A stretch of 64,000 nucleotides of DNA, from positions 1-64,000 of the IMG/VR virus record IMGVR_UViG_3300009130_000016; one strand, given 5' to 3'. This DNA comes from a virus. How positions within the stretch are numbered: position 1 is the first letter of the stretch; every line of letters begins with the position of its first letter. A program made the position numbers and the translations under genes. The notes below the pieces were generated by a model, which was given only the letters and a program-made list of their open reading frames with translations, was not told the origin of the DNA and ran no database searches. Of the stretch, positions 1-64,000 are shown in pieces.

Positions 1-316
1 TGTCAATCATTGCAAATTCAGTGCATGTAGGATTCCATACTATATAATAATCTGATTGATTATTCTTTTTTCTAATTGGGATATGAATTGTCGGGAAACG
101 GTTTTTAATTGCATCGAAAGGTTTCCTCATCTCATTCTCAAATGAAATACTTTCACCATCCTTCTCAAACATCAAGTCGTACTTTTTGTACTCCTCTTTA
201 TCTATGTCTCCTACTAAATGGTAACCCTTTGGCTCCATCATTTTAACTAAAGCTTCACGGCAAGGCTTATCCATTGTATCATAAGCCTCTTTGTTAAATT
301 TACGCTTTGTCTCCAT
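1..316 (-). CDS. Hypothetical protein, C-terminus cut by window edge
   Basis: The minus-strand frame opens with ATG at 316 and stays open for 105 codons to the window edge, so only the N-terminal part is seen. It begins METKRKFNKEAYDTMDKPC and is rich in charged residues. A segment near residues 50-75 has the pattern DLMFEKDGESISFENEM, followed by a beta-rich stretch ending YYIVWNP. The spaced acidic residues and following Lys are loosely like a PD-(D/E)XK nuclease core, but I cannot establish this. Its start overlaps the end of the upstream glycosyltransferase-like gene by 17 nt, so it is probably the next member of the same operon. Function unknown. Confidence 0.7.
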   Translation of the reverse strand, partial: METKRKFNKEAYDTMDKPCREALVKMMEPKGYHLVGDIDKEEYKKYDLMFEKDGESISFENEMRKPFDAIKNRFPTIHIPIRKKNNQSDYYIVWNPTCTEFAMID

Positions 317-1265
317 TGATTATTTTAATTTTAGTTTCATCAAAAAATTCATTAACAACTGGGGGCTTTGAATCAACGAATCTCATAACTTCATTGAAAT
401 TATCATTAATGTATTCATCTGTCTTTTCACCTTTTTTATACATTATTTTATCTGTGACAACTGATTTACAGTTACCTTTTCTTGAGTCATATATATTACC
501 AAACTCAGGATTGTCAACAAAAGCTATTCCGTTTGATAAAAGAACAACGTTTGATTTTATAGTCAAATTTTGATTTATAGCAGCTGAATCAGATATGTGA
601 AAAACACAATTTGCACATTGAAAAATAGCTACCATCTCACTATAATCATTTGTGCAATCTATTTCTTCATAGTTTTCTCTAAACTTAAGTCCATAAGGAT
701 TTAAAGTAGTGTTAATAACATACATTCCGTTATTTACTAGCTTTTCTATAATCTTATAGTAACTCCTATTGTAATGGCTTGTTCCATTTGTTTTATTATA
801 ATTTCTGGAATTTATCACTACATAAGGCTTTTTGTTTTTATATTTTTCATAATATTCCTCTGAAGATAAACACCAATTAAAATCATCTTTCTGAATTTTA
901 AACTGATTTTCAGTATATGAAAAAGATTCTTTGTATTGGTTTACGATGCTTTTATAACTACTAAGATTTTTTATTATTTTTTTGTCCCTATTATTTTTTG
1001 AAATTAACTCTATTGAATTCAATCTGTTTTGCAATATAGAGGAACTCTCATTATTTATGTTTTCTGAGTTTTTTGTATTTAACTCATCTCCTTCTATTAC
1101 CCATATTTCATCTGCATCAGGAAAACAAGATCTAAACTTGTATTCAGTTTGAATTATTGACTTATTACCTAGATCTTTCTCTTTTTTACAAAGATTATTA
1201 AAATGAGTTATATTGTTAAACTCCTTTTTAATATCAAAAATAAGTGATTGATTGTTATTTTTCAT
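300..1265 (-). CDS. Putative GT-B-like glycosyltransferase
   Basis: This 321-residue protein is the last complete gene of the glycan operon. The N-terminal third is low-complexity and Asn/Lys-rich. From about residue 145 it looks like the C-terminal half of a GT-B fold: a strand YVVINSRNYNK, a helix and strand (KLVNNGMYVINTT), then a segment MVAIFQCANCVFHISDSAA followed by NVVLLSNG, resembling the nucleotide-sugar-binding half of GT9/O-fucosyltransferase-type enzymes. There is no signal peptide or membrane segment. The start overlaps the fcl-like gene by 11 nt, so translation is probably coupled. The family assignment is inferred from shape only; a catalytic residue cannot be named. Confidence 0.75.
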   Translation of the reverse strand: MKNNNQSLIFDIKKEFNNITHFNNLCKKEKDLGNKSIIQTEYKFRSCFPDADEIWVIEGDELNTKNSENINNESSSILQNRLNSIELISKNNRDKKIIKNLSSYKSIVNQYKESFSYTENQFKIQKDDFNWCLSSEEYYEKYKNKKPYVVINSRNYNKTNGTSHYNRSYYKIIEKLVNNGMYVINTTLNPYGLKFRENYEEIDCTNDYSEMVAIFQCANCVFHISDSAAINQNLTIKSNVVLLSNGIAFVDNPEFGNIYDSRKGNCKSVVTDKIMYKKGEKTDEYINDNFNEVMRFVDSKPPVVNEFFDETKIKIINGDKA

Positions 1266-2415
1266 ACATAACTTTTTCTATTCTGTAATTGCCGTAACCG
1301 TTTTTAGACCAAAGTATCTTTTTGCCTTTAATTCCATTTGATAATATATCTTGATAAAGACCGTCAACCTCAGAAACTTTATCCCAAAAATCCCCTTTCT
1401 TACAAGAAACTTCCCAGGTTCCAGAAATAGCATCAAACCCTCCTTCTTTAGTCCAAAATTCAGCCCACTTTCCTGATATATTCATTTTGGTAATTGTGGA
1501 CATAACTAAGTTTTCGGAAACAGTATTGTAGGTTTTCAATAACCCTTCCTCTAAATCTGTAAATTTAAAGTAAGGCATTATTTCCATCATCTTTTTATTT
1601 GATACATCTTTTCTAAATTGCCCATCTGGCTTTGATGTATCGAAATCTAACTTAAGATGTTCTGATTTAGTAGCTACCAATGCTTTCTCTGCAATTTCTT
1701 TGATTGATAAGTTTTCAGAAACTGCAACGTTAAAACTATCGTAAATGTCTTTATCCAAACATTCAAATATAACTCTAGCTAAATCATTTGCATGCATAAA
1801 TTGTCTAAGTGGAGTACCTGTACCAAACAAAGGAATAACATCTTCACCGTAAATGTTTGCATTGTGAATCTTTTTTAGAAGAGCTGTTACAAAATGAGCC
1901 TTCTTATCATTTTCAAAGTTATCATGCTCTCCGTATAAATTCGAGGGAGTTAAGTATTGGTATTTGGTTCCATACTGTTGGTTGCAAGCATCAATTTGAA
2001 CTGCCAACGATCTCTTTGAATAACCGTAAGAGAAGTTTGTTTTAGTCGGAGGGCCTAGATGCATATCCTCTTCTTTCATTGGGTAGTTTTCAACTACATC
2101 TGGAAAGATACAAGTGGATAAGATTCCTATAAACCTTTTAACACCATTTTTTCTAGCATAATCCAACAACAACGTATTCATTAAAACATTATCATTGTAA
2201 TAATCGTAAGGTCTTTCTATATTGTCAATTATCCCACCTACCCTAGCTGCTAAGTGAATTATAACATCTGGCTCTAAGTCATAGAACATATTTTTAACAC
2301 CTTGATTTGTCGTTAGATCATAATCAGATGATGATAAATACACAGCATTTGGCAAAATTTTTTTTAGATATTTCCCAACCAAACCTGACCCACCAGTAAC
2401 TACAATATTATTCAT
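1255..2415 (-). CDS. fcl: GDP-L-fucose synthase (NAD-dependent SDR epimerase/reductase)
   Basis: It should convert GDP-4-keto-6-deoxy-D-mannose to GDP-L-fucose in the cytoplasm, the last step of fucose-donor synthesis. A Rossmann nucleotide-binding motif TGGSGLVG lies at residues 7-14, a DxxPDVIIHLAARVGG strand at 47-61, Ser/Thr/Cys at 100-102, and the SDR Tyr-x-x-x-Lys catalytic pair at Y130 and K134. The first 310 or so residues cover the usual family length. A further 70-residue tail (from MSTITKMNISGKWAEFW) is extra and unrecognised. Two fucosyltransferases sit upstream in the same operon and would use its product. The preceding enzyme, GDP-mannose 4,6-dehydratase, is not in the window and may lie to the left or come from the host. 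Confidence 0.92.
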   Translation of the reverse strand: MNNIVVTGGSGLVGKYLKKILPNAVYLSSSDYDLTTNQGVKNMFYDLEPDVIIHLAARVGGIIDNIERPYDYYNDNVLMNTLLLDYARKNGVKRFIGILSTCIFPDVVENYPMKEEDMHLGPPTKTNFSYGYSKRSLAVQIDACNQQYGTKYQYLTPSNLYGEHDNFENDKKAHFVTALLKKIHNANIYGEDVIPLFGTGTPLRQFMHANDLARVIFECLDKDIYDSFNVAVSENLSIKEIAEKALVATKSEHLKLDFDTSKPDGQFRKDVSNKKMMEIMPYFKFTDLEEGLLKTYNTVSENLVMSTITKMNISGKWAEFWTKEGGFDAISGTWEVSCKKGDFWDKVSEVDGLYQDILSNGIKGKKILWSKNGYGNYRIEKVMYEK

Positions 2416-3068
2416 TATTCTATATTAAATTCATAAGTATCAAATTTTCCGACAACTTCACAAGAATCGAAAATAGATTTAAAAAAATCTTCTTCACTAG
2501 ACAAGGCTTTTTCAATTTGCGTTTTGATAGGAGATATAAGTGTAAAAGATTTAAAGTAGTCTTCGCCAGTATCAACCTGCTCTATCCCATAGACACTATC
2601 GTCAATATCCCCTGGTTTAACATCACCTTTTATAAGACCTATAGTTAATTCAAAGTTACATAAAAATTTGCGACTAGAAAAAAACAAATTTTCTGACTGC
2701 AAGTGCCCTTCTAACAATTTAAAAGAATCTTTATAATAAAAACCTCTGGTATTTAAAATGCAATATCTATCAGCAGATATTTTTGAACCAACAGCCTCTT
2801 TGATACATTCTTTTTGATTGAACTCATCGTCTTCATCTACAGAAATATAAATGTAGTCAATATTGTTTTTCTTACAAAATCTTGAATGTTCTGGGTTTCT
2901 TGACATCTCTACAACAAGATAACCAACGTTTAAACTAGTTTCTTTTGATGCTGCCTCAAAAACGTCAAGCATTAAAGGTGCTAAGTTATAGTCACCACAA
3001 ACAGGTGAAATTAAAACTAGATCATATTCTAAATTCTTAGAATTGTTTTTAAATATAGTTTCATTCAT
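2415..3068 (-). CDS. Hypothetical, possibly degenerate GT-A glycosyltransferase
   Basis: This 217-residue protein starts with a strand YDLVLISPVCGDYNLAPLML, then GYLVVEMSRNPEHSRFC and YIYISVDEDDEFNQKEC. The order resembles the first half of a GT7/GT-A domain, in which a nucleotide-sugar-binding domain is followed by an FN-x-A-type helix. At the place where a DxD metal motif would be expected the sequence reads ILNTRGFYY, so metal-dependent catalysis is doubtful. It shares one base with the fcl stop/start junction and lies in the middle of the glycan operon. It may be an inactivated transferase or a partner protein. The assignment is inference. Confidence 0.7.
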   Translation of the reverse strand: MNETIFKNNSKNLEYDLVLISPVCGDYNLAPLMLDVFEAASKETSLNVGYLVVEMSRNPEHSRFCKKNNIDYIYISVDEDDEFNQKECIKEAVGSKISADRYCILNTRGFYYKDSFKLLEGHLQSENLFFSSRKFLCNFELTIGLIKGDVKPGDIDDSVYGIEQVDTGEDYFKSFTLISPIKTQIEKALSSEEDFFKSIFDSCEVVGKFDTYEFNIE

Positions 3069-3072
3069 ATGA

Positions 3073-3876
3073 TTAAATTTTTATCCAACCTTCACAGTAG
3101 ATATCTTTTGTATCGTGGTTTGAAAAAGCTGGACCGAACCAATTAGAAGGTGCTATAACAGTCTTATAAGGATTGTTATTAAGATAAGCAGCCCACCAAG
3201 AAAATGTACTATTACAAATGATATTGTGATCACAAAAGCTCATTGTGTATAAATCTTCAATGTCTGTTTGGTTTTCTACAAAGAAAAACTTTTCTGGCAA
3301 ATCAGGAAAGTTTTGCTTACACCATTCTATATCATCTGAAAATATCATAAAATAACAATCTTTGGGCATTTTTTTAACACCCTTAAGAAAGTATCCCATA
3401 CTCTGAACAGGATGATGATCTTGTATTTTAACATAATCCCCTCTCCTAACATGAATAGAACAAGTTGTATATTCTTTAGTTTTTAGAAAAGGAAACTTAG
3501 CGTATATTCGTTCTCTTGTTTTTTCATCACAAGAAAAAAGTTCAGATATTTCTTTGTCAAATCCTTCGAAATATTTATCCGACTGATAATACCCATGTAA
3601 ATAAACGTCTCCTTCTATTTTAGGTATTTCTGTATAATGAAATCCTGGCTCTACATAGCTTTGTGACTTTAAAACACTAGAGTCTATGTTTATGTTTCTT
3701 AGTATGTTATCTAAATAAACATCAATGCTTCTGTGTATCTGAGTAGAAGTTTGTGGATTAAAAATAGGGCTGTGTCCATTTTTTAAACCATAGGAATAAG
3801 CAGCTGCAATTTGAAACAAATAGTTTCCAAGTCCGCCCATTAAATTAGATGTTATATTATTTACTTTATTTACCAT
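3073..3876 (-). CDS. Alpha-1,2-fucosyltransferase (GT11)
   Basis: It should transfer L-fucose from GDP-fucose to the 2-position of a sugar, typically galactose. Family GT11 motifs are clear: GGLGNYLFQ at residues 14-22, HVRRGDY at 142-148 (GDP-fucose binding), SDDIEWCKQNF after that, and a C-terminal block NSTFSWWAAYLN followed by VIAPSNWFGP. The length of 267 residues is typical. The first 10 residues are Asn-rich and the start overlaps the preceding methyltransferase gene by 11 nt. With the GT10 gene and the fcl gene in the same operon, the phage appears to build a glycan carrying at least two fucoses. Confidence 0.93.
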   Translation of the reverse strand: MVNKVNNITSNLMGGLGNYLFQIAAAYSYGLKNGHSPIFNPQTSTQIHRSIDVYLDNILRNINIDSSVLKSQSYVEPGFHYTEIPKIEGDVYLHGYYQSDKYFEGFDKEISELFSCDEKTRERIYAKFPFLKTKEYTTCSIHVRRGDYVKIQDHHPVQSMGYFLKGVKKMPKDCYFMIFSDDIEWCKQNFPDLPEKFFFVENQTDIEDLYTMSFCDHNIICNSTFSWWAAYLNNNPYKTVIAPSNWFGPAFSNHDTKDIYCEGWIKI

Positions 3877-4558
3877 TCTTTTTAATTAAAAAGTTGTCCC
3901 AAGGTTTATTTCTCAGTATAGAAGCACGTTTATTATCAACCTCTATTAATTCACCATTATCTTCATCAAATAATTTATAATCATAATCATTGATGAATTC
4001 CATTATGTCAAAAATATCTTTGCCTATTTCAGTAATACAGTCTCCATATTCTATCTGAATATAATCAACAATACCTCTCTCAAGAGATTTTTTCATTCCT
4101 TTTAACACATTAAGCTCAAATCCTTCTGTGTCTATTTTTACAAATTTTACATTGCTAATGTTATTATCATCAATAAAATTGTCGAAAGTTATACAGTCAA
4201 CTTTTTTTTCATTTGTTTTATATTGACTAAAAACTTCACGTTTATTTAAACTGCTCATCCCTTCTACGTCATTGTTAGAATCTTCTAGTTCAAAAAAACT
4301 AACAGTTCCGACCTCATCAGAAACAGCTTTGTTTATAACAGATAAACTTTCAGAACTGTTAAATTTATCTTTCAATAATCCTGTAAATCGATCAGAAGCT
4401 TCAAATAGATAAACTTTGTGATCAGAGCCAAAATGTTCAATTAGAAAATCTGTATAAAAACCTTTATTAGCACCTATATCAAAGAAAGTATAGCTTTCTT
4501 CTTTTATTTGATTTTTTATGTAATTTGCAAAAAATCGTTCTTTTTTAGATATTTCCAT
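3866..4558 (-). CDS. FkbM-family methyltransferase
   Basis: This is an SAM-dependent methyltransferase. The class I motif FFDIGANKGFYTDF occurs at residues 25-38, an acidic end of beta-2 (YLFEAS) at about 50-55, and the FkbM signature VKFVKIDTEGFELNVLKGM at 137-155. FkbM enzymes O-methylate sugars or polyketides. Between two fucosyltransferase genes, the likely substrate is a sugar hydroxyl of the glycan made here. At 230 residues it is a single-domain form. The start overlaps the upstream GT10 gene by 14 nt and its end overlaps the GT11 gene by 11 nt, fitting coupled translation. Confidence 0.9.
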   Translation of the reverse strand: MEISKKERFFANYIKNQIKEESYTFFDIGANKGFYTDFLIEHFGSDHKVYLFEASDRFTGLLKDKFNSSESLSVINKAVSDEVGTVSFFELEDSNNDVEGMSSLNKREVFSQYKTNEKKVDCITFDNFIDDNNISNVKFVKIDTEGFELNVLKGMKKSLERGIVDYIQIEYGDCITEIGKDIFDIMEFINDYDYKLFDEDNGELIEVDNKRASILRNKPWDNFLIKKNGK

Positions 4559-5354
4559 TTTTAAGTATTTTATTCACTACGTAACTTAATCTGTCGTTTA
4601 ATGTAATGTATTTCTGAGCCAATTCAAAATTTCTATCAACCATTTCCTTTTTAGACGAATAGAACTCAGGGGTAATGCTATTACAAGCTTCTAGTATGTC
4701 TTTATGATTGTTTACTAGCAACATACCGTCTGTTTCAAAGAAATCTCCAATGTTTTCACAACCATAGTATATAGGTATCGTTTTTGTAATAAAGCAGTCT
4801 ATTAGTTTCTCTGTAAAGTAATTTCTCTGCCTAGAGTTTTCTATACAGATATGAAATTGAGAATCAAAAACTGGAGTCTTTGTTTCACTTAACACTTTAT
4901 TGTCAAAAGCATTTTCTACACCGCCAAATTTACTTATATAAAAGTCTTTTGGAATTTTAATCTTATTCTGCTTGTAGTGAACTTTTTTTCTAAGCCTATG
5001 ACCTTCCGTAACCTCTTTGTGCCCAGTTATGTTTGACACTTGATAAGTTTTATCTTTTGTTAAATCATAATCAAAAACCCAAGCGGTGCCAAAAGCTAAA
5101 AAGTATGAATTATCACAGTTATCTAAAACCTCTTGATCATAAGTTATTATAGCATCAAAAACTTCTTTATTTTCAATAACATGTTTTTTAAAGTGGATTA
5201 TCTCTTCGGCCTCTTTTAACCACATAATTTTAAAAGAATTAGATTCAGGATTTAATCCAGAGAAGCTGTCAATAAAAAGCTCTACCTTTTTATAAAAATT
5301 TATTTCCAAAGAAGGCCAACTTGAATCGGTGTTACTGTTAAGTATTTGTTTCAT
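4545..5354 (-). CDS. Alpha-1,3/1,4-fucosyltransferase (GT10)
   Basis: It should transfer fucose from GDP-fucose to the 3- or 4-position of GlcNAc or glucose. The hallmark GT10 donor-binding block is seen at residues 168-200: FHICIENSRQRNYFTEKL, then a helix and IPIYYGC. Upstream, KKVHYKQNK and FYISKF are consistent with the acceptor-binding half. The bacterial family usually has 300-450 residues, so 269 is short and there is no heptad-repeat tail. It overlaps the adjacent genes by 14-17 nt on both sides. Together with the GT11 gene it implies a difucosylated, Lewis-like structure, although the acceptor cannot be read from sequence. Confidence 0.88.
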   Translation of the reverse strand: MKQILNSNTDSSWPSLEINFYKKVELFIDSFSGLNPESNSFKIMWLKEAEEIIHFKKHVIENKEVFDAIITYDQEVLDNCDNSYFLAFGTAWVFDYDLTKDKTYQVSNITGHKEVTEGHRLRKKVHYKQNKIKIPKDFYISKFGGVENAFDNKVLSETKTPVFDSQFHICIENSRQRNYFTEKLIDCFITKTIPIYYGCENIGDFFETDGMLLVNNHKDILEACNSITPEFYSSKKEMVDRNFELAQKYITLNDRLSYVVNKILKNGNI

Positions 5355-6222
5355 TAAAATAAGTTTTCAATAATTCATATTGACTATTGTCATAATCTAA
5401 CCCATGATCAGTTCCGTAGAAAAGTTTGCAATATAAAGAATATCTCTTTAAAGCCCATTCTACATAACCCCTTGGAGTTTGACCAGGACCTTTTATATGA
5501 AACTTCATACCAGACCCTATGCCTGCAAAGTGAGATAGGTTATCTCCAAAATCCAAGTCTTTACATATATCTCCATAGGAATTAATTCTGTTTCCATTAG
5601 AATCTTGTGCTCCTACTTTTTGAAAATCCAGAAAGAAAGGCTTACCTCCGTTTTTTAGAATATCAAAAGAAACAGGGTCAAAGAAATCCAATATAGGATG
5701 TTTAAGAGGGTTATAAAACCCTACAATCATACTCCTAAGAGTAGGTAAATCATATTTGCTAATTTTGTTTTTATTAAAAGCATAAAAGTAAGTTTGGGAA
5801 ACGTCTTCCAAATCACCAAGGTCACTTCTATTGTTTAAGTTGTGCTTATAACATCTCCTTGGCCCTATTAAATCATATCCCTCTTTTATCTTGCTATCGA
5901 TAAGTGACAAGGATTCTTTTTTAAATATCACATCGCTATCAAAATGTAAAACATAATCAAAACCTTTAGAGTGTTCTAATATTACTTTTGAAAAAATGTG
6001 AGCAGTACCTAAGTGTCCACGTTCAAAGCATGCTTTAAGTTCTAAGTCTTCACTTGAATCTATGTATACTGCATTTTCAAAATCTCCTAAATCTTCAAAA
6101 TCTTTAACAGTTCCAAAAACATGAATTTTAGTGTCTGGATGGTATTTGAAAAAAGTTTCAAGGCACTTTTTTAGTATTAAACCGCAATTGTATGCTTCCG
6201 TAAAAATAAATGTATTATTCAT
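5338..6222 (-). CDS. GT-A-fold glycosyltransferase
   Basis: The frame is open from an upstream ATG at 6273, but ATG 6222 is preferred. It leaves only an 8-nt overlap with the upstream gene, in line with other junctions here, and starts the first beta strand (MNNTFIFTEAYNCG). The protein has 294 residues. A strand YVLHFDSDVIF carries an Asp-Ser-Asp metal motif near residue 95, as in nucleotide-diphospho-sugar transferases. A long C-terminal half follows with ESLSLIDSKIKEGYDLIGPRR. The donor and acceptor sugars are unknown. It lies directly before the GT10 gene. Confidence 0.8.
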   Translation of the reverse strand: MNNTFIFTEAYNCGLILKKCLETFFKYHPDTKIHVFGTVKDFEDLGDFENAVYIDSSEDLELKACFERGHLGTAHIFSKVILEHSKGFDYVLHFDSDVIFKKESLSLIDSKIKEGYDLIGPRRCYKHNLNNRSDLGDLEDVSQTYFYAFNKNKISKYDLPTLRSMIVGFYNPLKHPILDFFDPVSFDILKNGGKPFFLDFQKVGAQDSNGNRINSYGDICKDLDFGDNLSHFAGIGSGMKFHIKGPGQTPRGYVEWALKRYSLYCKLFYGTDHGLDYDNSQYELLKTYFNETNT

Positions 6223-7111
6223 TAATTCCTTGTTTTTGAATTTCGATGTATTGCTTTCTTCCTTTTTTTCCAAAGTTTCTAAATTGAAGCATGTAGCTCT
6301 CCATTTCCATTAACAAAGGATTTGTTCCAACTGAAGGAGGATGCCACATATGAAACATATCAATTAAAGGACTATCAGCATATGTAACTTCACCTAGTTT
6401 TGTTAAGCACTTATCCCAGAAAATCTGATCTTCAGCAGCATATCCCCAAAATAACTCTGGATCAAACCCACCTATGCTATAGTAAAATTCTCTCTCTACA
6501 AAAATAGAACCACCCTTAGAACCTAAGGCTGGAACTCCGTTATACATAGGCAAGCTAACTTCTTCTGTTTTTTCGCTAAACGAGTCTATGCTAACTTCTT
6601 TGTTTATAACTTTTTTAGTTAAGTTATCTGACATATACAAAACTCTTCTGCCTCCATATGTTTGCATGCACTTAGATTCTCCAAGATTTTCAAAAACTTC
6701 TTCAAAAAAATTTTCTTTTACCAAAATATCTAAATCATGAAGAAGGTAATATTTTGATTTGTTTGAGTATTTAACTCCGAAGTTATATGCAAAACTTCTG
6801 CTATATTGATCGGAAACGTTTCCAGGTGTCCAAATGTAATTGCAATCTATTTTATCTTGGTTTTTTGACTCTATATCATGCTCCACAAATGTTAAGCATA
6901 TTTTTATTTCTGGCCTAACGTTTTTGTAATAATCAATAGCTTTATTGAAAGAGTCTGCTACTGGCTTTATAAATTCAGGCCTACCTCTAAAACCAATTAT
7001 AACATTCACATCATATTCCTCATTTTTATTAATAAGTGATACAATTGAGTTTTTCCTAATATCATTATAAGAGAATCTGTTTAACTCTAAGTTTTCTATA
7101 ATGTCTTTCAT
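6215..7111 (-). CDS. Galactosyltransferase-like GT-A enzyme (GT7 C-domain)
   Basis: The 298-residue protein has an N-terminal strand DVNVIIGFRGRP at 34-45, a Asp-Leu-Asp metal motif (LLHDLDILV) at 124-131, and the block GGFDPELFWGYAAEDQIFWDK at 214-234. That last block is the acceptor/metal element of beta-1,4-galactosyl- and N-acetylgalactosaminyl-transferases (Glyco_transf_7C). A following FHMWHPP supplies a His that usually binds the metal. It probably adds a hexose or hexosamine to the growing glycan. Its start overlaps the GT2 gene stop by 4 nt (ATGA type), so translation is coupled. Confidence 0.85.
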   Translation of the reverse strand: MKDIIENLELNRFSYNDIRKNSIVSLINKNEEYDVNVIIGFRGRPEFIKPVADSFNKAIDYYKNVRPEIKICLTFVEHDIESKNQDKIDCNYIWTPGNVSDQYSRSFAYNFGVKYSNKSKYYLLHDLDILVKENFFEEVFENLGESKCMQTYGGRRVLYMSDNLTKKVINKEVSIDSFSEKTEEVSLPMYNGVPALGSKGGSIFVEREFYYSIGGFDPELFWGYAAEDQIFWDKCLTKLGEVTYADSPLIDMFHMWHPPSVGTNPLLMEMESYMLQFRNFGKKGRKQYIEIQKQGINE

Positions 7112-7869
7112 CTGTCAAGTTGTTTAAAAGGTTTTTTTTGAAGTATATCTCTATGTATCCTTTCTTGGTGTCTTAAATCCAATCTAAAATCTTGTATTGG
7201 ATTTGAATCGTTGTAGATATAAAGAACTTTTTCGTTATACTTAATTTTGTCGTATCCACATATTTCCATTATAGGGTACATCATAGCTACATCACAAGTC
7301 ATAGAATACCAGGTTCCATCTTCTTCTTTAAAACAAGAAAGATCTGGGTCTTGGTTTAATATCTCATGAAAAGTGAAAGCTTTAAATGTTCTTATGTGAG
7401 AAACATAAAATCTTGCTCCAGGGTTTCTTTTTTTGTTAAACTCTAACTCAGATTCATACTCTTTAGCGTTACCTTCTCTTCCTGACAAATACTTAGCCTG
7501 ACCATACATCATCCAGCAATCATTGTCTTCATAAAAACTATCAATAAAAGTTAAAACTTTTTTGTTTACTAACCAGTCATCTCCGTCTAATTGTACTACA
7601 ATATCATCTGGATCGCAGTGATTAAAAACAGCCCATTGCTGATTATACATTGCTCCCATTCTATTTTCGTTTACAATGTATTCATACTCACAGGTAATTG
7701 TAAAAGTTTGTATTAAGTCGCTTATTACCTTATCGCTATTATCGGTAGATGCGTCATTTACAATAACAACTTTATAATCACTATACCTTTGAGTAAAAGC
7801 TGACATTAAACATTTTTCTATGTATTTCTCAGCATTATAGAACGGTATGACAATTACAAATTTATTCAT
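7108..7869 (-). CDS. Family 2 glycosyltransferase (copy 2 of tandem pair)
   Basis: The N-terminal GT-A signature FVIVIPFYNAEKYIEKC (residues 4-20), VVIVNDASTDNS (34-45) and VVQLDGDDW (91-99, metal-binding Asp residues) identify an inverting GT2 enzyme. The protein is 253 residues, with no membrane segment. It aligns along its whole length with the neighbouring upstream gene, including EDGTWY...CDVAMMYPIMEICGYDKIKYNEK near the C-terminus, so the pair arose by tandem duplication and divergence. It overlaps both neighbours by a few bases. The sugar donor is not predictable. Confidence 0.9.
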   Translation of the reverse strand: MNKFVIVIPFYNAEKYIEKCLMSAFTQRYSDYKVVIVNDASTDNSDKVISDLIQTFTITCEYEYIVNENRMGAMYNQQWAVFNHCDPDDIVVQLDGDDWLVNKKVLTFIDSFYEDNDCWMMYGQAKYLSGREGNAKEYESELEFNKKRNPGARFYVSHIRTFKAFTFHEILNQDPDLSCFKEEDGTWYSMTCDVAMMYPIMEICGYDKIKYNEKVLYIYNDSNPIQDFRLDLRHQERIHRDILQKKPFKQLDR

Positions 7870-8626
7870 TTATCTTGTCAATTTTATTAAATGCTTTCTT
7901 TTGTAATATTTCTGCATGAATATCCCACTGCATTTTTTGCCTAACTCTGTCATCGCTGATAGGGTTTTCTCTATTGTATATGTATAAAGACTTGTCGTTA
8001 TACTTAACTTTATCAAAACCTGCCATTTCCATAATAGGATACATTATAGCAACATCATAAGTGCATCTATAAAACTTTCCATCATTATCTTTCATGCAAG
8101 AAAAACCAGGATCTTGATCTTGAATGTTTTGGTAAAGACCTGCAATGTAAGTTCTGATATGAGACACTCTAAATCCTGTCTCTCTAAGTCTATTAAATTC
8201 CTCTGGACTGTAAGCAGAAGCAACCCCCCTGGTTCCATTAGGGTTTTTGTCAGAGTTCGTCCAAGTAGATTGTCCATACATTATCCAACAATCGTTTTCG
8301 TTATAAAAATCATTGATATATGATAGGACTTTTTTGCTTTGTAGCTTATCGTCACCGTCTACAAGAACAACAATATCGTCAGGTTCACAGTGATCCATTG
8401 TAGCATTGTGAATATTTTCAAGTGCAGTAAGATTAACCCTGTTCTTTATGCATATCACCCTTTCATCACCATGTGGTAATTTATCCCAAGAGTCATCTGT
8501 TGATGCGTCATCAATAAAAATAACTTTAAAGTTATCATATTTTTGTGTCATAATACTATTGACACAACCCTCAATGAATTCACTTGCATTATAGAATGGT
8601 ACTATTATTTTAAAACTGTTGTTCAT
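7862..8626 (-). CDS. Family 2 glycosyltransferase (copy 1, first gene of glycan operon)
   Basis: This is the promoter-proximal gene of the minus-strand glycan operon. GT2 motifs are FKIIVPFYNASEFIEGC at residues 5-21, VIFIDDASTDDSW at 35-47, and VVLVDGDDKL at 86-95 with the metal-binding Asp cluster. It has 254 residues and is paralogous to the next gene, sharing the C-terminal YDVAIMYPIMEMAGFDKVKYND block. No copy of the TATTTAT box is seen on the minus strand within the 117-nt gap before it, so this operon may be transcribed from a different, host-type or early promoter. Confidence 0.9.
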   Translation of the reverse strand: MNNSFKIIVPFYNASEFIEGCVNSIMTQKYDNFKVIFIDDASTDDSWDKLPHGDERVICIKNRVNLTALENIHNATMDHCEPDDIVVLVDGDDKLQSKKVLSYINDFYNENDCWIMYGQSTWTNSDKNPNGTRGVASAYSPEEFNRLRETGFRVSHIRTYIAGLYQNIQDQDPGFSCMKDNDGKFYRCTYDVAIMYPIMEMAGFDKVKYNDKSLYIYNRENPISDDRVRQKMQWDIHAEILQKKAFNKIDKINE

Positions 8627-8707
8627 TTTTGTTTCAGGTTTTAGAATAAGTTATGAAATTTTCATATTACATTCAAGTGCAGTCATGTCTTTTTAAATTT
8701 TTCATTC

Positions 8708-8715
8708 TATTTATT
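8708..8715 (+). promoter_or_regulatory. Late-promoter-like box TATTTATT
   Basis: This is the first instance of the recurring box, reading TATTTATTAGAAAA and ending 28 nt before the start at 8744. The same box precedes some twenty structural transcription units in the window, in sense orientation on both strands. A role as phage late promoter is inferred. Confidence 0.6.
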
Positions 8716-8743
8716 AGAAAATCATTAAATCTGACATAAAATT

Positions 8744-9136
8744 ATGGCAACTAATAAGAAAACTATCACAGAAGGAGCGGTTATCAAAATGATCGAAGAA
8801 ACTGCTAAATTCAAAACAGCTAAGAAAGAGATCTGGAAAAAAGCAATTGCTCTTAATGAGGAGTTAAAAACTTTACAAGAAGGTCATCAAGGATTTGCTG
8901 CATCTTTCGGATTCGATACTGCAGGAGATACTTCAAATGTATCTAAAACTGGATTTGTTCAAGACATTGGGCCAATTTCTAGCCTTACCTCTCTTGGTGC
9001 TGAAATTCAAGCTGCAAATGAAGCTGCTATTGCTGCAGAAGCTAAAGCTGCTGAAGATGCTGCTATCAACGAAAACATGGTAGACGTAATCAAAGAATTA
9101 CAAAAAGAAATCGCTAGTCTTAAAGCTGGTAAATAA
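8744..9136 (+). CDS. Hypothetical virion-associated protein
   Basis: I do not recognise this 130-residue protein. It is helical throughout: a Lys-rich N-terminal half (KMIEETAKFKTAKKEIWKK), a short Gly/Ser linker around residues 55-75, and an Ala/Glu-rich C-terminal coiled coil ending VIKELQKEIASLKAGK. It is the first gene of a plus-strand unit preceded by a late-promoter-like box and is followed 22 nt later by an acidic core-type protein. The context suggests a head or core component. No signal peptide or membrane segment. Confidence 0.8.
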   Translation: MATNKKTITEGAVIKMIEETAKFKTAKKEIWKKAIALNEELKTLQEGHQGFAASFGFDTAGDTSNVSKTGFVQDIGPISSLTSLGAEIQAANEAAIAAEAKAAEDAAINENMVDVIKELQKEIASLKAGK

Positions 9137-9158
9137 TAACAACAATAAATAACTCGAA

Positions 9159-10226
9159 ATGGCAAAGTTTACACTAGAGGATATTACAAAGTTGGTTAAC
9201 GAAGAACTTGAAAAATATTCTAAAAAACAAGCATTAATTTCTGAGAAAGCAAAATTAGAGTCTGAGCTTAAAACTCTTTCTGAAGTTGTTGCTGGAAAAG
9301 AAATGCAAAGTGATAAAGATTATCACCAAGGTCAAAAAGAACCTGAATTTGAAAAGAAAGGATCTCACATTCTTGAAGACACTATTGAAGAAGGTGTTGA
9401 GATGATGGTTCAATTCGATGGCAACGATGTTACTTTGGCTGGTACTAAGGTTGGTGAAATGAAAGGTGATGAGTTTTTCCCTGTGGGAGACGAAGACACT
9501 GTTAAAGTGTTTAGTTCACCAAACGTTAAAGCTGTAATCGAAAAAAGATTTATTGGTGGAGAAGAGTCTTCATTCGGTAGAGAAAATGTTGCAGAAATGG
9601 AGCATGATTTTAATGATGCAACAATGGAAGGTAATCAGTTCACTGGTGATGAGATAATCCCAGACATGGCTGACGATGCTTTTGTTGAAGAGCCTAGAAT
9701 GGCAAATGAAACTGAAGATTCAAGAATGAAAAGATTTGACACTGACTTCGAAGGTTTAGGTGACGGTCCAGAATTCGATGCTGAAGAATACAAAGATCCA
9801 ATTCCAGACATGGCTGATCCAATTTCTGTTCCAGAAACAGGGGTTAGTGATGAAGAGTCAGTTAAAGCTGAACTTCCAACTTGGATGATGGGAGAAAATG
9901 AAATGGAAGAAGAGGTGGATTTAGATGCACAAATCAAAGAGGATCTTGAAGAAATGATGGAGCCTGAAATGGCCGAAGAAATCTCTGAAACAATTTCTGA
10001 AATGGACGGAGAAAAAGATGATAACGAAATCAACCCTGCTGATTACTCTGGATTAGGTGAAGGAGAGGTTAACGAAGAAGTTAATGAAAATGAGGAAGAA
10101 GGAGAATTCGAAGAAACTTTTTACGAGTCTGTAATTGACAAAAGAAGAAAAAGTATCATGTCTGAATCTATGTTAAAAAGAATGAAAGTTCTTTCTGGAC
10201 AAAGTAAAAGATGGGATAGAGAATAA
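9159..10226 (+). CDS. Acidic virion/prohead-core-type protein
   Basis: This 355-residue protein is strongly acidic. It begins MAKFTLEDITKLVNEELEK, an amphipathic helix shared in pattern with the proteins starting at 11513 and 17373, and ends in a basic segment (KRRKSIMSESMLKRMKVLSGQ). A small folded region around residues 80-130 (VQFDGNDVTLAG...KVFSSPNVKAVIEKRF) also resembles part of the 11513 product, so the two may be distant paralogues. Acidic middle plus basic end is typical of T4-group prohead core or internal proteins. A strong terminator follows. The specific function is unknown. Confidence 0.8.
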   Translation: MAKFTLEDITKLVNEELEKYSKKQALISEKAKLESELKTLSEVVAGKEMQSDKDYHQGQKEPEFEKKGSHILEDTIEEGVEMMVQFDGNDVTLAGTKVGEMKGDEFFPVGDEDTVKVFSSPNVKAVIEKRFIGGEESSFGRENVAEMEHDFNDATMEGNQFTGDEIIPDMADDAFVEEPRMANETEDSRMKRFDTDFEGLGDGPEFDAEEYKDPIPDMADPISVPETGVSDEESVKAELPTWMMGENEMEEEVDLDAQIKEDLEEMMEPEMAEEISETISEMDGEKDDNEINPADYSGLGEGEVNEEVNENEEEGEFEETFYESVIDKRRKSIMSESMLKRMKVLSGQSKRWDRE

Positions 10227-10244
10227 TCATATTTTTAGATCACA

Positions 10245-10284
10245 AAAAAGGCATCAATTTTAAAATTGATGCCTTTTTGTTTTA
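10245..10284. terminator. Strong bidirectional terminator
   Basis: Bases 10245-10278 form a perfect 34-base palindrome (A-run, GGCATCAATTTT and its complement, T-run). It lies 18 nt after the plus-strand stop at 10226 and 19 nt after the minus-strand stop at 10298, so it can end transcription from both sides. Confidence 0.9.
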
Positions 10285-10297
10285 ATGTAGTCTCAGA

Positions 10298-10465
10298 TTA
10301 CTTCCTCTCTTTAAGAAGCTCTCTACCGTCTTTTGTCAATACTTGACTTTCCTCTCTTTCCATAAGCCCATCTTGTTTAATATCGATTTGCTTAACTTGA
10401 GGTCTAGCTACTGGTCTCTGATTTGGATTGATTAATCCGCTACCTTTTCTGTTTGGGTTGTTCAT
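10298..10465 (-). CDS. Small basic hypothetical protein (55 aa)
   Basis: A 55-residue frame begins MNNPNRKGSGLINPNQRP and ends LTKDGRELLKERK. It is hydrophilic and rich in Arg, Lys, Pro and Asn, without predicted hydrophobic core. It is supported by a TATTTATA box on the same strand 24 nt upstream of the ATG, and by a shared terminator just beyond its stop. It is the last gene of the minus-strand PhoH island. Function unknown; its composition suggests a small virion or nucleic-acid-associated protein. Confidence 0.65.
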   Translation of the reverse strand: MNNPNRKGSGLINPNQRPVARPQVKQIDIKQDGLMEREESQVLTKDGRELLKERK

Positions 10466-10489
10466 AATATTTAAGTTAAATACTTTAAT

Positions 10490-10497
10490 TATAAATA
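10490..10497 (-). promoter_or_regulatory. Late-promoter-like box TATTTATA (minus strand)
   Basis: Read on the minus strand the sequence is TATTTATAATTAAAG, ending 24 nt before the 55-codon gene at 10465. It shows that the box keeps its orientation relative to the gene when the gene is inverted. Confidence 0.55.
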
Positions 10498-10520
10498 GGG
10501 CTTTTTTTTGAAATCATGTT

Positions 10521-10646
10521 TTAGTACCACATTACATCGAAACACAGGAATGTAAATCCACTGTTATCCGCATGCATGAATGGTATTAAATGCCATTCTA
10601 AAATATGTATCTCGACTAATAATCTAGGTGATCTAGGTAACTTCAT
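10521..10646 (-). CDS. Small hypothetical protein (41 aa) following phoH
   Basis: The ATG lies one base after the PhoH stop codon, and the frame is open for 41 codons (MKLPRSPRLLVEIHILEWH... ending CFDVMWY). The composition is protein-like, with alternating hydrophobic residues and four aromatic residues near the C-terminus. The tight spacing suggests coupled translation with PhoH. No function is recognised. It is short enough that chance cannot be excluded. Confidence 0.45.
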   Translation of the reverse strand: MKLPRSPRLLVEIHILEWHLIPFMHADNSGFTFLCFDVMWY

Positions 10647-10647
10647 T

Positions 10648-11421
10648 TTATTTATAACGTTTCATGATTGACTTAAGAATCTCTGAACGAACGATGTCAT
10701 CTTCCGAGAACTCGTGAAAATCAATTTCCTTGATACCTTCAAATCTAGTAAAAGCATCATCCAATCCAGATTTGGCACCATTTTTTAACTTAATGTCAAC
10801 CTGCTCAACATCTCCCATAATTATCATCTTTGCGTTTTCACCAAGTCTTGATATAAACAACTTTAAGCCGTTTACTGTTAGATTCTGAGCTTCATCTAAG
10901 ATGGCAACACAGTTATCAAAAGTAGCACCTCTTTCATATGCAATTATTTTTTCCTCTATAAAGCTTGTTTTAAGCATTTTTGTTGTTGCTCTACCAACAA
11001 GCTTTTCCATATTTGAATAAAATGAAGCATAGTAAGGTGAAGTTTTTTGATCTTTATCTCCAGGTAAAAAACCTAATTCTTCGTCTCCTGCTTCTGCAAT
11101 TGGTTTAGATAAAAATAACCTGTTTGTTTCATTGTTGGGCTCTTTTTTATCTCTTAAAACCTCTAATGCACATTTTAATGCACAATAAGTTTTGCCACAA
11201 CCTGCAGGACCTTTTATAAAAACAACTTTGTTGTCCATTATTTTTTTAGCCAATTTTTTTTGACTTGTTGATCTAAGACCAGAGTTGGCCCTAAATTCAA
11301 TATCGCCTAGTTGTTGTAAAGAATGAGCTGTCAACTCTTTTGATGAGTCGTACGAATCAATTTCATACTGTTCATCTTTACTAAACTTTTTTGATCCTCT
11401 TTTTCCGCTTCTTGAAGGCAT
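10648..11421 (-). CDS. phoH: PhoH-like ATPase
   Basis: This cytoplasmic P-loop ATPase has 257 residues. The Walker A motif GPAGCGKT lies at residues 71-78 and Walker B AILDEAQN at 173-180, followed by the arginine-sensor-like ISRLGENAKMIIMGDVEQVD. A 45-residue basic, disordered N-terminus (MPSRSGKRGSKKFSKDE) precedes the ATPase domain. PhoH-like proteins are widespread in T4-like and marine phages and are fused to or linked with RNA metabolism in bacteria, though the phage role is not established. It sits on the minus strand, opposed to the surrounding structural genes, with two tiny genes downstream. Confidence 0.92.
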   Translation of the reverse strand: MPSRSGKRGSKKFSKDEQYEIDSYDSSKELTAHSLQQLGDIEFRANSGLRSTSQKKLAKKIMDNKVVFIKGPAGCGKTYCALKCALEVLRDKKEPNNETNRLFLSKPIAEAGDEELGFLPGDKDQKTSPYYASFYSNMEKLVGRATTKMLKTSFIEEKIIAYERGATFDNCVAILDEAQNLTVNGLKLFISRLGENAKMIIMGDVEQVDIKLKNGAKSGLDDAFTRFEGIKEIDFHEFSEDDIVRSEILKSIMKRYK

Positions 11422-11478
11422 ATGTTTGTTAATTATAGTTAATTAATACATGTTATTTAAAAAACACAAAAAAATCAA

Positions 11479-11486
11479 TATTTATA
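11479..11486 (+). promoter_or_regulatory. Late-promoter-like box TATTTATA
   Basis: The sequence TATTTATAAGAAAAG ends 26 nt before ATG 11513. It lies inside the longer open frame that begins at 11450, which argues that the first ATG is not used. Confidence 0.6.
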
Positions 11487-11512
11487 AGAAAAGTGTACCA
11501 AACTATTTTCAA

Positions 11513-12601
11513 ATGAAAAATATAACAAAAGAAGAAATTTCAACATTGATTGCGAAAGAAATAAGAGAATTAGATATGAGCGGTGTGTTCAATGAAGATA
11601 CTCTAAGTAAAATGCAAGAAAAAGTTTCTAGTAGAATCGGTGAAAATGATAAAGTTCTTGAGGAAGAAGTTTTGCCAGAGCAAGAGACAGGTGTAGAAAT
11701 TGCTCCGTCAGAAAACCCTGTGGCAGATTTACCAACAGCGGAAGATAAACCAGTTGTTACACCGAGTGAATACGAGCCAGAACTACCTAACTTCATGGAC
11801 AAGATTGAACCTGCAAAGTTCATTGTTTTTGATATGAATGAAGTTGCATTAGGTGGAGAACAGTTATCGAACAAGCCTTTCAGATTATTTAGTGATCCTG
11901 ACACAAAAAAGTCTATTCATGACGCATGGAAAGAAGAAGGTAAGAAAACTGGTGAGATTTATATTGCAAAATTCGAAAAAATTGGTAACGTGGAGTTTGA
12001 CTACAAAAACGGTACAAGTCATTTCACTGAAAAGAGATTTGAAAACCCTGAGGATTTAACTACTGCACCATCTTTCCAAGATAACCCTTATGCATCAGAA
12101 TCAACTCCGCAAGAAATTTCTCCTGAAGATAAGAGCGTAGAAGCTGCTGTGACAAATGCAGTAGACGTTGAAGGTCAGGTGAAAAGTTACATCGAAGATA
12201 TTTTGAAACAGCACTTTGCTCAATTGCCTGCGGAAGAAGCTCCAGCACATACAACAGGTACTGTTGAGCCTGAAGAGATTGCTCCTTTAACTGGAGACCC
12301 AGACGCTTATAACACAGTACAAGATGACGTAGAGAACACAGAAGAAGTTCCTGTTCTTCCTACTGCAATACAAGAGTCTGATATAAAATATAAAGACATT
12401 GTTATGAATGACAATGACTATATGAAGGTTGACACACCAAAGACCTTGAAAGAATCGATTAAAAATGGAAGTGGTGAAGCAAAACTTTTATCTAAAAACG
12501 ATCAAGTGCAAACCTGGATGTTTGAAGGTGTTGAGTATTACTTGCCAGCTCAAATCATGTCTGACAAAAAGTGTCACACTAAAATTCCTAAAACACTTTA
12601 A
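11513..12601 (+). CDS. Acidic virion/prohead-core-type protein
   Basis: The open frame starts at 11450, but ATG 11513 is chosen because it lies downstream of the promoter-like box and restores the MKNITKEEISTLIAKEIREL helix motif found at the start of other structural proteins here. The resulting protein has 362 residues. A folded patch (AKFIVFDMNEVALGG...HFTEKRFENPED, about residues 85-175) resembles one in the 9159 product. The middle is Glu/Pro/Ala-rich and disordered, and a C-terminal domain ends in MFEGVEYYLPAQIMSDKKC. It is probably packaged or part of the head core. Function inferred from context only. Confidence 0.78.
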   Translation: MKNITKEEISTLIAKEIRELDMSGVFNEDTLSKMQEKVSSRIGENDKVLEEEVLPEQETGVEIAPSENPVADLPTAEDKPVVTPSEYEPELPNFMDKIEPAKFIVFDMNEVALGGEQLSNKPFRLFSDPDTKKSIHDAWKEEGKKTGEIYIAKFEKIGNVEFDYKNGTSHFTEKRFENPEDLTTAPSFQDNPYASESTPQEISPEDKSVEAAVTNAVDVEGQVKSYIEDILKQHFAQLPAEEAPAHTTGTVEPEEIAPLTGDPDAYNTVQDDVENTEEVPVLPTAIQESDIKYKDIVMNDNDYMKVDTPKTLKESIKNGSGEAKLLSKNDQVQTWMFEGVEYYLPAQIMSDKKCHTKIPKTL

Positions 12602-12641
12602 TTTAAGTGTTGTTAGGACTATGTTTAACAAAAAAACTATT

Positions 12642-12914
12642 ATGAGTAAAATTTGGAAAATAACAAATACAGAAAAAATTGATGGTCCTATCAAAACAAC
12701 AGTGAGAGTTGAAAACACGAAAACTGTTGCAGTTGCAATTGCTCCAGGAGAATTTGTATTGGCCATGCCTTACAAAACTGCTCAATTAGAGGCACAGTCT
12801 TTTAAAAGGAAATTCCTTTCAGTTGATCAGGATTATGACAATTCTTATTTAAACTTGGAATTAGGTAAGATTTACAAGGAAAACAGCATTGACGAGCTGA
12901 AGAAAAACGTTTAA
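12642..12914 (+). CDS. Small hypothetical protein
   Basis: The frame is open upstream into the previous gene; ATG 12642 (MSKIWKITNTEK) is preferred, with ATG 12621 possible. The 90-residue product looks like a compact beta domain (TTVRVENTKTVAVAIAPGEFVLAMPY) followed by a charged helix with the pattern TAQLEAQSFKRKFLSVD. It follows the acidic core-type gene and is closed by a terminator, so it is probably a virion component. I do not recognise the family. Confidence 0.7.
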   Translation: MSKIWKITNTEKIDGPIKTTVRVENTKTVAVAIAPGEFVLAMPYKTAQLEAQSFKRKFLSVDQDYDNSYLNLELGKIYKENSIDELKKNV

Positions 12915-12935
12915 AATAACCTACAGTTGGAACAA

Positions 12936-12970
12936 GGGGTCTTTTAGAAATAAAAGGCCTTTTTTGTTTT
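12936..12970 (+). terminator. Rho-independent terminator
   Basis: A 9-bp stem (GGTCTTTTA with TAAAAGGCC, one T-G pair, GAAA loop) is followed by a T-rich tract, 23 nt after the stop at 12914. Confidence 0.8.
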
Positions 12971-12992
12971 ATGCACTTTACTAATTCTTAAA

Positions 12993-13000
12993 TATTTATA
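12993..13000 (+). promoter_or_regulatory. Late-promoter-like box TATTTATA
   Basis: TATTTATATATAAAA ends only 10 nt before the ATG at 13011, so the leader would be just a few bases if the start point lies about 7 nt downstream, as in T4 late promoters. Confidence 0.55.
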
Positions 13001-13010
13001 TATAAAAAAA

Positions 13011-13511
13011 ATGAGCAAAGAGATAAGAGAAATGATTGACAAGGTCAAGAATTTTAAAAATATATTAAACGAAAATCTAACAACGGCATACAGATGCATT
13101 GATGGTGAATATAATAAGAAACACGACAAAATTGAGTTTTTATCTACAAATCTAGATTACTCTAAACCATTTGGAGAAAATTGTTATAAAATAACATTGG
13201 ATACAAATAACGCAAAAATACTTAACCTACAAAAATACAACGAATTGTATACTCAAAAAACGGGTAAAAATGGTAATAGATTTAACAGACATCAAGGGTT
13301 GTTTGTAATTGGATCAATGGCTATTGATTCCAACTATAATGAAGAATTAAAATTATTTTCTTCAGCACTTGGAGAAGAATTGAAAAACAAATTTTTAGAT
13401 GAACTAAAAAACTCTGATGCCATATACGGTGAAGATGCTGGATATGTAGATGAATTTGTATTTGCTGTAAAAAATAAAAACATAATAGTTAACATCGAAA
13501 AAATCCCATAA
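13011..13511 (+). CDS. Hypothetical protein
   Basis: A 166-residue monocistronic gene bounded by its own promoter-like box and terminator. It starts with a basic helix (MSKEIREMIDKVKNFKNILNENL). A mixed domain follows with NCYKITLDTNNAKILNLQKYNELY and GNRFNRHQGLFVIGSM, ending in the strand FVFAVKNKNIIVNIEKIP. The regular alternation suggests a globular alpha/beta fold. No conserved catalytic motif is apparent. Virion or late function is inferred from the promoter. Confidence 0.78.
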   Translation: MSKEIREMIDKVKNFKNILNENLTTAYRCIDGEYNKKHDKIEFLSTNLDYSKPFGENCYKITLDTNNAKILNLQKYNELYTQKTGKNGNRFNRHQGLFVIGSMAIDSNYNEELKLFSSALGEELKNKFLDELKNSDAIYGEDAGYVDEFVFAVKNKNIIVNIEKIP

Positions 13512-13519
13512 ACATTAAC

Positions 13520-13547
13520 CCTCTTTTTTACATAGAGGGTTTTTTTA
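13520..13547 (+). terminator. Rho-independent terminator
   Basis: CCCTC and GAGGG pair around an 11-nt loop, followed by seven T residues, 8 nt after the stop at 13511. Confidence 0.85.
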
Positions 13548-13603
13548 TTTCTAATTATGTACCATAAGATCATTGTGAACTTGGACAATGGTAATTTTTT
13601 GAC

Positions 13604-13611
13604 TATTTATA
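13604..13611 (+). promoter_or_regulatory. Late-promoter-like box TATTTATA
   Basis: TATTTATAACCAAAAAA ends 17 nt before ATG 13629. Its position within the longer frame from 13557 decides the start of the endonuclease gene. Confidence 0.55.
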
Positions 13612-13628
13612 ACCAAAAAAATAACTAC

Positions 13629-14549
13629 ATGAGAAATTGGTCACAAAAAGAAATAGATTTTTTAAAAGAACATTATCCAACTAAAGGAAATAAGTTTTGT
13701 GCAGAATCACTAGGCAAGTCCTCAAAGCAAATAAGAACATGCACTAAAAAACTAGAATTAAAATCAACTTTAAGAAAAACGAAAGAACAAACATTAAAAG
13801 AACTAAAAAAATACAATTATCATAAAAATGGAGAAGAACACTTTGGTGTAAGATTGTGTCCAAAATGTAATAATAAAATTAAACATAAAGCTCAAAATGA
13901 GTCATATCTATTAAGAAACATTAAAAGATTAGAGTTAAGAAACGCTTTTTGTTTAAGTTGTTCAAAAACTGGAGAAAGCAATCCTTTTCATGGAAAACAA
14001 CATACACAAAAAAGTAAAGAACAAGTTTCTAGAAATAGATCTGGTAAGGCTTGTGGAAAAGACAACTCAATGAGCAATCCAGTTCACAGAAAAAAAGTAT
14101 CTGATATACTCAAAGTAAAATATGCCAGTGGTGATCTAGATTTTCAAAAAGAGATACAAAGAAAAACAATGATCAAAAATATCAAAAATGGAAAGTTGAA
14201 ATGTACTCTAATCTCTAAAGCAGAAACTGAGTTAAAAAAAGAACTTGAAGATAAAGGGTTAAAAATAAATCAACAATTTTCCATTGGCACTTTAAAATAT
14301 GATTTACTTTTATTAGATTCTAATATTCTTATAGAATACAATGGTGATTACTGGCATTGCAACCCAGAGAAGTATGATAAAGATTACTTTAATCAAAAAA
14401 AGAACATGTATGCACATGAGCTTTGGAAAAAAGATGCAGATAAAAAGAAATTGGCAGAAGACAATGGATACAAAGTAATCACAATTTGGGAACAAGATTA
14501 CAAAAATAATAAGGAAGAACAAATAAAGAAAATACTTAAAGAGATATGA
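13629..14549 (+). CDS. Homing-type endonuclease (zinc, NUMOD3 and Vsr-like EDxHD domains)
   Basis: The 306-residue protein starts at ATG 13629 (MRNWSQKEIDFLKEHY); the longer frame from 13557 is rejected because the promoter box lies in it. Domain order: Myb/SANT-like DNA-binding helices (1-45), a CPKC...CLSC zinc ribbon, NUMOD3-type repeats (ESNPFHGKQHTQKSKEQVS and DNSMSNPVHRKKVSDI), and a C-terminal nuclease with LIEYNGDYWHCNP followed by KKLAEDNGYKVITIWEQDY. The last part is the Vsr-like EDxHD core of free-standing homing endonucleases such as I-Bth0305I. It is a mobile element-like gene inserted among head genes. It overlaps the next gene by 4 nt, which may carry the glycosyltransferase with it. 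Confidence 0.85.
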   Translation: MRNWSQKEIDFLKEHYPTKGNKFCAESLGKSSKQIRTCTKKLELKSTLRKTKEQTLKELKKYNYHKNGEEHFGVRLCPKCNNKIKHKAQNESYLLRNIKRLELRNAFCLSCSKTGESNPFHGKQHTQKSKEQVSRNRSGKACGKDNSMSNPVHRKKVSDILKVKYASGDLDFQKEIQRKTMIKNIKNGKLKCTLISKAETELKKELEDKGLKINQQFSIGTLKYDLLLLDSNILIEYNGDYWHCNPEKYDKDYFNQKKNMYAHELWKKDADKKKLAEDNGYKVITIWEQDYKNNKEEQIKKILKEI

Positions 14550-15856
14550 GTGAAAATAAAAAAATAAGAGTTCTTATGTGTCCGAGTGACGGACAGGGAG
14601 TTGGTCATTTCCGCTCTATTTGGCCTGCACAAGCAATCCAAAAATTTCATAGTGAAGATTTTGAAGTAGAAGTAAACCCAAACCCAAATGTTGATAACTT
14701 AGAATATTTTAAGAGATTCGACATTGTTCATTTCCATAGACACTTGGGTCCAAAAGAAAAAGAAGACGAAACCTTCAGGGGTTTAAAAGGTCTTGGAATT
14801 TCAGTAATCATGGATATTGATGACTATTGGGAGCCATTCTATGCACACCCTCTTTATCAAATAATTAAACAAGAAGGTTTAGCACAGAAGATTTCAACAA
14901 CAATACCAAAAGTAGATTATGTCACAACAACGACATCTGTTTTTGCTGATGAAATCAAAAAGTTAAACCATAATGTCCAAGTAATACCTAACGCTGTTGA
15001 TCCTAATGCAAAAATGTGGAGACACAATGAGACGAGATTAGAAGGGGACGAAAGATGCCGTATCGCTTGGATAGGTGGTTCATCTCATCTTGATGATTTG
15101 ATGTTAATGAACAACTCAATGGGTAAGTTATATAACAACAAAGAGTTGTCTGATAAATTCCAAATGATTCTTTGTGGATTTGACACAAGAGGAACAATTA
15201 CAGAGATTGATAAATTAGGTAGACAAAAAACCAGACCTATTCTTCCTCATGAAACTGTTTGGAATAAATTTGAGCATATCTTCACTGGTGGATTAACCCC
15301 AAGTGCAGATAACTCATATTCAGGCTTGTTAGACGATCCAGACTATGTTAAATGGCTAAGAAAAATTGAGAAAAAAGAAGATCACAATGTATTGGAGAAA
15401 AAATACATGAGAAGATGGACGCTACCATTGACTCAATATGCTAAACACTACGATTATTGTGATGTTTGCTTGGCACCTCTAAATCACATCGATGAGATTA
15501 TAACACCAAAAGGGCAGGTTATCAAAAACGAGAATGTTTTCAATAAAGTTAAATCTGAATTGAAGATCATTGAGTCTGGTATGAAAAAGAAAACCTTGAT
15601 TGCTCAAGACTTCGGTATTTATAGTAAACTCATTGAGGACGGAAAGAATGGTATTCTTATCCCGACAAACAAAAACGATAAAGAGTGGTATAAAGCTATG
15701 AGAAAAGTGATTCTTGATAAAGATTATAGGGACGATCTTGCCAATAACTTACACGAGTTTGTTGTAGACAAATATAGTTTAGAAAATGTAACCAAAGACA
15801 GGGTTGCTTTCTATAAGCAAATTGTTAAAGAAAAGAAAAAAGCTGTTACTATTTAG
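14546..15856 (+). CDS. GT-B glycosyltransferase (family 4-like)
   Basis: This 436-residue cytoplasmic glycosyltransferase begins with IRVLMCPSDGQGVGHFRSIWPAQAI, the acceptor-side GT-B strand with a glycine loop. It continues with a FDIVHFHR strand and VIPNAVDP linking the two domains. The donor-binding half has IAWIGGSSHLDDL, then FNKVKSELKIIESGMKKKTLIAQDFG, where the second Glu before the helix matches the E-x7-E nucleotide-sugar site, and NGILIP. It is remote from the main glycan operon and lies among virion genes, so it could glycosylate a virion component. The start overlaps the endonuclease stop by 4 nt. A terminator overlaps its stop codon. Confidence 0.87.
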   Translation: MSENKKIRVLMCPSDGQGVGHFRSIWPAQAIQKFHSEDFEVEVNPNPNVDNLEYFKRFDIVHFHRHLGPKEKEDETFRGLKGLGISVIMDIDDYWEPFYAHPLYQIIKQEGLAQKISTTIPKVDYVTTTTSVFADEIKKLNHNVQVIPNAVDPNAKMWRHNETRLEGDERCRIAWIGGSSHLDDLMLMNNSMGKLYNNKELSDKFQMILCGFDTRGTITEIDKLGRQKTRPILPHETVWNKFEHIFTGGLTPSADNSYSGLLDDPDYVKWLRKIEKKEDHNVLEKKYMRRWTLPLTQYAKHYDYCDVCLAPLNHIDEIITPKGQVIKNENVFNKVKSELKIIESGMKKKTLIAQDFGIYSKLIEDGKNGILIPTNKNDKEWYKAMRKVILDKDYRDDLANNLHEFVVDKYSLENVTKDRVAFYKQIVKEKKKAVTI

Positions 15857-15873
15857 TAACAGCTTTTTTCTTT
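15836..15873 (+). terminator. Terminator overlapping the stop codon
   Basis: AGCTGTTACT and AGTAACAGCT form a 10-bp stem with a 4-nt loop, flanked by A- and T-runs. The TAG stop at 15854-15856 lies at the loop/3' arm border. Confidence 0.85.
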
Positions 15874-15881
15874 TTATGAGA

Positions 15882-15889
15882 TATTTATG
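15882..15889 (+). promoter_or_regulatory. Late-promoter-like box TATTTATG
   Basis: Variant box, TATTTATGAATAAAAA, ending 13 nt before ATG 15903 and just after the preceding terminator. Confidence 0.5.
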
Positions 15890-15902
15890 AATAAAAATTA
15901 AC

Positions 15903-16718
15903 ATGAAAGATACAAGTTTAAATTTTGGTGCTTTAAAAGAGTCGATAATGAGATTGTCATCAAGAAACTTTTTGACAGGAGAAAGAAATGGAGTTGACGA
16001 ATTCGCAAAAGAGTTAAAAGAAAACTCATTGTTAATGAAACAATATTTAGCTTTCAAGTCATTGAACACGGATAAGAATTTCAAAAAAGAAAGGTTGGCT
16101 GAAAGATTTATTAATCAAACACTAGAGTTGTTTAACGATGTTTCATGGGAAAGTGTAATTGAAGAGAACAAGAAGTTGAGATTAGAGTTTCTTGATAATT
16201 CTGATGTTTCATCTACAACAGATAAAAACGAACTATATAATTCAATTCAAACTTTAATCGAGGCGAAGTGTAAAGGTTCTTCATTCAAGAACCTTGAGGA
16301 AGAACAAAATGCATATGAGTTTGTTGTTAATAACTTGATGTCTGAGAAGAAAGAAAGGGAAACTATCGAGGAAAGTGATTATCCATCTGTTGATAACACT
16401 TGGGAGTATGCTACCAAATTAGCAGTTAGCAATTTCAACAAAAGATACTCTCATTTATCCGAGTCTGAAAACAACATGATCAAAATCCTTCTTTCTCCGT
16501 CTGATAAGAAAATAAATTACTTAAAAGACTTGAAAAATGAGAATACTGAATTAATCGAAAAATTAATTAAGGAAGGTGAAGAAGACGGTAAAGAATTGTT
16601 AGAATCATTTAAAAGTAAATTATCTACAATTGATACAGAGAAACTTACAACAATCAACGATTCAATTATTTCTTGTATGCAGTTAAAAGAGAGCTTAGAA
16701 AGCCTATCTATCAAATAA
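15903..16718 (+). CDS. Hypothetical helical virion/core protein
   Basis: The 271-residue product is almost entirely helical and highly charged, with a basic N-terminal third (LKESIMRLSSRNFLTGERNG, then KNFKKERLAERFINQTLELF) and an acidic coiled-coil C-terminal half (ENTELIEKLIKEGEEDGKELL). It is a single-gene unit with its own promoter-like box and terminator, placed two genes upstream of the prohead protease. The composition fits a head-core or internal protein. Family not recognised. Confidence 0.78.
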   Translation: MKDTSLNFGALKESIMRLSSRNFLTGERNGVDEFAKELKENSLLMKQYLAFKSLNTDKNFKKERLAERFINQTLELFNDVSWESVIEENKKLRLEFLDNSDVSSTTDKNELYNSIQTLIEAKCKGSSFKNLEEEQNAYEFVVNNLMSEKKERETIEESDYPSVDNTWEYATKLAVSNFNKRYSHLSESENNMIKILLSPSDKKINYLKDLKNENTELIEKLIKEGEEDGKELLESFKSKLSTIDTEKLTTINDSIISCMQLKESLESLSIK

Positions 16719-16742
16719 CAAAAAAATTGTAATATAACACAA

Positions 16743-16778
16743 AAGAAAGATTCAACAAAAGGATCTTTCTTTTTTTTG
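16743..16778 (+). terminator. Rho-independent terminator
   Basis: AAGAAAGAT and ATCTTTCTT pair, extended by a T-G and a C-G pair, around a 7-nt loop, with a run of eight or more T residues, about 25 nt after the stop at 16718. Confidence 0.85.
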
Positions 16779-16824
16779 TCATTTTTTTTACTTACATTAT
16801 TTTGTTATTAAGTAAAAAAGTTGC

Positions 16825-17331
16825 ATGGAGAATAAAATTAGAACAGCAAGAGAAATCAAGATGGATGATAATTTTTTGAAAGATGTGAATCTTAATGTAA
16901 AGATCGGGGCTGCAGAAAAAAGAAATAGGCCAGAGACAATTTACATAGAGATTTCTTTCTGGATAAAAAACACATCAGAATTAACAGATAACAATTACCT
17001 AAGAAAAAAGTTAAGGAGAGATTTAAAATCGATCTATACAGAGATATTGCATGACAAATTGGTGGATAATTTTTATTTCCCAAATCATGATGAAAATCTC
17101 TTTATCATCAACATACCTGACAATATCAATTACAATGATAAGAAAAACTTCGTTTCAATAGAGTTGTATTTGCATACCATAAACAATAAAGTTAAAGATA
17201 GCATTTCCTACCCTCTTAGTAAAAAGAAAAACACAGAGTTATATTCCGAGGCACTTATGATCGCAGAGAAGATGTGTAGCTCAAATGTGTTAAATGGTGA
17301 GTACGAGTTTTCGATTTCTAAAAAGAAATAA
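16825..17331 (+). CDS. Hypothetical protein
   Basis: The 168-residue protein has an N-terminal beta-rich part (VNLNVKIGAAEKRNRPETIYIEISFWIKNT), a basic helix (LRKKLRRDLKSIYTEILHDKL), a further strand pair, and an amphipathic C-terminal helix (YSEALMIAEKMCSS). No exact TATTTAT box is seen before it; the 5' region reads TTATTTTGTTATTAAG instead. It is located between head-core-type genes. I do not recognise the family. Confidence 0.75.
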   Translation: MENKIRTAREIKMDDNFLKDVNLNVKIGAAEKRNRPETIYIEISFWIKNTSELTDNNYLRKKLRRDLKSIYTEILHDKLVDNFYFPNHDENLFIINIPDNINYNDKKNFVSIELYLHTINNKVKDSISYPLSKKKNTELYSEALMIAEKMCSSNVLNGEYEFSISKKK

Positions 17332-17350
17332 CATTTTTCAAATAATGTTC

Positions 17351-17358
17351 TATTTATT
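17351..17358 (+). promoter_or_regulatory. Late-promoter-like box TATTTATT
   Basis: TATTTATTATTAAA ends 14 nt before ATG 17373. Confidence 0.55.
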
Positions 17359-17372
17359 ATTAAACCTAGAAC

Positions 17373-17744
17373 ATGAAGATTACAAAAAAGGAACTTGCTA
17401 AAATAGTTCAGGAGGAATTTGGACTTGAGAAAAACAAACGACTGAAGAAGAGGGGGGTGATTAAAGAGAGTTTTTTAGGAACTGACAATAGTGGATTAAC
17501 CGTAGACAGTTACGACTTGTCAAACGATGGAAATGATATCATAGTTCAACTTAATAATTATGAGCCAGTTAGGGTTGACGGTGAAAGATTCATTGATTCA
17601 TATGAGAAAGATGTAGAAAAGAAATTCCCTTCAATAATGACAAGCAATGAGATATTAATGTCATTTAAAAATACGAAAAAAGATATTTCTGAATACCTAA
17701 AGTCATATATAAAACAATATCTAAAATTAAAACCTACCAGGTAA
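17373..17744 (+). CDS. Hypothetical small virion/core protein
   Basis: This 123-residue protein begins MKITKKELAKIVQEEFGLEK, the clearest example of the N-terminal helix motif shared with other late proteins here. A basic segment (KNKRLKKRGVIKES), a small beta domain (SYDLSNDGNDIIVQLNNYEPVRVDGERF) and a helical C-terminus follow. It is located directly before the prohead protease gene. A small internal head protein cleaved after an aliphatic-x-Glu site is a reasonable guess, not a demonstrated role. Confidence 0.75.
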   Translation: MKITKKELAKIVQEEFGLEKNKRLKKRGVIKESFLGTDNSGLTVDSYDLSNDGNDIIVQLNNYEPVRVDGERFIDSYEKDVEKKFPSIMTSNEILMSFKNTKKDISEYLKSYIKQYLKLKPTR

Positions 17745-17763
17745 TATGTGGTAGGTTTTTTCA
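17731..17763 (+). terminator. Terminator overlapping gene end
   Basis: AACCTACCA and TGGTAGGTT form a 9-bp stem, followed by a T-run. The TAA stop at 17742-17744 is within the loop. Confidence 0.85.
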
Positions 17764-17790
17764 TTTAGAGTGTTTTTAGAAAAAACCCAA

Positions 17791-17798
17791 TATTTATT
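17791..17798 (+). promoter_or_regulatory. Late-promoter-like box TATTTATT
   Basis: TATTTATTAGTAAAAC ends 17 nt before the protease start at 17816, close to the extended form of the motif. Confidence 0.6.
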
Positions 17799-17815
17799 AG
17801 TAAAACAATAAAGCA

Positions 17816-18493
17816 ATGTCAAACAACAATCAGAAGTATATCATATCGGAATTCCACGAATTCTCTGCAGACAGAAAGATGATTCTTGAAGCTGAGAAGA
17901 AAGGTGGACTTATTACTCTTTCGGGTATTTTACAAAAAGCAGATACACTAAACAGAAACGGTAGAGTGTACCCTTTTGATATCCTTAAAAGAGAAGCAAC
18001 AAACTACATGGAGCAAGTAGATCAAAGAACTGCTTATGGTGAATTAGATCATCCAGATTCTGCAGTTATTTCTTTAGTTAACGTTTCGCACATGGTTGTT
18101 GATATGTGGTGGGAAGGAACCACTCTTTACGGTAAGGTTGTAATTTTTGATGAACACCCATCTGGAGCAAAGTTAAAAGCTATCCTTAAAGGTGGAGGGG
18201 TTTTAGGAATTTCTTCAAGAGGTGTTGGTTCAGTTAAATCAATAAATGGTAATGATGTAGTACAAGAAGATTTCGAATTAATAGGGTTTGACTTTGTGTC
18301 ATCACCATCTACACCTGGAGCATATATGTTCAAAGAAGGTAGAGAAATTGGTATGCGTGGAATGGTTAAACTAGACAACGGACAAGTTGATTTAGTTGCA
18401 GAAACAAATGTTGAGAAAGCAATTAAAGAAAACTTAGACAAATACAAAGAGTTGTATTCTCAGTTAAACGATGGTTACTGGGGTAATTTGTAA
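17816..18493 (+). CDS. 21: Prohead core protease (T4 gp21-like)
   Basis: This serine protease of the prohead (family S77-like) cleaves scaffold, capsid and core proteins during head maturation. In the 225-residue sequence the catalytic His is in YGELDHPDS (H79) and the nucleophile Ser in VLGISSRGVGSV (S133/S134). The NRNGRVYPFDILKREATNY block (46-64) is also typical of gp21. Length and gene order (protease, scaffold, capsid) match T4. The N-terminal MSNNNQKYIISEFHEF lacks the export-like features of a signal peptide. Its own promoter-like box lies 17 nt upstream. Confidence 0.93.
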   Translation: MSNNNQKYIISEFHEFSADRKMILEAEKKGGLITLSGILQKADTLNRNGRVYPFDILKREATNYMEQVDQRTAYGELDHPDSAVISLVNVSHMVVDMWWEGTTLYGKVVIFDEHPSGAKLKAILKGGGVLGISSRGVGSVKSINGNDVVQEDFELIGFDFVSSPSTPGAYMFKEGREIGMRGMVKLDNGQVDLVAETNVEKAIKENLDKYKELYSQLNDGYWGNL

Positions 18494-18516
18494 AAAAATT
18501 AAGGATTTTAACTTAC

Positions 18517-18538
18517 AAAAAAGGAATTTCCTTTTTTT
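18517..18538 (+). terminator. Weak terminator-like hairpin
   Basis: An A-run plus GG pairs with CC plus a T-run around a 5-nt loop, 24 nt after the protease stop. The stem is mostly A-T, so some readthrough into the scaffold gene is likely. Confidence 0.5.
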
Positions 18539-18543
18539 AATAA

Positions 18544-18551
18544 TATTTATT
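18544..18551 (+). promoter_or_regulatory. Late-promoter-like box TATTTATT
   Basis: TATTTATTGAAAAAC ends 17 nt before the scaffold start at 18569. Confidence 0.55.
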
Positions 18552-18568
18552 GAAAAACATCGAAAACA

Positions 18569-20002
18569 ATGTCAAATAAAAAGTCAATCATAAAAGAAGC
18601 AGTTGCTGATATTAAGGCGATCAAACAATACGCTAAAGAGGAAGCTGTGAAACAATTGGAAGAAAAAATTCAACCTAAAATAGAAGAGATGCTAGATAAG
18701 AAAATTAACGAATCTGTAAACATTGAAACTGAAGATGCTTCTATTGAAGTTACTGACACTGGTGTTACAGTAGAGAAAGACGGAACAACAGTTTCTGTTG
18801 ACAATGCTGAAGGATCAGAAATGGACAGCGAATTTATAGACACTCCAGTTGCTGGCGTAATGGATGCAATTGTTGGAGATGAAGAGCCATCATTCGAAAC
18901 TGAAGAAGAAACTGAAGAAGAACCTGTTGAAGATTTTTCTGACGAAGGAGAAACTGAAGATGAAATTGAAGCTGAAGAAGAAACGGAAGACGAAGCATCT
19001 GAAGAAGAAGATGAGGAAGAAACTGAAGAAGAAACTTTATTTGAAGTTGTTCAGTTCGAAGAAGAAGAAATTGAATTAGAAGAGCCTGCTGCTGCTGCTG
19101 AAGAACCTGCTATTGAGGAACCTGCATTAGAGGAACCTGCAATGGAAGAGCCAGCTGTTGAAACTCCAGAAGCAAATGTTACTTTAGATTTATCTCCATT
19201 AGTTGACATGATGCAAAAAGTATTAGACAAATTGGAAGGTGGATCTCCAGAAGGAGAAGAAGGTGAAGTTGAAGTGATTGATGACACTACTGCTGAGGAG
19301 CCTGCATTAGAGGAGCCTGCAATGGAAGAGCCAGCTGTTGAAGAGGAGCCAGAAGCTATCCAAGAATTTGAACTTTCTGAATTCGAAGAAACTTTCTCTG
19401 AAGGGGACTTGGTTGACGAAGGAGAAATTGTTGGTGAAACAGAAGAATTAGAGGAAGAAGACTCAGTTGAAGAACAAATGGGAGTTGGACACCTTGCAAA
19501 AAATGACGGAAGATCTGCTGGTAAATTACCAAGAGAAGTAAGTCATAAACTAAAAGAAAACACAGCTCAAAATGAGTCCGATGCGGATGAGCTTATTAAG
19601 GAAAACAAAGGTTTAAAGAAAGACATCAGTGAATTTCAAGAAGCATTTATCATGCTTAGAGATCAACTTGATGAGATGCAAAATTTCAATGCGAAATTAG
19701 CATTAGCTAACAAGGTCTTTTTAAATGGTGGTCTTACTACTGATGAGAAGCATGCAATCAGCGAAGAGTTTGATGCTGCTACAACAGTAAAAGAGGCAAC
19801 AGAAGTGTACCATAGAATTATCAAGGAACATAAGATCTCTTTAAAAGAATCTACAGTTAGCAAAATCAAATCTAAGAACATTAATGTTGGTAAATCTAAA
19901 GAAACTGCTAAGCCACTTTACGAAAGTGCTCAAGCAAAAGTTCTTAAAGAATCCACTTTAAGACAACAAAGATTAGCTGGTATTATAAAAAACGAAGATT
20001 AA
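18569..20002 (+). CDS. 22: Prohead scaffold/core protein (gp22-like)
   Basis: The position between protease and capsid genes and the composition support a T4 gp22-type scaffold. The 477 residues start with a basic helix (MSNKKSIIKEAVADIKAIKQ), then a very acidic Glu/Ala/Pro-rich stretch (about residues 110-295), a coiled coil (residues 335-385, IMLRDQLDEMQNFNAKLALANKV), and a basic C-terminus ending LKESTLRQQRLAGII. T4 gp22 is shorter, about 270 residues; the extra length is the acidic repeat section. A 48-nt unit encoding EEPALEEPAMEEPAVE occurs twice. The scaffold is probably degraded by the upstream protease during maturation. Confidence 0.85.
   Translation: MSNKKSIIKEAVADIKAIKQYAKEEAVKQLEEKIQPKIEEMLDKKINESVNIETEDASIEVTDTGVTVEKDGTTVSVDNAEGSEMDSEFIDTPVAGVMDAIVGDEEPSFETEEETEEEPVEDFSDEGETEDEIEAEEETEDEASEEEDEEETEEETLFEVVQFEEEEIELEEPAAAAEEPAIEEPALEEPAMEEPAVETPEANVTLDLSPLVDMMQKVLDKLEGGSPEGEEGEVEVIDDTTAEEPALEEPAMEEPAVEEEPEAIQEFELSEFEETFSEGDLVDEGEIVGETEELEEEDSVEEQMGVGHLAKNDGRSAGKLPREVSHKLKENTAQNESDADELIKENKGLKKDISEFQEAFIMLRDQLDEMQNFNAKLALANKVFLNGGLTTDEKHAISEEFDAATTVKEATEVYHRIIKEHKISLKESTVSKIKSKNINVGKSKETAKPLYESAQAKVLKESTLRQQRLAGIIKNED
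19115..19342 (+). repeat. 48-nt direct repeat within the scaffold gene
   Basis: Copies at 19115-19162 and 19295-19342 differ at two positions. They encode EEPALEEPAMEEPAVE in the acidic section, and are separated by 132 nt encoding LDLSPLVDMMQKVLDKLEGG and flanking residues. Confidence 0.85.
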
Positions 20003-20035
20003 TTCATAAAAAAAAGAACGAATTAATCAGTTTTT
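19997..20035 (+). terminator. Hairpin between scaffold and capsid genes
   Basis: GATTAATTC (19997-20005, overlapping the scaffold stop) pairs with GAATTAATC (20020-20028) and is followed by AGTTTTT. The A-T-rich stem and short T-run suggest a partial terminator or RNA-processing site, which would adjust capsid relative to scaffold expression. Confidence 0.5.
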
Positions 20036-20048
20036 GAAAAACTTAGAC

Positions 20049-20056
20049 TATTTAAA
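20049..20056 (+). promoter_or_regulatory. Variant box TATTTAAA before the capsid gene
   Basis: CTATTTAAATTAAAC ends 27 nt before ATG 20084. It matches the first six bases of the box only, so a separate promoter for the capsid gene is a weaker call than for neighbours. Confidence 0.35.
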
Positions 20057-20083
20057 TTAAACAAAACTTTAAACTTAAAAAAA

Positions 20084-21739
20084 ATGAGCGGAATTTTAAA
20101 CTCAGGTAACGTAGGTTTGACTAACATCAAAACTCTTGCCGAACAAAGAAAAGCTATCGTTTCTAACTGGGATAACTCAGGATTGTTAGAAGGATTGAAA
20201 GGTATGAAAAAGTCCAACATTGCTCAGTTGCTTGAAAACCAAGCTGCTAACATGTTGAACGAGGTTACTTTAGATTCATCTGCTGGTAGATTCGACACAG
20301 TAGCGTTCCCAATCGTGAGAAGAGTATTCTCTAGATTATTGGCTAACGAATTAGTTTCAGTACAACCATTAGCACTTCCTTCAGGATTGTTATTCTATTT
20401 AGATGCGAAAGTTTCTTTCAATGGAGCTGACAACACTTTTGATAACCAAATTGGAAGAGCTGCTGAACTTGCTGGACAACAAAAAGTATCTCCAAAAAAT
20501 GATGCAAACGGACAAGCTGGTCCTCAATTCGCAGACACTACTGCATACGAAAGATTCTACAACAACAAAGGATTTGACCTTTCTTTTGGACAAGGTACAA
20601 CAAACTTAGCTGGTGTTGTTAACAATACAGCTACTGCTGCTGATGCTGCAAACGGACTTCTTCCATTGACTATGGATTTAGGTGCTGGATATGACGTTTC
20701 TAAATCTCAGTCTTCTTCTACTTTAAGATTTACTGCTTCTACGGATCTTTATTATTCTTCAGGATCAGAAAACATCTTATTAGTTGCTGCTGGTGAAGAG
20801 CTTCCTTTCTATCACGGAATCCAAGATTACTCTTTAGATTTATTTGATTCTCAAATGGCTAAAGTTGTTTTTGATCTTAGACCTGCGTCTGTAGAAGGAT
20901 CTAACTTTAACTCATCAATGGTTAATGATGAAACAAACTTCGGTGCTGCTTTAACATTGGAAATTAAGCCTTTATACGAGGTATTTAATGACCTTGAAGC
21001 GAGTTCTGAAATGGCTGAATTGACTATTCAATTCTCATCTGTTACTGTATTTACTGTAACTAGAAAATTAAGAGCTCACTGGACTCCAGAATTAGCTCAA
21101 GATTTAGAGGCTTACCACTCTATCGATGCTGAAGCAGAATTAACTGCACTTCTTTCTGAGCACATTGCTGCTGAGGTTGACAGAGAAATCATCATCGACT
21201 TGATTAACGAAGCTCCATTCAGAGCTAGATGGGATTATAACGGTTTACAAAACAATGCTAACTTCTTCGGAACGCAAAAGGATTGGAACCAAACTTTAAT
21301 CACAAGAATCAACGAAATATCTGCACAAATTCACAAAGCAACATTGAGAGGTGGAGCTAACTGGGTAGTTTGTTCTGCAGAAGCTGGTGCGATTTTTGAT
21401 GATTTAGAATACTTCCACGTTGCTGGTTCTGCATCTCCAGAGCAAGAAAAATACAACTTGGGTGTTGAGAAAATCGGAAATTTAGGAAACAGATACACAA
21501 TCTTCAAAGATCCTTATTTACCTGCTGAGATCGTATTAATCGGTCACAAAGGAAATACTTTCTTAGAAGCTGGTTACATCTACGCTCCTTACATTCCTTT
21601 ACAATTAACGCAAACTATTTATGATCCAAACGACTTCACACCTCGTAAAGGTATCATGACTAGATACGCTAAGAAAATGGTTAATAACAGATTCTATGGT
21701 GTAATTGTAGTTGATAATATCAGAACTTACGCTGTATAA
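20084..21739 (+). CDS. 23: Major capsid protein (T4 gp23-like)
   Basis: This is the main shell subunit of the head. The N-terminal section NIAQLLENQAANML (residues 46-59), then AFPIVRRVFSRLLANELVSVQPLALPSG (76-103), is the conserved gp23 block, and the C-terminal VVVDNIRTYAV-type ending also matches. The length of 551 residues is close to T4 gp23 (521). The protein is expected to be processed near residue 50-65 by the gp21-like protease; a site of aliphatic-x-Glu type occurs at LLE/NQ, but the exact cut is not shown. Codon choice is notably regular (AAC, AAA, GGA, GCT), as expected for a highly expressed gene. A strong terminator follows. Confidence 0.95.
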   Translation: MSGILNSGNVGLTNIKTLAEQRKAIVSNWDNSGLLEGLKGMKKSNIAQLLENQAANMLNEVTLDSSAGRFDTVAFPIVRRVFSRLLANELVSVQPLALPSGLLFYLDAKVSFNGADNTFDNQIGRAAELAGQQKVSPKNDANGQAGPQFADTTAYERFYNNKGFDLSFGQGTTNLAGVVNNTATAADAANGLLPLTMDLGAGYDVSKSQSSSTLRFTASTDLYYSSGSENILLVAAGEELPFYHGIQDYSLDLFDSQMAKVVFDLRPASVEGSNFNSSMVNDETNFGAALTLEIKPLYEVFNDLEASSEMAELTIQFSSVTVFTVTRKLRAHWTPELAQDLEAYHSIDAEAELTALLSEHIAAEVDREIIIDLINEAPFRARWDYNGLQNNANFFGTQKDWNQTLITRINEISAQIHKATLRGGANWVVCSAEAGAIFDDLEYFHVAGSASPEQEKYNLGVEKIGNLGNRYTIFKDPYLPAEIVLIGHKGNTFLEAGYIYAPYIPLQLTQTIYDPNDFTPRKGIMTRYAKKMVNNRFYGVIVVDNIRTYAV

Positions 21740-21765
21740 TCTTAGGATTAACGGTTAAGGCATAT

Positions 21766-21798
21766 AAAAGGAAGAAACTTAGTTTCTTCCTTTTTTTT
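21766..21798. terminator. Strong bidirectional terminator
   Basis: AAAAGGAAGAAACT pairs with AGTTTCTTCC and the following T-run. It serves the capsid gene on the plus strand and the HD-hydrolase gene on the minus strand, whose stop lies in the loop. Confidence 0.9.
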
Positions 21799-22318
21799 GT
21801 TTAACACTTTTTTTAGGGTCTGTCAATTGATTAAACCTATCTAAAAACGCAGACTCAGCTTCTTTTGGAGTTAATGTTGCAACATTGCCGTCCTCTCCTT
21901 TATAGTTCTCGAATTCAGTAATAAGCATCTGTTTATCAGCTTTTTTTACCTCAAGACTCATAGGAAACTCCAAATCGAAAAACTTATAAATAAATTCCAT
22001 TAAAGCATCCTCTTTCTCCATGTAAACAGGAAGCCTGTTTTTAATTGGTGTAGGCATATCGACCATGTAAGCTTCAGTTGCATCATGCAACAAGGCAGAT
22101 AGTGCATGTTCTTCTGGTACCAATTTAGAACATGCAACAGAGTGTTCTGCAACCGAGTAAAAATTGTTGCAATGTCCTGCAAATCTACATAAATTAGACA
22201 ATGCATGTGCAATATCTTCGATCTTTATTTGACCTTCTTTTGGGTCAAAAGGATCAATTAAAACACCTGTAAAAGTTTCAATTACACCATTTTTTTCACC
22301 TTCTGTTCTGTGTTCCAT
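21779..22318 (-). CDS. HD-domain phosphohydrolase (YfbR/nucleotidase-like)
   Basis: This 179-residue metal-dependent phosphohydrolase is probably a nucleotidase acting on nucleoside monophosphates. The HD fingerprint is seen in order: DIAHALSNLCRFAGH (H38, H49), FYSVAEHSVACS (H59), ALLHDATEAYMVDMP (H78-D79 and a later Asp), and PIKNRLP. Related proteins are common in tailed phages and are linked to nucleotide-pool control. It is the only minus-strand gene between the capsid and neck genes and shares a bidirectional terminator with the capsid gene. Confidence 0.88.
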   Translation of the reverse strand: MEHRTEGEKNGVIETFTGVLIDPFDPKEGQIKIEDIAHALSNLCRFAGHCNNFYSVAEHSVACSKLVPEEHALSALLHDATEAYMVDMPTPIKNRLPVYMEKEDALMEFIYKFFDLEFPMSLEVKKADKQMLITEFENYKGEDGNVATLTPKEAESAFLDRFNQLTDPKKSVKQKKGRN

Positions 22319-22375
22319 AATTAAGTTTATTTATCAAAGTTAACAATAAACATGTAAACAAAGAAATATTTGAAC

Positions 22376-22383
22376 TATTTATA
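22376..22383 (+). promoter_or_regulatory. Late-promoter-like box TATTTATA
   Basis: TATTTATAAGTAAAAG ends 10 nt before ATG 22394 and is a full match to the extended motif. Confidence 0.6.
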
Positions 22384-22393
22384 AGTAAAAGAT

Positions 22394-22654
22394 ATGAATT
22401 TTAAAGCAAATTACGAAATTGTAAACCTTGTATCTGGATTAAATGAGTTTCCTACGTCTGGAAACACATCAGAAATACACCAAGTTTATTGCATTGCACC
22501 AGGAAGTGTTACAATTAAAGCTGTTGGTGGAGGTGAAGCAGATTTTGCACTTACAGCAAACGATAAAGTTGATGTTCTTACAAGAAGCGTAGATGTATCA
22601 AGTGGTACATTTATAGGTTTTAGGACAAAAAACGACTCTCAAAGATATTTATAA
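22394..22654 (+). CDS. Small virion protein, beta-rich
   Basis: The 86-residue product is beta-rich (EIHQVYCIAPGSVTIKAVGGGEADFALTANDKV). The Gly/Ala composition and VDVSSGTFIGFRTKN ending resemble small head-decoration or connector proteins of tailed phages, but I cannot assign a family. It is the first gene of the neck operon, 16 nt before the gp13-like gene, after a perfect late-promoter-like box. Confidence 0.75.
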   Translation: MNFKANYEIVNLVSGLNEFPTSGNTSEIHQVYCIAPGSVTIKAVGGGEADFALTANDKVDVLTRSVDVSSGTFIGFRTKNDSQRYL

Positions 22655-22670
22655 TATAAATTAACTAATT

Positions 22671-23846
22671 ATGTCATTTTGTACAGATGGATGTCTTACA
22701 GGTGTAACATCAGTTGATAAAACTAGGATGTTTAACCGTATTAGACGAAAACTTGGTGCACCAGTTATGGGTGTTGAACTTGTTGACGAACAAATAGAGG
22801 AATGTATTTGTGAGGCAATAGAAGAATACTCTTACCAAATTAACACTTGGGCAATGGAAAACAAAATGGCAGAAATGCTAGGTCTTCCAACTACTGTTGA
22901 TTTTACCTTAAAATATGTTACACACTCATTATATTTCGAAAAGTCTTTTGCTAAAAGTGCATCAGAGATGATAGGTGGTGGTGTAAACACTACAAGAGAA
23001 TTGAAAACAGCCTCAATACCATTAACTTCTGGAACTCAAAATTATGAAATTTCGGATAAACATGAGATTGAAGAATTGATGTGGTATACGCCTTCTTATA
23101 TTAACATGTTTGGGCTTGACCCGTTTGCAAACTCAAATATTGCATTTTCAGAATTTGGTGCCAGTTTTGCTGGACAAACACTTTACCATGTAATGCCTGT
23201 TTTTGATACAATTTTAACTGCTCAGGCAGCTGAATTAAGAAATAAAGTAAGAGGGTCGGAATATTCGTTTTCTATACACAAGGGGCCTGCAGATAAGAGG
23301 GTCATAAGGTTATATCCAATACCAAATGCTAATAATGGAGGCTCTAGTGGATCTATGGGTATAGGCGGTGGTGCTGGTACACCAGGGACAGTTTTTTATC
23401 AATACTATGATAAGATTAGTGATTTTGGTAATCCAGAATATTCTGGAAACACATCAGGTGGGTACACGGCTCAAACTGGCGACCAAGGAAACGGTGTTGT
23501 ATCAGGTCCTGCAGATGCACCTCTTTACAATCTAAATTGGAGTCAACTAAATGACTTGGCTAAATCTTGGATTAAAAAATATGCACAAGCATTGGCGAAA
23601 GAATTATTGGGTATCGGTATTAGAGGGAAATTCAGCGGAGAACTTCCAATACCAGATGCATCACTAACATTGAATAGTGGCGATTTAATTTCAACAGGTA
23701 GAGCCGATCAAGAAAGGTATCTTGAACAACTTAGAACCGATCTTGAAAAACTAAACCTTAAAAAACTATTGGAAGAAAGGGCTGAAATGTCCGAATCAAT
23801 TAATAAAGCATTACAGGCTATTCCTTTGGGAATATACTGGGGATAA
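22671..23846 (+). CDS. 13: Neck protein (gp13-like)
   Basis: The neck joins head and tail after packaging. The N-terminal DKTRMFNRIRRKLGAPVMGVELVDEQIEECICEAIEEYSY (split across residues 16-56) is the helical start typical of gp13 proteins, followed by the internal EIEELMWYTPSYIN, and the C-terminal WIKKYAQALAKELLGIGIRGKFSG. The protein has 391 residues against 309 in T4; a Gly-rich insert around residues 220-285 explains part of the difference. The gene order capsid, neck 1, neck 2 and tail terminator supports the call. Confidence 0.8.
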   Translation: MSFCTDGCLTGVTSVDKTRMFNRIRRKLGAPVMGVELVDEQIEECICEAIEEYSYQINTWAMENKMAEMLGLPTTVDFTLKYVTHSLYFEKSFAKSASEMIGGGVNTTRELKTASIPLTSGTQNYEISDKHEIEELMWYTPSYINMFGLDPFANSNIAFSEFGASFAGQTLYHVMPVFDTILTAQAAELRNKVRGSEYSFSIHKGPADKRVIRLYPIPNANNGGSSGSMGIGGGAGTPGTVFYQYYDKISDFGNPEYSGNTSGGYTAQTGDQGNGVVSGPADAPLYNLNWSQLNDLAKSWIKKYAQALAKELLGIGIRGKFSGELPIPDASLTLNSGDLISTGRADQERYLEQLRTDLEKLNLKKLLEERAEMSESINKALQAIPLGIYWG

Positions 23847-23857
23847 ATTAAACACGT

Positions 23858-24427
23858 ATGTCAAACCACAAAGACTTATATGGGTCTCAAAGACCAGATG
23901 AAGCAGAAAAGAATTTATCAGAAAACAAAGGTATCGATCTTTTTTTCGGAGACCTAGAAGCCTCTTTTTTTGACCAAGTAGGTAAAGAGATGACAATCAA
24001 TATCTTAAAAGAGAGTTTTATCCTTTATAGAGTTGATTTGAACAAGACTTCTTCTCATGCTTTATACGGGGAATCCATTCAAAAAGAATATAGAGATCCA
24101 GTTGAAGTTTTTGGAAGAATAAATGTCGAGGTTGATGATCCGACAATGAGGACCAAAAATGGTATAACCAAACAAGGTATGGGTCAACTTACAGCCAGCT
24201 TACATCTTTCTCACTTAGAGGAAATTGGAATACTGGAAATGGATGAAAATGATCCTGTAATCGATATGAAGAAAGGTGACTTTATCGGATATAAAGGCCA
24301 GTTCTATGAAGTGTGGGATGATGGTTATGCACAAATTGCTAACCAATTCTCTTATGCAGGAGATAGAAGAGCTTTCTTAAGAGTTCGTGCAAAAGAAGTT
24401 GATAGAGACGTATTTAACGGAATATAA
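23858..24427 (+). CDS. 14: Neck protein (gp14-like)
   Basis: This 189-residue protein follows the gp13-like gene by 11 nt. It contains IDLFFGDLEASFFDQVGKEMT and YRVDLNKTSSHALYGES, then a beta-barrel-like region with GQLTASLHLSHLEEIGI, DFIGYKGQFYEVWDDGY and RAFLRVRAKEVDRD. The barrel layout fits a head-tail connector. T4 gp14 is 256 residues. The assignment rests mostly on order and fold pattern, so gp14 is a likely rather than proven identity. A terminator-like hairpin follows directly. Confidence 0.72.
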   Translation: MSNHKDLYGSQRPDEAEKNLSENKGIDLFFGDLEASFFDQVGKEMTINILKESFILYRVDLNKTSSHALYGESIQKEYRDPVEVFGRINVEVDDPTMRTKNGITKQGMGQLTASLHLSHLEEIGILEMDENDPVIDMKKGDFIGYKGQFYEVWDDGYAQIANQFSYAGDRRAFLRVRAKEVDRDVFNGI

Positions 24428-24433
24428 ATAGAA

Positions 24434-24460
24434 AAGATGACTCTTAGGTCATCTTGTTTT
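24434..24460 (+). terminator. Rho-independent terminator
   Basis: AAGATGAC and GTCATCTT form an 8-bp stem with a 6-nt loop, followed by TGTTTT, 7 nt after the gp14-like stop. Confidence 0.75.
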
Positions 24461-24588
24461 GTATAAACTTTTCTCTTCGAAATACCATAAAACTCTGTAT
24501 AGAATATACTTAGAAGGTAATAGTGCAATTGTGAATATTTTAAAAACAACAACATAACTAATAATTGCGTTTTCTGTGTATTGGGTTT

Positions 24589-24843
24589 TTACAATTCCCT
24601 TTGTGATCCAACATTCCCTTTAATACTTTTTATAAAAGACTTAAATCTTGTCTTCAGTTTTCTCTCGTGAATAGCAACTCGATAGGCACCATTCATTTGC
24701 TTCACAAGTAAATCGGCAAACTTATTTCTTTCGACTTGACTCATGTCACTACAATAAATTCTAATCATTGTTTTGAATCCACGGTGCATTTTATCACTTA
24801 GCATTCTGTTTACTATCTTGTCACTAACTTTGAGGTTATCCAT
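24589..24843 (-). CDS. Small basic hypothetical protein
   Basis: This 84-residue, Lys/Arg-rich protein starts MDNLKVSDKIVNRMLSDKMHRG and continues with MSQVERNKFADLLVKQMNG and a basic C-terminus (RKLKTRFKSFIKSIKGN). It is fully helical by composition. It is the last gene of a minus-strand run of small accessory genes. The arrangement is typical of phage early regions, whose products often modify host functions. No family recognised. Confidence 0.65.
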   Translation of the reverse strand: MDNLKVSDKIVNRMLSDKMHRGFKTMIRIYCSDMSQVERNKFADLLVKQMNGAYRVAIHERKLKTRFKSFIKSIKGNVGSQREL

Positions 24844-24890
24844 ATGATCTAATTATTGTTTCAATAGTTCTAACGAGAAAACTACTCAGT

Positions 24891-25223
24891 TTATTCCTCA
24901 CCTAAAGCTCTTTTTACAGCTTTTCTTGCTTTATCTACGTTGAAGTCTAGTAACTGCCCTTTTTCATCATAGGTATTAAGAAGATCAGTTAAAGCCTCTA
25001 GCATATCTGGAGCAGATTGAATAAGCTTTGCATTTGCCTGTCTTTCTCGAACAGTAACAGTTTCACACATAGATTCATAATTTCCAGTTTCATCATCAGG
25101 GTCATTTGAATTCATTGCACAAACTGTGGCATATCCAGAGCCAGCAAAAACGTAATGAGATTTCTTTCCCTCACTTGTACAACAGGCTTCCCAAGGCCCT
25201 TTCGTTCCTCCAAAATCTTTCAT
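24891..25223 (-). CDS. Conserved-type phage hypothetical protein
   Basis: The 110-residue protein has a pattern often seen in phage hypothetical proteins: TKGPWEACCTSEGKK, a beta section ending in VFAGSGYATVCAMN, then RQANAKLIQSAPDMLEALTDLLN. The ANA-x-LI-x-APDMLEAL motif recurs in many phage and prophage proteins of unknown role. Four Cys residues lie in the first two thirds, including an adjacent pair. The start overlaps the upstream gene stop by about 4 nt. Function unknown. Confidence 0.8.
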   Translation of the reverse strand: MKDFGGTKGPWEACCTSEGKKSHYVFAGSGYATVCAMNSNDPDDETGNYESMCETVTVRERQANAKLIQSAPDMLEALTDLLNTYDEKGQLLDFNVDKARKAVKRALGEE

Positions 25224-25417
25224 TTTTTCACAATTTCTAATTTACAGTTGACTCCACATCCTTGACAAAATGGATGTGAGACACCTTTTGAATGTGCTAT
25301 TCCGTATGCGTAACCAACATGTCCACATGCACCGCATTTACAAAACTCTCCACTTCGTATAACTTCTTCGCCTTTCTTACTAACGATTTTATGAGCATCG
25401 TGATTGAAGATTGACAT
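25220..25417 (-). CDS. Small zinc-ribbon-like protein
   Basis: The frame is open from 25501, but ATG 25417 (MSIFNHDAHKIVSKKGE) is preferred, since the longer form would overlap the upstream gene by 38 nt and adds a Phe/Leu-rich segment of no clear function. The 65-residue product has CKCGACGH and FCQGCGVNC, six Cys residues arranged like a zinc ribbon. Such small metal-binding proteins are frequent in early phage regions. Specific role unknown. Confidence 0.65.
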   Translation of the reverse strand: MSIFNHDAHKIVSKKGEEVIRSGEFCKCGACGHVGYAYGIAHSKGVSHPFCQGCGVNCKLEIVKK

Positions 25418-25463
25418 AATATAATTTAAGACGAAAGTTCCTCTAAAAAACTCAATGAGCTTC

Positions 25464-25685
25464 TTAATCTTCGTGTCCAAGATATTTTTCAAACCTTTCA
25501 ATTAAAGTGCTAAATGCCTGTGCTTTATTAACCTTCTCTTTCATCGCAAAAAAAGTGGTTTCATCATCTTTTTTCATTTGCTCGATGTGATTAAGAAGAA
25601 TGTCTCTCTCTTTCTTAACTATCGCCAGGCACTCACCGTTATTCAGTGATAGTCCTAAGTCACTTATTGTTTTGTGTGCATCCAT
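25464..25685 (-). CDS. Small helical hypothetical protein
   Basis: The 73-residue product starts MDAHKTISDLGLSLNNGECL and is followed by a charged coiled coil (KKERDILLNHIEQMKKDDET) and a second helix ending FEKYLGHED. It lies in the run of small minus-strand genes. No known domain is apparent. Confidence 0.65.
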   Translation of the reverse strand: MDAHKTISDLGLSLNNGECLAIVKKERDILLNHIEQMKKDDETTFFAMKEKVNKAQAFSTLIERFEKYLGHED

Positions 25686-25707
25686 ATTACTTTAGATTTT
25701 TTATAAA

Positions 25708-25884
25708 CTAAAATCCTAACCACTCTTTAAACTCTTTGTCATTATTGACAGTTTCTTTAAAAAACTTTTTACGTTCTTTCTTGAACTTCTTGTAACAGCT
25801 TTTGTGAAAAGCATCTCCATCAGGAGACGTTATTTTGTGAGGCTTACTTTCGTCAATCTTTTTTTTACAGTAAAAACATTTCAT
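25708..25884 (-). CDS. Small zinc-finger-like protein (58 aa)
   Basis: The frame begins MKCFYCKKKIDESKPHKI and contains CFYC near the start and AFHKSCYKKF at residues 25-34. C-x2-C and H-x3-C together form a plausible zinc site, as in half of a LIM or treble-clef finger. The rest is a Lys-rich helix ending EFKEWLGF. The ATG overlaps the stop of the preceding gene in an ATGA arrangement, which supports expression. Function unknown. Confidence 0.7.
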   Translation of the reverse strand: MKCFYCKKKIDESKPHKITSPDGDAFHKSCYKKFKKERKKFFKETVNNDKEFKEWLGF

Positions 25885-26090
25885 ACAAATTCTTCAAATG
25901 TAACCATTTCTTCATTAGTGTCAGTAAGACAACTTGTGAATTTACTTTTCGGGTACTTGGAATCAAGGCGATCCCATTCCATATTCTTCCCTTTCTTGTT
26001 GAAATGACTAACGTCTACAACAGCAACAGATTTCCCCCTATTATAAGGTGTTTCCCTTACTATTATGTAACTAAATTTGTATTTCGCCAT
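25881..26090 (-). CDS. Small hypothetical protein
   Basis: The 69-residue protein reads as a small beta-rich fold: KFSYIIVRETPYNRGKSVAVVDVSHF, then a basic linker and the ending TNEEMVTFEEFV. It is followed directly by the 58-residue zinc-finger gene through a 4-nt overlap. Family not recognised. Confidence 0.68.
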   Translation of the reverse strand: MAKYKFSYIIVRETPYNRGKSVAVVDVSHFNKKGKNMEWDRLDSKYPKSKFTSCLTDTNEEMVTFEEFV

Positions 26091-26165
26091 ATTAAATCTT
26101 TTTTATAAATGTAACGAGTTTTGTCGTAATTAAGTTCTATCTAAATTGAAATTTTCTGACCAATA

Positions 26166-26376
26166 CTACAATTCTTGCTTAAGCCTATGTTTGATCAAGG
26201 TTTCATTTCTGTACTTCTTATAGGTTCTAAACTCATGTTCCTGCCTTTATCATGGTTGTAAGGTGGAATTTTCCACAATACTCACATTTGTAGCCTCTCA
26301 TCATACACTTTTTGTAATCCTTTTTGACACCAGATGCGTTGATCTCCTTTTCAGTTTTAAATGTAGTTTTTACAAA
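26166..26376 (-). pseudogene. Broken zinc-ribbon gene (no start codon, frameshift)
   Basis: Directly after the stop of the membrane-protein gene, and in the same frame, the sequence reads VKTTFKTEKEINASGVKKD, then KKCMMRGYKCEYCGKFHLTT and a stop at 26233. There is no ATG, GTG or TTG at the beginning. A second frame then continues HEFRTYKKYRNETLIKH to a stop at 26166, as if one intact protein had been split by a one-base shift. The YKCEYCGKFHLT block is a common zinc-ribbon pattern in small phage proteins. The internal ATG pair could still give a 23-residue peptide. Confidence 0.5.
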
Positions 26377-26601
26377 TTACCTTTCCAGCCATTTCTTGAA
26401 TATTTTGCCTAAAATAGGCAGACAAACATAAGACATTAATAAAACTAGAGCAGTTGTCACAATAAGCTCCTTGAGTACATAACCAACTCCGAGTGATATT
26501 AGTGTCTCACTCAAATACGGAAGAACAGTGAACACTAGGGGTACAATAGACACCCAAACAAGAATTGTTGTCTTCCATATTTTTGGTTGTTGATTATCCA
26601 T
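26377..26601 (-). CDS. Small two-helix membrane protein
   Basis: ATG 26601 (MDNQQPKIWK) is chosen over the upstream ATG at 26619. The 74 residues form two membrane helices: TTILVWVSIVPLVFTVLPYL and LIVTTALVLLMSYVCLPIL, with a basic-aromatic end (GKIFKKWLER). The pattern PKxWK...P...LxTxxLVxLMxYxxxPxLxxxFxxWL closely recalls the membrane tail seen in bacterial proteins annotated near antibiotic-biosynthesis monooxygenase domains, so it may have been acquired from a host. A superinfection or membrane role is possible, but not shown. It is the first gene of the minus-strand small-gene run. Confidence 0.7.
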   Translation of the reverse strand: MDNQQPKIWKTTILVWVSIVPLVFTVLPYLSETLISLGVGYVLKELIVTTALVLLMSYVCLPILGKIFKKWLER

Positions 26602-26619
26602 ATTAAAAATCAGAAACAA

Positions 26620-27066
26620 GATTGTTAAATAAACAAGTTTTTAAAACTCTATTCCTATTTAATATTTTTTTCAATTTATTCATATACTTTTTGTTTTAAG
26701 AATTTATCATTCTGAGGTTATAACGAATTTTTAAGAATCAAATGTTTCATTATTTATTTTTAACTCTTAGGGATGATCTTAGAACCCTTATTATATATTA
26801 TACTATATAATATTCTGTTTTTAGGGTAAACGGTAATAAATCAACCCCCTCCCCTTACCCCAGTTAATAAAAACTGAAGCCCTCTAAAAAGAGGAAAAAG
26901 AAAAGAAAATAGGTAATTTATTACCGAGTAAAGAGTGTAATTCATTCTCCCTCCAGTGCCAAACAGTCCGTTGTCAAAATTACAACCCCTAGAAGAAAAG
27001 ACATTGCGGACCTAAAACCAAGGCAAATATAAGAAACAAAAAACCCATTTTCCAAATAAACTTAGA
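26620..27066. other. Long intergenic region with clustered RNA-type stems
   Basis: No frame of useful length crosses these 450 nt. The first 190 nt are A+T-rich with TATATTATACTATATAATAT near 26800. From 26815 many complementary arms occur. CGGTAATAAAT (26831-26841) pairs with ATTTATTACCG (26916-26926) across CAGTT/AACTG (26861-26876) and CCTCT/AGAGG (26881-26894). GGGTAA (26824-26829) can pair with TTACCC (26855-26860). A second nested set is TGCC (26957)/GGCA (27022), GTCCG (26966)/CGGAC (27007) and GTTGT/ACAAC. A C-run section (CCCCCTCCCCTTACCCC) precedes it. A noncoding RNA, a leader or an origin are all possible. Confidence 0.5.
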
Positions 27067-27074
27067 TATTTATT
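27067..27074 (+). promoter_or_regulatory. Late-promoter-like box TATTTATT
   Basis: TATTTATTTTAAAAAG ends 14 nt before ATG 27089, at the right end of the structured intergenic region. Confidence 0.55.
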
Positions 27075-27088
27075 TTAAAAAGAGTCTT

Positions 27089-27832
27089 ATGGGAACTATA
27101 AAAAATCAATCAGATGGTTTAGATAAAAGCTTCGAAAACCACAACTACTTGCCACAAAAGCTACTTTTGGAAGATATTGACATGGGACTTTTTAATTATA
27201 TAAAAAGTCAAGGAATTTCTATGACCAATGAAAAAAAAGAGAATAGAAGAGTTCCAGTAATTTGGGCAACTCAAGAACTTTGGGCTGAAAGAAAGCAAAA
27301 CTTTCAATTCATGGAAAATGAAAATGGCGAAGAAATCGGAAGGCCATTTATTGCAATTTATAAAACAGGTGTAAGCGAAGGTACATCACCATTGAAATAT
27401 AGCATTCCAGCTTTTAATAGATCGACTTTATCTGCAGGAGTTCATAAATTTAAATATGTAAAAGTGCCTGTTTTTGATGGAACGCTAAAGGGTTATACAC
27501 TTTGGAAAGTTCCGCAGCCAGTTTACGTAGATGTTGACTATGAAATGATATTCGAAACAAGGTATCAAACACAAGTTAACCAGTTCATTGAAATGCTTAA
27601 CATTGAGGCGTTTCCGTCTAGACAAGGTTACATGAGAGTGAATGGATATAGCATTCCTTCTATGATGGAGAATCCTAGTGAAACTAGTACGTTTGGAGAC
27701 ATAAGTTCAGAGCAAATTTTTCAAATAACAGTACCATTAAAGGTATACGGAAAATTGGTTGATCCAAGTAAGTTTGAGGAAGTTCAAACAATAAATAAAA
27801 TTTCAATTAACATTTGTGAGAAAAAGGATTAG
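27089..27832 (+). CDS. 15: Tail terminator / tail completion protein (gp15-like)
   Basis: The 247-residue protein sits between the neck and sheath genes, where gp15 is expected. Features in common with gp15-type terminators are VPVIWATQELWAERK near residue 54-68, a mid-section RPFIAIYKTGV, and a C-terminal barrel part YEMIFETRYQTQVNQFIEMLNIEAFPSR followed by QITVPLKVYGKLV. T4 gp15 is 272 residues. The first 45 residues are charged and probably flexible. It caps the sheath and tube after polymerisation. The call is by fold pattern and position, not by a diagnostic motif. Confidence 0.65.
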   Translation: MGTIKNQSDGLDKSFENHNYLPQKLLLEDIDMGLFNYIKSQGISMTNEKKENRRVPVIWATQELWAERKQNFQFMENENGEEIGRPFIAIYKTGVSEGTSPLKYSIPAFNRSTLSAGVHKFKYVKVPVFDGTLKGYTLWKVPQPVYVDVDYEMIFETRYQTQVNQFIEMLNIEAFPSRQGYMRVNGYSIPSMMENPSETSTFGDISSEQIFQITVPLKVYGKLVDPSKFEEVQTINKISINICEKKD

Positions 27833-27849
27833 TTTTCAAAAAATTTATC

Positions 27850-27857
27850 TATTTATT
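27850..27857 (+). promoter_or_regulatory. Late-promoter-like box TATTTATT
   Basis: TATTTATTAGAAAAC ends 16 nt before ATG 27874; the short gap after the gp15-like stop holds no terminator. Confidence 0.58.
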
Positions 27858-27873
27858 AGAAAACAAGCAAGAA

Positions 27874-28257
27874 ATGAAGATAAAGAATAACAGAAACAAC
27901 TTTGTTGTATTGCAAATAAAAGATGGAAGTAGAAAGATGATCCAAAAGTTTAATCCTTTGGAAGTTATCGAAATACCTTATTTATTTGACATGAAGCAAG
28001 TTGCTAATAAATTTCTTTTTAGTATTGGGAATTTATCTGTTGTAAAATCAAATGATGTTGCTTTAGAAAAAAAGGAATCAAAGACAAAAAAAACGACTGC
28101 AAAGAAAACTACTTCTAAGAAGAAAGTTGCTAAAAAGTCAAAAGTTGAGAAGGCTATTGAGAAAGCGGATGATTTTATGAATGGAGACGTTGAAGAGTCA
28201 GAAAAAGTTCAAAAAGCTAAATCAAACAAAAACAAAACAAAAAAAGAGGAAAAGTAA
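27874..28257 (+). CDS. Lys-rich-tailed hypothetical protein
   Basis: Of 127 residues, the first 65 form a compact beta domain (NNFVVLQIKDGSRKMIQKFNPLEVIEIPYL). The rest is a Lys/Thr/Ser tail with TTAKKTTSKKKVAKKSK, similar in composition to histone H1 C-termini, and an alternating charged end. Placement directly before the sheath gene (13 nt) suggests a tail or completion component. The basic tail could contact DNA or acidic protein. Family not recognised. Confidence 0.75.
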   Translation: MKIKNNRNNFVVLQIKDGSRKMIQKFNPLEVIEIPYLFDMKQVANKFLFSIGNLSVVKSNDVALEKKESKTKKTTAKKTTSKKKVAKKSKVEKAIEKADDFMNGDVEESEKVQKAKSNKNKTKKEEK

Positions 28258-28270
28258 AAATTATTAAACT

Positions 28271-30652
28271 ATGGCAAGTAAATTTCTTTCACCTGGTGTG
28301 TTCACAAGAGAGCAAGATTTCACTATCTTTGCTTCTAGAGTAGGATTAACAAGACTAGGATTAGTTGGTTTAACTCAAAAGGGACCAGCATTTGAAACTG
28401 TAAAAATTGAATCAACAGACGATTACCTCTTAAGATTTGGTGGTACTGACACAGATATGGCATTACCATATGTGGCTCAAGCGTTTTTAGGTCAATCAAA
28501 CGAACTTAGTGTTACAAGAATATTAGGTGAAACTGGTTTCCAAAACTCTGGAGCTTGGTTGGTTGTTGCAGGGTCTGGTTCTGCACAGTCAGGAGCAACT
28601 TTAGCAGTATTGAGATCTAAGAGAAATCAGGTTTCTGGTGACTTCTATTTCAATCAAGAATCAGATGTAACTATTGGTGGTATAACATCTGCTTCTACAG
28701 CATTAGATTCTTTCGTATTAAGTGCAACAACAGGACCACTTACAGCGGTTACAAATTCAGGGGTAACAGTTTCTTTAGATGAAACAAGTGTTGATTATAT
28801 TGTAAAAAAATTAACTAAAAATCCAGAGATTGTAACTGGAGATTTAGATCTTTATGTTGAGAAGATTTATCCTCATTATTTGAGAGAAGCTTTCGCTAGA
28901 GGTGAAGTTTCTGATCTTGACCCACAATTAGTTTATGCAACTGATGCATCTTATACAGATTATAACGATAAATATTCAAACGCTGTAACTCCTTGGATTG
29001 TATCAAGAGTTGTTGGTTCTGACGTAAAAAATTTATTCAGAATTCAAACTATTTCTGATGGTGATTCTGCAAACACTGAATTGAAATTCTCAATTCAAAA
29101 CATTGATATTGTAAACCACAAGTTCGACCTTGTTGTTAGAAGGTTTAGTGACACAGATGCTACTGCAAATTCTACTGCTGTAGAAATATTTGCTAATTTG
29201 AGCATGGATGAAACTGATCAAAACTTTATCGGTAAAGCTATTGGTACAACAGATGAGTCTTATCCAAGAAGATCAAGATTTATTACAGTTGATATTTCTG
29301 AGTCTTACCCAGATGGTTCTGTTCCTGCAGGATTCAGAGGATATGATTTAAGAGACAATGGTGTGTCTGGGACTACTGCTCCAGGTGTTTATTATAAAAC
29401 AACTTATTTATCAGGTGATTCTTCTTTCAGAACTTACTTGGGTATTTCTGAATTAGCATACACAAGCTTAACTTCTGACCAAATTTCTTTCAGAAATGCG
29501 GTAAAAACTGTTGAGTCTGACATATTTGCTTACAATGGTGGTGTTTCTACTGGAACAACTACTACTAAAGGATTCCATATGGAGAACACAGCTGATTCTA
29601 ACTTGTTTGATTCAGGTGATAAAGACTCTTTAACAGGATATACAAATGCAGCAGGGACTCTTATCGACAGAGGGTTGCTTAAATTCACACTTGCACCAGC
29701 TGGCGGATTTGACGGATTTGATAAATACGCAACATTCGCTGATCCATACGAAATGTTCACTGATGCATATGTTGATAACGTATCTCAATTTAAGAAAGCT
29801 ATTTATACTTTCGAAAATAGAGAAGAAGTAGATATTAATTTATTTGCAACTCCAGGTATTAATTTTAGGAACAACTTATCAATTGTTAAATATGCATTGG
29901 AATTAGTTGAAACTAGAGCGGATTCACTTTATGTGATTGATGCACCGAGAATTACAGTTGGTACTAACAAAGGTACTCCTGAGGAAGTTGTTTCTATTTT
30001 AGAATCTACTGGACTTGATTCAAGTTATGCTTGTACATACTGGCCATGGATCCAAATGGAAGATGTAAGTAACTCTAAGTATACTTGGCAATCACCGACT
30101 GTTATGGCTGTTGAAGCAATGGCGTTTACTGATAATGTAAGTAACCCATGGTATGCACCAGCAGGTATAAATAGAGGTAAAGCTAACACTACAATTAAGA
30201 GAGCTGATATTAAATTAAAAGAATCTCATAGAGATACTCTTTATCAAGGTAGAATTAACCCAATTGCCACATTCATACAAGAAGGTGTTGTAATTTGGGG
30301 ACAAAAAACTTTACAAGTTGATGCATCTGCACTTGATAGAATTAATGTTAGAAGATTGTTACTACAAGTAAGAAGGTTAATCGCAGCAGCTTCGTTGACA
30401 TTGTTATTCGAACAAAACGATCAAACTCTTAGAGATCAATTCTTATCAAGAGTTGAACCGATCTTATTGAACATTCAAAACAGAAGAGGCCTTACGGCAT
30501 TTAAAGTTGTAATGGATGACAGTAACAACAATGAAACTGTGGATAGAAATACATTAGTTGGTAAGATTCAATTGAAGCCTACACCGACTGCTGAATATGT
30601 TGATTTAGAATTCCAAGTATTACCTGCAGGTGCTAACTTCGAGGATTTTTAA
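28271..30652 (+). CDS. 18: Tail sheath protein (gp18-like)
   Basis: This is the contractile sheath subunit. The N-terminal SPGVFTREQDFTIFASRVG (residues 7-25) and RLGLVGLTQKGPAFETVKIES are classic sheath starts. The C-terminal domain AFTDNVSNPWYAPAGINRG, GRINPIATFIQEGVVIWGQKTLQ and INVRRLLLQVRRLIAAASL is the conserved sheath polymer core. Length is 793 residues against 659 in T4, with extra variable surface domains in the middle (residues 100-480). A strong terminator follows. The tube gene, normally next, lies on the opposite strand after two other genes. Confidence 0.95.
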   Translation: MASKFLSPGVFTREQDFTIFASRVGLTRLGLVGLTQKGPAFETVKIESTDDYLLRFGGTDTDMALPYVAQAFLGQSNELSVTRILGETGFQNSGAWLVVAGSGSAQSGATLAVLRSKRNQVSGDFYFNQESDVTIGGITSASTALDSFVLSATTGPLTAVTNSGVTVSLDETSVDYIVKKLTKNPEIVTGDLDLYVEKIYPHYLREAFARGEVSDLDPQLVYATDASYTDYNDKYSNAVTPWIVSRVVGSDVKNLFRIQTISDGDSANTELKFSIQNIDIVNHKFDLVVRRFSDTDATANSTAVEIFANLSMDETDQNFIGKAIGTTDESYPRRSRFITVDISESYPDGSVPAGFRGYDLRDNGVSGTTAPGVYYKTTYLSGDSSFRTYLGISELAYTSLTSDQISFRNAVKTVESDIFAYNGGVSTGTTTTKGFHMENTADSNLFDSGDKDSLTGYTNAAGTLIDRGLLKFTLAPAGGFDGFDKYATFADPYEMFTDAYVDNVSQFKKAIYTFENREEVDINLFATPGINFRNNLSIVKYALELVETRADSLYVIDAPRITVGTNKGTPEEVVSILESTGLDSSYACTYWPWIQMEDVSNSKYTWQSPTVMAVEAMAFTDNVSNPWYAPAGINRGKANTTIKRADIKLKESHRDTLYQGRINPIATFIQEGVVIWGQKTLQVDASALDRINVRRLLLQVRRLIAAASLTLLFEQNDQTLRDQFLSRVEPILLNIQNRRGLTAFKVVMDDSNNNETVDRNTLVGKIQLKPTPTAEYVDLEFQVLPAGANFEDF

Positions 30653-30671
30653 CAGATCCTAATAAAAGATA

Positions 30672-30706
30672 AAAAAGAGAGCTTAAAAAAGCTCTCTTTT
30701 TTTTTT
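30672..30706 (+). terminator. Strong rho-independent terminator
   Basis: AAAGAGAGC and GCTCTCTTT form a stem with a short A-rich loop and a ten-T tract, about 20 nt after the sheath stop. Confidence 0.92.
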
Positions 30707-30856
30707 GCCCTAATAAATTTACGGCAACTATACTACAATTAGGTAGTGGGTTTGTTGATGAAAATATTTTTGTTTGTCAGGAGATGTAATTAATTCTGGA
30801 AGTTATTAAAAACATATGTTTATATAAAAAGGAATAGTTTTTTATGTTTGTTTGTA

Positions 30857-30864
30857 TATTTATA
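30857..30864 (+). promoter_or_regulatory. Late-promoter-like box TATTTATA
   Basis: TATTTATAAATAAAG ends 17 nt before ATG 30882. Here the motif overlaps its own reverse complement, making TATTTATAAATA a palindrome. Confidence 0.55.
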
Positions 30865-30881
30865 AATAAAGAAGTAAAGCT

Positions 30882-31244
30882 ATGCCTTTAGATAAAAAGA
30901 AAGTTACAATAAAAAGAAATGATACGTTGCCATCTTTGATGGTTAACGTAATAGATAGGGGTTGTCTTTATGAAAAAAAGCCATTTCATTTAAGTGGTGT
31001 TACGGCAGTTACTTTTTCAATGTTGAATACAGATTGCGATTATCATAAAATATCACAAAAGACAGCGTTTGTTTTTTGTTACTCTGGTGGGACATTGCAA
31101 TATAATTGGTCGTCAGAAGACACAAATGAATCAGGTAATTACCTTGGTGAATTTGAATTAAATTTCATAGGTGGAGGAAAAATGTCTGTTCCGCAAATTG
31201 GGGGAATAAATATACAAATTGTAGATGATATTAATGTGGGTTAA
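30882..31244 (+). CDS. BppU-like baseplate/receptor-binding adaptor domain
   Basis: The 120-residue protein follows the pattern of the BppU N-terminal Ig-like domain: a start VTIKRNDTLPSLMVNVID, HLSGVTAVTFSMLN, GGTLQYNWSSEDTNESGNYLGEFELNF and the ending GGINIQIVDDI. In lactococcal phages this domain joins baseplate parts to receptor-binding proteins. Here it stands alone, so it may be a small baseplate, fibre or collar ornament. It ends head-to-head with the minus-strand gene, with their stops overlapping in GGTTAACC. Confidence 0.65.
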   Translation: MPLDKKKVTIKRNDTLPSLMVNVIDRGCLYEKKPFHLSGVTAVTFSMLNTDCDYHKISQKTAFVFCYSGGTLQYNWSSEDTNESGNYLGEFELNFIGGGKMSVPQIGGINIQIVDDINVG

Positions 31245-31606
31245 CCAATTTCTATATCTATATTGTTATTGAGTATTTCAATTTCTATTTGTTCTCCTAT
31301 TACATTTGGGTTTACCATAAATCTTGTAGGCAATCTTTTTTCTGGGGCACCAGGCACATATGAAACAAACCAGTTTAGTTCATATGTTATGTCTGCTGCA
31401 TATAAAGTTGGGTCTAAGTTAACATAGTATATTCCTAAAGATTCTGGGATAGGTTGTAAAAAATTTTCTACAAAAGCAGATCCTGTTCCTGCAATAGTTT
31501 TTGTCGAAGCACTTATAGTGTTTGCACTTATAAGTGCTTGAGTAGTGCTTCCGCTTCCATTGGAGCTAAAGCAATGAATTTGTCTATATAATCTTATTTC
31601 TCCCAT
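31241..31606 (-). CDS. Hypothetical beta-rich virion protein
   Basis: ATG 31606 (MGEIRLYRQIHCFSSNG) is preferred over 31627, whose extra codons lie in the upstream terminator hairpin. The 121 residues are Ser/Thr-rich at the N-terminus, then a beta domain with LGIYYVNLDPTLYAADITYELNWFV and KRLPTRFMVNPN. The layout resembles small Ig-like ornament proteins, including the convergent neighbour. It follows the tail-tube gene on the minus strand, so a tail role is possible. No family recognised. Confidence 0.72.
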   Translation of the reverse strand: MGEIRLYRQIHCFSSNGSGSTTQALISANTISASTKTIAGTGSAFVENFLQPIPESLGIYYVNLDPTLYAADITYELNWFVSYVPGAPEKRLPTRFMVNPNVIGEQIEIEILNNNIDIEIG

Positions 31607-31612
31607 AATAAA

Positions 31613-31656
31613 AAAAGGTTTTCCCAAAAGAATAAATTCAGATGGGAAAACCTTTT
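31613..31656 (-). terminator. Terminator/attenuator between tail tube and next gene
   Basis: A 13-bp arm AAAAGGTTTTCCC (31613-31625) pairs with GGGAAAACCTTTT (31644-31656). Read on the minus strand it ends in a T-run immediately before ATG 31606, so most tube transcripts would stop before the next gene. Confidence 0.85.
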
Positions 31657-31672
31657 AAATTTTAAACAATAA

Positions 31673-32161
31673 TTAAGCTGCTAATAAGCACTTGTCCATT
31701 TGAACATTGATTGTAATATCAGCTAACGCATCATCACTGTGATCAAATCCACCGAAGTCGATGTTTGTGATCATAGATCCAACAAGAGTCCATTTTTCAA
31801 CTTCAATACCAGTTGGGTCTAAAGCTTTAAGTACAAGGTTTTTCTTGTATCCAACTGCGTATCCCATACGTCCAGTAGCTGTTTCGAAATGAAGTCTTAC
31901 CCATTCCATAAGTTTTTGTGTACCTGATGGCCCGATGACATCGATAAATGAGATATCGATTGCTTGCCACACAGATCTACCTGCAACCCAAGTGCTTGAG
32001 TTCATATATGGAATTTCTGTAGCGTTAATAGCTAATTTAGGTTTACCTGAAGTTTGAACAATGAAAGAATCTATTCCTAATTCCGTTGGGAATTCAAGAA
32101 CAAATCTATTCTTTCTTTTCGGTTCCTGCTCAATCGGAACTGGTCTATACATATCTGCCAT
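31673..32161 (-). CDS. 19: Tail tube protein (gp19-like)
   Basis: The 162-residue tube subunit is recognised by KRKNRFVLEFPTELGIDSF at residues 16-34, ATEIPYMNSSTWVAGRSVWQAIDISFID, and the C-terminal GSMITNIDFGGFDHSDDALADITINVQMDK, all typical of gp19. T4 gp19 has 163 residues. It is expressed from the minus strand, unlike the sheath and nearly all other tail genes, and has its own promoter-like box on that strand. A strong hairpin closes the unit. Confidence 0.93.
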   Translation of the reverse strand: MADMYRPVPIEQEPKRKNRFVLEFPTELGIDSFIVQTSGKPKLAINATEIPYMNSSTWVAGRSVWQAIDISFIDVIGPSGTQKLMEWVRLHFETATGRMGYAVGYKKNLVLKALDPTGIEVEKWTLVGSMITNIDFGGFDHSDDALADITINVQMDKCLLAA

Positions 32162-32203
32162 AGTTCTCCGTTTTTTGTTGTTTGTATTACTTTTAGTTTT
32201 GTT

Positions 32204-32211
32204 TATAAATA
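32204..32211 (-). promoter_or_regulatory. Late-promoter-like box TATTTATA (minus strand)
   Basis: On the minus strand ATATTTATAAACAAAAC ends 42 nt before the tail-tube ATG at 32161. As with the gene at 10465, the box orientation follows the gene. Confidence 0.55.
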
Positions 32212-32245
32212 TGAGAAAAAAATTTTTATAAACATTTTTTAATAA

Positions 32246-32253
32246 TATTTATA
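32246..32253 (+). promoter_or_regulatory. Late-promoter-like box TATTTATA
   Basis: TATTTATATGAAG is 66 nt before the ATG at 32320, the longest spacing seen; a role for this copy is less certain. Confidence 0.35.
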
Positions 32254-32319
32254 TGAAGAGATATATATCTTAATTCATCTATTTTTAGAGTGAATTTGTT
32301 ATAACTAAAGTTTTGTTTC

Positions 32320-32748
32320 ATGAGTGGTAAATATATATTCCCAAGTTTTTTTGGTAATTTTCTTCCTTTGTCTGGTGGTACAGTAACTGGCGATTCTGTT
32401 TTTACAGAAAAATTAAGTGCAGATACGATAACTACTGAAAACTTGACTGTTAAGTCAGGAACTGTATCTTCCTCAAATGTATATGAAACGAATGAGCTTA
32501 CTTTTGTTAATACAACAGGTGATTATTTTGGCAAGCTATCAACACCAAGGACAGGAACTCTAACTTTAGATATATCAAGTGCCGTAACAGGTGGTAATGT
32601 TATTGTATATTATCAAAATGAAACTTTAGATTTACCTTTTACACCTATAAATGTGCCTGATTTTTCACCAAATCAATTATGTAAATTGTACATAGAAAGA
32701 GATGTAGACAACAATTATACTGTAAACGTAATAGCGGTTACTGTTTAA
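32320..32748 (+). CDS. Tail-fibre/appendage-like protein
   Basis: The 142-residue protein begins with FLPLSGGTVTGDSVFTEKLSA at residues 14-34 (key pattern LPLSGGT-x-TGD). This short block is frequent near the N-terminus of phage tail-fibre and adhesin modules. Thr/Ser-rich strands follow (TITTENLTVKSGTVSSSNVY), then a beta domain ending YIERDVDNNYTVNVIAVTV. It is too short for a full fibre. It could be a small whisker or capsid ornament. Located just after the tube-gene promoter and before the patatin gene. Confidence 0.65.
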   Translation: MSGKYIFPSFFGNFLPLSGGTVTGDSVFTEKLSADTITTENLTVKSGTVSSSNVYETNELTFVNTTGDYFGKLSTPRTGTLTLDISSAVTGGNVIVYYQNETLDLPFTPINVPDFSPNQLCKLYIERDVDNNYTVNVIAVTV

Positions 32749-32760
32749 TATATAAAATTT

Positions 32761-32784
32761 AGATAATATAATTAGTTATTATCT
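32761..32784 (+). terminator. A-T-rich hairpin after fibre-like gene
   Basis: AGATAATA and TATTATCT form a perfect 8-bp stem with an 8-nt loop, 13 nt after the stop. No T-tract follows, so it is a weak terminator or processing site. The rest of this 203-nt gap up to 32931 shows no gene. Confidence 0.4.
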
Positions 32785-32931
32785 GTCGTTGTATAGAGGT
32801 GTATTTACAGATGGGGTATGTGTACTAACAGTGTATGTAGAAACAAAATGATCAAGGTTATTAGATATACAGAAAGTGTTTGTAATAACGGGTACACTAT
32901 AATTGGGTTAGTTTTTTAATAAGTTTTAGGA

Positions 32932-32939
32932 TATTTATA
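32932..32939 (+). promoter_or_regulatory. Late-promoter-like box TATTTATA
   Basis: TATTTATAAATAAAACC ends 12 nt before the ATG of the patatin-like gene at 32952, so this enzyme should be a late product. Confidence 0.58.
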
Positions 32940-32951
32940 AATAAAACCAAA

Positions 32952-33908
32952 ATGAATAAGAAAAAAGCTTTAGTAATATCAGGTGGAGGTGCCTTTGGGG
33001 CTTGGGGAGGAGGAACTATACAAGGTATAACAGAATGTACTGGAAAAGAGTATGATATGGTAGTAGGTGCATCTACTGGAAGCCTTTTATCGCCACTTGT
33101 AGCTATTGGTAAGTTTGAAAAACTTAAAGAAGCTTATACAAGTGTTAATCAAGATAGTATTTTTGATGTTAACCCATTTAATAAAAAAGGTGAAATAAAA
33201 TTAACCAATGCAATTTGGAGAGTTTTAGTAGCTAATCCAATAAGTGGTATTTTTAAAAAGAAACACAAACCAACTTTTGGAGAGTCAAATGAATTGAGAA
33301 AAACAATAAAAAGTTTTTTCACAATTGAAGATTTCGAAAAATTAAAAAACAGTGGGAAAGAAATTATAGCTGCTGTTGTAAACTTAAACACAGAGTTAGC
33401 TGAAATGAAGTCTTCAGATGATTTTGGATACGAAGATTTCGTGGATTGGATTTGGATCTCTGCAAATGCACCATTATTCATGTCTCTTGTAACTAAAAAT
33501 GGATGTGAGTATGTTGATGGAGGCATTGTTGAGCATGTGCCGATTCAAGAGGCTATCAATAAAGGGGCGACTGAAATTGATGTCATAATTCACAGAACTG
33601 AATTTTCAACTCCAAACAAAAACTATGTATCTAAAAACATTCTTGATATGTTTATGAAAATAGTAAACGTAATGCACAAAGAGGTTTCAAATGATGATGT
33701 AGCAATTTCTAAATTAATGGCTTTTGATGAAGATGTTACAATTACATATCATTACACACCATATAAGTTATCGGATAACTCATTAATGTTTGACAAGCAA
33801 ACAATGACTGAGTGGTGGGATCTTGGATATAAAGGTATCAAAGAAAGCATTTGTAAGAAAAAGGTTGTAAAGTTATCAAAAGACGGTTCAACTAAAAAAA
33901 TAAAATAA
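32952..33908 (+). CDS. Patatin-like phospholipase
   Basis: This 318-residue Ser-Asp dyad lipid acyl hydrolase has all patatin elements: the oxyanion-hole glycine block SGGGAFGAWGGG at residues 10-21, the nucleophile elbow GASTG at 39-43 (Ser41), and the dyad Asp in DGG at 189-191 (Asp189), followed by IVEHVPIQEA. There is no signal peptide or membrane helix, so it acts in the cytoplasm or from within the virion. It has its own late-promoter-like box and lies between tail genes and terminase. A function in membrane damage at lysis, in entry, or in host lipid remodelling is possible. The downstream small beta gene is 1 nt away. Confidence 0.9.
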   Translation: MNKKKALVISGGGAFGAWGGGTIQGITECTGKEYDMVVGASTGSLLSPLVAIGKFEKLKEAYTSVNQDSIFDVNPFNKKGEIKLTNAIWRVLVANPISGIFKKKHKPTFGESNELRKTIKSFFTIEDFEKLKNSGKEIIAAVVNLNTELAEMKSSDDFGYEDFVDWIWISANAPLFMSLVTKNGCEYVDGGIVEHVPIQEAINKGATEIDVIIHRTEFSTPNKNYVSKNILDMFMKIVNVMHKEVSNDDVAISKLMAFDEDVTITYHYTPYKLSDNSLMFDKQTMTEWWDLGYKGIKESICKKKVVKLSKDGSTKKIK

Positions 33909-33909
33909 T

Positions 33910-34224
33910 ATGTCAATAAGAATAGGTACAGGTCAAACAGTGTATGATATTATCATGTCTGTTGACAGTAATAACATACCAGTTACAGGGGTAACCTTTT
34001 CTTCTGTAGTTCATAAAGATGGTTCGGTTTATACAGGTGTTACAGCAAGCACAGTTATAGCGGATAATGTTACAGGTGCCTATACAGGCAGTTGGTCTGC
34101 AGATACGACAGGTGTATATCAAATATTGTATACAAACAATGTTACTAACGTATTATTTATAACTGATTCATACCAAGTATTGAGTGATGATGAACTTAGT
34201 ACAAACGTTTACATAGGGCTATAA
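33910..34224 (+). CDS. Small Ig-like hypothetical protein
   Basis: The 104-residue protein is beta-rich and Thr/Val-rich: TVYDIIMSVDSNNIPVTGVTF, then TGAYTGSWSADTTGVYQILY and LFITDSYQVLSDDELS. The G-x-Y-x-x-x-W-x-A-D pattern is typical of Ig-like strand pairs in small virion ornaments. It starts one base after the patatin stop, so the pair is translated together; it may be a carrier or partner. Family not recognised. Confidence 0.72.
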   Translation: MSIRIGTGQTVYDIIMSVDSNNIPVTGVTFSSVVHKDGSVYTGVTASTVIADNVTGAYTGSWSADTTGVYQILYTNNVTNVLFITDSYQVLSDDELSTNVYIGL

Positions 34225-34258
34225 TACACTTATGGCTTTTTTTTCATAAAAAACGCAC

Positions 34259-34266
34259 TATTTATC
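34259..34266 (+). promoter_or_regulatory. Late-promoter-like box TATTTATC
   Basis: CTATTTATCTATATAAC ends 22 nt before the terminase ATG at 34289. Confidence 0.52.
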
Positions 34267-34288
34267 TATATAACAAACATTTATAGAT

Positions 34289-36058
34289 ATGACTGTTGCA
34301 GAGAAAAAAGAAGAGTTAATTAAATGTATGGTTAATCCACAATACTATTTGGATCACTATGCACACGCATTTAATGCTAAGACTCAAAAAGTGTCTCAGC
34401 TAGAATGCTTTGACTACCAAGTCGATGCTATAAAGAATTTCCACAAGCACATGAATAACATTGTGCTTAAATCTAGGCAAACAGGTTTTTCGGTAATAAC
34501 AGCAGCTTACATAGCTTGGAGGTTATTATTTATGTCTGATGAAAAAATACTAATCATTGCCAATGATTTTAACGGAGCAAAAAGACTCCTTAAAACGGTT
34601 AAAGACTATGTTGATAATACTCCGAAATGGCTTCTTCCAGAAAGTGTTGTAAAAAACAACGAGAGTTATTTGGAATTTTCTAACAACTCATTTGTAAAAG
34701 CTTTGGCATGTTCTGCTCAAGCAGGTCGTGGGGAATCTTTGACATTGTTGGTTTTGGATGAGGTTGCATTTATCGAGAATGCAGATGATATTAAGGCTGG
34801 TGCATTAATGGCTGTGTCTCAAACGAAAGGTAAGACGATTATGATTTCCACTCCAAATGGTACAAACAATTTGTATTATGAGACTTGGAAAAATGCAGTT
34901 AAGGGAGAGAATAACTTTAATAAGCAAATTGTTCATTGGAAAGATAATCCGTTGTCGAACCCAGGCTTGGAAGTTAGAGTTGATCCAGAAAATGGGCAAG
35001 ATTATTTTTGGTCACCATGGTATCAAGAGCAATGTGATAGACTTGCACAAGACAAAGTTAAGATTGCACAGGAGTTAGACCTTTCATTCGAATCTTCTAA
35101 ATACCTTGCTGTTGATGTAAATATTGTCAACAAGTACAAGAAGGATGTTGAAGAAGCTAGGGTTGATTGCTACTTCGATTACACCAAATATAACAATAAG
35201 GAATTAGAATTTAAGTCAGATCCATTTGTAAAAGAGAAGACGGCCTTCTGGGTTTACGAGAAACCGATTGAGGGTAACAAATATATATTGGCTGCGGATG
35301 TTGCTCGTGGAGATGGTAAGGATTATTCTACCATACAAATTATAGATGCAGTGAATTTGAGACAAGTTGCAGAGTTTCAATCTAAGATAACATCTGATAA
35401 GTTTGCTGAGGTAATACTTCCAGCTGCAATTCTTTACAACAATGCTTATGTAGCAATCGAGGCCAACAATATGGGCCTAACAACATGTTATTATTTGCAC
35501 AAGACACACAAATACAAGAATGTGCATAAATCTAAAACTATTCAACAGATGCAAGGAGGTCCTCGTGACAAAAGGTGGTCGGTTGATGAAGGAGATGAAA
35601 TACCAGGATTCCAAACAACAAGTAAAACAAGGCCTTTCTTGGTGGATTCACTTAGAAAGTACATGAGAGAAAAAGAGGTTGTGATCAGGTCTCCAAGGAT
35701 CATGTCTGAGTTTGAAACTTTTGTAATAAAGCCAAATGGTAAAGCTGAACATGAGAAAGGTGCTAACGATGACCTTATTATTGCTTTTGCGATTGCTTTG
35801 TTTATTAGGGATTCAGAATGGGAGAGAGTAAATAGAGGGCTTAATATGTATAAGTCGATGTTAGGAGCGTGGTCATCTAGTAAAGTTGAATACAGAGGTA
35901 AGGAGAGTGTTATTCAAAAGGCTTCTGATATGAATAAAATAAAAAAATTCGAAGAAACAGAAAGGGCAGGGTACATGCCCATTATACACGGTAATGATTT
36001 AAAGCCAGGCCAGAGCGACACAAGTGGTGATGACGATTTAAGTTGGCTTTATGATTAA
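34289..36058 (+). CDS. 17: Terminase large subunit (gp17-like)
   Basis: This is the packaging motor ATPase plus headful nuclease. The Walker A-like loop KSRQTGFSV is at residues 61-69, Walker B LLVLDEVAF at 153-161 with the catalytic Glu158, and the coupling motif MISTPNGTNN at 185-194. The RNase H-fold nuclease starts at YILAADVARGDGKDYS (332-347, Asp337), with a further acidic residue in YVAIEANNMG and the last in KGANDDLIIAFAIAL. It has 589 residues against 610 in T4. The small terminase subunit is not obvious in this window. The portal gene follows 65 nt later. Confidence 0.95.
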   Translation: MTVAEKKEELIKCMVNPQYYLDHYAHAFNAKTQKVSQLECFDYQVDAIKNFHKHMNNIVLKSRQTGFSVITAAYIAWRLLFMSDEKILIIANDFNGAKRLLKTVKDYVDNTPKWLLPESVVKNNESYLEFSNNSFVKALACSAQAGRGESLTLLVLDEVAFIENADDIKAGALMAVSQTKGKTIMISTPNGTNNLYYETWKNAVKGENNFNKQIVHWKDNPLSNPGLEVRVDPENGQDYFWSPWYQEQCDRLAQDKVKIAQELDLSFESSKYLAVDVNIVNKYKKDVEEARVDCYFDYTKYNNKELEFKSDPFVKEKTAFWVYEKPIEGNKYILAADVARGDGKDYSTIQIIDAVNLRQVAEFQSKITSDKFAEVILPAAILYNNAYVAIEANNMGLTTCYYLHKTHKYKNVHKSKTIQQMQGGPRDKRWSVDEGDEIPGFQTTSKTRPFLVDSLRKYMREKEVVIRSPRIMSEFETFVIKPNGKAEHEKGANDDLIIAFAIALFIRDSEWERVNRGLNMYKSMLGAWSSSKVEYRGKESVIQKASDMNKIKKFEETERAGYMPIIHGNDLKPGQSDTSGDDDLSWLYD

Positions 36059-36059
36059 G

Positions 36060-36067
36060 TATTTACT
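36060..36067 (+). promoter_or_regulatory. Variant box TATTTACT before the portal gene
   Basis: TATTTACTATTTAAAATAG holds two imperfect copies, 50-56 nt before ATG 36124. Weak evidence compared with the other instances. Confidence 0.3.
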
Positions 36068-36123
36068 ATTTAAAATAGATTAATTACATTTTAAAAATAA
36101 GGTTTTTGGACCAAGATAAATAA

Positions 36124-39100
36124 ATGGCAGAAAATAATAAAGGTACAATTTTTCAGAGAGCTTTACATGCTTTCAGAAAGGATCCTAGATCGGGAATAAA
36201 TCAAGCACCAATGGGTCACACCCCAATGGCAAGCACACAAAATATGGATGGATACCCAACGAGGGTAAACCCATCAAGTCCAGTAAATTCGCTTGAACAT
36301 CAACAACAACAATATCTTGACTGGCAAATGGATGCTATTGCTCAAGATATTTACACTAGAACTGTATATTATGATACAGATAGGGTTGGTGCATATCAAG
36401 ACTACAATGCAATGGATCATTCACCAGAGATTGCTGCAGCACTTGATATAATCAGAGATGAATGTTTAGTAAGAAACGAAAGGGGTAATATTCTTGAGAT
36501 ATATTCTGAAAATGATCGTGTAAAGGAAGTTCTTAAAGACCTGTTTAATAACAAGCTTAATGTTGAATATAACATGAGGTTATGGATTCGTGAATTGGTG
36601 AAAAAGGGAGATTTCTTTTTACATTTACACATTGACGGAGAAGGTCGTAAAGGTGTTTATGACGTAATGGCTTTGCCTGCTGAAGAGATTCATCGTGAAG
36701 ACGGTGTTGATGGAATGATTGATAACACAAGGTTCCGTTGGGATAGTAAAAACATGTATTTCGAGGAATGGCAAATTGCACATTTCAGATTAATAGAAGA
36801 CACAAAAAGATTACCATACGGTAGATCGATGTTGGATCCAGCTAGAAAGCTTTGGAAACAATTACAGCTATCAGAAGATGCAATGCTAGTTTACAGATTA
36901 GCAAGAGCTCCTGAGAGAAGAGTTTTTTACATTGATGTTGGGAATATTGATGATGCCGATGTAAAACAATATATCGATCAAGTTAAATTGTCTGTTAAGG
37001 GGCAACCAGTGGTTAATTCGAAAACTGGAGACATTAGTAGAAAGTTTAATCCAGCTCATGTTGAGGAAGATTTCTTTATTCCAATTAGAGGTGATAAGTC
37101 TTCGAAGATTGAAACATTGCCTGGAGCGTGTCTTGCATTGGATACAGAAATATGTTTACTTGATGGTCGAAATTTGGAACTTAATGAAATAATTGAAGAA
37201 TTTAAAGTAAATAAAAATCTTTGGTCATACTCTATTAATCCAGAAACAGGAGAAATTGTTCCTGGTAAAATCACTTGGGCTGGTGTAACTAGAAAAGATA
37301 CAGAAGTTGTGAAAATCACTCTTGATAACGGTGAAACGATAACTACAACTCCAGATCACAAATTTCCTACTAGATTTAATGGAATTAAGGAAGCAAAAGA
37401 TTTGCAACCAAACGAGTCTCTTTGGTCATTTAATAAGAAACTTGCTCCTGTGTCAAAAGACACAAGGAAGAAAAGAAATGATTATGAAATGGTTTTTGAT
37501 CATTCTAGTAATGATTGGGTTTACACTCATAGATTGGTAGCAAATTATTTTAAATCTTTAGGTGAGCATAATGAATTGGTGTTTAATGAAAGTAGTTCTG
37601 ATAAATCAAAGCAAACTATTCATCACCAGGATTATGATAGATTTAATAATAATCCAAGTAATCTTCACTTTATGAACAATAAAGATCATAGAGATTTGCA
37701 TGCTGACAATATTTATGAATGGTCTAAACTTGGCGTTGAAGCTTGGATGAAAAAGTTTGATAATGATGAAGAATTTAAGCAAGAGGTTTTATTAAGGTTA
37801 GAAAAAAGTAGAACTGAATATTATGCCAATAGAGATGGGGAGACAACTCAAAAACACAATGAATCAATCTCGAAAGGTATAAAAGAATATTTTAACAATA
37901 TAAGTAAAGAAGAGGCAGAGAGAAGAAAGGGAATAAATATTAAAAATATTTCTGGTGCAAATGCAAGACTTAAAGAGTTAATGCAAGATGAGTGTTTTAA
38001 ACAAGAAATGTATGAGAAATCTTCAAAAAATCTTAAGATAGTTAAAAACACTCCTGAGTATAAGGAGATACAAAGTGGTATTTCTAAAAATTTGTGGAAA
38101 GATGAGTCTTATAGAAATGCAATAGCAGAGAAGCAAACAATTAAGTATGCAGACTCAATGTTGCAATTTGTAGTTAATCTTTATAAAAAAGGATTTTCTG
38201 CAAAAGATATTGTAATTGCAATAAATGAAGAGGGGTCTACTTTTATGGAGGCTTTCAATTCATTAAACGAAGGAAACAAGCAGCTTAAGAAGATGGAAAA
38301 CGGGTTTACCCATAATAACCTTGTTAAGTTAATGTCTCATTTCGGGTATGACAATTGGAGAGATTTCAAAAACAAAGCAGAGTTATTTAATCACAGGATT
38401 GTATCTATTGAGTTCTTGGAAGAGAAAGTTGACACTGGTACAATCACCATCGATGGAGGTGAGAAATATCACGATCACCATAACTTCGCATTGGCATCTG
38501 GTGTGTTTACACAGAATTCAAATATGGGAGACATTGCTGATATCGAATATCTTGAAAACAAATTGTTTGCAGCATTAAAAGTTCCAAAGCCTTATTTGAA
38601 CTATGCTGAATCAATGCCAGGTGGATCAATGTTATCGCAGGCTGATTTACGTTTTGCAAGAACAATTAACTCTATACAAGAATCTGTTTTGATGGAATTA
38701 AGAAGAATAGCTAATATTCACTTAATGTTCACAGGGTTCGAAGATGATATTGATAACTTCACTTTGACGTTAACAAATCCTTCGTCTCAACAAGAGTTGT
38801 TAAACTTGGAAACATGGAGAACAAGACTTGAGATATTTAAGGAAATGTTTAATACAGAGCCAGGATCACCAACGTCATACACTTGGGCTATGGAGAATAT
38901 TTTAGGGTTTTCTCAAGCAGAAATTAAATTAATGTTTAAGCAGAAGAAAGTTGAGAAGAAATTATTCACCGAAATTGAAGCTGCTGCTGAAACATATAAG
39001 AAAATCGGATTGTTTAAGGATCTAGATAAGAGGTATGAAGATCCAGAAAAGGCTGCTGCTGCCGAAGGAGGTGGAGCTGAAGGTGGTGGAGAAGACGAAT

Positions 39101-39669
39101 TCGGGGGAGATCTCGGAGGAGGAGGAGGCCTTGGCGGTGGTCTAGGCGGAGACTTAGGTGGTCTCGGTGGTGATCTTGAAGGAGACCTTGATGATGAAGA
39201 ACTTGGTGGTGAAGAATTAGGTGATGAAGAAGGGTTGGAAGGAACTGAAGAAGCACCAGAAGAAGAGTCAGAGGCATTATCGGAGTCTAAGAAGGCTAAA
39301 TATATCAAAAGAGAGCTTAAAGAGTCTGACAAAAGGTATGGTGAGTATTTTAATGAACTATTTCAAGAAGAGAAAAAGCCTGCAAACAGTCTTTTAAATA
39401 ACTATGAAAAATCTAACACAAAATCATTGAAACTTAAATCTTCGATGAAAAGTGTTGAGAAGATTATTAAGGAAAGAGGCGAAGAGAGAAGAAGGGAGTC
39501 TGAGTTATTGATTAATGAAATAGCTGAGAACGAAATGGAAACTCTTCAAGAATCTGTTGAGTTTAAATCAAATAAGTTGCATGAATCAAATGATGAATTA
39601 AACAAAAGAGCAAGGGAGGCAATAGAAAGAGTTAATGAAAGGATGAAAAAACCTGGAAATGAGCAATAA
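36124..39669 (+). CDS. 20: Portal protein (gp20-like) precursor with embedded intein
   Basis: The precursor has 1181 residues. N-extein residues 1-335 and C-extein from residue 799 give a 718-residue portal after splicing. T4 gp20 has 524. Portal features are the DYNAMDHSPEIAAALDIIRDE start, LWIRELVKKGDFFLHL and EDAMLVYRLARAPERRVFYIDVGN before the insert. After it come NMGDIADIEYLENKLFAALKVPKPYL and RFARTINSIQESVLMELRRIANIHL. The extra C-terminal part has a Gly-rich stretch around residues 980-1030, an acidic tail and a basic coiled coil. The portal forms the dodecameric ring at the packaging vertex. The last 11 nt overlap the next gene. Confidence 0.93.
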   Translation: MAENNKGTIFQRALHAFRKDPRSGINQAPMGHTPMASTQNMDGYPTRVNPSSPVNSLEHQQQQYLDWQMDAIAQDIYTRTVYYDTDRVGAYQDYNAMDHSPEIAAALDIIRDECLVRNERGNILEIYSENDRVKEVLKDLFNNKLNVEYNMRLWIRELVKKGDFFLHLHIDGEGRKGVYDVMALPAEEIHREDGVDGMIDNTRFRWDSKNMYFEEWQIAHFRLIEDTKRLPYGRSMLDPARKLWKQLQLSEDAMLVYRLARAPERRVFYIDVGNIDDADVKQYIDQVKLSVKGQPVVNSKTGDISRKFNPAHVEEDFFIPIRGDKSSKIETLPGACLALDTEICLLDGRNLELNEIIEEFKVNKNLWSYSINPETGEIVPGKITWAGVTRKDTEVVKITLDNGETITTTPDHKFPTRFNGIKEAKDLQPNESLWSFNKKLAPVSKDTRKKRNDYEMVFDHSSNDWVYTHRLVANYFKSLGEHNELVFNESSSDKSKQTIHHQDYDRFNNNPSNLHFMNNKDHRDLHADNIYEWSKLGVEAWMKKFDNDEEFKQEVLLRLEKSRTEYYANRDGETTQKHNESISKGIKEYFNNISKEEAERRKGINIKNISGANARLKELMQDECFKQEMYEKSSKNLKIVKNTPEYKEIQSGISKNLWKDESYRNAIAEKQTIKYADSMLQFVVNLYKKGFSAKDIVIAINEEGSTFMEAFNSLNEGNKQLKKMENGFTHNNLVKLMSHFGYDNWRDFKNKAELFNHRIVSIEFLEEKVDTGTITIDGGEKYHDHHNFALASGVFTQNSNMGDIADIEYLENKLFAALKVPKPYLNYAESMPGGSMLSQADLRFARTINSIQESVLMELRRIANIHLMFTGFEDDIDNFTLTLTNPSSQQELLNLETWRTRLEIFKEMFNTEPGSPTSYTWAMENILGFSQAEIKLMFKQKKVEKKLFTEIEAAAETYKKIGLFKDLDKRYEDPEKAAAAEGGGAEGGGEDEFGGDLGGGGGLGGGLGGDLGGLGGDLEGDLDDEELGGEELGDEEGLEGTEEAPEEESEALSESKKAKYIKRELKESDKRYGEYFNELFQEEKKPANSLLNNYEKSNTKSLKLKSSMKSVEKIIKERGEERRRESELLINEIAENEMETLQESVEFKSNKLHESNDELNKRAREAIERVNERMKKPGNEQ
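37129..38517 (+). mobile_element. Intein with HNH homing endonuclease in the portal gene
   Basis: The insert begins at Cys336 (CLALDTEICLLDG, block A), has block B TTTPDHKFPT near residue 408, and ends HNFALASGVFTQN at Asn798, followed by Ser799. The 463-residue element carries an HNH nuclease around residues 499-527 (IHHQDYDRFNNNPSNLHFM...HRDLH), followed by NUMOD-like helical sequence. The penultimate residue is Gln instead of the usual His. Removal joins TLPGA to SNMGDI, restoring the conserved portal segment LPG-x-N/S-x-G-D. Splicing is therefore likely but the Gln may slow it. Confidence 0.93.
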
Positions 39670-40051
39670 AACAAAAAAGGCCTTAAGAAAGATAGAGATA
39701 CAAAAAAAGAGAAATCTTGCTGAAATAAGGTCTGCAATTCTCCAACTCCACAAAATGAGAGATGAAATCGGAAATGGTGAAGAATGGGATATACAAATCG
39801 TAGAGGTGGATGATGAAGAGGAATCTGGAGAGGAATTTGTCGATTACGATAATCATGACATTCGACAAGATTGGAATGATATAAAAGAAATGATGGAAGA
39901 AATCGAGCCTGACATAGAAAAGGTTCTTACCAAGAAAGGGGTGAGGGCCAGTGTTAGAGCAAGGAATGGTTTGAGTAGCATCAGGCATTTGTGCATAAGG
40001 CTAAGAGAAGGGATTTTATTCCAAAGGCAAGACAATCGAAGTGGATATTAG
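39659..40051 (+). CDS. Small protein with histone-H1-like (Hc1) C-terminus
   Basis: The 130-residue protein has a basic N-terminus (MSNKTKKALRKIEIQKKRN), an acidic centre (VEVDDEEESGEEFVDYD), and a C-terminal half EIEPDIEKVLTKKG followed by RASVRARNGLSSIRHLCIRLRE. The order E-x-D-x-x-K-x-x-x-KG, then R-x-R-x-x-x-x-x-L-x-x-x-R, resembles the short Hc1-type histone-like proteins of Bacteroidetes and chlamydiae. It could bind DNA or the portal. Its start overlaps the portal end by 11 nt, so the two are translationally coupled. The histone-like assignment is inference. Confidence 0.72.
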   Translation: MSNKTKKALRKIEIQKKRNLAEIRSAILQLHKMRDEIGNGEEWDIQIVEVDDEEESGEEFVDYDNHDIRQDWNDIKEMMEEIEPDIEKVLTKKGVRASVRARNGLSSIRHLCIRLREGILFQRQDNRSGY

Positions 40052-40113
40052 AAATATTTGAAACTTTTTTATAAGCTCATCCGTTAATAGTGTAGGAACT
40101 AAATTATACTATT

Positions 40114-40377
40114 ATGATGAGCTTATTTTATTTTATTACACTATTTTCTTCATTTTGCGGTTTGTTTGCTTTTTTAACATCGTTTCTTGAGGTTTATCAG
40201 AATGGTTTAACGAAAGTTGTTTTTGATCGATTAATTCTTGGGAGCAGTGCGTTTGTATTATCAGGTGCTTTGTTGCTTGTTGTTTTCCAAAAAGGAGTAG
40301 GTCTACACATATCAATACCAATGGTGGTTATCACTGCCTGTTTCATTTATTTTAAAGCTAAATTAACACATGAATAA
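40114..40377 (+). CDS. Small membrane protein (three helices)
   Basis: The 87-residue protein has three hydrophobic segments: YFITLFSSFCGLFAFLTSFL, LILGSSAFVLSGALLLVVFQ and ISIPMVVITACFIYFKA, with short loops between them and a charged C-terminal end (KLTHE). Size and topology would suit a class I holin, but there is no endolysin beside it, so this is only a possibility. It is located between the portal and DNA polymerase genes; its end overlaps the next gene by 8 nt. Confidence 0.7.
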   Translation: MMSLFYFITLFSSFCGLFAFLTSFLEVYQNGLTKVVFDRLILGSSAFVLSGALLLVVFQKGVGLHISIPMVVITACFIYFKAKLTHE

Positions 40378-40696
40378 AAAGTACATTATTTACGACAATG
40401 AACTGAGAATGGGTCATGTCGATTATCACAAAGAATTATTCTCTAAACTAAGAGGTGACGAGTCTAAAGTTAAAGGTGGAGGATGGTGGCACATGAATAG
40501 GGAGAAAGGTGTTATCTATTTGTATTCAAGTAGCGAAGATTTTGGTAAGGCTCAATTAGAAGATGTCAAGAGAGCTATTGAGACAGGGTATTTAAAAGGG
40601 TTTGATAAGCTTTTTAAGTATGCTTATAGCACAAGTGATAGCTTGGGTGAAGCGATGGAAAATCACATTCTTTTAGAAAGAATTGAAGAATCGTAA
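40370..40696 (+). CDS. Hypothetical protein
   Basis: The 108-residue product starts with a strand KKYIIYDNELRMGHVDYHKELF, then a Gly/Trp loop (VKGGGWWHMNREKGVIYLYSSSEDFG) and a C-terminal helix pair (LEDVKRAIETGYLKGFDKLF). It overlaps the membrane-protein gene by 8 nt and is 53 nt before the polymerase. No catalytic motif or family is recognised. The GGGWW-x-M pattern followed by a strand suggests a small alpha/beta domain. Confidence 0.72.
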   Translation: MNKKYIIYDNELRMGHVDYHKELFSKLRGDESKVKGGGWWHMNREKGVIYLYSSSEDFGKAQLEDVKRAIETGYLKGFDKLFKYAYSTSDSLGEAMENHILLERIEES

Positions 40697-40749
40697 TAGG
40701 TAATAATAAAAAATGTGTATATTTGTCGATACACGACAAAATAGGTTAG

Positions 40750-43700
40750 ATGTATATTATATTTGATACGGAGACTACAGGTCTTCCAAAAAATTATAAC
40801 GCACCATACACTGATGTTCGTAACTGGCCTAGAATGGTTCAGTTAGCATGGCAAGTGTATGATAGGGATGGGAAGTTGTTAGATGAGAAGGATCTTATAA
40901 TCAAACCTGATGGATTTATTATTCCGCCAGAATCTACAAAGATTCACAGGATCGGAAACGAAAGAGCAAATAGAGAAGGTATTCCTTTAGAAGATGCTTT
41001 GGAGCAGTTTGATAAAGCTATTGCTGAAAACAAGGTTCTTGTTGCACACAACATTAAATTCGATGAGAAGATAATCGCTTGTGAGCAATACAGAGGTAGT
41101 AGAAAGATAACTATCTACGACTGTCAGCATATTGATACCATGAAAGGTACGATTAACTTTTGTGCCGTTCCTGCAAAGAGAGGTAAAGGTTTTAAGTTCC
41201 CCTCCCTTGCCGAGTTACATTATAAATTGTTTAAGCAATATTTCGAAGATGCCCATGATGCATTAATTGATGTTCAGGCGTTAGCGAAGTGCTTTTTCGA
41301 ATTACAAAAGGTCGGTGTAGTAGGTAAAGCTCCAGAAGAATCTCAGCAAAGTGCTGCAGAGATGCTTAGTGGACTTTCAGTTTCTTATTCTGCAAACACA
41401 AGTAATGGTGATGAAGAAAAGCCGTTTGTGAATTTATCAATTCACACGTATCACTCCATACTTGAAGGTGCTGGTTCTGTAAAGGAGTATTTGGAGTTAG
41501 CAAAAGCTAATAACCAACCTGCGTTAGCAATAACGGATATCTCAACAATGTCTGGGACATTTGAATTGTTTCAGAAAGCAGATGGGATTAAGCCTGTTTA
41601 CGGCATCGAATTCTATGTTAATGACAAACTGCTAAAGTTCGATGAATTAAGAGCTCAAGGGGGTTGTTATAAGCTTAGAATGTATGCTAAGAATGAAACT
41701 GGGTATCACAATCTTTCTAGGTTATTGTATTTAGCCAACACGGAAGGGTTTGGTGACTTTGGGCGTATTTGTCCAGAGTGGATTCAAGAAAATTCAGAAG
41801 GAATCATTGTAACAACAACTTCAATAGAAGGTAAGGTTGCCGAGTTGTTACAAATGGGTAAGATTACAAAAGCAGAAGAGCATATTCAATGGCTATTGAC
41901 TACTTTCGGAAAGGAAAATGTGTATGCTGAATTTCAGTTGACGAAAGACGCAGATCAAAGAACATATAATACGTTTATGGTAAAGGCTGCTACCACTTAT
42001 GGTATCAAAAGTATTTTATCAAACAACACATATTTTCCAAGACCAGAAGACTGGGAGTTGCAACATGTTGTTTCAGCAATGAAGCAAAAGGCTCCTATTG
42101 AAACTGCAAGGTTGAAAGAGAATTCTGAGATGTTTTTCTTTAACAGAGGTGATTTCTACAGAGCAAACAAAGAGAATGGCTACAACTACCCAGAGTGGTT
42201 TATTGACAAGTGTCTTGATAGAACATTGGAGATTGCAGAACGTTGTAACTTTGAGTTTGAGACAGGTGTTGAGAAATACCCAGAGTATGAGCCTACACAA
42301 GAAGTTCTTGATTGGTGTAAGAGTGATGATGTTGAACACATTGTTGCTAAGATTGCACATGCAAAGCTTAAGGTGAAACTTAAAAAGAATGCAGACCTTG
42401 GTTATATTGAATTAGATGATGAAAAATATCAAGCTTATGTTGATAGATTAAATTATGAAATCGGTGTAATTCGAGATAAGAAAATGCTTGATTACTTTTT
42501 GGTGTGTTGGGAACTTGTTCGTGATTATGAGAAGACAGAGTATGAAGGCAAACCTTTATCTGTAGGGCCAGGTCGTGGAAGTGCTGGAGGAAGTTTATTG
42601 TCTTGGTGCCTTGACTTAATTAAGGTTGACCCTGTAAGATTTGATCTTTGTTTTGAGAGATTCTTGAATCCAACAAGGAATTCCCCTCCCGATCTCGACA
42701 TTGACTTTGAGACAGGTACTGACCACATCTCAAATGAGTTTCTTTACAATAAGTATGGGAGAGATAGGGTTGTTAGTGTTGGTACGTTCTACACATTTAA
42801 CGAAAAAGGTTGTCTTAAAGATGTTGCTAGATCAATCATTGGTAGAGAGGCCACTTCAAGTGGATCTCCTGTGTGGAAAGTTACCGATGAAATGCCAATT
42901 AACAAAGCTGGTAAGTGGACAAATAAAGAGATGCCATTCGAAAAGTGGCTTATTGAATATCCAAAAGATCCAGAATGTTCTCAAATAACTCGTGAGTTCT
43001 TACAAGACCCTGCTAACGCAAGAGTTTTAAAGTACACAGTTAGATTACAAGGTGAGATTAGGGGTATTGGACAACACGCAGCAGGTGTGGCTATTACTCC
43101 AGATAAGTGTTGGAAATATTTCCCAACAAACGTTATCCCAAAGAAAGGTGAAGCTCCTGCGTTGGTAACAGCATTCCAAGAGGCCGATGGTTCTGGTAAG
43201 GATTTGTCTGCTCTTGGTATTCTTAAATTGGATAGGTTGAAATTGGAGACAATTAATGTTGTTGAAGATTGTGTACACTTGATTAAGGAGACACAAGGTA
43301 TTGACATTAGAGATACTTTGTATCATTTAGATCTTAGTGATCCTAATTTGTACGAAGAAGTTAGGTTGGGTCTTAATCATGGTGTATTCCAGTTTGAATC
43401 TGCAGGGATGGGGTCTTTGATTAAGTCTATGAAAGTAGATAACTTCATGGAGTTGGTTGCATGTAACGCATTGTATCGTCCAGGTCCGATGGGTATTGGA
43501 GCCCATGATGAATTTGTTCGTAATAAGTTCAACCCAGAGGGTATTCAGTACATTCACCCATCTTTGGAGCCAATATTGTCTAAAACAAATGGTGTATTGG
43601 TTTTCCAAGAGCAGTTAATGTTTATTGCCGAGTCAATTGGTGGTATGACATTGGGGGATGGTGATTACTTGCGTAGGTTTATGGGTAACTCTGGAGATCT

Positions 43701-44859
43701 TATTCAAAAAGAATTAGATGGTATTCCTTTAACAAAAGAAGAGGTTGAAAGTTATAATTTTCAAAGTTTTAAGAAGTACTGGGGAATGTTTATTGATGGT
43801 GCAAAGAGGCAAGGTTTCTCTGAAGTAGATGTTGAGCGTTTGAAAAAGTACTTGATGAAATATTTAGGTTACTCATTTAACTTATCTCACTCACTTTGTT
43901 ATTCATACGTTGCTTGTCAAACATTATATTTGAAGCATTATTATCCAACAGAGTATTATACTTGTTTGTTGAATCACCCTAAAACTTCTGGTAAGCCAGA
44001 GGAAATTCAAGCATGGATTTCAGCAGCTATATCTAGTGCAATATCAAAAGGTATTAAGGTTAATTCTCCAACTAGAGAATCAAACTGGGATTGGAAAGCT
44101 ACAGGTAAAGGTGAAATCACAATGGGTTACTCTGGTATCAAAGGATTCGGAGATGTTGCTTATGAAGAGTTGAAATCTAACTTAGCAGCAAAGGAAACAA
44201 CTTTTGACCAAGTGGATAAGTTTACATTCTTCGATACAGTGTATTCTAAGTTTAACAAGTCTGCATTTACATCTTTATTGAAAGCAGGGGTTTTTGATGA
44301 TTGGTCACATTCAAGAGAAGAATTAACTGATTTGTTCTTGAAGGCTACTAAGACTAAGAAGAAGAGAAAGGCAGATCCTAAGCAATTAGGGTTGTTTGGT
44401 GCAACATTTAAACCTCAGCTTAAGCCTAATGAAGATTTGTATAAGCCAACAACAGATTTGCACAAGTCAGTTGACTTTGTTGATGTTTGTAACTGTGACC
44501 TTCAATACATTGAGCAAGCAACTAAGGTTAAGAGTAGGATTTCAGAAAAAGCAGGTAGAGATATCGAAAGTATAAGTGATTATGTTAACGAGGATTTCTA
44601 TTACTTCATCATGGAGAAAAAAGAGATCAGAAAAAACATTAGAGGTAACGATTACTTAATATTAACGGTAAGTAACGGATTCTCTCAAAGTAAGCTTAGA
44701 ATATTCGGTGGAGATGTTAAGAAAGTTGATCCATTGATGGAAGAGAAAGGAGTTTATGTTGGAAGGTTTGTAAAGAATGATAAAGGGTTTATCAACTTTG
44801 CTAAGATGAGCATAAAAGGTAAAAAACAAATTTATTTAAAGAAAGTTGATCAAATTTAA
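40750..44859 (+). CDS. dnaE: C-family DNA polymerase (PolIII alpha) with N-terminal DEDDh exonuclease
   Basis: The 1369-residue replicase joins proofreading and synthesis in one chain. Residues 1-190 are a DnaQ-like exonuclease: FDTETTGLP (D6, E8), VAHNIKFDEK and HDALIDVQALAK. A PHP domain follows (about 220-320), but LSIHTYHSILEG and LAITDISTMSG lack the usual first His of H-x-H and the His of TDH, so it is probably inactive. The polymerase core has VGPGRGSAGGSLLSW and PPDLDIDFE with Asp648/650/652, then YRPGPMG and the tau-like C-terminal region with an OB-type part. T4 itself uses a B-family enzyme, so this is a replacement. No clamp loader is seen nearby. Confidence 0.95.
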   Translation: MYIIFDTETTGLPKNYNAPYTDVRNWPRMVQLAWQVYDRDGKLLDEKDLIIKPDGFIIPPESTKIHRIGNERANREGIPLEDALEQFDKAIAENKVLVAHNIKFDEKIIACEQYRGSRKITIYDCQHIDTMKGTINFCAVPAKRGKGFKFPSLAELHYKLFKQYFEDAHDALIDVQALAKCFFELQKVGVVGKAPEESQQSAAEMLSGLSVSYSANTSNGDEEKPFVNLSIHTYHSILEGAGSVKEYLELAKANNQPALAITDISTMSGTFELFQKADGIKPVYGIEFYVNDKLLKFDELRAQGGCYKLRMYAKNETGYHNLSRLLYLANTEGFGDFGRICPEWIQENSEGIIVTTTSIEGKVAELLQMGKITKAEEHIQWLLTTFGKENVYAEFQLTKDADQRTYNTFMVKAATTYGIKSILSNNTYFPRPEDWELQHVVSAMKQKAPIETARLKENSEMFFFNRGDFYRANKENGYNYPEWFIDKCLDRTLEIAERCNFEFETGVEKYPEYEPTQEVLDWCKSDDVEHIVAKIAHAKLKVKLKKNADLGYIELDDEKYQAYVDRLNYEIGVIRDKKMLDYFLVCWELVRDYEKTEYEGKPLSVGPGRGSAGGSLLSWCLDLIKVDPVRFDLCFERFLNPTRNSPPDLDIDFETGTDHISNEFLYNKYGRDRVVSVGTFYTFNEKGCLKDVARSIIGREATSSGSPVWKVTDEMPINKAGKWTNKEMPFEKWLIEYPKDPECSQITREFLQDPANARVLKYTVRLQGEIRGIGQHAAGVAITPDKCWKYFPTNVIPKKGEAPALVTAFQEADGSGKDLSALGILKLDRLKLETINVVEDCVHLIKETQGIDIRDTLYHLDLSDPNLYEEVRLGLNHGVFQFESAGMGSLIKSMKVDNFMELVACNALYRPGPMGIGAHDEFVRNKFNPEGIQYIHPSLEPILSKTNGVLVFQEQLMFIAESIGGMTLGDGDYLRRFMGNSGDLIQKELDGIPLTKEEVESYNFQSFKKYWGMFIDGAKRQGFSEVDVERLKKYLMKYLGYSFNLSHSLCYSYVACQTLYLKHYYPTEYYTCLLNHPKTSGKPEEIQAWISAAISSAISKGIKVNSPTRESNWDWKATGKGEITMGYSGIKGFGDVAYEELKSNLAAKETTFDQVDKFTFFDTVYSKFNKSAFTSLLKAGVFDDWSHSREELTDLFLKATKTKKKRKADPKQLGLFGATFKPQLKPNEDLYKPTTDLHKSVDFVDVCNCDLQYIEQATKVKSRISEKAGRDIESISDYVNEDFYYFIMEKKEIRKNIRGNDYLILTVSNGFSQSKLRIFGGDVKKVDPLMEEKGVYVGRFVKNDKGFINFAKMSIKGKKQIYLKKVDQI

Positions 44860-44870
44860 TAACAATTAAT

Positions 44871-45320
44871 ATGAAAAAGATTTACACAGATGGAGCATGT
44901 AAAGGAAACCCTGGAAAGGGTGCATGGGCATTTCTTATCTTGGAAAATGGTGAAAAGATAGAAGATGGTTTTGGGCCTGATAAGATGACAACGAATAACC
45001 AAATGGAAATGAAGGCTGTCATCGAAGGTTTAAAGAAAACGGAAAAAGGTGAAATTTTGGAAGTGTATTCTGATAGTGCTTATGTTGTAAACTGCTTTAA
45101 GCAAAATTGGATTGCTGGATGGAAAAAGAAAGGTTGGAAAAATAGCCAAAGAAAGCCAGTAAAGAATAAAGAACTTTGGGAAGAAATGGATGCATTAGTA
45201 TCTGCAAGAACTGTTGATTTCTTTAAGGTTGTTGCCCACTTACCAAAAGGGCATAAAGACTATGATGAACATAATGATTACGTTGATGAATTGGCTAGTA
45301 ATACAGCTTACAACGCTTAA
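44871..45320 (+). CDS. rnhA: Ribonuclease HI
   Basis: The 149-residue enzyme removes RNA from RNA-DNA hybrids, for example Okazaki primers. All four metal-binding residues are present: Asp7 in IYTDGACKGNPG, Glu46 in NQMEMKAV, Asp68 in VYSDSAYVV and Asp139 in NDYVDELA. The basic handle (IAGWKKKGWKNSQRKPVKN) matches bacterial RNase HI. The gene begins 11 nt after the polymerase, consistent with a replication pair. Its stop overlaps the stop of a convergent 43-codon gene. Confidence 0.95.
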   Translation: MKKIYTDGACKGNPGKGAWAFLILENGEKIEDGFGPDKMTTNNQMEMKAVIEGLKKTEKGEILEVYSDSAYVVNCFKQNWIAGWKKKGWKNSQRKPVKNKELWEEMDALVSARTVDFFKVVAHLPKGHKDYDEHNDYVDELASNTAYNA

Positions 45321-45448
45321 ATTTTTGTAACTGTTTTAAAGGTATTGGTGATGTTGGTTTTATTTTTGTTATCTAAAAGTTTATCAACATCACCACATTT
45401 CTTAGAAAGCTTACTTCTAACCTCTTTGAGTTTGCTTTTATTTTCCAT
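45317..45448 (-). CDS. Small hypothetical protein (43 aa)
   Basis: This 43-codon frame (MENKSKLKEVRSKLSKKCGD...) overlaps the end of the upstream minus-strand coiled-coil gene by 11 nt and ends over the RNase H stop codon. It is Lys/Asn-rich and helical with no membrane segment. The overlapping start supports translation by coupling. Function unknown; moderately likely to be real. Confidence 0.5.
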   Translation of the reverse strand: MENKSKLKEVRSKLSKKCGDVDKLLDNKNKTNITNTFKTVTKI

Positions 45449-45902
45449 CGATCTTACTAGTTATGTTATCAATTTTAACCTCAATTAACTCTTTGAGGTT
45501 TCTAACTTCTTGACCTAAGGACTCTGTGTTATTTTTTTGATTGTCAATAGTCTTGTCGCTCAGTGTTTTTTGAGTTTCAATAAGCTTGTCAATTGTTTGG
45601 TTAAGATCAGATAATACTTGAAGGTTTTCTTTATCGTTTTCACGAATATATTCATTTAACTCTTCTAGTTTTTCATCTTTTTGTTTAATTGCTTTTTCTA
45701 AAAACACATCTTTTTCTTTAATTGTTTTCTCAATTAAAATGTCTTTAGCTTTAATTATCTTATCTTTCAGTTTCAGTTGTTTCACTAACCAAACTATAGA
45801 CATACCCATTAGTACAGCTGTTATCCCAAGCTTTGCTAATTCTCCCCAAACATCAACTGATGAAGGTGTGGATGTGACTTCTAATAAAAGGATTGATAAC
45901 AT
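45438..45902 (-). CDS. Membrane-anchored coiled-coil protein
   Basis: One membrane helix occurs near the N-terminus (LGITAVLMGMSIVWLV, about residues 27-43). It is followed by a long Lys/Glu-rich coiled coil made of near-repeats (KAKDILIEKTIKEKDVFLEKAI, then KQKDEKLEELNEYI), reaching the C-terminus at residue 154. The shape is like an inner-membrane spanin or a holin-associated anchor. It is on the minus strand between replication and tail genes, with a 43-codon gene after it. A lysis role is a guess. Confidence 0.72.
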   Translation of the reverse strand: MLSILLLEVTSTPSSVDVWGELAKLGITAVLMGMSIVWLVKQLKLKDKIIKAKDILIEKTIKEKDVFLEKAIKQKDEKLEELNEYIRENDKENLQVLSDLNQTIDKLIETQKTLSDKTIDNQKNNTESLGQEVRNLKELIEVKIDNITSKIDGK

Positions 45903-45969
45903 TTTTTAAGTGTTTAATTATATTTATTCGCAAATATTGTAAAACTTGCTAAGAAACAGAAAAAATAGA

Positions 45970-45977
45970 TATTTATA
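45970..45977 (+). promoter_or_regulatory. Late-promoter-like box TATTTATA
   Basis: TATTTATAATTAAAATAG ends 38 nt before ATG 46016; the leader contains a small hairpin (TAGGT/ACCTA). A second box, TATTTATT at 45921-45928, lies further upstream. Confidence 0.5.
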
Positions 45978-46015
45978 ATTAAAATAGGTGGAACTACCTA
46001 CAAACAAAAAAATAT

Positions 46016-47575
46016 ATGGGTTTACTTAATGAGAATCAAGTTAAAATGCAATTAATGGCAGGTGTCATTAGTGAAAACCGTTTTGACGAATTAATGAAGC
46101 AAATTAAATCAGAAAAAGAAGCTTCTGATCAATACGAAGAAGATAAAGAAGAGCTTTATGGTCTTAATGAAAATGAAATAGATCCAATAGCAAGAGCTAA
46201 GACGGATGCAGCAGAATCTTACAATTGGTTAGAAGATGCTATTGAGTATGTTGGTGGAAAAAAAGAATGGGAGGCATTAAGTGTTTCAGACAAAGAAGAG
46301 GTAAAATCATTTATGAAAAATGGTCAACGTTCTGATTTGAACGAATCGGTTAATCCAGAGGTCATGAAAAACCTTGTGACTCATTTAAGTACAGAGAAAA
46401 ATGCTGCTGATGAGTATGAAAGAGAAAAGGAAGAGATATACGGTCTTCATGAAGGGGTTGACATAAGTGCTATGAACAAGCTTATGAGTCAGATTAAAAA
46501 CGAGAAAGAAGCTTTTGATGAGTACGAGAAAGAGAGAGATGATATGTACCTGCAAGAAGGTCATGTTTTCAAATCAACTATTTTGAGAGAAAGTGTAGAA
46601 GAACAAGTTGTAGAAGGTGATAAGTTTTCTGATTTTCTTAGAACAGAATATGGTGATACACCAGCTCCACAAGAAGTTGCCGAGGCAATTGTTAATTGGG
46701 CTAATAACTATATGACAAGTGATCAAGACGCAGATTTCGAAGGTGTTTCTGAATATATGAATGATGATATCTGGGCTCTTATGAAAGATGATGTTTCTGA
46801 AAACTATATGTCTGAGCTTAGAGCTTTTGTTAGTCAACAACAAAATGGTGTTGATGAGCAAATAGGAATTAAGCCAAAAGATGACATTGACACAGAAATG
46901 GGTGGAATCGAACCTTCTTTAAAAGAAGATGAGGTAAACGAGAGTCAAGGTGACCAAATTTTAAAAAAAAAATTAGACAACGTTTTTGCAGCAGCAATTC
47001 AAAGTCTTCCAGGAATGCTTAAAAAAGCTGACAAGGATAGAGACGGTAAATTAGAATTAACAGGAGAGCCACAATTAAATGAGCAATATCTTAATGAGGT
47101 GTTGGGCCTTGGGTTGGTGGCTGCTAACTTAGCATTATCGGCTCCTGGAATTGTAGGTCTTGCAGGTAAGTTGATTAAAGGAATGGGTAGTATACCAGGA
47201 ATGAATATCAATGCATTAAAAACTGCTGGTGATGCTGTTTCTAAATTCGGAAAGGATTGGCAAGCGAAACACATGAAGGCTATTGAGGTTATTCTTAGAA
47301 AGTTCATGCCAAACGCTGACGAGAAAACAATTGAAAGAGGATCAAAAGCTGTTTTTATTGTTATTATGGCTTCATTGGCTATATCAGGAGGTGTTGTAGC
47401 AGGGACAGGTTCTGAAGCTGAAGCGGTTAATTCTGCTGTTGGTGTTGGTAAAACTGCAGGAGGCATAAACAAGACTAAAGATTTAGGTCTTCAATTAGCT
47501 AAAGCAGATACTTCTGATTGGAAAAGTAAACTTTCAGGATTGTTACCTTTCGCAATAGGTAAAGTTTTCGGTTAA
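46016..47575 (+). CDS. Virion protein with three internal repeats and hydrophobic C-terminal domain
   Basis: The 519-residue protein has three copies of a helical unit at residues 26-50, 120-144 and 155-179 (first copy KQIKSEKEASDQYEEDKEELYG). They are linked by variable segments, and the N-terminus LNENQVKMQLMAGVISEN is of a type seen in late phage proteins. Near residue 342 the sequence KADKDRDGKLEL resembles an EF-hand calcium loop but lacks the Glu at position 12. The last 165 residues are Gly/Ala-rich with a hydrophobic stretch (VFIVIMASLAISGGVVAG), which might insert in a membrane. Likely a head or tail-injected protein. The next gene starts in its stop codon. Confidence 0.75.
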   Translation: MGLLNENQVKMQLMAGVISENRFDELMKQIKSEKEASDQYEEDKEELYGLNENEIDPIARAKTDAAESYNWLEDAIEYVGGKKEWEALSVSDKEEVKSFMKNGQRSDLNESVNPEVMKNLVTHLSTEKNAADEYEREKEEIYGLHEGVDISAMNKLMSQIKNEKEAFDEYEKERDDMYLQEGHVFKSTILRESVEEQVVEGDKFSDFLRTEYGDTPAPQEVAEAIVNWANNYMTSDQDADFEGVSEYMNDDIWALMKDDVSENYMSELRAFVSQQQNGVDEQIGIKPKDDIDTEMGGIEPSLKEDEVNESQGDQILKKKLDNVFAAAIQSLPGMLKKADKDRDGKLELTGEPQLNEQYLNEVLGLGLVAANLALSAPGIVGLAGKLIKGMGSIPGMNINALKTAGDAVSKFGKDWQAKHMKAIEVILRKFMPNADEKTIERGSKAVFIVIMASLAISGGVVAGTGSEAEAVNSAVGVGKTAGGINKTKDLGLQLAKADTSDWKSKLSGLLPFAIGKVFG

Positions 47576-48021
47576 TGGCAAAAAGAAGAGTAAGGAAATA
47601 TAAACCTAGAGCTCCAAGGAAAAGAAGAACACCTGAAGAGAAAGAAGCTTTTTTAAAAGCCAAAGCTCTTGAGATGTCCGAGAAAAAGACTTGGCCAGAA
47701 TTGGAGTTTGAAAAAATGTTGAATGAATTAGGAGTTGAGTTTAGGACTCAAGAGATAGTTGGAGGGAAGATATTTGATTTTTATATTCCCTCTGAAAATT
47801 TGCTTGTTGAAATAGATGGAGATTATTGGCATGGGAATCCTAGTGTTTACAAGAGGCCAAATAAGATGCAGAATACCAACAGGAAGAACGATAGAAGGAA
47901 AACTCTTATCGCAGAAAATGAAGGGTACAAAATATCAAGAGTTTGGGAATCTGATTTAAAAGATAATTACGGAGTACAAAAAGGAAGGTTTAAGAGAATA
48001 TTAAAATGGAAGAAAGATTAG
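47575..48021 (+). CDS. Vsr-like EDxHD endonuclease
   Basis: The 148-residue protein is a single nuclease domain with a basic N-terminus (MAKRRVRKYKPRAPRKRR). It contains WPELEFEKMLNELGVEFRTQ, KIFDFYIPSENLLVEIDGDYWHGNP (Glu79, Asp81, Asp83, His86) and KTLIAENEGYKISRVWESD. This is the same Vsr-like core as the C-terminus of the 13629 product, without the accessory DNA-binding domains. Free-standing homing or repair nuclease activity is likely. It overlaps the upstream gene by one base and the next gene by 16 nt, so it sits inside a late operon. Confidence 0.82.
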   Translation: MAKRRVRKYKPRAPRKRRTPEEKEAFLKAKALEMSEKKTWPELEFEKMLNELGVEFRTQEIVGGKIFDFYIPSENLLVEIDGDYWHGNPSVYKRPNKMQNTNRKNDRRKTLIAENEGYKISRVWESDLKDNYGVQKGRFKRILKWKKD

Positions 48022-48359
48022 TTCAAATAATTAGGGAAGAAGTTGCCGATTTTATTAACACATTGGATTCTCACTTGGAAGACTCTGAGGAAAGGCTTAA
48101 CAACAAAATTGATTTCATCAAGAAAACTTATGGTTCTATTCCAAAGGATAGGCCAGAAGAGAAAAAGATGAGAGATGCTGAAAGAAAGGATGCAGAAGCA
48201 GAATTGAAAGACGTTAAGGATATGGAGAAAGAGATGGAAGATAAAGCTGCTGAGTTGGAGAAAGCTGAAAAAGAAGCTGGATCTGAAATAACAAATTCTA
48301 ACATTCTAAATTCTCCGAGCACACAAACTACAACAACTGCAATAACAGGCAGTATATAA
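48006..48359 (+). CDS. Small coiled-coil hypothetical protein
   Basis: The 117-residue protein begins MEERLVQIIREEVADFINTL, another version of the shared IIREE-type helix, and continues with a Glu/Lys/Ala-rich coiled coil (AEAELKDVKDMEKEMEDKAAEL) and a Thr-rich tail. It overlaps the endonuclease gene by 16 nt. The content suggests a virion or assembly protein. Family not recognised. Confidence 0.7.
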   Translation: MEERLVQIIREEVADFINTLDSHLEDSEERLNNKIDFIKKTYGSIPKDRPEEKKMRDAERKDAEAELKDVKDMEKEMEDKAAELEKAEKEAGSEITNSNILNSPSTQTTTTAITGSI

Positions 48360-48396
48360 TAATTACTTTTGTTTACTTTAATTTTTTTTGTAAGTA

Positions 48397-48404
48397 TATT
48401 TATT
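48397..48404 (+). promoter_or_regulatory. Late-promoter-like box TATTTATT
   Basis: TATTTATTTACGAAC ends 29 nt before ATG 48434. A second, overlapping partial match TATTTACG starts at 48401. Confidence 0.5.
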
Positions 48405-48433
48405 TACGAACAGAAATTATTAAAGTATAAATT

Positions 48434-49474
48434 ATGAACGACAGAAAAATCGTTGTGGGTGGTAATAAAGACATTAACACACACGAACCTAAAGCACCGA
48501 TGTTTTCAGCTGAAGAAATTGCAGCAATGAAAGCAGCAGCTTCAGCATCTGGACAAGACACATCAGGTCTTGATAACATGGCGGTTGCACCTACAGTTAA
48601 TACTGCTGATCCAATTGTTCAGCAACCAGCACCACAGCCTGTGCAACAAATACAACAGCCAATTCAGCAACAAATTCAGCAAGAGGCTAAAAGTGCACAA
48701 GTTCCAAATGAATTCTTAGAAACTGAATTTGAAATTCCAACAGAAACTGTTGTTTTACCATCAGGAGGTATTTTCTACCCAGGTGGACAAACACAGGTTG
48801 TTATCAAGTATCTTACTGCAGAAGCAGAGGATATTATCTTTTCTCCAGAGTTAATTAACTCAGGAAAAGTATTGGATGTTCTTCTTAGTGAGGGAATTGT
48901 TAATAGCTATGGGCTTAAGACAGAAGACATGTTGGTTGCAGACAGGAATGCGATTATACTTGAACTTCGTAAAACTGGTTTTGGTTCTGACTATGAAGTC
49001 GGAGATCAATCTTGTCCAAGTTGTAGTAAAAAATTTACTCCAACAATTGATTTAGATGAGGTTCAGTACAAAGCTGCATCAGAGGCACCAGATTCAATGG
49101 GAGAGTACACAGTTGTATTGCCTGTTTTGAAAAAAACTATCAAATTCAGATTACTTAATGGAGCAGATGAGAAATTGCTATCTAAAACTGTTTCTACAAC
49201 TGGTAAGAGTAAATTGAAGTACAACAAAATGGTTACGCAAAGATATTTACGTCAAATCATGGAAGTTGAGGGGAATCGAGACAAGACTTACATCAATAAA
49301 CTTATCGGTTTTATGCCTCTTAAAGACTCTGCATTCCTTAGAGAATATATCAAGAGGGTTGAGCCAGGTTTTGATTTAAACGTAACTCTAGAATGTCCTC
49401 ACTGTGGACACATTCACGATGAAGAGATTGTATTAAATCCAGTAAAATTGTTTTATCCAGATGCTAATTTTTAA
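48434..49474 (+). CDS. Baseplate hub assembly protein (gp26-like), copy 1
   Basis: The 346-residue protein has a Gln/Pro-rich first 90 residues, then the T4_baseplate (gp26-type) fold: VVLPSGGIFYPGGQTQVVIKYL, EDIIFSPELINSGKVLDVLL, and two zinc-ribbon-like pairs CPSC (around residue 195) and CPHCGHIH (near 325). gp26 is part of the T4 baseplate central hub assembly. The next gene has the same plan, so the two are paralogues. The terminator that follows suggests separate expression. Confidence 0.8.
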   Translation: MNDRKIVVGGNKDINTHEPKAPMFSAEEIAAMKAAASASGQDTSGLDNMAVAPTVNTADPIVQQPAPQPVQQIQQPIQQQIQQEAKSAQVPNEFLETEFEIPTETVVLPSGGIFYPGGQTQVVIKYLTAEAEDIIFSPELINSGKVLDVLLSEGIVNSYGLKTEDMLVADRNAIILELRKTGFGSDYEVGDQSCPSCSKKFTPTIDLDEVQYKAASEAPDSMGEYTVVLPVLKKTIKFRLLNGADEKLLSKTVSTTGKSKLKYNKMVTQRYLRQIMEVEGNRDKTYINKLIGFMPLKDSAFLREYIKRVEPGFDLNVTLECPHCGHIHDEEIVLNPVKLFYPDANF

Positions 49475-49494
49475 TTGGCCAATAAATTAAATAG

Positions 49495-49520
49495 AAAGCA
49501 GGCTTAGGTCTGCTTTTTTT
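49495..49520 (+). terminator. Rho-independent terminator
   Basis: AAAGCAG and CTGCTTT form a stem with an 8-nt loop and T-run, 20 nt after the stop at 49474 and 4 nt before the next ATG. Confidence 0.82.
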
Positions 49521-49524
49521 CGTT

Positions 49525-50511
49525 ATGGGGAAATTAGATTTAAATGAAATATTTAGTAGGACTTTTGATAAAATCAACCTACCGTCTAAGGGTGAGTTTT
49601 ACAAAGATAATTTGTCCTCTTTTAAAATAAGGTATTTAAGTGGTATCGAGGAAAAGGTTCTAACAAGTGATTTTTTAACCAAGAGTGGAGAGGCGTTAGA
49701 AATGGTTCTTAGTAATGTTATCTTGGATGATTTTGATGTTAGAGATTTGGTTATATCCGATATGCAGGGTATAATGATATTCCTTTATTCAACAGCGTAT
49801 GGCGATATCATCCCTTATCAAATGAAATGCCCAAGCTGTAGCTATGAAGATGAATTAAGTGTTAGGTTGTCTGACATAGACTTTAAGAAGTCGGAGTACA
49901 AGCCTATGAGTGGGAAGTTTATGTATTATGCTCCAATGAAGCAAAATTTCCTGTCTAGCGTTCACACTCCAAAAGTGTTGACTCAAGAGAATGGTGAAAA
50001 GTTTGTTGAGTTTGTTCTGTCACCGATCACTTTCGGTAAAGAACTAGACATGAAAAAGAAAGGTGTTGACAATAAAGGGATTAACAAAATAATAAGTTCA
50101 ATAAAGAGTATCGGAGGTGTGACAGATGTTGAGTATATTGAAAATTCTGTAAAAAGAATGAATATGCAAGACTTTAAGAGGCTTCGTGAGTTCTCTGATA
50201 GAAATGAAATGGCATTGGAAGATAAAATTTCTGTTGTTTGCCCTGCTTGTGGACATGAACATAAATTTCAAGTAAACTTTGGATATGACTTTTTGAAATT
50301 GCCAGAGAAACACAGGGAGAACATTATGGAAGAATGTTTTCTGATCTCTCATTATTCAGAATCAGGTATGGACTTCCAACAAGCAATGAACCTCCCTATC
50401 ACAGAGAGAAGGTGGTATTTGCAAAGGATAAGTGAAGAACTTGAGAAGAAAAGAGAAGCTGAGAAAAAGGCTGCAGATGCAGCGAAATCAGGAGGCGGTG
50501 GTAGAAGATAG
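49525..50511 (+). CDS. 26: Baseplate hub assembly protein (gp26-like), copy 2
   Basis: The 328-residue paralogue of the previous gene shows INLPSKGEFYKDNLSSFKIRYLSG, EEKVLTSDFLTKSGEALEMVL and IILPY-like strands, then CPSCSYEDE and CPACGHEHKFQ metal-binding pairs in the same order. It lacks the Gln/Pro-rich leader and has a Gly-rich C-terminal tip. The C-terminal KLPEKHRENIMEECFLISHYS and LPITERRWYLQRISEELEKK are strongly gp26-like. It acts in hub assembly of the baseplate. Only a short gap separates it from the terminator, so a promoter upstream of copy 1 probably also serves it by readthrough. Confidence 0.82.
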   Translation: MGKLDLNEIFSRTFDKINLPSKGEFYKDNLSSFKIRYLSGIEEKVLTSDFLTKSGEALEMVLSNVILDDFDVRDLVISDMQGIMIFLYSTAYGDIIPYQMKCPSCSYEDELSVRLSDIDFKKSEYKPMSGKFMYYAPMKQNFLSSVHTPKVLTQENGEKFVEFVLSPITFGKELDMKKKGVDNKGINKIISSIKSIGGVTDVEYIENSVKRMNMQDFKRLREFSDRNEMALEDKISVVCPACGHEHKFQVNFGYDFLKLPEKHRENIMEECFLISHYSESGMDFQQAMNLPITERRWYLQRISEELEKKREAEKKAADAAKSGGGGRR

Positions 50512-50561
50512 AACTTTTAATTGGACTTTCTCGTTATAACACTAGAATCAAAATTGCCAAC

Positions 50562-50569
50562 TATTTATC
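50562..50569 (+). promoter_or_regulatory. Late-promoter-like box TATTTATC
   Basis: CTATTTATCTAAAATAAAT ends 13 nt before ATG 50583. Confidence 0.52.
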
Positions 50570-50582
50570 TAAAATAAATATT

Positions 50583-52301
50583 ATGTCAGATAAAATAGAA
50601 AAATCAGAGGAATTAAGAAATAAAATCAATGAGTCTTTGAAGAGGATTGAGGAAGTTAGTTTCATTAAGAAAATAAAAAATGGCATCAAAGATATTGTAT
50701 CTTCTTTTGATAGCCATGAGAAGATAGTTTTCGATAAATTGAAGAATAAGGATTCTGCTGCTACTAAGAAGTATCTTGACTTTAACAGGGGTGGGATGGA
50801 TGACAAAACCATTAAGGTGGTTGAGAAGGTTATTAAGTTGAAACAGCAAGAAGAAAAGGTTAATAAAGCTGAAAAACAATCAAGGGGAGACACTAGCAAA
50901 TCAAATAAATCTAGTGTAATGGTTTATCTGGGTGGAGATTCATGGAAACTAAACGGAAACCACATTGAAAACCTTATTATTTATAAACCTGGAGTAAATC
51001 CGAAAGAGACTCTTGAAAACTATGATTGGTCAAATGGTGCAATGTCTTGGTTGGCAAAAGCTAAATTTAGTGCAAAGTATTTGTCAATTGATTTATCACA
51101 AGAAATGGTTGACGTGTTTGTAGGAGAGTGGAATGGTGGTGCATTTAGAGGAAATATATTCACTGATTACGGAATCGGTAGAATACAAGCCAAAGAAGGT
51201 GATTCTAAATTTAGAGCAGGAATTTTTAGTGGGAAGACTCTTAGAATTAATTACACTAATTGGATGACAAGTCCATATAATTTTGCTGGTAGAAAAATAG
51301 ATCACACAGAAGAAGGGATTCTTGGTTTACCAAATACAACAAGTACTCAAGAAGTTGATCACAATGGTATTCATTTAATACAAGTTCCAAACGGTTATAC
51401 AATCGAATTCAAAACAGAAGATGATGAGTTCATAAATGCTGTGAGGGTTGTTAAGAGAATGGATGCAAGAAACACGGACTTTGTGTTTTCTGATGTGAAC
51501 ACTGGAAATCAAGTCACTGTTCTTTGGGATGACATGAGAAAGAGTTTTAATAAATTTTATCTTAAGCCAGGGAAGGTGTTTAACATTCCTGGGTTGTTTG
51601 AAACTAGAGAGCCGATAGGTACAATAGAAATAAAGAAATCATCTGCTGTAAGCAGAAAGTCAATTGGTCAAGCATATCAAAAACAAAAAGGCGGAGGATT
51701 AACTAAAATTAAGTTTGGTAGTAAATTCCCCGTTTTAGGAAAAGTGGGATTAAAAGGAGAGTTTAATATTTTGAACTTCAACAAGATTCTATCTAAAGAT
51801 CCTGAGGCATTACATTTCATTAAGATGTTTCAAAAAGACCTTGAAGGTGGTGGTGGTATTTTCACTTCTCATATGAACAAGGTGAAAGATGCAATTGTTA
51901 ATCGAGATAAATACAAAAGAGAAGTTGGTTACGGTAAATATCCATATCTTAAAAGGTTAACCGATAAACAAGGGAGTAAGATAACGGATCCTGATTTAGA
52001 TAAGTCATTAAAATTTATTAGTGACTTCATAGAAAATATTGTTGGAAACGTTGGGAAGGTGAGTAGGAAAACTGGGAATTTTGCAAAAGATGACAAGTCT
52101 CAAGGCGTTTTGTTAAATGCAATGAAAAAGGCATTACACATCACTAAGGAGAAAGAAACTAAAGCTTCTGCTACATCTAAAAGTGCTCCAAAAAGAAATA
52201 CGGTGAGTAACATCATGAAAAATTTAGAGGAATCAGATGTTAGGAGATCTGTCCGTAAAATAATCCAAGAAGAGGATGATGAAACTTTTTTCGGTAAATA
52301 G
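50583..52301 (+). CDS. Hypothetical structural protein
   Basis: The 572-residue protein lies between baseplate hub and tape-measure genes. Residues 1-110 are a charged coiled coil. A beta-rich part follows, with SVMVYLGGDSWKLNGNHIENLIIYK and repeated AKFSAKYLSIDL, GAFRGNIFTDYGIG, FRAGIFSGKTLRI strands that look like a small beta-helix or solenoid. The C-terminal third is helical and Lys-rich, ending VRRSVRKIIQEEDDETFFG, where RKIIQEE again matches the helix motif at the N-terminus of other late proteins. It may be a hub or injected protein. Family not recognised. Confidence 0.75.
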   Translation: MSDKIEKSEELRNKINESLKRIEEVSFIKKIKNGIKDIVSSFDSHEKIVFDKLKNKDSAATKKYLDFNRGGMDDKTIKVVEKVIKLKQQEEKVNKAEKQSRGDTSKSNKSSVMVYLGGDSWKLNGNHIENLIIYKPGVNPKETLENYDWSNGAMSWLAKAKFSAKYLSIDLSQEMVDVFVGEWNGGAFRGNIFTDYGIGRIQAKEGDSKFRAGIFSGKTLRINYTNWMTSPYNFAGRKIDHTEEGILGLPNTTSTQEVDHNGIHLIQVPNGYTIEFKTEDDEFINAVRVVKRMDARNTDFVFSDVNTGNQVTVLWDDMRKSFNKFYLKPGKVFNIPGLFETREPIGTIEIKKSSAVSRKSIGQAYQKQKGGGLTKIKFGSKFPVLGKVGLKGEFNILNFNKILSKDPEALHFIKMFQKDLEGGGGIFTSHMNKVKDAIVNRDKYKREVGYGKYPYLKRLTDKQGSKITDPDLDKSLKFISDFIENIVGNVGKVSRKTGNFAKDDKSQGVLLNAMKKALHITKEKETKASATSKSAPKRNTVSNIMKNLEESDVRRSVRKIIQEEDDETFFGK

Positions 52302-52335
52302 TCGTTAGATATAATAAGGACCAAAATTTACTGAT

Positions 52336-52953
52336 ATGAAAAAGTTATATAGGAAAATGTTATACATACCAATAACTAGAATATTGATTGGTTTATGTCA
52401 GATATCTTGGTTTTTTTTCATATTGATTAAAGGTAAATCTTTGGTAGATATTTCACAACATTTGTTCGGTTTACCTTGGGCAACAGGATCTTTAGAATTT
52501 GATGGAACTTTACATTTGGTTGACAAGAGTTTGCTATATGATGAAACAGGCCATTTGACAGCAGCTGCAACCCTTGGGTTCTTTTTATATGTAGCAATAT
52601 TGTTTGTTTCTTTGATTTATATGGTTAGGGGTGGATACAAAGTGTTAACATGGCAAACAGGTCCAATTGCGAAATTTAATTCAGATCATGCATGGGAAGA
52701 AATTAAGGATGGAAGCGTATTTGAATATGTTGCATCTGGAGAGAAATCGTCCGATTATAAAAACATTGATTCCACTCTTAAATATATTAAGAATAAAAAT
52801 GTGGGATTGACAAGAGAGAAAGCCACAGATAACCTGATTTCAATAACAGGGGGTTTATCTTTAGCTTCCCATAGTGAGTTGTCTTACATTGATGGAAAGT
52901 TGTCAAGAATGTCTATATCAAATGGTTCAAAATATTTGATGAACAGGAAATAA
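52336..52953 (+). CDS. Hypothetical two-helix membrane protein
   Basis: The 205-residue protein has a basic start (MKKLYRKMLYIPITR), a first membrane helix ILIGLCQISWFFFILI, a periplasmic-type loop of about 50 residues (GKSLVDISQHLFGLPWATG), and a second helix TLGFFLYVAILFVSLIYMV. A 100-residue soluble C-terminal domain follows. With no endolysin near it, the role is unclear: lysis timing, DNA entry channel or superinfection immunity are possible. It is in the tail operon, directly before the tape-measure unit. Confidence 0.72.
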   Translation: MKKLYRKMLYIPITRILIGLCQISWFFFILIKGKSLVDISQHLFGLPWATGSLEFDGTLHLVDKSLLYDETGHLTAAATLGFFLYVAILFVSLIYMVRGGYKVLTWQTGPIAKFNSDHAWEEIKDGSVFEYVASGEKSSDYKNIDSTLKYIKNKNVGLTREKATDNLISITGGLSLASHSELSYIDGKLSRMSISNGSKYLMNRK

Positions 52954-52978
52954 AATAAACTTAAAAATTAATACAGAT

Positions 52979-53010
52979 AAAGCTCCTTTAGATTAGAGGG
53001 GCTTTTTTTT
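52979..53010 (+). terminator. Rho-independent terminator
   Basis: AAAGCTCCT and AGGGGCTTT pair with one mismatch around a 9-nt loop, followed by an eight-T tract. Confidence 0.82.
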
Positions 53011-53016
53011 ATGATC

Positions 53017-53024
53017 TATTTATA
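53017..53024 (+). promoter_or_regulatory. Late-promoter-like box TATTTATA
   Basis: TATTTATAAGTAAAAC ends 17 nt before the tape-measure start at 53042, and is a full match to the extended motif. Confidence 0.6.
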
Positions 53025-53041
53025 AGTAAAACTGTAGATAG

Positions 53042-56000
53042 ATGGCTGACGATTTCAGTAAACAGAATAAAAATTACCAAGAGGCTTTAAAAGCAGCTGA
53101 AAAACTGGTACAAACACATGAATCAATGGAAAAAAGTTCCCAAAAGGTTAATGAGGTTTTGGGTAGTATTTCTAGTTCTCTTTTAGGTTTGTCGGAATCC
53201 GTTTTTTTTAAGAAGATACCAAAGAGTAATGAAGATCTTGCGGAATCAGCAAGGCAAATACAACAAATAAAAGATAAGGTCGGAACTGCAGGAGATGCTC
53301 TTAATCAAGGTTTTGATAAAAGACTAGAGAGTATTAAGAAAAAATTTAAAGGTCTAGAGAACACAAGTCTTTCAATGAACGTTAAATTCAACGAAGAGGA
53401 TGTGAAAAAATTCCATGAATATAATAGAGGTCAGTTAACGGATCTTTCTGCTGACGAAAAAATTAGGATGAAAGAAATTTCTGAGTTTAACAAAGAATTG
53501 TTAAAGAATCAGGAAGACATCAATGAATTAATGGTAGAAGAGTATGGGAAAGAATGGGATTCTATTATAGATGGTCACAGCGATTTCCTTGTTGGTAAAT
53601 TTAAGGAAGCAGCCGTCCAAGGAGATATAGCCAAATTTGTAAAAGAAGAAGGTCAAGATGCGAGGGATTTACTTATGTCTCTCGAAGGTCACACATCTGA
53701 ACTTAGTAAACAAGTGCAATCATATGATCAGTTAACAAAAAATAGTAAAGAGCTTATTGGTAATCTGAAAAATTCTAATAAAGAAGTGTTTACTATGAGG
53801 AAGGCTATTGAAGAAATTGGGGATAGGTTTGCTAAAAAAATAATAGGCACATTGATGAAGTTTGATCAAGCTTTATCTACCGCACAAAAAAACACTGGTG
53901 TAATGTTCAAAGAGAACTCTGTTCAAATGAGTCATTTAACTAGTGAGACTGCAGCTTTTGGTATGAGTATTGAAGATACTACTGCTATGATGGGAGATCT
54001 TGGTGATGAGCTAAGAACAACTGATTTTGGCGTATTGTCTCAAGCTGCAAAGGATTTCGCAGCAATACAATTGGCAACAGGTGTGTCTTCAAAAGAAATT
54101 ACAACGATTGCTGGTGAACTTATGAGGGCAGGTGTTTCATCTGGAGACATGAGTGAAGCAATTCAAAATACTGTTAAGGATTCTAAGATGCTTGGAGTTA
54201 ACAGTAAAAGAGTTATCCAACAGATGGAGAAGAACATTGACAAAATGCGTAAGTTTGGATTCACTGGTGGTATTGAATCTCTTAGAAAAATGGCTGTTGA
54301 GGCAGAGAGGTTGAGAATAAATGTTGACTCTATATTTAATGTTGCAGAGAGAGCTCGTAGTATTGAGGGTGCAATGGAAATGGCAGCTGAATTACAGTTG
54401 GCAGGTGGTTCATTTGCAGCAATCAATCCAATGGATTTATTATCTGCTGCAAGGAAAGGTCCAAAAGAGATGCAAAACATCTTAAAGACAATGGGTAAAG
54501 ACATCGGTTCGTTCAACAAGAAAGGTGAATTTATTATTGATCCAGTTGATTCCGATAGATTAAGAATGGTTGCAGAGTCAACAGGAATGGCTTATGAAGA
54601 CCTTTCTAATATGATTCAGAAAACTGCAGATGATGCAAGGAAGATGGAAAAATTTCAAGGTGGAAGTTTTATGAGTTTTTCTGATGAAGATAAGGCTTTT
54701 GTTACAGAAATGACTAAAATCGGGGAAGGTGGTACACTTAAGGTGAAGACAGAGTCAAAAGATCTTCTTAAAGACGCTGGTATAGATGATATTACGATGA
54801 TCACACCAGATCAGCTTAAGAAGTTAAAAGATTTGAGAGAGAAGCAGGCAGGTGATTTGAAATCACAAGCAGCAGCAAATGCTTCATTTCAAGAAGCAAT
54901 GACAGGGCTTGCCAATTCGTTTATGCATATGTTTACAATGTTTGAGCCAGCAATTATTTTATTATCAGAAGCAATAGGTAGTATAGCTCAATTTATTGGT
55001 GAGTTGCCAGATTGGGGCAAAAACTCTATTGTAGCAGGTAGTTTGTTCCTTCTTGCAGTTACCAAGATGGGTGGAATGATAGGTTTGTTCCAAAAAACTG
55101 TTGGTTTATTTACTGGTGGCATTAAGGATATGGCTAAAAATGTTGTAAGTAAAGTTATGGGTAGCAAAGGCGGTGGAGCTAAAGATATGGCAAGTAAAGT
55201 TTTATCAAATGATGAATCTGGTGCTATGGATAAGGCTAATAAGGTGAAAAGCGGTGGAGGAATAGCAGGTTTTGTTAAATCTCTTAAGCAAGCATCTAAA
55301 GAAGCTGCGAAGATAAGTATGAAAGGTGTCCTTAAGTTTGCTAGTTCTATGGCAATAATAGGAAGTGTTCTCGTTGGATTTGGTGCTGCTATGGCAGCTT
55401 TTGGTGGAGAAGCATCAATGGATCAATTAATCACTATGGGTGCTTCCCTTGTGTTACTAGGAGGGTCAATGATATTGTTCTCTAAATTAGCAGGAGCTAT
55501 TGATATTAAAAACCTTGTTAAGTTCTCATTAGCCATGGCGTTAGTCGGTGGTGGTCTGTTGTTGTTTGGAATGGCAGCTGACACATTAACAAATGTTGAC
55601 TTGGTTAAAGTGCTTGCATCTATTGGGTTGTTAACACTTGTTATTGTTGGTCTTGCCTTATTGGGTGCAATGATGACGGGTCCACAAATACTTGGTTTAC
55701 TTGTTGGTGTTGGTATACTTGTTTCAGTTTCTGCAGGTTTGTTGCTATTTGCATCATCCTTGCTTGTTGCTGGGATTGCATTTGATAAAATGGCAGGAAT
55801 TAATTGGAGTGGATTCGCAGAGATGGGTCCAGCACTTATGAGTGTTATTCCAGGATTGCTTGGATTCTCGGTGGCAGCAATGTCTTTCTTAAATCCTCTT
55901 ACATTACTAGGGTTTATTACAATGACTGCAACACTTGGTACATTCGCAGCTATTATGATACCACTTGCTGATGCTTTGGCAAAAGGTGCTGATGGTTTTG

Positions 56001-56275
56001 ATAGATTTGCTGAGGGGGTTAATTCTCTTAAAGAAGCAACTGCAGACTTAGATTTTGAGAAATTAGAAAAGCTGTCTGAGCTATCACAAGGGCTTGCAGG
56101 AGCGTCTGTTATGGCAAACATAGCATCATCGTTATCTGACATGGTTAAAGGCTCTGGAGGAAGCGGAAGTAGCGGAGGCGGAGGAAGCCAAACGGTTAAG
56201 CATGAGGTTACACTTAAGCTTAACGGTAGGGATCTCCAAAGGTTTATTATTGAAGATACAGATTTACAATCATAA
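53042..56275 (+). CDS. Tail tape measure protein
   Basis: At 1077 residues, with a long coiled-coil N-terminal half and a hydrophobic C-terminal half, this is the best candidate for the protein that sets tail length. The N-terminus is charged and helical (NYQEALKAAEKLVQTHESME). The central part, about 250-560, has regular helices (FGMSIEDTTAMMGDLGDEL; AMEMAAELQLAGGSFAAINP). Residues 640-1000 contain several hydrophobic helices (VKFSLAMALVGGGLLLFGMA; ILVSVSAGLLLFASSLLVAG), followed by a Gly/Ser hinge and a beta end SQTVKHEVTLKLNGRDL. It has its own promoter-like box and a strong terminator. The hydrophobic part may help DNA cross the inner membrane. Confidence 0.88.
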   Translation: MADDFSKQNKNYQEALKAAEKLVQTHESMEKSSQKVNEVLGSISSSLLGLSESVFFKKIPKSNEDLAESARQIQQIKDKVGTAGDALNQGFDKRLESIKKKFKGLENTSLSMNVKFNEEDVKKFHEYNRGQLTDLSADEKIRMKEISEFNKELLKNQEDINELMVEEYGKEWDSIIDGHSDFLVGKFKEAAVQGDIAKFVKEEGQDARDLLMSLEGHTSELSKQVQSYDQLTKNSKELIGNLKNSNKEVFTMRKAIEEIGDRFAKKIIGTLMKFDQALSTAQKNTGVMFKENSVQMSHLTSETAAFGMSIEDTTAMMGDLGDELRTTDFGVLSQAAKDFAAIQLATGVSSKEITTIAGELMRAGVSSGDMSEAIQNTVKDSKMLGVNSKRVIQQMEKNIDKMRKFGFTGGIESLRKMAVEAERLRINVDSIFNVAERARSIEGAMEMAAELQLAGGSFAAINPMDLLSAARKGPKEMQNILKTMGKDIGSFNKKGEFIIDPVDSDRLRMVAESTGMAYEDLSNMIQKTADDARKMEKFQGGSFMSFSDEDKAFVTEMTKIGEGGTLKVKTESKDLLKDAGIDDITMITPDQLKKLKDLREKQAGDLKSQAAANASFQEAMTGLANSFMHMFTMFEPAIILLSEAIGSIAQFIGELPDWGKNSIVAGSLFLLAVTKMGGMIGLFQKTVGLFTGGIKDMAKNVVSKVMGSKGGGAKDMASKVLSNDESGAMDKANKVKSGGGIAGFVKSLKQASKEAAKISMKGVLKFASSMAIIGSVLVGFGAAMAAFGGEASMDQLITMGASLVLLGGSMILFSKLAGAIDIKNLVKFSLAMALVGGGLLLFGMAADTLTNVDLVKVLASIGLLTLVIVGLALLGAMMTGPQILGLLVGVGILVSVSAGLLLFASSLLVAGIAFDKMAGINWSGFAEMGPALMSVIPGLLGFSVAAMSFLNPLTLLGFITMTATLGTFAAIMIPLADALAKGADGFDRFAEGVNSLKEATADLDFEKLEKLSELSQGLAGASVMANIASSLSDMVKGSGGSGSSGGGGSQTVKHEVTLKLNGRDLQRFIIEDTDLQS

Positions 56276-56277
56276 TG

Positions 56278-56311
56278 AAAAATCCCCTTTAAAAACAAAG
56301 GGGATTTTTTT
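56278..56311 (+). terminator. Strong rho-independent terminator
   Basis: AAAAATCCCCTTT pairs with AAAGGGGATTTTT and continues in a T-run, immediately after the tape-measure stop. Confidence 0.92.
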
Positions 56312-56318
56312 ATCTTAT

Positions 56319-56326
56319 TATTTATA
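56319..56326 (+). promoter_or_regulatory. Late-promoter-like box TATTTATA
   Basis: TATTTATAAGAAAAAC ends 14 nt before ATG 56341, and matches the extended motif. Confidence 0.6.
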
Positions 56327-56340
56327 AGAAAAACTAATTT

Positions 56341-59300
56341 ATGGAATTTCTTTTTGATCCAAATGACGAAGAAGAAAAGCTAAGGAAAAAAATTGAAGAG
56401 TACTACGGAGACTTTTCAGATAACACCAGAAATAAGCTTTTTGCAAAAAACATAGAGAAACCAACTAGTGTATATGATCTAATGTACCCTAAACAAAGGG
56501 AATATTTATTATCGAAAAATATTAGCATATTCGATAAAGAGTTAGATGAAACTAGTATGGCTATTAGAGATATGCTATTGTCTAAGAATAATGGCGAACA
56601 AGGAGACTTGTTGTCAGGGTCAGAAGGGTTTAGGAAATCTTTAGAGGCAAGAAACAGTATGTCTGAAAGAAGAGATGTTCTTGCTGAGCAATCCAATGAA
56701 ATGAGAAAGATCCTTATTTCAAAAGGAATTGTTAGAGATGCAGACTTGTTGGCTGATTCAGAAGGCATCAGAAGAGACAGTGTTGCCAAAAATAAAACAA
56801 TAGAAGTTTCAGAAGACAAACTTTCCGATAACTCAGAAGGTTATAGAGAAGGTTTAATATCTAAAAATGTAACCAAAGAGGGTGACTTACTTTCTAGGTC
56901 TGAAGAAACTAGAAATGCGAACATTTCAAAAATAACAACAAAAGAAGGTGATTTAAAAGCTGAGTCTGAGGATTTCAGAAAAATGAATATCCATAAAAAT
57001 GAAAAGGATATTTCACTAGATCAAGTTTCTGACATAGAGACACAATCTGTTTCTTTCAGAGATGACTTGATAGCTAAAAATCTTGTTGGAAAAGACAAGA
57101 TTCCTTTAGACGAATTATTTGAAAGTGCAAGAAATGTTCTTTTAACAAAAGGTGTGTCTAATGGTGTGGATTTACTTGACATATCTGATGCGTTTAGAAA
57201 TGCATTGGTTTCAAAGAATGTTGGTGAACCTAGGGACATTGAGGAAGTGTTCGAAAGTATTAGAGAGGATCTTTTAAGTAAAAACAAACCGTTAAACAGC
57301 GAAGGGTTATTGGAGTCTTCGGAGCATTATAAAGATGATTTATTAAAAAGTAATGTAGTTAATGAAACTTCTCTTGAAGAATTATCGAAATCAATAAGAG
57401 AGGGTTTAATTTCTGCCAACGTAACTGTAAACAGTGAAGACATTGTTGGTTTATATGATTCTGTTAGAAATGGTTTATTAAGTAAAAACAAGTCAGAGGA
57501 TTTGAACTTGCTTGAGATTTTTAACAGTGAGAGAGAAAGGTTGTTATCTGCCAACAAAGGTAAGATTACAGACTTGTCTGTTGATTCAGAATCTTTCAGA
57601 GAAGGTCAAGTATCTAAGAACTCTACAAATGAAACAGATCTTGCAGCAGGTTCAGAACAATTTAGAACAGACTCGCTTTCATTAAATTCTCCAAAGGAGA
57701 GTGATATTGAATCCGATTCAGTTTTATTTAGAGATGGACTTCTTTCTAACAATAAACCTAACTCAAGTGATATTGAAACTGATTCGGTTTCGTTTAGAGA
57801 TGGACTTCTTTCTAATAACGTCCCTAAGTTTAGTGATATTGAAACTGATTCGGTTTCGTTTAGGGATGGGCTTCTTTCTAATAACGTCCCTAAGTTTAGT
57901 GATTTAGAAGTTGACTCGATAACATTTAGAGATGGTTTGCTTGCCAACAATGTTACTAACTTTAGTGATATTGAAACAGACTCTATAACATTTAGAGATG
58001 ACTTACTTGCAGCGAATGTTCCTAACCCAAGTGACATTAAGACGGATTCTGTTCCGTTTAGAGATGGGCTACTTGCAGCAAACGTTCCCAATACAAGTGA
58101 CATTGAGTCTGACTCAATAGGTTTTAGAGATGATTTGCTTGCAGCCAATATTCCAAACTTAAATGATATTGAAACTGATTCGGTTCCATTTAGAGATGGC
58201 TTGCTTTCAGCAAACATACCAAACCTAAGTGATATTGAAACTGATTCGGTTTCGTTTAGAGATGGACTTCTTTCTAATAACGTATCTACTCCTAGTGATT
58301 TATTAGCTGATTCACAAAATTATTATGGAAACAACATATTAAACAACGTTCCAGTAAACACAGACCTGTTGATTGATTCCTTTGAGGCTAGAGAGGCATT
58401 GTTGTCATCGAACATTGGAAGTAATTCTGATTTATTGGCAAACTCAACAGAGCTTAGAAATCAATTACTTGCTAGAAACACTGGTGGATTAATTGGATTA
58501 AATATTAGTGCAGCTGGTACGAGCACTTTCTTAGGTGTATCTAGGGTTTTAACTCAAGGTGTTCTTTATAGAGCATTATTACTTCCAAGAAGTAAATACA
58601 GAATAAGAAGAGATGAGTATCAAGACGGTGACGGAACGGTTATAGATGGTAATGTAACAACAAAAGAAGGTGCAACTACATCATTTGAAGAAGAAAGAGG
58701 TTTCTTGTTAGGAGGTAATGCATTCGAAATGGATTACAGTTTAACAACTTCTGATGCTGGTGCGTTATCGTTATTTGGTGCTGGTACAAGATTGGCTGAT
58801 CAGACATATAGTCAAACCAGAGATGGTATCTTCTATGGAGATAAGCATACAGTTAGTCATCCAGAAGGAGATCAGTTACAAAACTCAACTGTTTTAGGTT
58901 CTGTAACCGAGGCAATCAGATCATTCAACATCTCTAGAAACACTTATGCAGTAGATAAGTCTTATGGAGTAAATAATTTAGAAGGTTTTTCTTACTTAAG
59001 CAATCTTTCTATAAATCCTAGAGTAGGATCAACAGGGGCTCTTATGCCAGACTTATTCCAAGACTTAATTCAAAAGAGTGTTGGTTCATTAAAACCTAAT
59101 GTTAATGATTCTGCAGGAACTCCTACAACCCCGTCTTCAGTTATAATTGATAATGGAGGTGGTTATTTCAATAGTGATCCTGTTGATATTTTATCGAACA
59201 ACAATAAGGGTGGTACGATAGAATCAAATCCTGCTAAGTTAGCTGCAAACCAAGTTGTAGGGAACCCGTTTGACACGCCTGATTTCAGAAGTGGAACAAG

Positions 59301-60429
59301 AGGTGTTAAGAGAGTTATTAATTTGATTAAGAATTCTGATTTAGAATTTGCTTCTAACTATGATCCACAAAGAACTAAATCATATGTTACAGGGTTAAAG
59401 GCGGATAGTTCTACAAGGACAAATGCCCAAAGATACACAATAGCAAACCCTTACGCTCCAGGAAAGGCACAGAAGCTTAACTTTATGTTGCAAAATTACT
59501 CGAATGGAGAAAAGTTGTATTTACCACCTTACATCACTTCTATGCAACATAATAGTAGTGCAAGTTGGAACGAGGTAAATTTCCTTGGTAGACCAGAGGC
59601 GTTATACACGTACAACAACTCAAAGAGGGCTGGTAGTATATCTTTCTTTGTGTTGACCGATTATGCTTCACAAGTTGACATAGGTCTTGCAGATGGATTG
59701 GATGGACCAACAACATTAACAGAGGCTTTTGACAAAAGCTTCTCTAGCGTAGCTATGGCAGATGCACTTGAGGCACAGCTTAAAGATGTAAATCAAAAGA
59801 TTTCTGAAAATGCAGAGATTCAACAAAGTACAGCTGCAGGAGAAACAGCTAAATTGAAAAAGGAGGAATCTGATTTGAAGAAGTTGAAAACGAAAATAGA
59901 GAAAGAGAAAAGAGAAGCGGATAAAAACAAATCTGTTGGGCCTCCTAATTATGCTGAGTCTAGTAAGGATAGTTACAACATATACAGAGATATTATTGGT
60001 AGCAACTCTAGTGCAGATGGTGAGATTGTTAGTACGATTGAAGACACTGAAACTAGGTTGGGTGAAATGAAGAATAAATTAAAGTTCCAGCCATCGTTCT
60101 TCTCTGGTGACAAAGTTGACTTTGTACATAGAATTGAATTCCTTGAGAAAATGACAAGACCATCAAGAAATAATGGTCCTGGGTTTTCATTCCTTAGACC
60201 GCCAGTGTGTCACATACATCTTGGAGATTGGCTTAATCATGATATAATTATTGAGAGTATAGATTATGATTATACTGATGCACCATGGACGTTAGACGGA
60301 TTGGGTAGAGTACAACCTATGTGGACTCAAGTAACAATGAGCTTTAACATTATTGGTAGATATAAACATGGTGCAGGAGACGCACTTACATCTACAGATA
60401 GAGGTGGTTTCTTCCGTCATCAAATATAA
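56341..60429 (+). CDS. Large repeat-containing baseplate/tail protein
   Basis: The 1362-residue protein has two parts. Residues about 20-715 are around thirty imperfect 22-residue repeats with the pattern DLL-x-x-S-x-x-FR-x-x-LLSxN, most regular at 453-650. The C-terminal part resembles a baseplate hub/tube-initiator protein: PYAPGKAQKLNFMLQNYSNG, LPPYITSMQHNSSASWNEVNF, then RIEFLEKMTRPSRNNGPGF and RPPVCHIHLGDWLNHDIIIESI. A coiled coil lies near residues 1150-1210. The next gene is gp53-like, which supports a baseplate location. The N-terminal solenoid may be a fibre or a spacer. It is transcribed from its own promoter-like box. Confidence 0.82.
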   Translation: MEFLFDPNDEEEKLRKKIEEYYGDFSDNTRNKLFAKNIEKPTSVYDLMYPKQREYLLSKNISIFDKELDETSMAIRDMLLSKNNGEQGDLLSGSEGFRKSLEARNSMSERRDVLAEQSNEMRKILISKGIVRDADLLADSEGIRRDSVAKNKTIEVSEDKLSDNSEGYREGLISKNVTKEGDLLSRSEETRNANISKITTKEGDLKAESEDFRKMNIHKNEKDISLDQVSDIETQSVSFRDDLIAKNLVGKDKIPLDELFESARNVLLTKGVSNGVDLLDISDAFRNALVSKNVGEPRDIEEVFESIREDLLSKNKPLNSEGLLESSEHYKDDLLKSNVVNETSLEELSKSIREGLISANVTVNSEDIVGLYDSVRNGLLSKNKSEDLNLLEIFNSERERLLSANKGKITDLSVDSESFREGQVSKNSTNETDLAAGSEQFRTDSLSLNSPKESDIESDSVLFRDGLLSNNKPNSSDIETDSVSFRDGLLSNNVPKFSDIETDSVSFRDGLLSNNVPKFSDLEVDSITFRDGLLANNVTNFSDIETDSITFRDDLLAANVPNPSDIKTDSVPFRDGLLAANVPNTSDIESDSIGFRDDLLAANIPNLNDIETDSVPFRDGLLSANIPNLSDIETDSVSFRDGLLSNNVSTPSDLLADSQNYYGNNILNNVPVNTDLLIDSFEAREALLSSNIGSNSDLLANSTELRNQLLARNTGGLIGLNISAAGTSTFLGVSRVLTQGVLYRALLLPRSKYRIRRDEYQDGDGTVIDGNVTTKEGATTSFEEERGFLLGGNAFEMDYSLTTSDAGALSLFGAGTRLADQTYSQTRDGIFYGDKHTVSHPEGDQLQNSTVLGSVTEAIRSFNISRNTYAVDKSYGVNNLEGFSYLSNLSINPRVGSTGALMPDLFQDLIQKSVGSLKPNVNDSAGTPTTPSSVIIDNGGGYFNSDPVDILSNNNKGGTIESNPAKLAANQVVGNPFDTPDFRSGTRGVKRVINLIKNSDLEFASNYDPQRTKSYVTGLKADSSTRTNAQRYTIANPYAPGKAQKLNFMLQNYSNGEKLYLPPYITSMQHNSSASWNEVNFLGRPEALYTYNNSKRAGSISFFVLTDYASQVDIGLADGLDGPTTLTEAFDKSFSSVAMADALEAQLKDVNQKISENAEIQQSTAAGETAKLKKEESDLKKLKTKIEKEKREADKNKSVGPPNYAESSKDSYNIYRDIIGSNSSADGEIVSTIEDTETRLGEMKNKLKFQPSFFSGDKVDFVHRIEFLEKMTRPSRNNGPGFSFLRPPVCHIHLGDWLNHDIIIESIDYDYTDAPWTLDGLGRVQPMWTQVTMSFNIIGRYKHGAGDALTSTDRGGFFRHQI
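57700..58491 (+). repeat. Twelve 66-bp tandem coding repeats
   Basis: The most uniform part of the repeat protein has twelve units of exactly 66 bp. Nine of them read S/N-D-I/L-x-x-DS(V/I)-x-FRD(G/D)LL. The copies beginning near 57765, 57831 and 58227 are almost identical in DNA over about 55 bp, including the third codon positions, which points to recent exchange or slippage. Earlier repeats (56400-57700) are the same length class but diverged, and some contain insertions. Confidence 0.9.
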
Positions 60430-60468
60430 CTTTGTTTTTTAATAAAATAAGAATTAGATTATAACAAT

Positions 60469-60777
60469 ATGATAGATTTTGCAGCAATACTAAGAGATGG
60501 TCAAGAACTAAGGGCAATGCCTCCTTTTATTATAACAGATAGATCGACAGATGTTTTTGTGACATATAATAAGGAAAAAACTAGATTGGATAGGATTGCA
60601 GGTGATGTTTATTCAGATGCTACCAATTGGAGAATTATACTTTGGGCTAACCCAGAGTATTTTATAGAATTTGATATACCAGACAACACTCAAATCAGAG
60701 TTCCTTACCCATTGAGTGAAGTGCAGTTTGAGATAATATCAAAATTACAAAAAGGAAGAAACAGAGAAACAGTATAA
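60469..60777 (+). CDS. 53: Baseplate wedge protein (gp53/LysM-like)
   Basis: The 102-residue protein follows the gp53 pattern: PFIITDRSTDVFVTYNKEKTRLDRIAGD (residues 19-46), VYSDATNWRIILWANPEYFIEF and IPDNTQIRVPYPLSEVQFEI. The fold is LysM-like and joins wedge subunits to the hub. T4 gp53 has 196 residues, so this is a minimal form, as in many environmental T4-like phages. Its stop shares a base with the start of the next gene (TAATG). Confidence 0.85.
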   Translation: MIDFAAILRDGQELRAMPPFIITDRSTDVFVTYNKEKTRLDRIAGDVYSDATNWRIILWANPEYFIEFDIPDNTQIRVPYPLSEVQFEIISKLQKGRNRETV

Positions 60778-63700
60778 TGGGAGTAATAGGTATAGAAACT
60801 TTTGATGAAAGTGAATTGAATCTACAGGTAAGATTAGATACTTGTGTAGATGGTGATGTTGCCATTGATTATACTGGTAAAAAATCTTATACCTTTGGGT
60901 TAATGAGAGAAGGGATTGGGTTTGGCATTACAGGCATAGACATTGATATCAATGCATCTCTACAGCCTGTAATAGAAATTACTTTTAAAGATCTTTATGG
61001 AAACACTTTGTTTGGAACTCAAAGAGTTGGTGGTCAACTTAGAGGTGATAACGAAGGTGCTTTTAACAAGCCCACAGAGATTGATTACTCAGTTTTATTT
61101 AACTGGCCACCACCAAAGTTTTATTTCACATTTAAAGGATTTCTTGGTGAATCTGTAACTTGGATTTTAAACTTAAAAAAGACAAGTACGACATTTGACT
61201 CAAGTGATCAGTCATTTGTTTTGAAAGCTTCTTTTGTGCCAAATCAGTGGGGCTTCTTTGCAGACATGCCGTTTTTGTTCTTGTTGGCCGTTAAGTCTTT
61301 AAAAACAAAATTTGGAGATGGGACTGTAGAACCTGGATCTTTTACGACATTATATGATTTAATTAAGATTGGGAAAAAAGTAGAGGTTCAAAAAAATGAA
61401 ACCTCAAAAAAGTTCGATGCACTATTGAATCAGATATCTTCATATCAAAGCAACTTAGCTGGAGCTATTGAGATTTCGAAGGTTATAAAATATGACACAG
61501 AAATAACGGGTATTGTTGATGGTCTAAAAATAGATGGTTTTCAACCTTTTCAGGTGGTAAAGCCTGCTTCACATTCAACTGTTACAGATAAACTTGATGA
61601 TCAAGTTAAGTTTTTTTTAAACGATGCATCTAAGTTTGAAAAGTTTACAAAATTTTTGGCAACGGAAGCCACAATATTCGGAGATCAAAATTCAGAGGCA
61701 AATAAGAAAAAAGCTGATGAGATAAGGAAGAAAACTATTGCTGATATAGATGCTTATGATACAGATGCAAAGAAGGCTGTGTTTGAAAATGTTATGCAAA
61801 AGATTGCAAATAACAGGAGGGCGATTGAGTTAAAAATACAAGAAACCACAATAACAACAACTGGTTCAGAGTTGGGTAAGTTAACTATATCCAATGTTTT
61901 GTCTAAAATAGCTGGTGATAGTGGATATATTTTAGGTAGGATTTTAGAAGCTGGATATGGCATCTTTAATGAAACACCGAACAAAACAGTATCAACAACT
62001 TCTGTTGGTGACACTGGGCCATCTTTACCAAGGGATATATCTGTGGGTGAAGCAAGAGGTGCTAGAAATTCACCAAACCTAATAGGTAAACACTTTCCTA
62101 TGATGATTAAGGAATCGAAAGAGGTTCCTGCAACGACTGAAAATTATGGTCAAGACATTGGTGTCGATAAATACGAGATGAAATTTGTGAAAGATTTTTT
62201 CACAGCTATTTCAGATGGTATTGTAGAAAACAGGTTAAGTCTTGATGAGGCAAGTTTGAATGCAAGTCAAGATTCGAAAGTGATAAAGAGAGTTTCTAAT
62301 GCAGAGATAACTCAAGAAAACCCTTATAAAGCAACATATGAAAGTATTACTACAAACATACTAGAGAGATCAGGTATCATTTCGTTTATAACGAGATCTT
62401 ATGATCCAAATAGGCCTGGAAACTACGGTAACACTACTAATTTTCAAAATGACAATAAACAGAATATTTTAAAACTTGCAAATGCAGATACTCAAAACAT
62501 TACTGAAGATTTGCTTAAGTCGGTTTTTGATGAAGATATTTTAAAACTAAAAAGGTTTTGTCTTTTCTTTAAGAATTTTTTTGATTCAAACGGAGGGGTT
62601 AAAACAACAAATGAAAGTGGTGTAACCGTTCCTTTACATAACCCTGACAGTGATGAGTTTAATGACCCAGCTGAAGAGGTTAAAGAATCTATGAACGCAA
62701 GAGTAAAAACAAGTGATTCTGGTGGGGAAACTGAGGTTGTTAATGCTTTTGATTTTTTTAGGGAAATAGAAACGTTATTGGTTGGAAGTCAAAGTACAGA
62801 TGCTATAAATGAAGTAGGTAGATTCACTAGTTTTTATCAGCTTAGAAGAATGGTGAATAACAACGTTCCTTATTCAGTTGAATCAGATAACGAAGCATCA
62901 GATTCGAATGAAAATAGCAGAAATGGTTCCCACTATTATATGATTAGGTTTGAAGGTAGTGATGTTGCCACGGCTACTTCTGCTAACAGTAGCGACACTG
63001 ATGGTACTAAAGATAGTGAACATGATGATCCAAATGGTGTGTGGGATGCAGAGGAACCCATAGGACTTGTTAAAGTTAATTCTACAACAGGTGAGGGAGG
63101 AGAAGTTCTAGGTAGAGTTGAGTATTATGATTTTGATTATGCACAAAATAATAAAGTGTATGATTTTGAGAAAATGAAATCTGCAGGTCGTAATTACATA
63201 TCTAAAGGACATAACTCAACACCAACCACGTATCAGGCTAATCAAGTAACAGAGTTAGATGGTAGATATTTTGTTGATGAAACTGGTGGTGAAGCGTATC
63301 CAACGAATGCATCTAACACAGAATTTGTTTCATATGTAGTATCTGGTGGATATATATCAAATGATTTATTAAATTCTGAAGAGTTAGCAGAAAACCTCCC
63401 AAATGGTGGGATGGCTTTCACTATTTATTATCAAGCAGATAGATCTGATAATGATGATAATATTATCTGGGGTCCATTCTTAAACACTACTGAAGGTGTA
63501 AACCAAAGAAGAGTTCTTTGGGCTTTGTGTAATAATTTGTACGAAAAATTACAAACTGAAGATCAGAGAAGAAGGGAATTGGTTGGTACCATTTTAGGAA
63601 ATGCATCTGAACAACAAGACGTTTTATATAAGCAGTTTCACTTATTGTTTAACCAATGGAATTTATTAGCATATAAGAATCAAGATTTTCTTGACACATC

Positions 63701-64000
63701 TAAAAAACGTCCTAATATATGTCTAAAACAACTTGGTGGTACTAATATTGCAAATTACTTAGAAAAACTTTTCGGTGATAAAGAAAAGCATTTAGATGTT
63801 TCAGGGGTTAGAGATCCTTCTTTGCCAAGTGATACTACTTTTAGATATGACTATCCAATGAACTCTATTGGTGAAAATGGGAATGTGAAAGTTTCTGAGG
63901 CACTTATTAATATTGATCCTCTTTATAGCCCAAAAGCTAACACAACTGTTTTAAATGCTATTCAGCAGATATGTCAAAAGAATAATTTCATATTCATACC
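60777..64000 (+). CDS. Large baseplate/tail protein, C-terminus beyond window
   Basis: The frame opens at ATG 60777, overlapping the gp53-like stop by one base, and remains open for 1074 codons to the window edge, so the protein is longer than that. The N-terminal 180 residues have a beta-sandwich-like domain (MGVIGIETFDESELNLQVRL; then LQPVIEITFKDLYGNTLFG; NWPPPKFYFTFKGFLGE). A helical region with KKAVFENVMQKIANNRRAIELK follows. Acidic Ser/Asn-rich segments alternate with folded ones further on, with the last residues starting a new domain (NAIQQICQKNNFIFI). Position after gp53 suggests a baseplate hub or wedge. No family can be named with certainty. Confidence 0.75.
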   Translation, partial: MGVIGIETFDESELNLQVRLDTCVDGDVAIDYTGKKSYTFGLMREGIGFGITGIDIDINASLQPVIEITFKDLYGNTLFGTQRVGGQLRGDNEGAFNKPTEIDYSVLFNWPPPKFYFTFKGFLGESVTWILNLKKTSTTFDSSDQSFVLKASFVPNQWGFFADMPFLFLLAVKSLKTKFGDGTVEPGSFTTLYDLIKIGKKVEVQKNETSKKFDALLNQISSYQSNLAGAIEISKVIKYDTEITGIVDGLKIDGFQPFQVVKPASHSTVTDKLDDQVKFFLNDASKFEKFTKFLATEATIFGDQNSEANKKKADEIRKKTIADIDAYDTDAKKAVFENVMQKIANNRRAIELKIQETTITTTGSELGKLTISNVLSKIAGDSGYILGRILEAGYGIFNETPNKTVSTTSVGDTGPSLPRDISVGEARGARNSPNLIGKHFPMMIKESKEVPATTENYGQDIGVDKYEMKFVKDFFTAISDGIVENRLSLDEASLNASQDSKVIKRVSNAEITQENPYKATYESITTNILERSGIISFITRSYDPNRPGNYGNTTNFQNDNKQNILKLANADTQNITEDLLKSVFDEDILKLKRFCLFFKNFFDSNGGVKTTNESGVTVPLHNPDSDEFNDPAEEVKESMNARVKTSDSGGETEVVNAFDFFREIETLLVGSQSTDAINEVGRFTSFYQLRRMVNNNVPYSVESDNEASDSNENSRNGSHYYMIRFEGSDVATATSANSSDTDGTKDSEHDDPNGVWDAEEPIGLVKVNSTTGEGGEVLGRVEYYDFDYAQNNKVYDFEKMKSAGRNYISKGHNSTPTTYQANQVTELDGRYFVDETGGEAYPTNASNTEFVSYVVSGGYISNDLLNSEELAENLPNGGMAFTIYYQADRSDNDDNIIWGPFLNTTEGVNQRRVLWALCNNLYEKLQTEDQRRRELVGTILGNASEQQDVLYKQFHLLFNQWNLLAYKNQDFLDTSKKRPNICLKQLGGTNIANYLEKLFGDKEKHLDVSGVRDPSLPSDTTFRYDYPMNSIGENGNVKVSEALINIDPLYSPKANTTVLNAIQQICQKNNFIFI

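Follow-up and report, generated by a model that had tools for sequence, protein, structure and literature searches.

A glycan gene island adjoining the head genes of a jumbo phage at a conserved location, and its candidate sugars

The window analysed here (64,000 nt of the virus record IMGVR_UViG_3300009130_000016) carries the head-proximal part of a glycan island, next to the phage head genes and at a place where every relative checked has an exchangeable cassette for sugar synthesis. We put it just short of an even chance that soluble enzymes of this island make an O-methylated glycan from a GDP-L-6-deoxy- or 3,6-dideoxyhexose, most likely for a virion protein. The host, the identity of the sugar, the order of the glycan, its acceptor and its benefit are what we infer.

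Phage Lineage and Host

With 82.9 kb, the record covers part of a jumbo phage whose relatives measure 372 and 389 kb, and position 1 of the window is the end of the record, where the operon is cut by the contig end. The major capsid protein (MCP; 20084–21739, plus strand; phrog_138, 8.8e-66), with relatives at 62–89% in IMG/VR, served as the lineage marker. Flavobacterium and Rhodothermus phages are among its nearest cultured relatives and the phage sequence is depleted in Shine-Dalgarno motifs; since both observations fit a Bacteroidota host, the phage probably infects this group. MAG contigs bearing the capsid gene pointed to conflicting hosts (Deltaproteobacteria, Prochlorococcus, Paludibacteraceae and Euryarchaeota) and were set aside; they are probably mis-binned phage contigs. 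A DNA similarity search of the window against known phages returned nothing useful.

A Fixed Site With Shuffled Genes

The island begins at the same place in every relative checked (G001, G003/G004, G005, G006, and G011). Their shared order is MCP, a GT4-like gene, p11450 and, in some, p8744, followed divergently by GT2b. The head-side border gene in the window (8744–9136, plus strand) is divergent from the operon and of unknown function; in G003, G004, G005, and G011 a homologue marks the corresponding border. Near the island start, all of the relatives checked have a GT2b homologue (40–72% identical), and the other genes are shuffled. The far border, wherever a contig reaches it (G001, G003, G005, G006, and G011), is a phrog_1745 gene, which also adjoins the island of G012. 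The order GT11-(o03)-SDR-o01 in the window is the same as in G005, where ColD, GMD and the border come next. A single glycosyltransferase reported earlier at 14546 among the head genes is borne out: the gene (14546–15856, plus strand) encodes a GT4-like GT-B enzyme (phrog_7162, 1.2e-31; PF00534, 6.3e-6, just under the cut-off) that is syntenic in all relatives and 52–60% identical.

Genes of the Operon

The earlier note described a glycan operon of ten genes, and all ten ORFs are indeed present at 300–8626 on the minus strand, overlapping or tightly packed, with families supported for two GT2 enzymes, GT10, GT11, FkbM and an SDR. The first gene, GT2b (7862–8626; PF00535, 4.5e-17), is followed by its paralogue GT2a (7108–7869; PF00535, 1.7e-18; 47.5% identical by blastp) and by a GT7-like (GT7C-like) GT-A glycosyltransferase (6215–7111), which has an HDLD motif, a 54% homologue in G001 and a PF02709 match below the cut-off (3.6e-4). 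Next comes a GT-A-like glycosyltransferase (5338–6273) matching no family, with an invariant DSD motif and homologues in G001 (63%) and G005 (50%). Its N-terminal half was modelled as GT-A-like, in a low-confidence model whose best Foldseek match is LgtC (1.2e-4). The annotated TTG start lies too far upstream, as aligned homologues begin near residue 18 (about 6222), and the true start is probably near 6222.

The GT10 gene (alpha-1,3/4-fucosyltransferase family; 4545–5354; PF00852, 3.6e-7, 30.4 bits against a cut-off of 23.9) matches H. pylori FucT (2nzw, 2.9e-8), with the donor-site stretch conserved. The FkbM-family methyltransferase (3866–4558; PF05050, 2.1e-22, and TIGR01444, 1.5e-25, both over the cut-off) is probably a sugar O-methyltransferase. 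GT11 (alpha-1,2-fucosyltransferase family; 3073–3876; PF01531, 8.3e-33, 114 bits, over the cut-off) has the HxRRGD motif as HVRRGD and is 26% identical to the GT11 of the E. coli O55 colitose cluster, a member of the same family.

Two genes had previously been left as less clear transferases. One of them (2415–3068) can now be placed as a shortened GT7-like paralogue (tblastn 1.9e-14 and 2.2e-15 to GT7-like genes of G005 and G004, respectively); the HDLD/DxD motif is lost in the alignment, and the product is possibly inactive or a subunit. The other (300–1265) stays a putative GT-B-like transferase, with a TIGR04372 match below the cut-off (9e-5) and a 30% homologue in G005 between a GFS-like gene and ColD. 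No close viral relatives of this protein were found, and its AlphaFold model (pLDDT 28.6) was discarded. An eleventh ORF, whose 5' part (1–318, minus strand) runs off the contig end, has no Pfam match and no close homologue in the relatives. Hydropathy detected no transmembrane segments in the operon.

A promoter scan of the operon gave no more sites than shuffled sequences. The motif ATAAATA was rejected as a late promoter, being commoner in the opposite orientation. An oriented box, CTATTTAT, lies ahead of the divergent head gene at 8744 and is absent at the operon start.

Fucose or Colitose

The SDR (1255–2415, minus strand; PF01370, 1.4e-46) consists of a GDP-L-fucose-synthase/ColC-like domain (residues 1–303) and an 83-aa C-terminal extension that resembles a 107-aa ORF in G009. 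It had been called a GDP-L-fucose synthase; the assignment to the GFS family stands, but fucose cannot be told from colitose as its product. Among solved structures it is most similar to human GDP-L-fucose synthase (4b8w, 1e-60), and it keeps the catalytic Ser107, Cys109, Tyr136, Lys140, and His179 (E. coli Fcl numbering), with Arg187 replaced by Lys in all viral sequences aligned. Its identities with E. coli Fcl and ColC are 28% and 30%, respectively, and its 186 bits on NF047922 do not reach the curated equivalog score of 500 bits. In the tree it falls in a fully supported viral clade, with E. coli ColC and Fcl both outside. Annotation labels cannot separate the two sugars because, in the E. 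coli O55 colitose cluster, ColC is annotated as “GDP-L-fucose synthase family protein” and GT11 as “alpha-1,2-fucosyltransferase”. By sequence alone, ColC and Fcl are not separable.

ColD, a PMP-dependent GDP-colitose 3-dehydratase of the DegT family, is defined by replacement of the catalytic Lys by His. In the phage ColD homologues, His occupies the position of residue 188 of the E. coli enzyme, and Lys-type paralogues occur in the same loci. Perosamine synthesis, with DegT acting as an aminotransferase, was ruled out by this His and by the best match to ColD. Both ColD and GMD adjoin all four of the nearest sequences in the SDR tree (L028, L217, G005, and G012), so the “at least two fucoses” of the earlier note was an overstatement. 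GMD is present in G001, G003, G005, and G012, and neither GMD nor ColD (as a DegT match) was found in the 82.9-kb record. The pathway differs between relatives and may draw on intermediates of the host, since G006 lacks both ColD and a confident GMD, and G011 encodes ColD without GMD. The sugar in the relatives is probably colitose (3-deoxy-fucose) rather than, or besides, fucose, and the product in the window may be GDP-L-colitose, GDP-L-fucose or both.

It is possible, though we lean against it, that the operon makes only L-fucose, with GMD off the contig or supplied by the host, ColD absent, and both GT10 and GT11 genuinely transferring fucose. The human structural match and the presence of two fucosyltransferase families would agree with this, as would cyanophage S-SRM01, which has GMD and GFS and in which ColD was not found in the stretch searched. 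However, at loci found through GFS or GT11 and not through ColD, a His-type 3-dehydratase lies no more than about 5 kb from every GFS relative that is at least 45% identical. The question of L-fucose alone concerns only the sugar and is compatible with either acceptor.

Phage-encoded ColD looks common: the His-type enzyme occurs in each of the 80 top viral contigs that were read, and more exist. Such enzymes carry the labels “aminotransferase” or “hypothetical”, so the ability of phages to make rare sugars has probably been under-recognised, and many phage “fucose” calls need rechecking. Only 2 of 296 Bacteroidota genomes have a ColD match at 1e-60 (36% identical), thus no recent donor was found. 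Our search of the open-licence literature turned up no colitose pathway described as encoded by a phage.

Possible Role of the Glycan

The mechanism that we propose places soluble phage enzymes in the host cytosol, where they would produce a GDP-activated sugar, an L-6-deoxy- or 3,6-dideoxyhexose, and put together a glycan that is short, branched and O-methylated. The last step towards the GDP-sugar, C5 epimerisation and C4 reduction, would fall to the SDR and yield GDP-L-fucose, or GDP-L-colitose if ColD lies just past the contig end, as in the closest relatives. We would assign the backbone to the two GT2, GT7-like and GT-A enzymes, the fucose or colitose branches to GT10 and GT11, and capping by O-methylation to FkbM. 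The acceptor would most likely be a virion protein, with an early sugar added by the GT4-like enzyme of the head cluster; the outer part would come from the island and vary, like an “O-antigen of the virion” altered by cassette turnover. Among the three roles suggested earlier (virion, DNA and host surface), decoration of the virion appears to fit best, by analogy with chloroviruses; surface modification is the lesser possibility and DNA modification is disfavoured.

Remodelling of the host surface, by extending or capping LPS, capsule or S-layer glycans and so blocking competing phages or re-adsorption of progeny, seems to us somewhat unlikely. A similar cyanophage cluster was read as host cell-wall modification by the authors of S-SCSM1 (PMC9602691), GT2, GT10, and GT11 are typical of O-antigen clusters, E. 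coli O55 has GMD, ColC, ColD, and GT11, and lipid-linked intermediates at the inner membrane are accessible to soluble glycosyltransferases. On the other hand, hydropathy revealed in the islands no membrane protein of the flippase, polymerase, polyprenyl-phosphate glycosyltransferase or ligase kind; the O55 cluster, by contrast, has wzx and wzy. The island also keeps its place next to the head cluster, which itself contains a conserved glycosyltransferase. Serotype conversion of the GtrABC type, which uses a GtrA flippase, a membrane-anchored GtrB and a membrane Gtr, is disfavoured: the operon shows no transmembrane segment, no Gtr/Wzx/Wzy-like membrane protein was found in the islands, and the GT2 genes match a GtrB-like PHROG weakly, through the GT2 domain.

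A more specific form of virion decoration strikes us as rather unlikely. Here, Bacteroidota jumbo phages would carry a viral “O-antigen locus” of exchangeable cassettes next to the head genes, make GDP-L-colitose with phage GMD, ColD, and ColC, and build a serotype-like, O-methylated virion coat through the head-linked glycosyltransferase.

Glycosylation of phage DNA (hypermodified pyrimidines) as a shield against restriction is very improbable. Phage glycosyltransferases are known to glycosylate DNA, and G001, G002, and G003 encode a PF00303 protein, but those of G001 and G003 are ThyA-like, with the canonical motif PFNIASYALL (Asn). Asp at this Asn position marks dCMP hydroxymethylase. No T4-type dCMP hydroxymethylase was thus found in G001 or G003, the 82.9-kb record yielded no PF00303 protein, and a set of ten varied glycosyltransferase-pathway genes that includes a nucleotide-sugar enzyme looks more like a route to an oligosaccharide. 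A polysaccharide cluster captured recently from a host, without adaptive value, might account for the lower GC of the operon (0.30–0.31 vs. roughly 0.34 elsewhere), the shuffled gene content and the two genes that look degenerate or uncertain, but it is hardly credible given the conserved location and neighbouring GT2b (40–72% identity) in all relatives, the intact catalytic residues and the virus-specific SDR clade.

If the virion glycan is indeed self-made and cassette-swapped, it would be a phage analogue of bacterial O-antigen variation, with relevance to adsorption, defence evasion, grazing or immune recognition.

Comparison With Known Systems

The earlier view that phages rarely encode this much of a glycan pathway does not hold, as 102 phage records contain relatives of GT11 and 197 contain relatives of GFS, and cyanophages S-SRM01 and ACG-2014f have comparable runs of glycan genes. 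Cyanophage S-SCSM1 encodes GMD, GFS, and fucosyltransferases (PMC9602691). Like the window, the cyanophage clusters (S-SRM01, S-SCSM1, ACG-2014f, and P-SSM2) combine GFS, GT10 and/or GT11, a methyltransferase and several glycosyltransferases in one run, to which they add GMD; for example, gp223–gp227 of ACG-2014f (NC_026927) are GMD, GFS, a ColD-type enzyme (annotated “aminotransferase”), GT11, and a methyltransferase. Unlike the window, they belong to Kyanoviridae of cyanobacteria and lie elsewhere in the genome (near photosynthesis genes in S-SRM01), and their proteins are mostly about 30–40% identical or less to those of the window. The Moraphages, aquatic jumbo phages that infect Bacteroidota and reach 307 kb in genome size, have four core glycosyltransferase groups, with no nucleotide-sugar pathway described (PMC12619734).

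The O-antigen cluster of E. coli O55 shares the ColC-ColD pair, GMD, GT11, and GT2 with the phage islands, but it is chromosomal and includes Wzx/Wzy, ManB/ManC, and a GDP-mannose hydrolase, whereas the islands show no membrane export parts and the phage SDR has only the 30% identity to E. coli ColC noted above. Virion glycosylation in mycobacteriophages, a different phage group, uses a much smaller set of known enzymes. Their glycans are described on capsid and tail tube (Freeman et al. 2023, as cited in PMC12619734). Chlorovirus PBCV-1 encodes GMD and GMER, its own glycosyltransferases and a methyltransferase domain, and with its own enzymes makes GDP-fucose and a capsid glycan containing fucose and methyl groups (PMC9614988). 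PBCV-1, a eukaryotic NCLDV with an N-glycan proven on its capsid, resembles our phage in its virus-encoded glycosyltransferases, methyltransferase and GFS-family enzyme; in our phage, a virion protein is the most likely acceptor.

Gene content of the operon

Between positions 300 and 8626, ten ORFs on the minus strand overlap or are spaced by gaps of a few bases. Together with family searches, this layout bears out an earlier note's description of a ten-gene glycan operon. The searches confirmed two GT2 glycosyltransferases, GT10, GT11, an FkbM methyltransferase and an SDR enzyme resembling GDP-L-fucose synthase (Fcl), and gave weak support to the GT7-like assignment. The product of 5338–6273 (minus strand) is a putative GT-A enzyme: its DSD motif is invariant, and its structure model, confident in part, has LgtC as the closest solved structure. 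Of two genes previously left less clear, o03 (2415–3068, minus strand) now reads as a shortened GT7-like paralogue in which the HDLD motif is absent; o01 (300–1265) has a sub-threshold glycosyltransferase match as its sole family signal, and the model of its product was of too low quality for use. An eleventh ORF crosses the left contig end. The single extra glycosyltransferase noticed among the head genes (14546–15856, plus strand) was recovered by family searches as a GT4-like GT-B enzyme. Immediately ahead of it lies a probable NUMOD3/MTES_1575 homing endonuclease (13557–14549).

Phage lineage and host

The window covers bases 1–64,000 of an 82,901-base IMG/VR fragment, and its portal, terminase, sheath and capsid are those of the T4-like supergroup. 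Capsid relatives (62–89%) occur on IMG/VR contigs, including G001 (372,283 bp), while G003 (388,594 bp) carries a capsid 77% identical to the window's and a relative (72%) of GT2b, the first gene of the operon (7862–8626). Given the size of these relatives, the window derives from a jumbo phage, and the absence of a gene from the fragment is therefore little informative. The cultured relatives of the major capsid protein (20084–21739) align in two pieces over ~62% of its length, which suggests a lineage-specific middle segment.

Shine-Dalgarno motifs were found at 1 of 64 window starts vs. 10 of 64 in-gene control positions, with the same direction in G001, G003 and the related contig G005. 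Such depletion is expected in Bacteroidota phages. The nearest cultured capsid relatives comprise first a Microcystis phage, with Flavobacterium phages and RM378 also among them. We assign the host to Bacteroidota with moderate confidence. An oriented CTATTTAT box lies 20–37 bases ahead of many starts in the lineage (e.g., window 8744, 17373, 27874, 34289, and 53042), possibly as a promoter or translation signal in place of Shine-Dalgarno.

The portal gene (36124–39669) has an insertion containing an HNH endonuclease, probably an intein; a related insertion in G004 apparently occupies another position. At locus L002 (8391–12338), a stretch resembling an intein, together with a separate ORF, seems to split the ribonucleotide reductase large-subunit region.

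A fixed island site with variable content

Five relatives (G001, G003, G005, G006, and G011; G004, a near-copy of G003, was counted alongside it) share the order capsid, 18569 homologue, GT4-like gene (52–60% across them), 11450 homologue and, usually, 8744 homologue. After these head-side genes, a divergent island opens with GT2b (40–72%) at or close to its start. Deeper in, GT7-like, GT-A, GT10, GT11, FkbM and SDR genes occur in differing sets and orders among other sugar genes, and a phrog_1745 gene forms the far border wherever the contig extends to it. This fixed site with variable gene content recalls the layout of bacterial O-antigen loci. A thioredoxin-like gene stands at the island start in G005 (56285–56593) and locus L006 (187–534).

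Fucose or colitose

In the SDR (1255–2415), the residues that perform catalysis in E. coli Fcl are conserved, and the protein aligns to human GDP-L-fucose synthase with an E-value of 1e-60, yet it reaches 186 bits on the curated Fcl model against a cut-off of 500. In relatives, a DegT-family enzyme lies beside it whose best solved match is the GDP-colitose enzyme ColD of E. coli (5e-59; perosamine synthase, 7.5e-33). ColD is defined by a histidine in place of the aminotransferase lysine (PMC8987622). At the position of E. coli ColD residue 188, all 25 DegT homologues of a first set carry histidine; in a second scan, it was read directly in 78 of the best 80 viral contigs with ColD homologues, the other two readings being second, Lys-type paralogues (~24% identical) that serve as an internal control. 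Within fetched flanks, an SDR relative accompanies 59 of these 80, and both SDR and GDP-mannose 4,6-dehydratase (GMD) accompany 47, with coupled SDR-ColD-GMD trios at loci L028 and L217. Phylogenetically, the window SDR falls within a fully supported viral clade that excludes E. coli Fcl and ColC, closest to L028, L217, G005 and G012, all of which have ColD and GMD. Taken together, these sequence comparisons indicate that the SDR could make GDP-fucose, GDP-colitose or both. That "fucose" labels mislead is evident in E. coli O55, where ColC is labelled "GDP-L-fucose synthase family protein" and the cluster's GT11 "alpha-1,2-fucosyltransferase."

Because the G005 order (GT11-SDR-o01 homologue-ColD-GMD-border) parallels that of the window (GT11-o03-SDR-o01, then contig end), ColD and GMD are predicted just past the left end. 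This stays a prediction, since G011 lacks GMD and G006 lacks both. The C-terminal 83–86 residues of the SDR (1255–1515) resemble a stand-alone 107-aa ORF in G009 (29%, 1e-6), a possible domain fusion. In G003, GMD (L164:3596–5608, i.e., 123596–125608) is a single 670-aa frame that includes an insertion of ~330 aa around residue 233, a probable intein within an enzyme of nucleotide-sugar synthesis; GMD is uninterrupted in other relatives.

Acceptor of the glycan

A simple hydropathy test predicted no transmembrane segments in any operon protein and recognized no flippase, polymerase or lipid-carrier glycosyltransferase in the islands, although a few other island ORFs, small or with misassigned starts, did score. 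The lack of recognized membrane parts, the location next to the head genes and the glycosyltransferase conserved among those genes favour a glycan that would be assembled in the cytosol on virion proteins, as in PBCV-1. The main rival is that the enzymes modify the host surface, the interpretation given for cyanophages. Glycosylation of phage DNA, another role suggested earlier, is disfavoured.

Comparison with known clusters

The supposed rarity of such pathways in phages is not supported: clusters of the same kind are known in cyanophages, so there is precedent for the operon as such. ACG-2014f cyanophages encode GMD, GFS (GDP-L-fucose synthase), a ColD-type enzyme, GT11 and a methyltransferase side by side. 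The ColD-type enzymes of cyanophages (NC_026927 gp225 and relatives) are labelled "aminotransferase" or "hypothetical protein" despite the His motif FGHHMTTIEGG. Searches of open-licence literature turned up no account of a colitose pathway in a phage. What is new is a head-adjacent site that stays fixed while its cassettes turn over within a lineage of jumbo phages, together with the possible dideoxyhexose twist.
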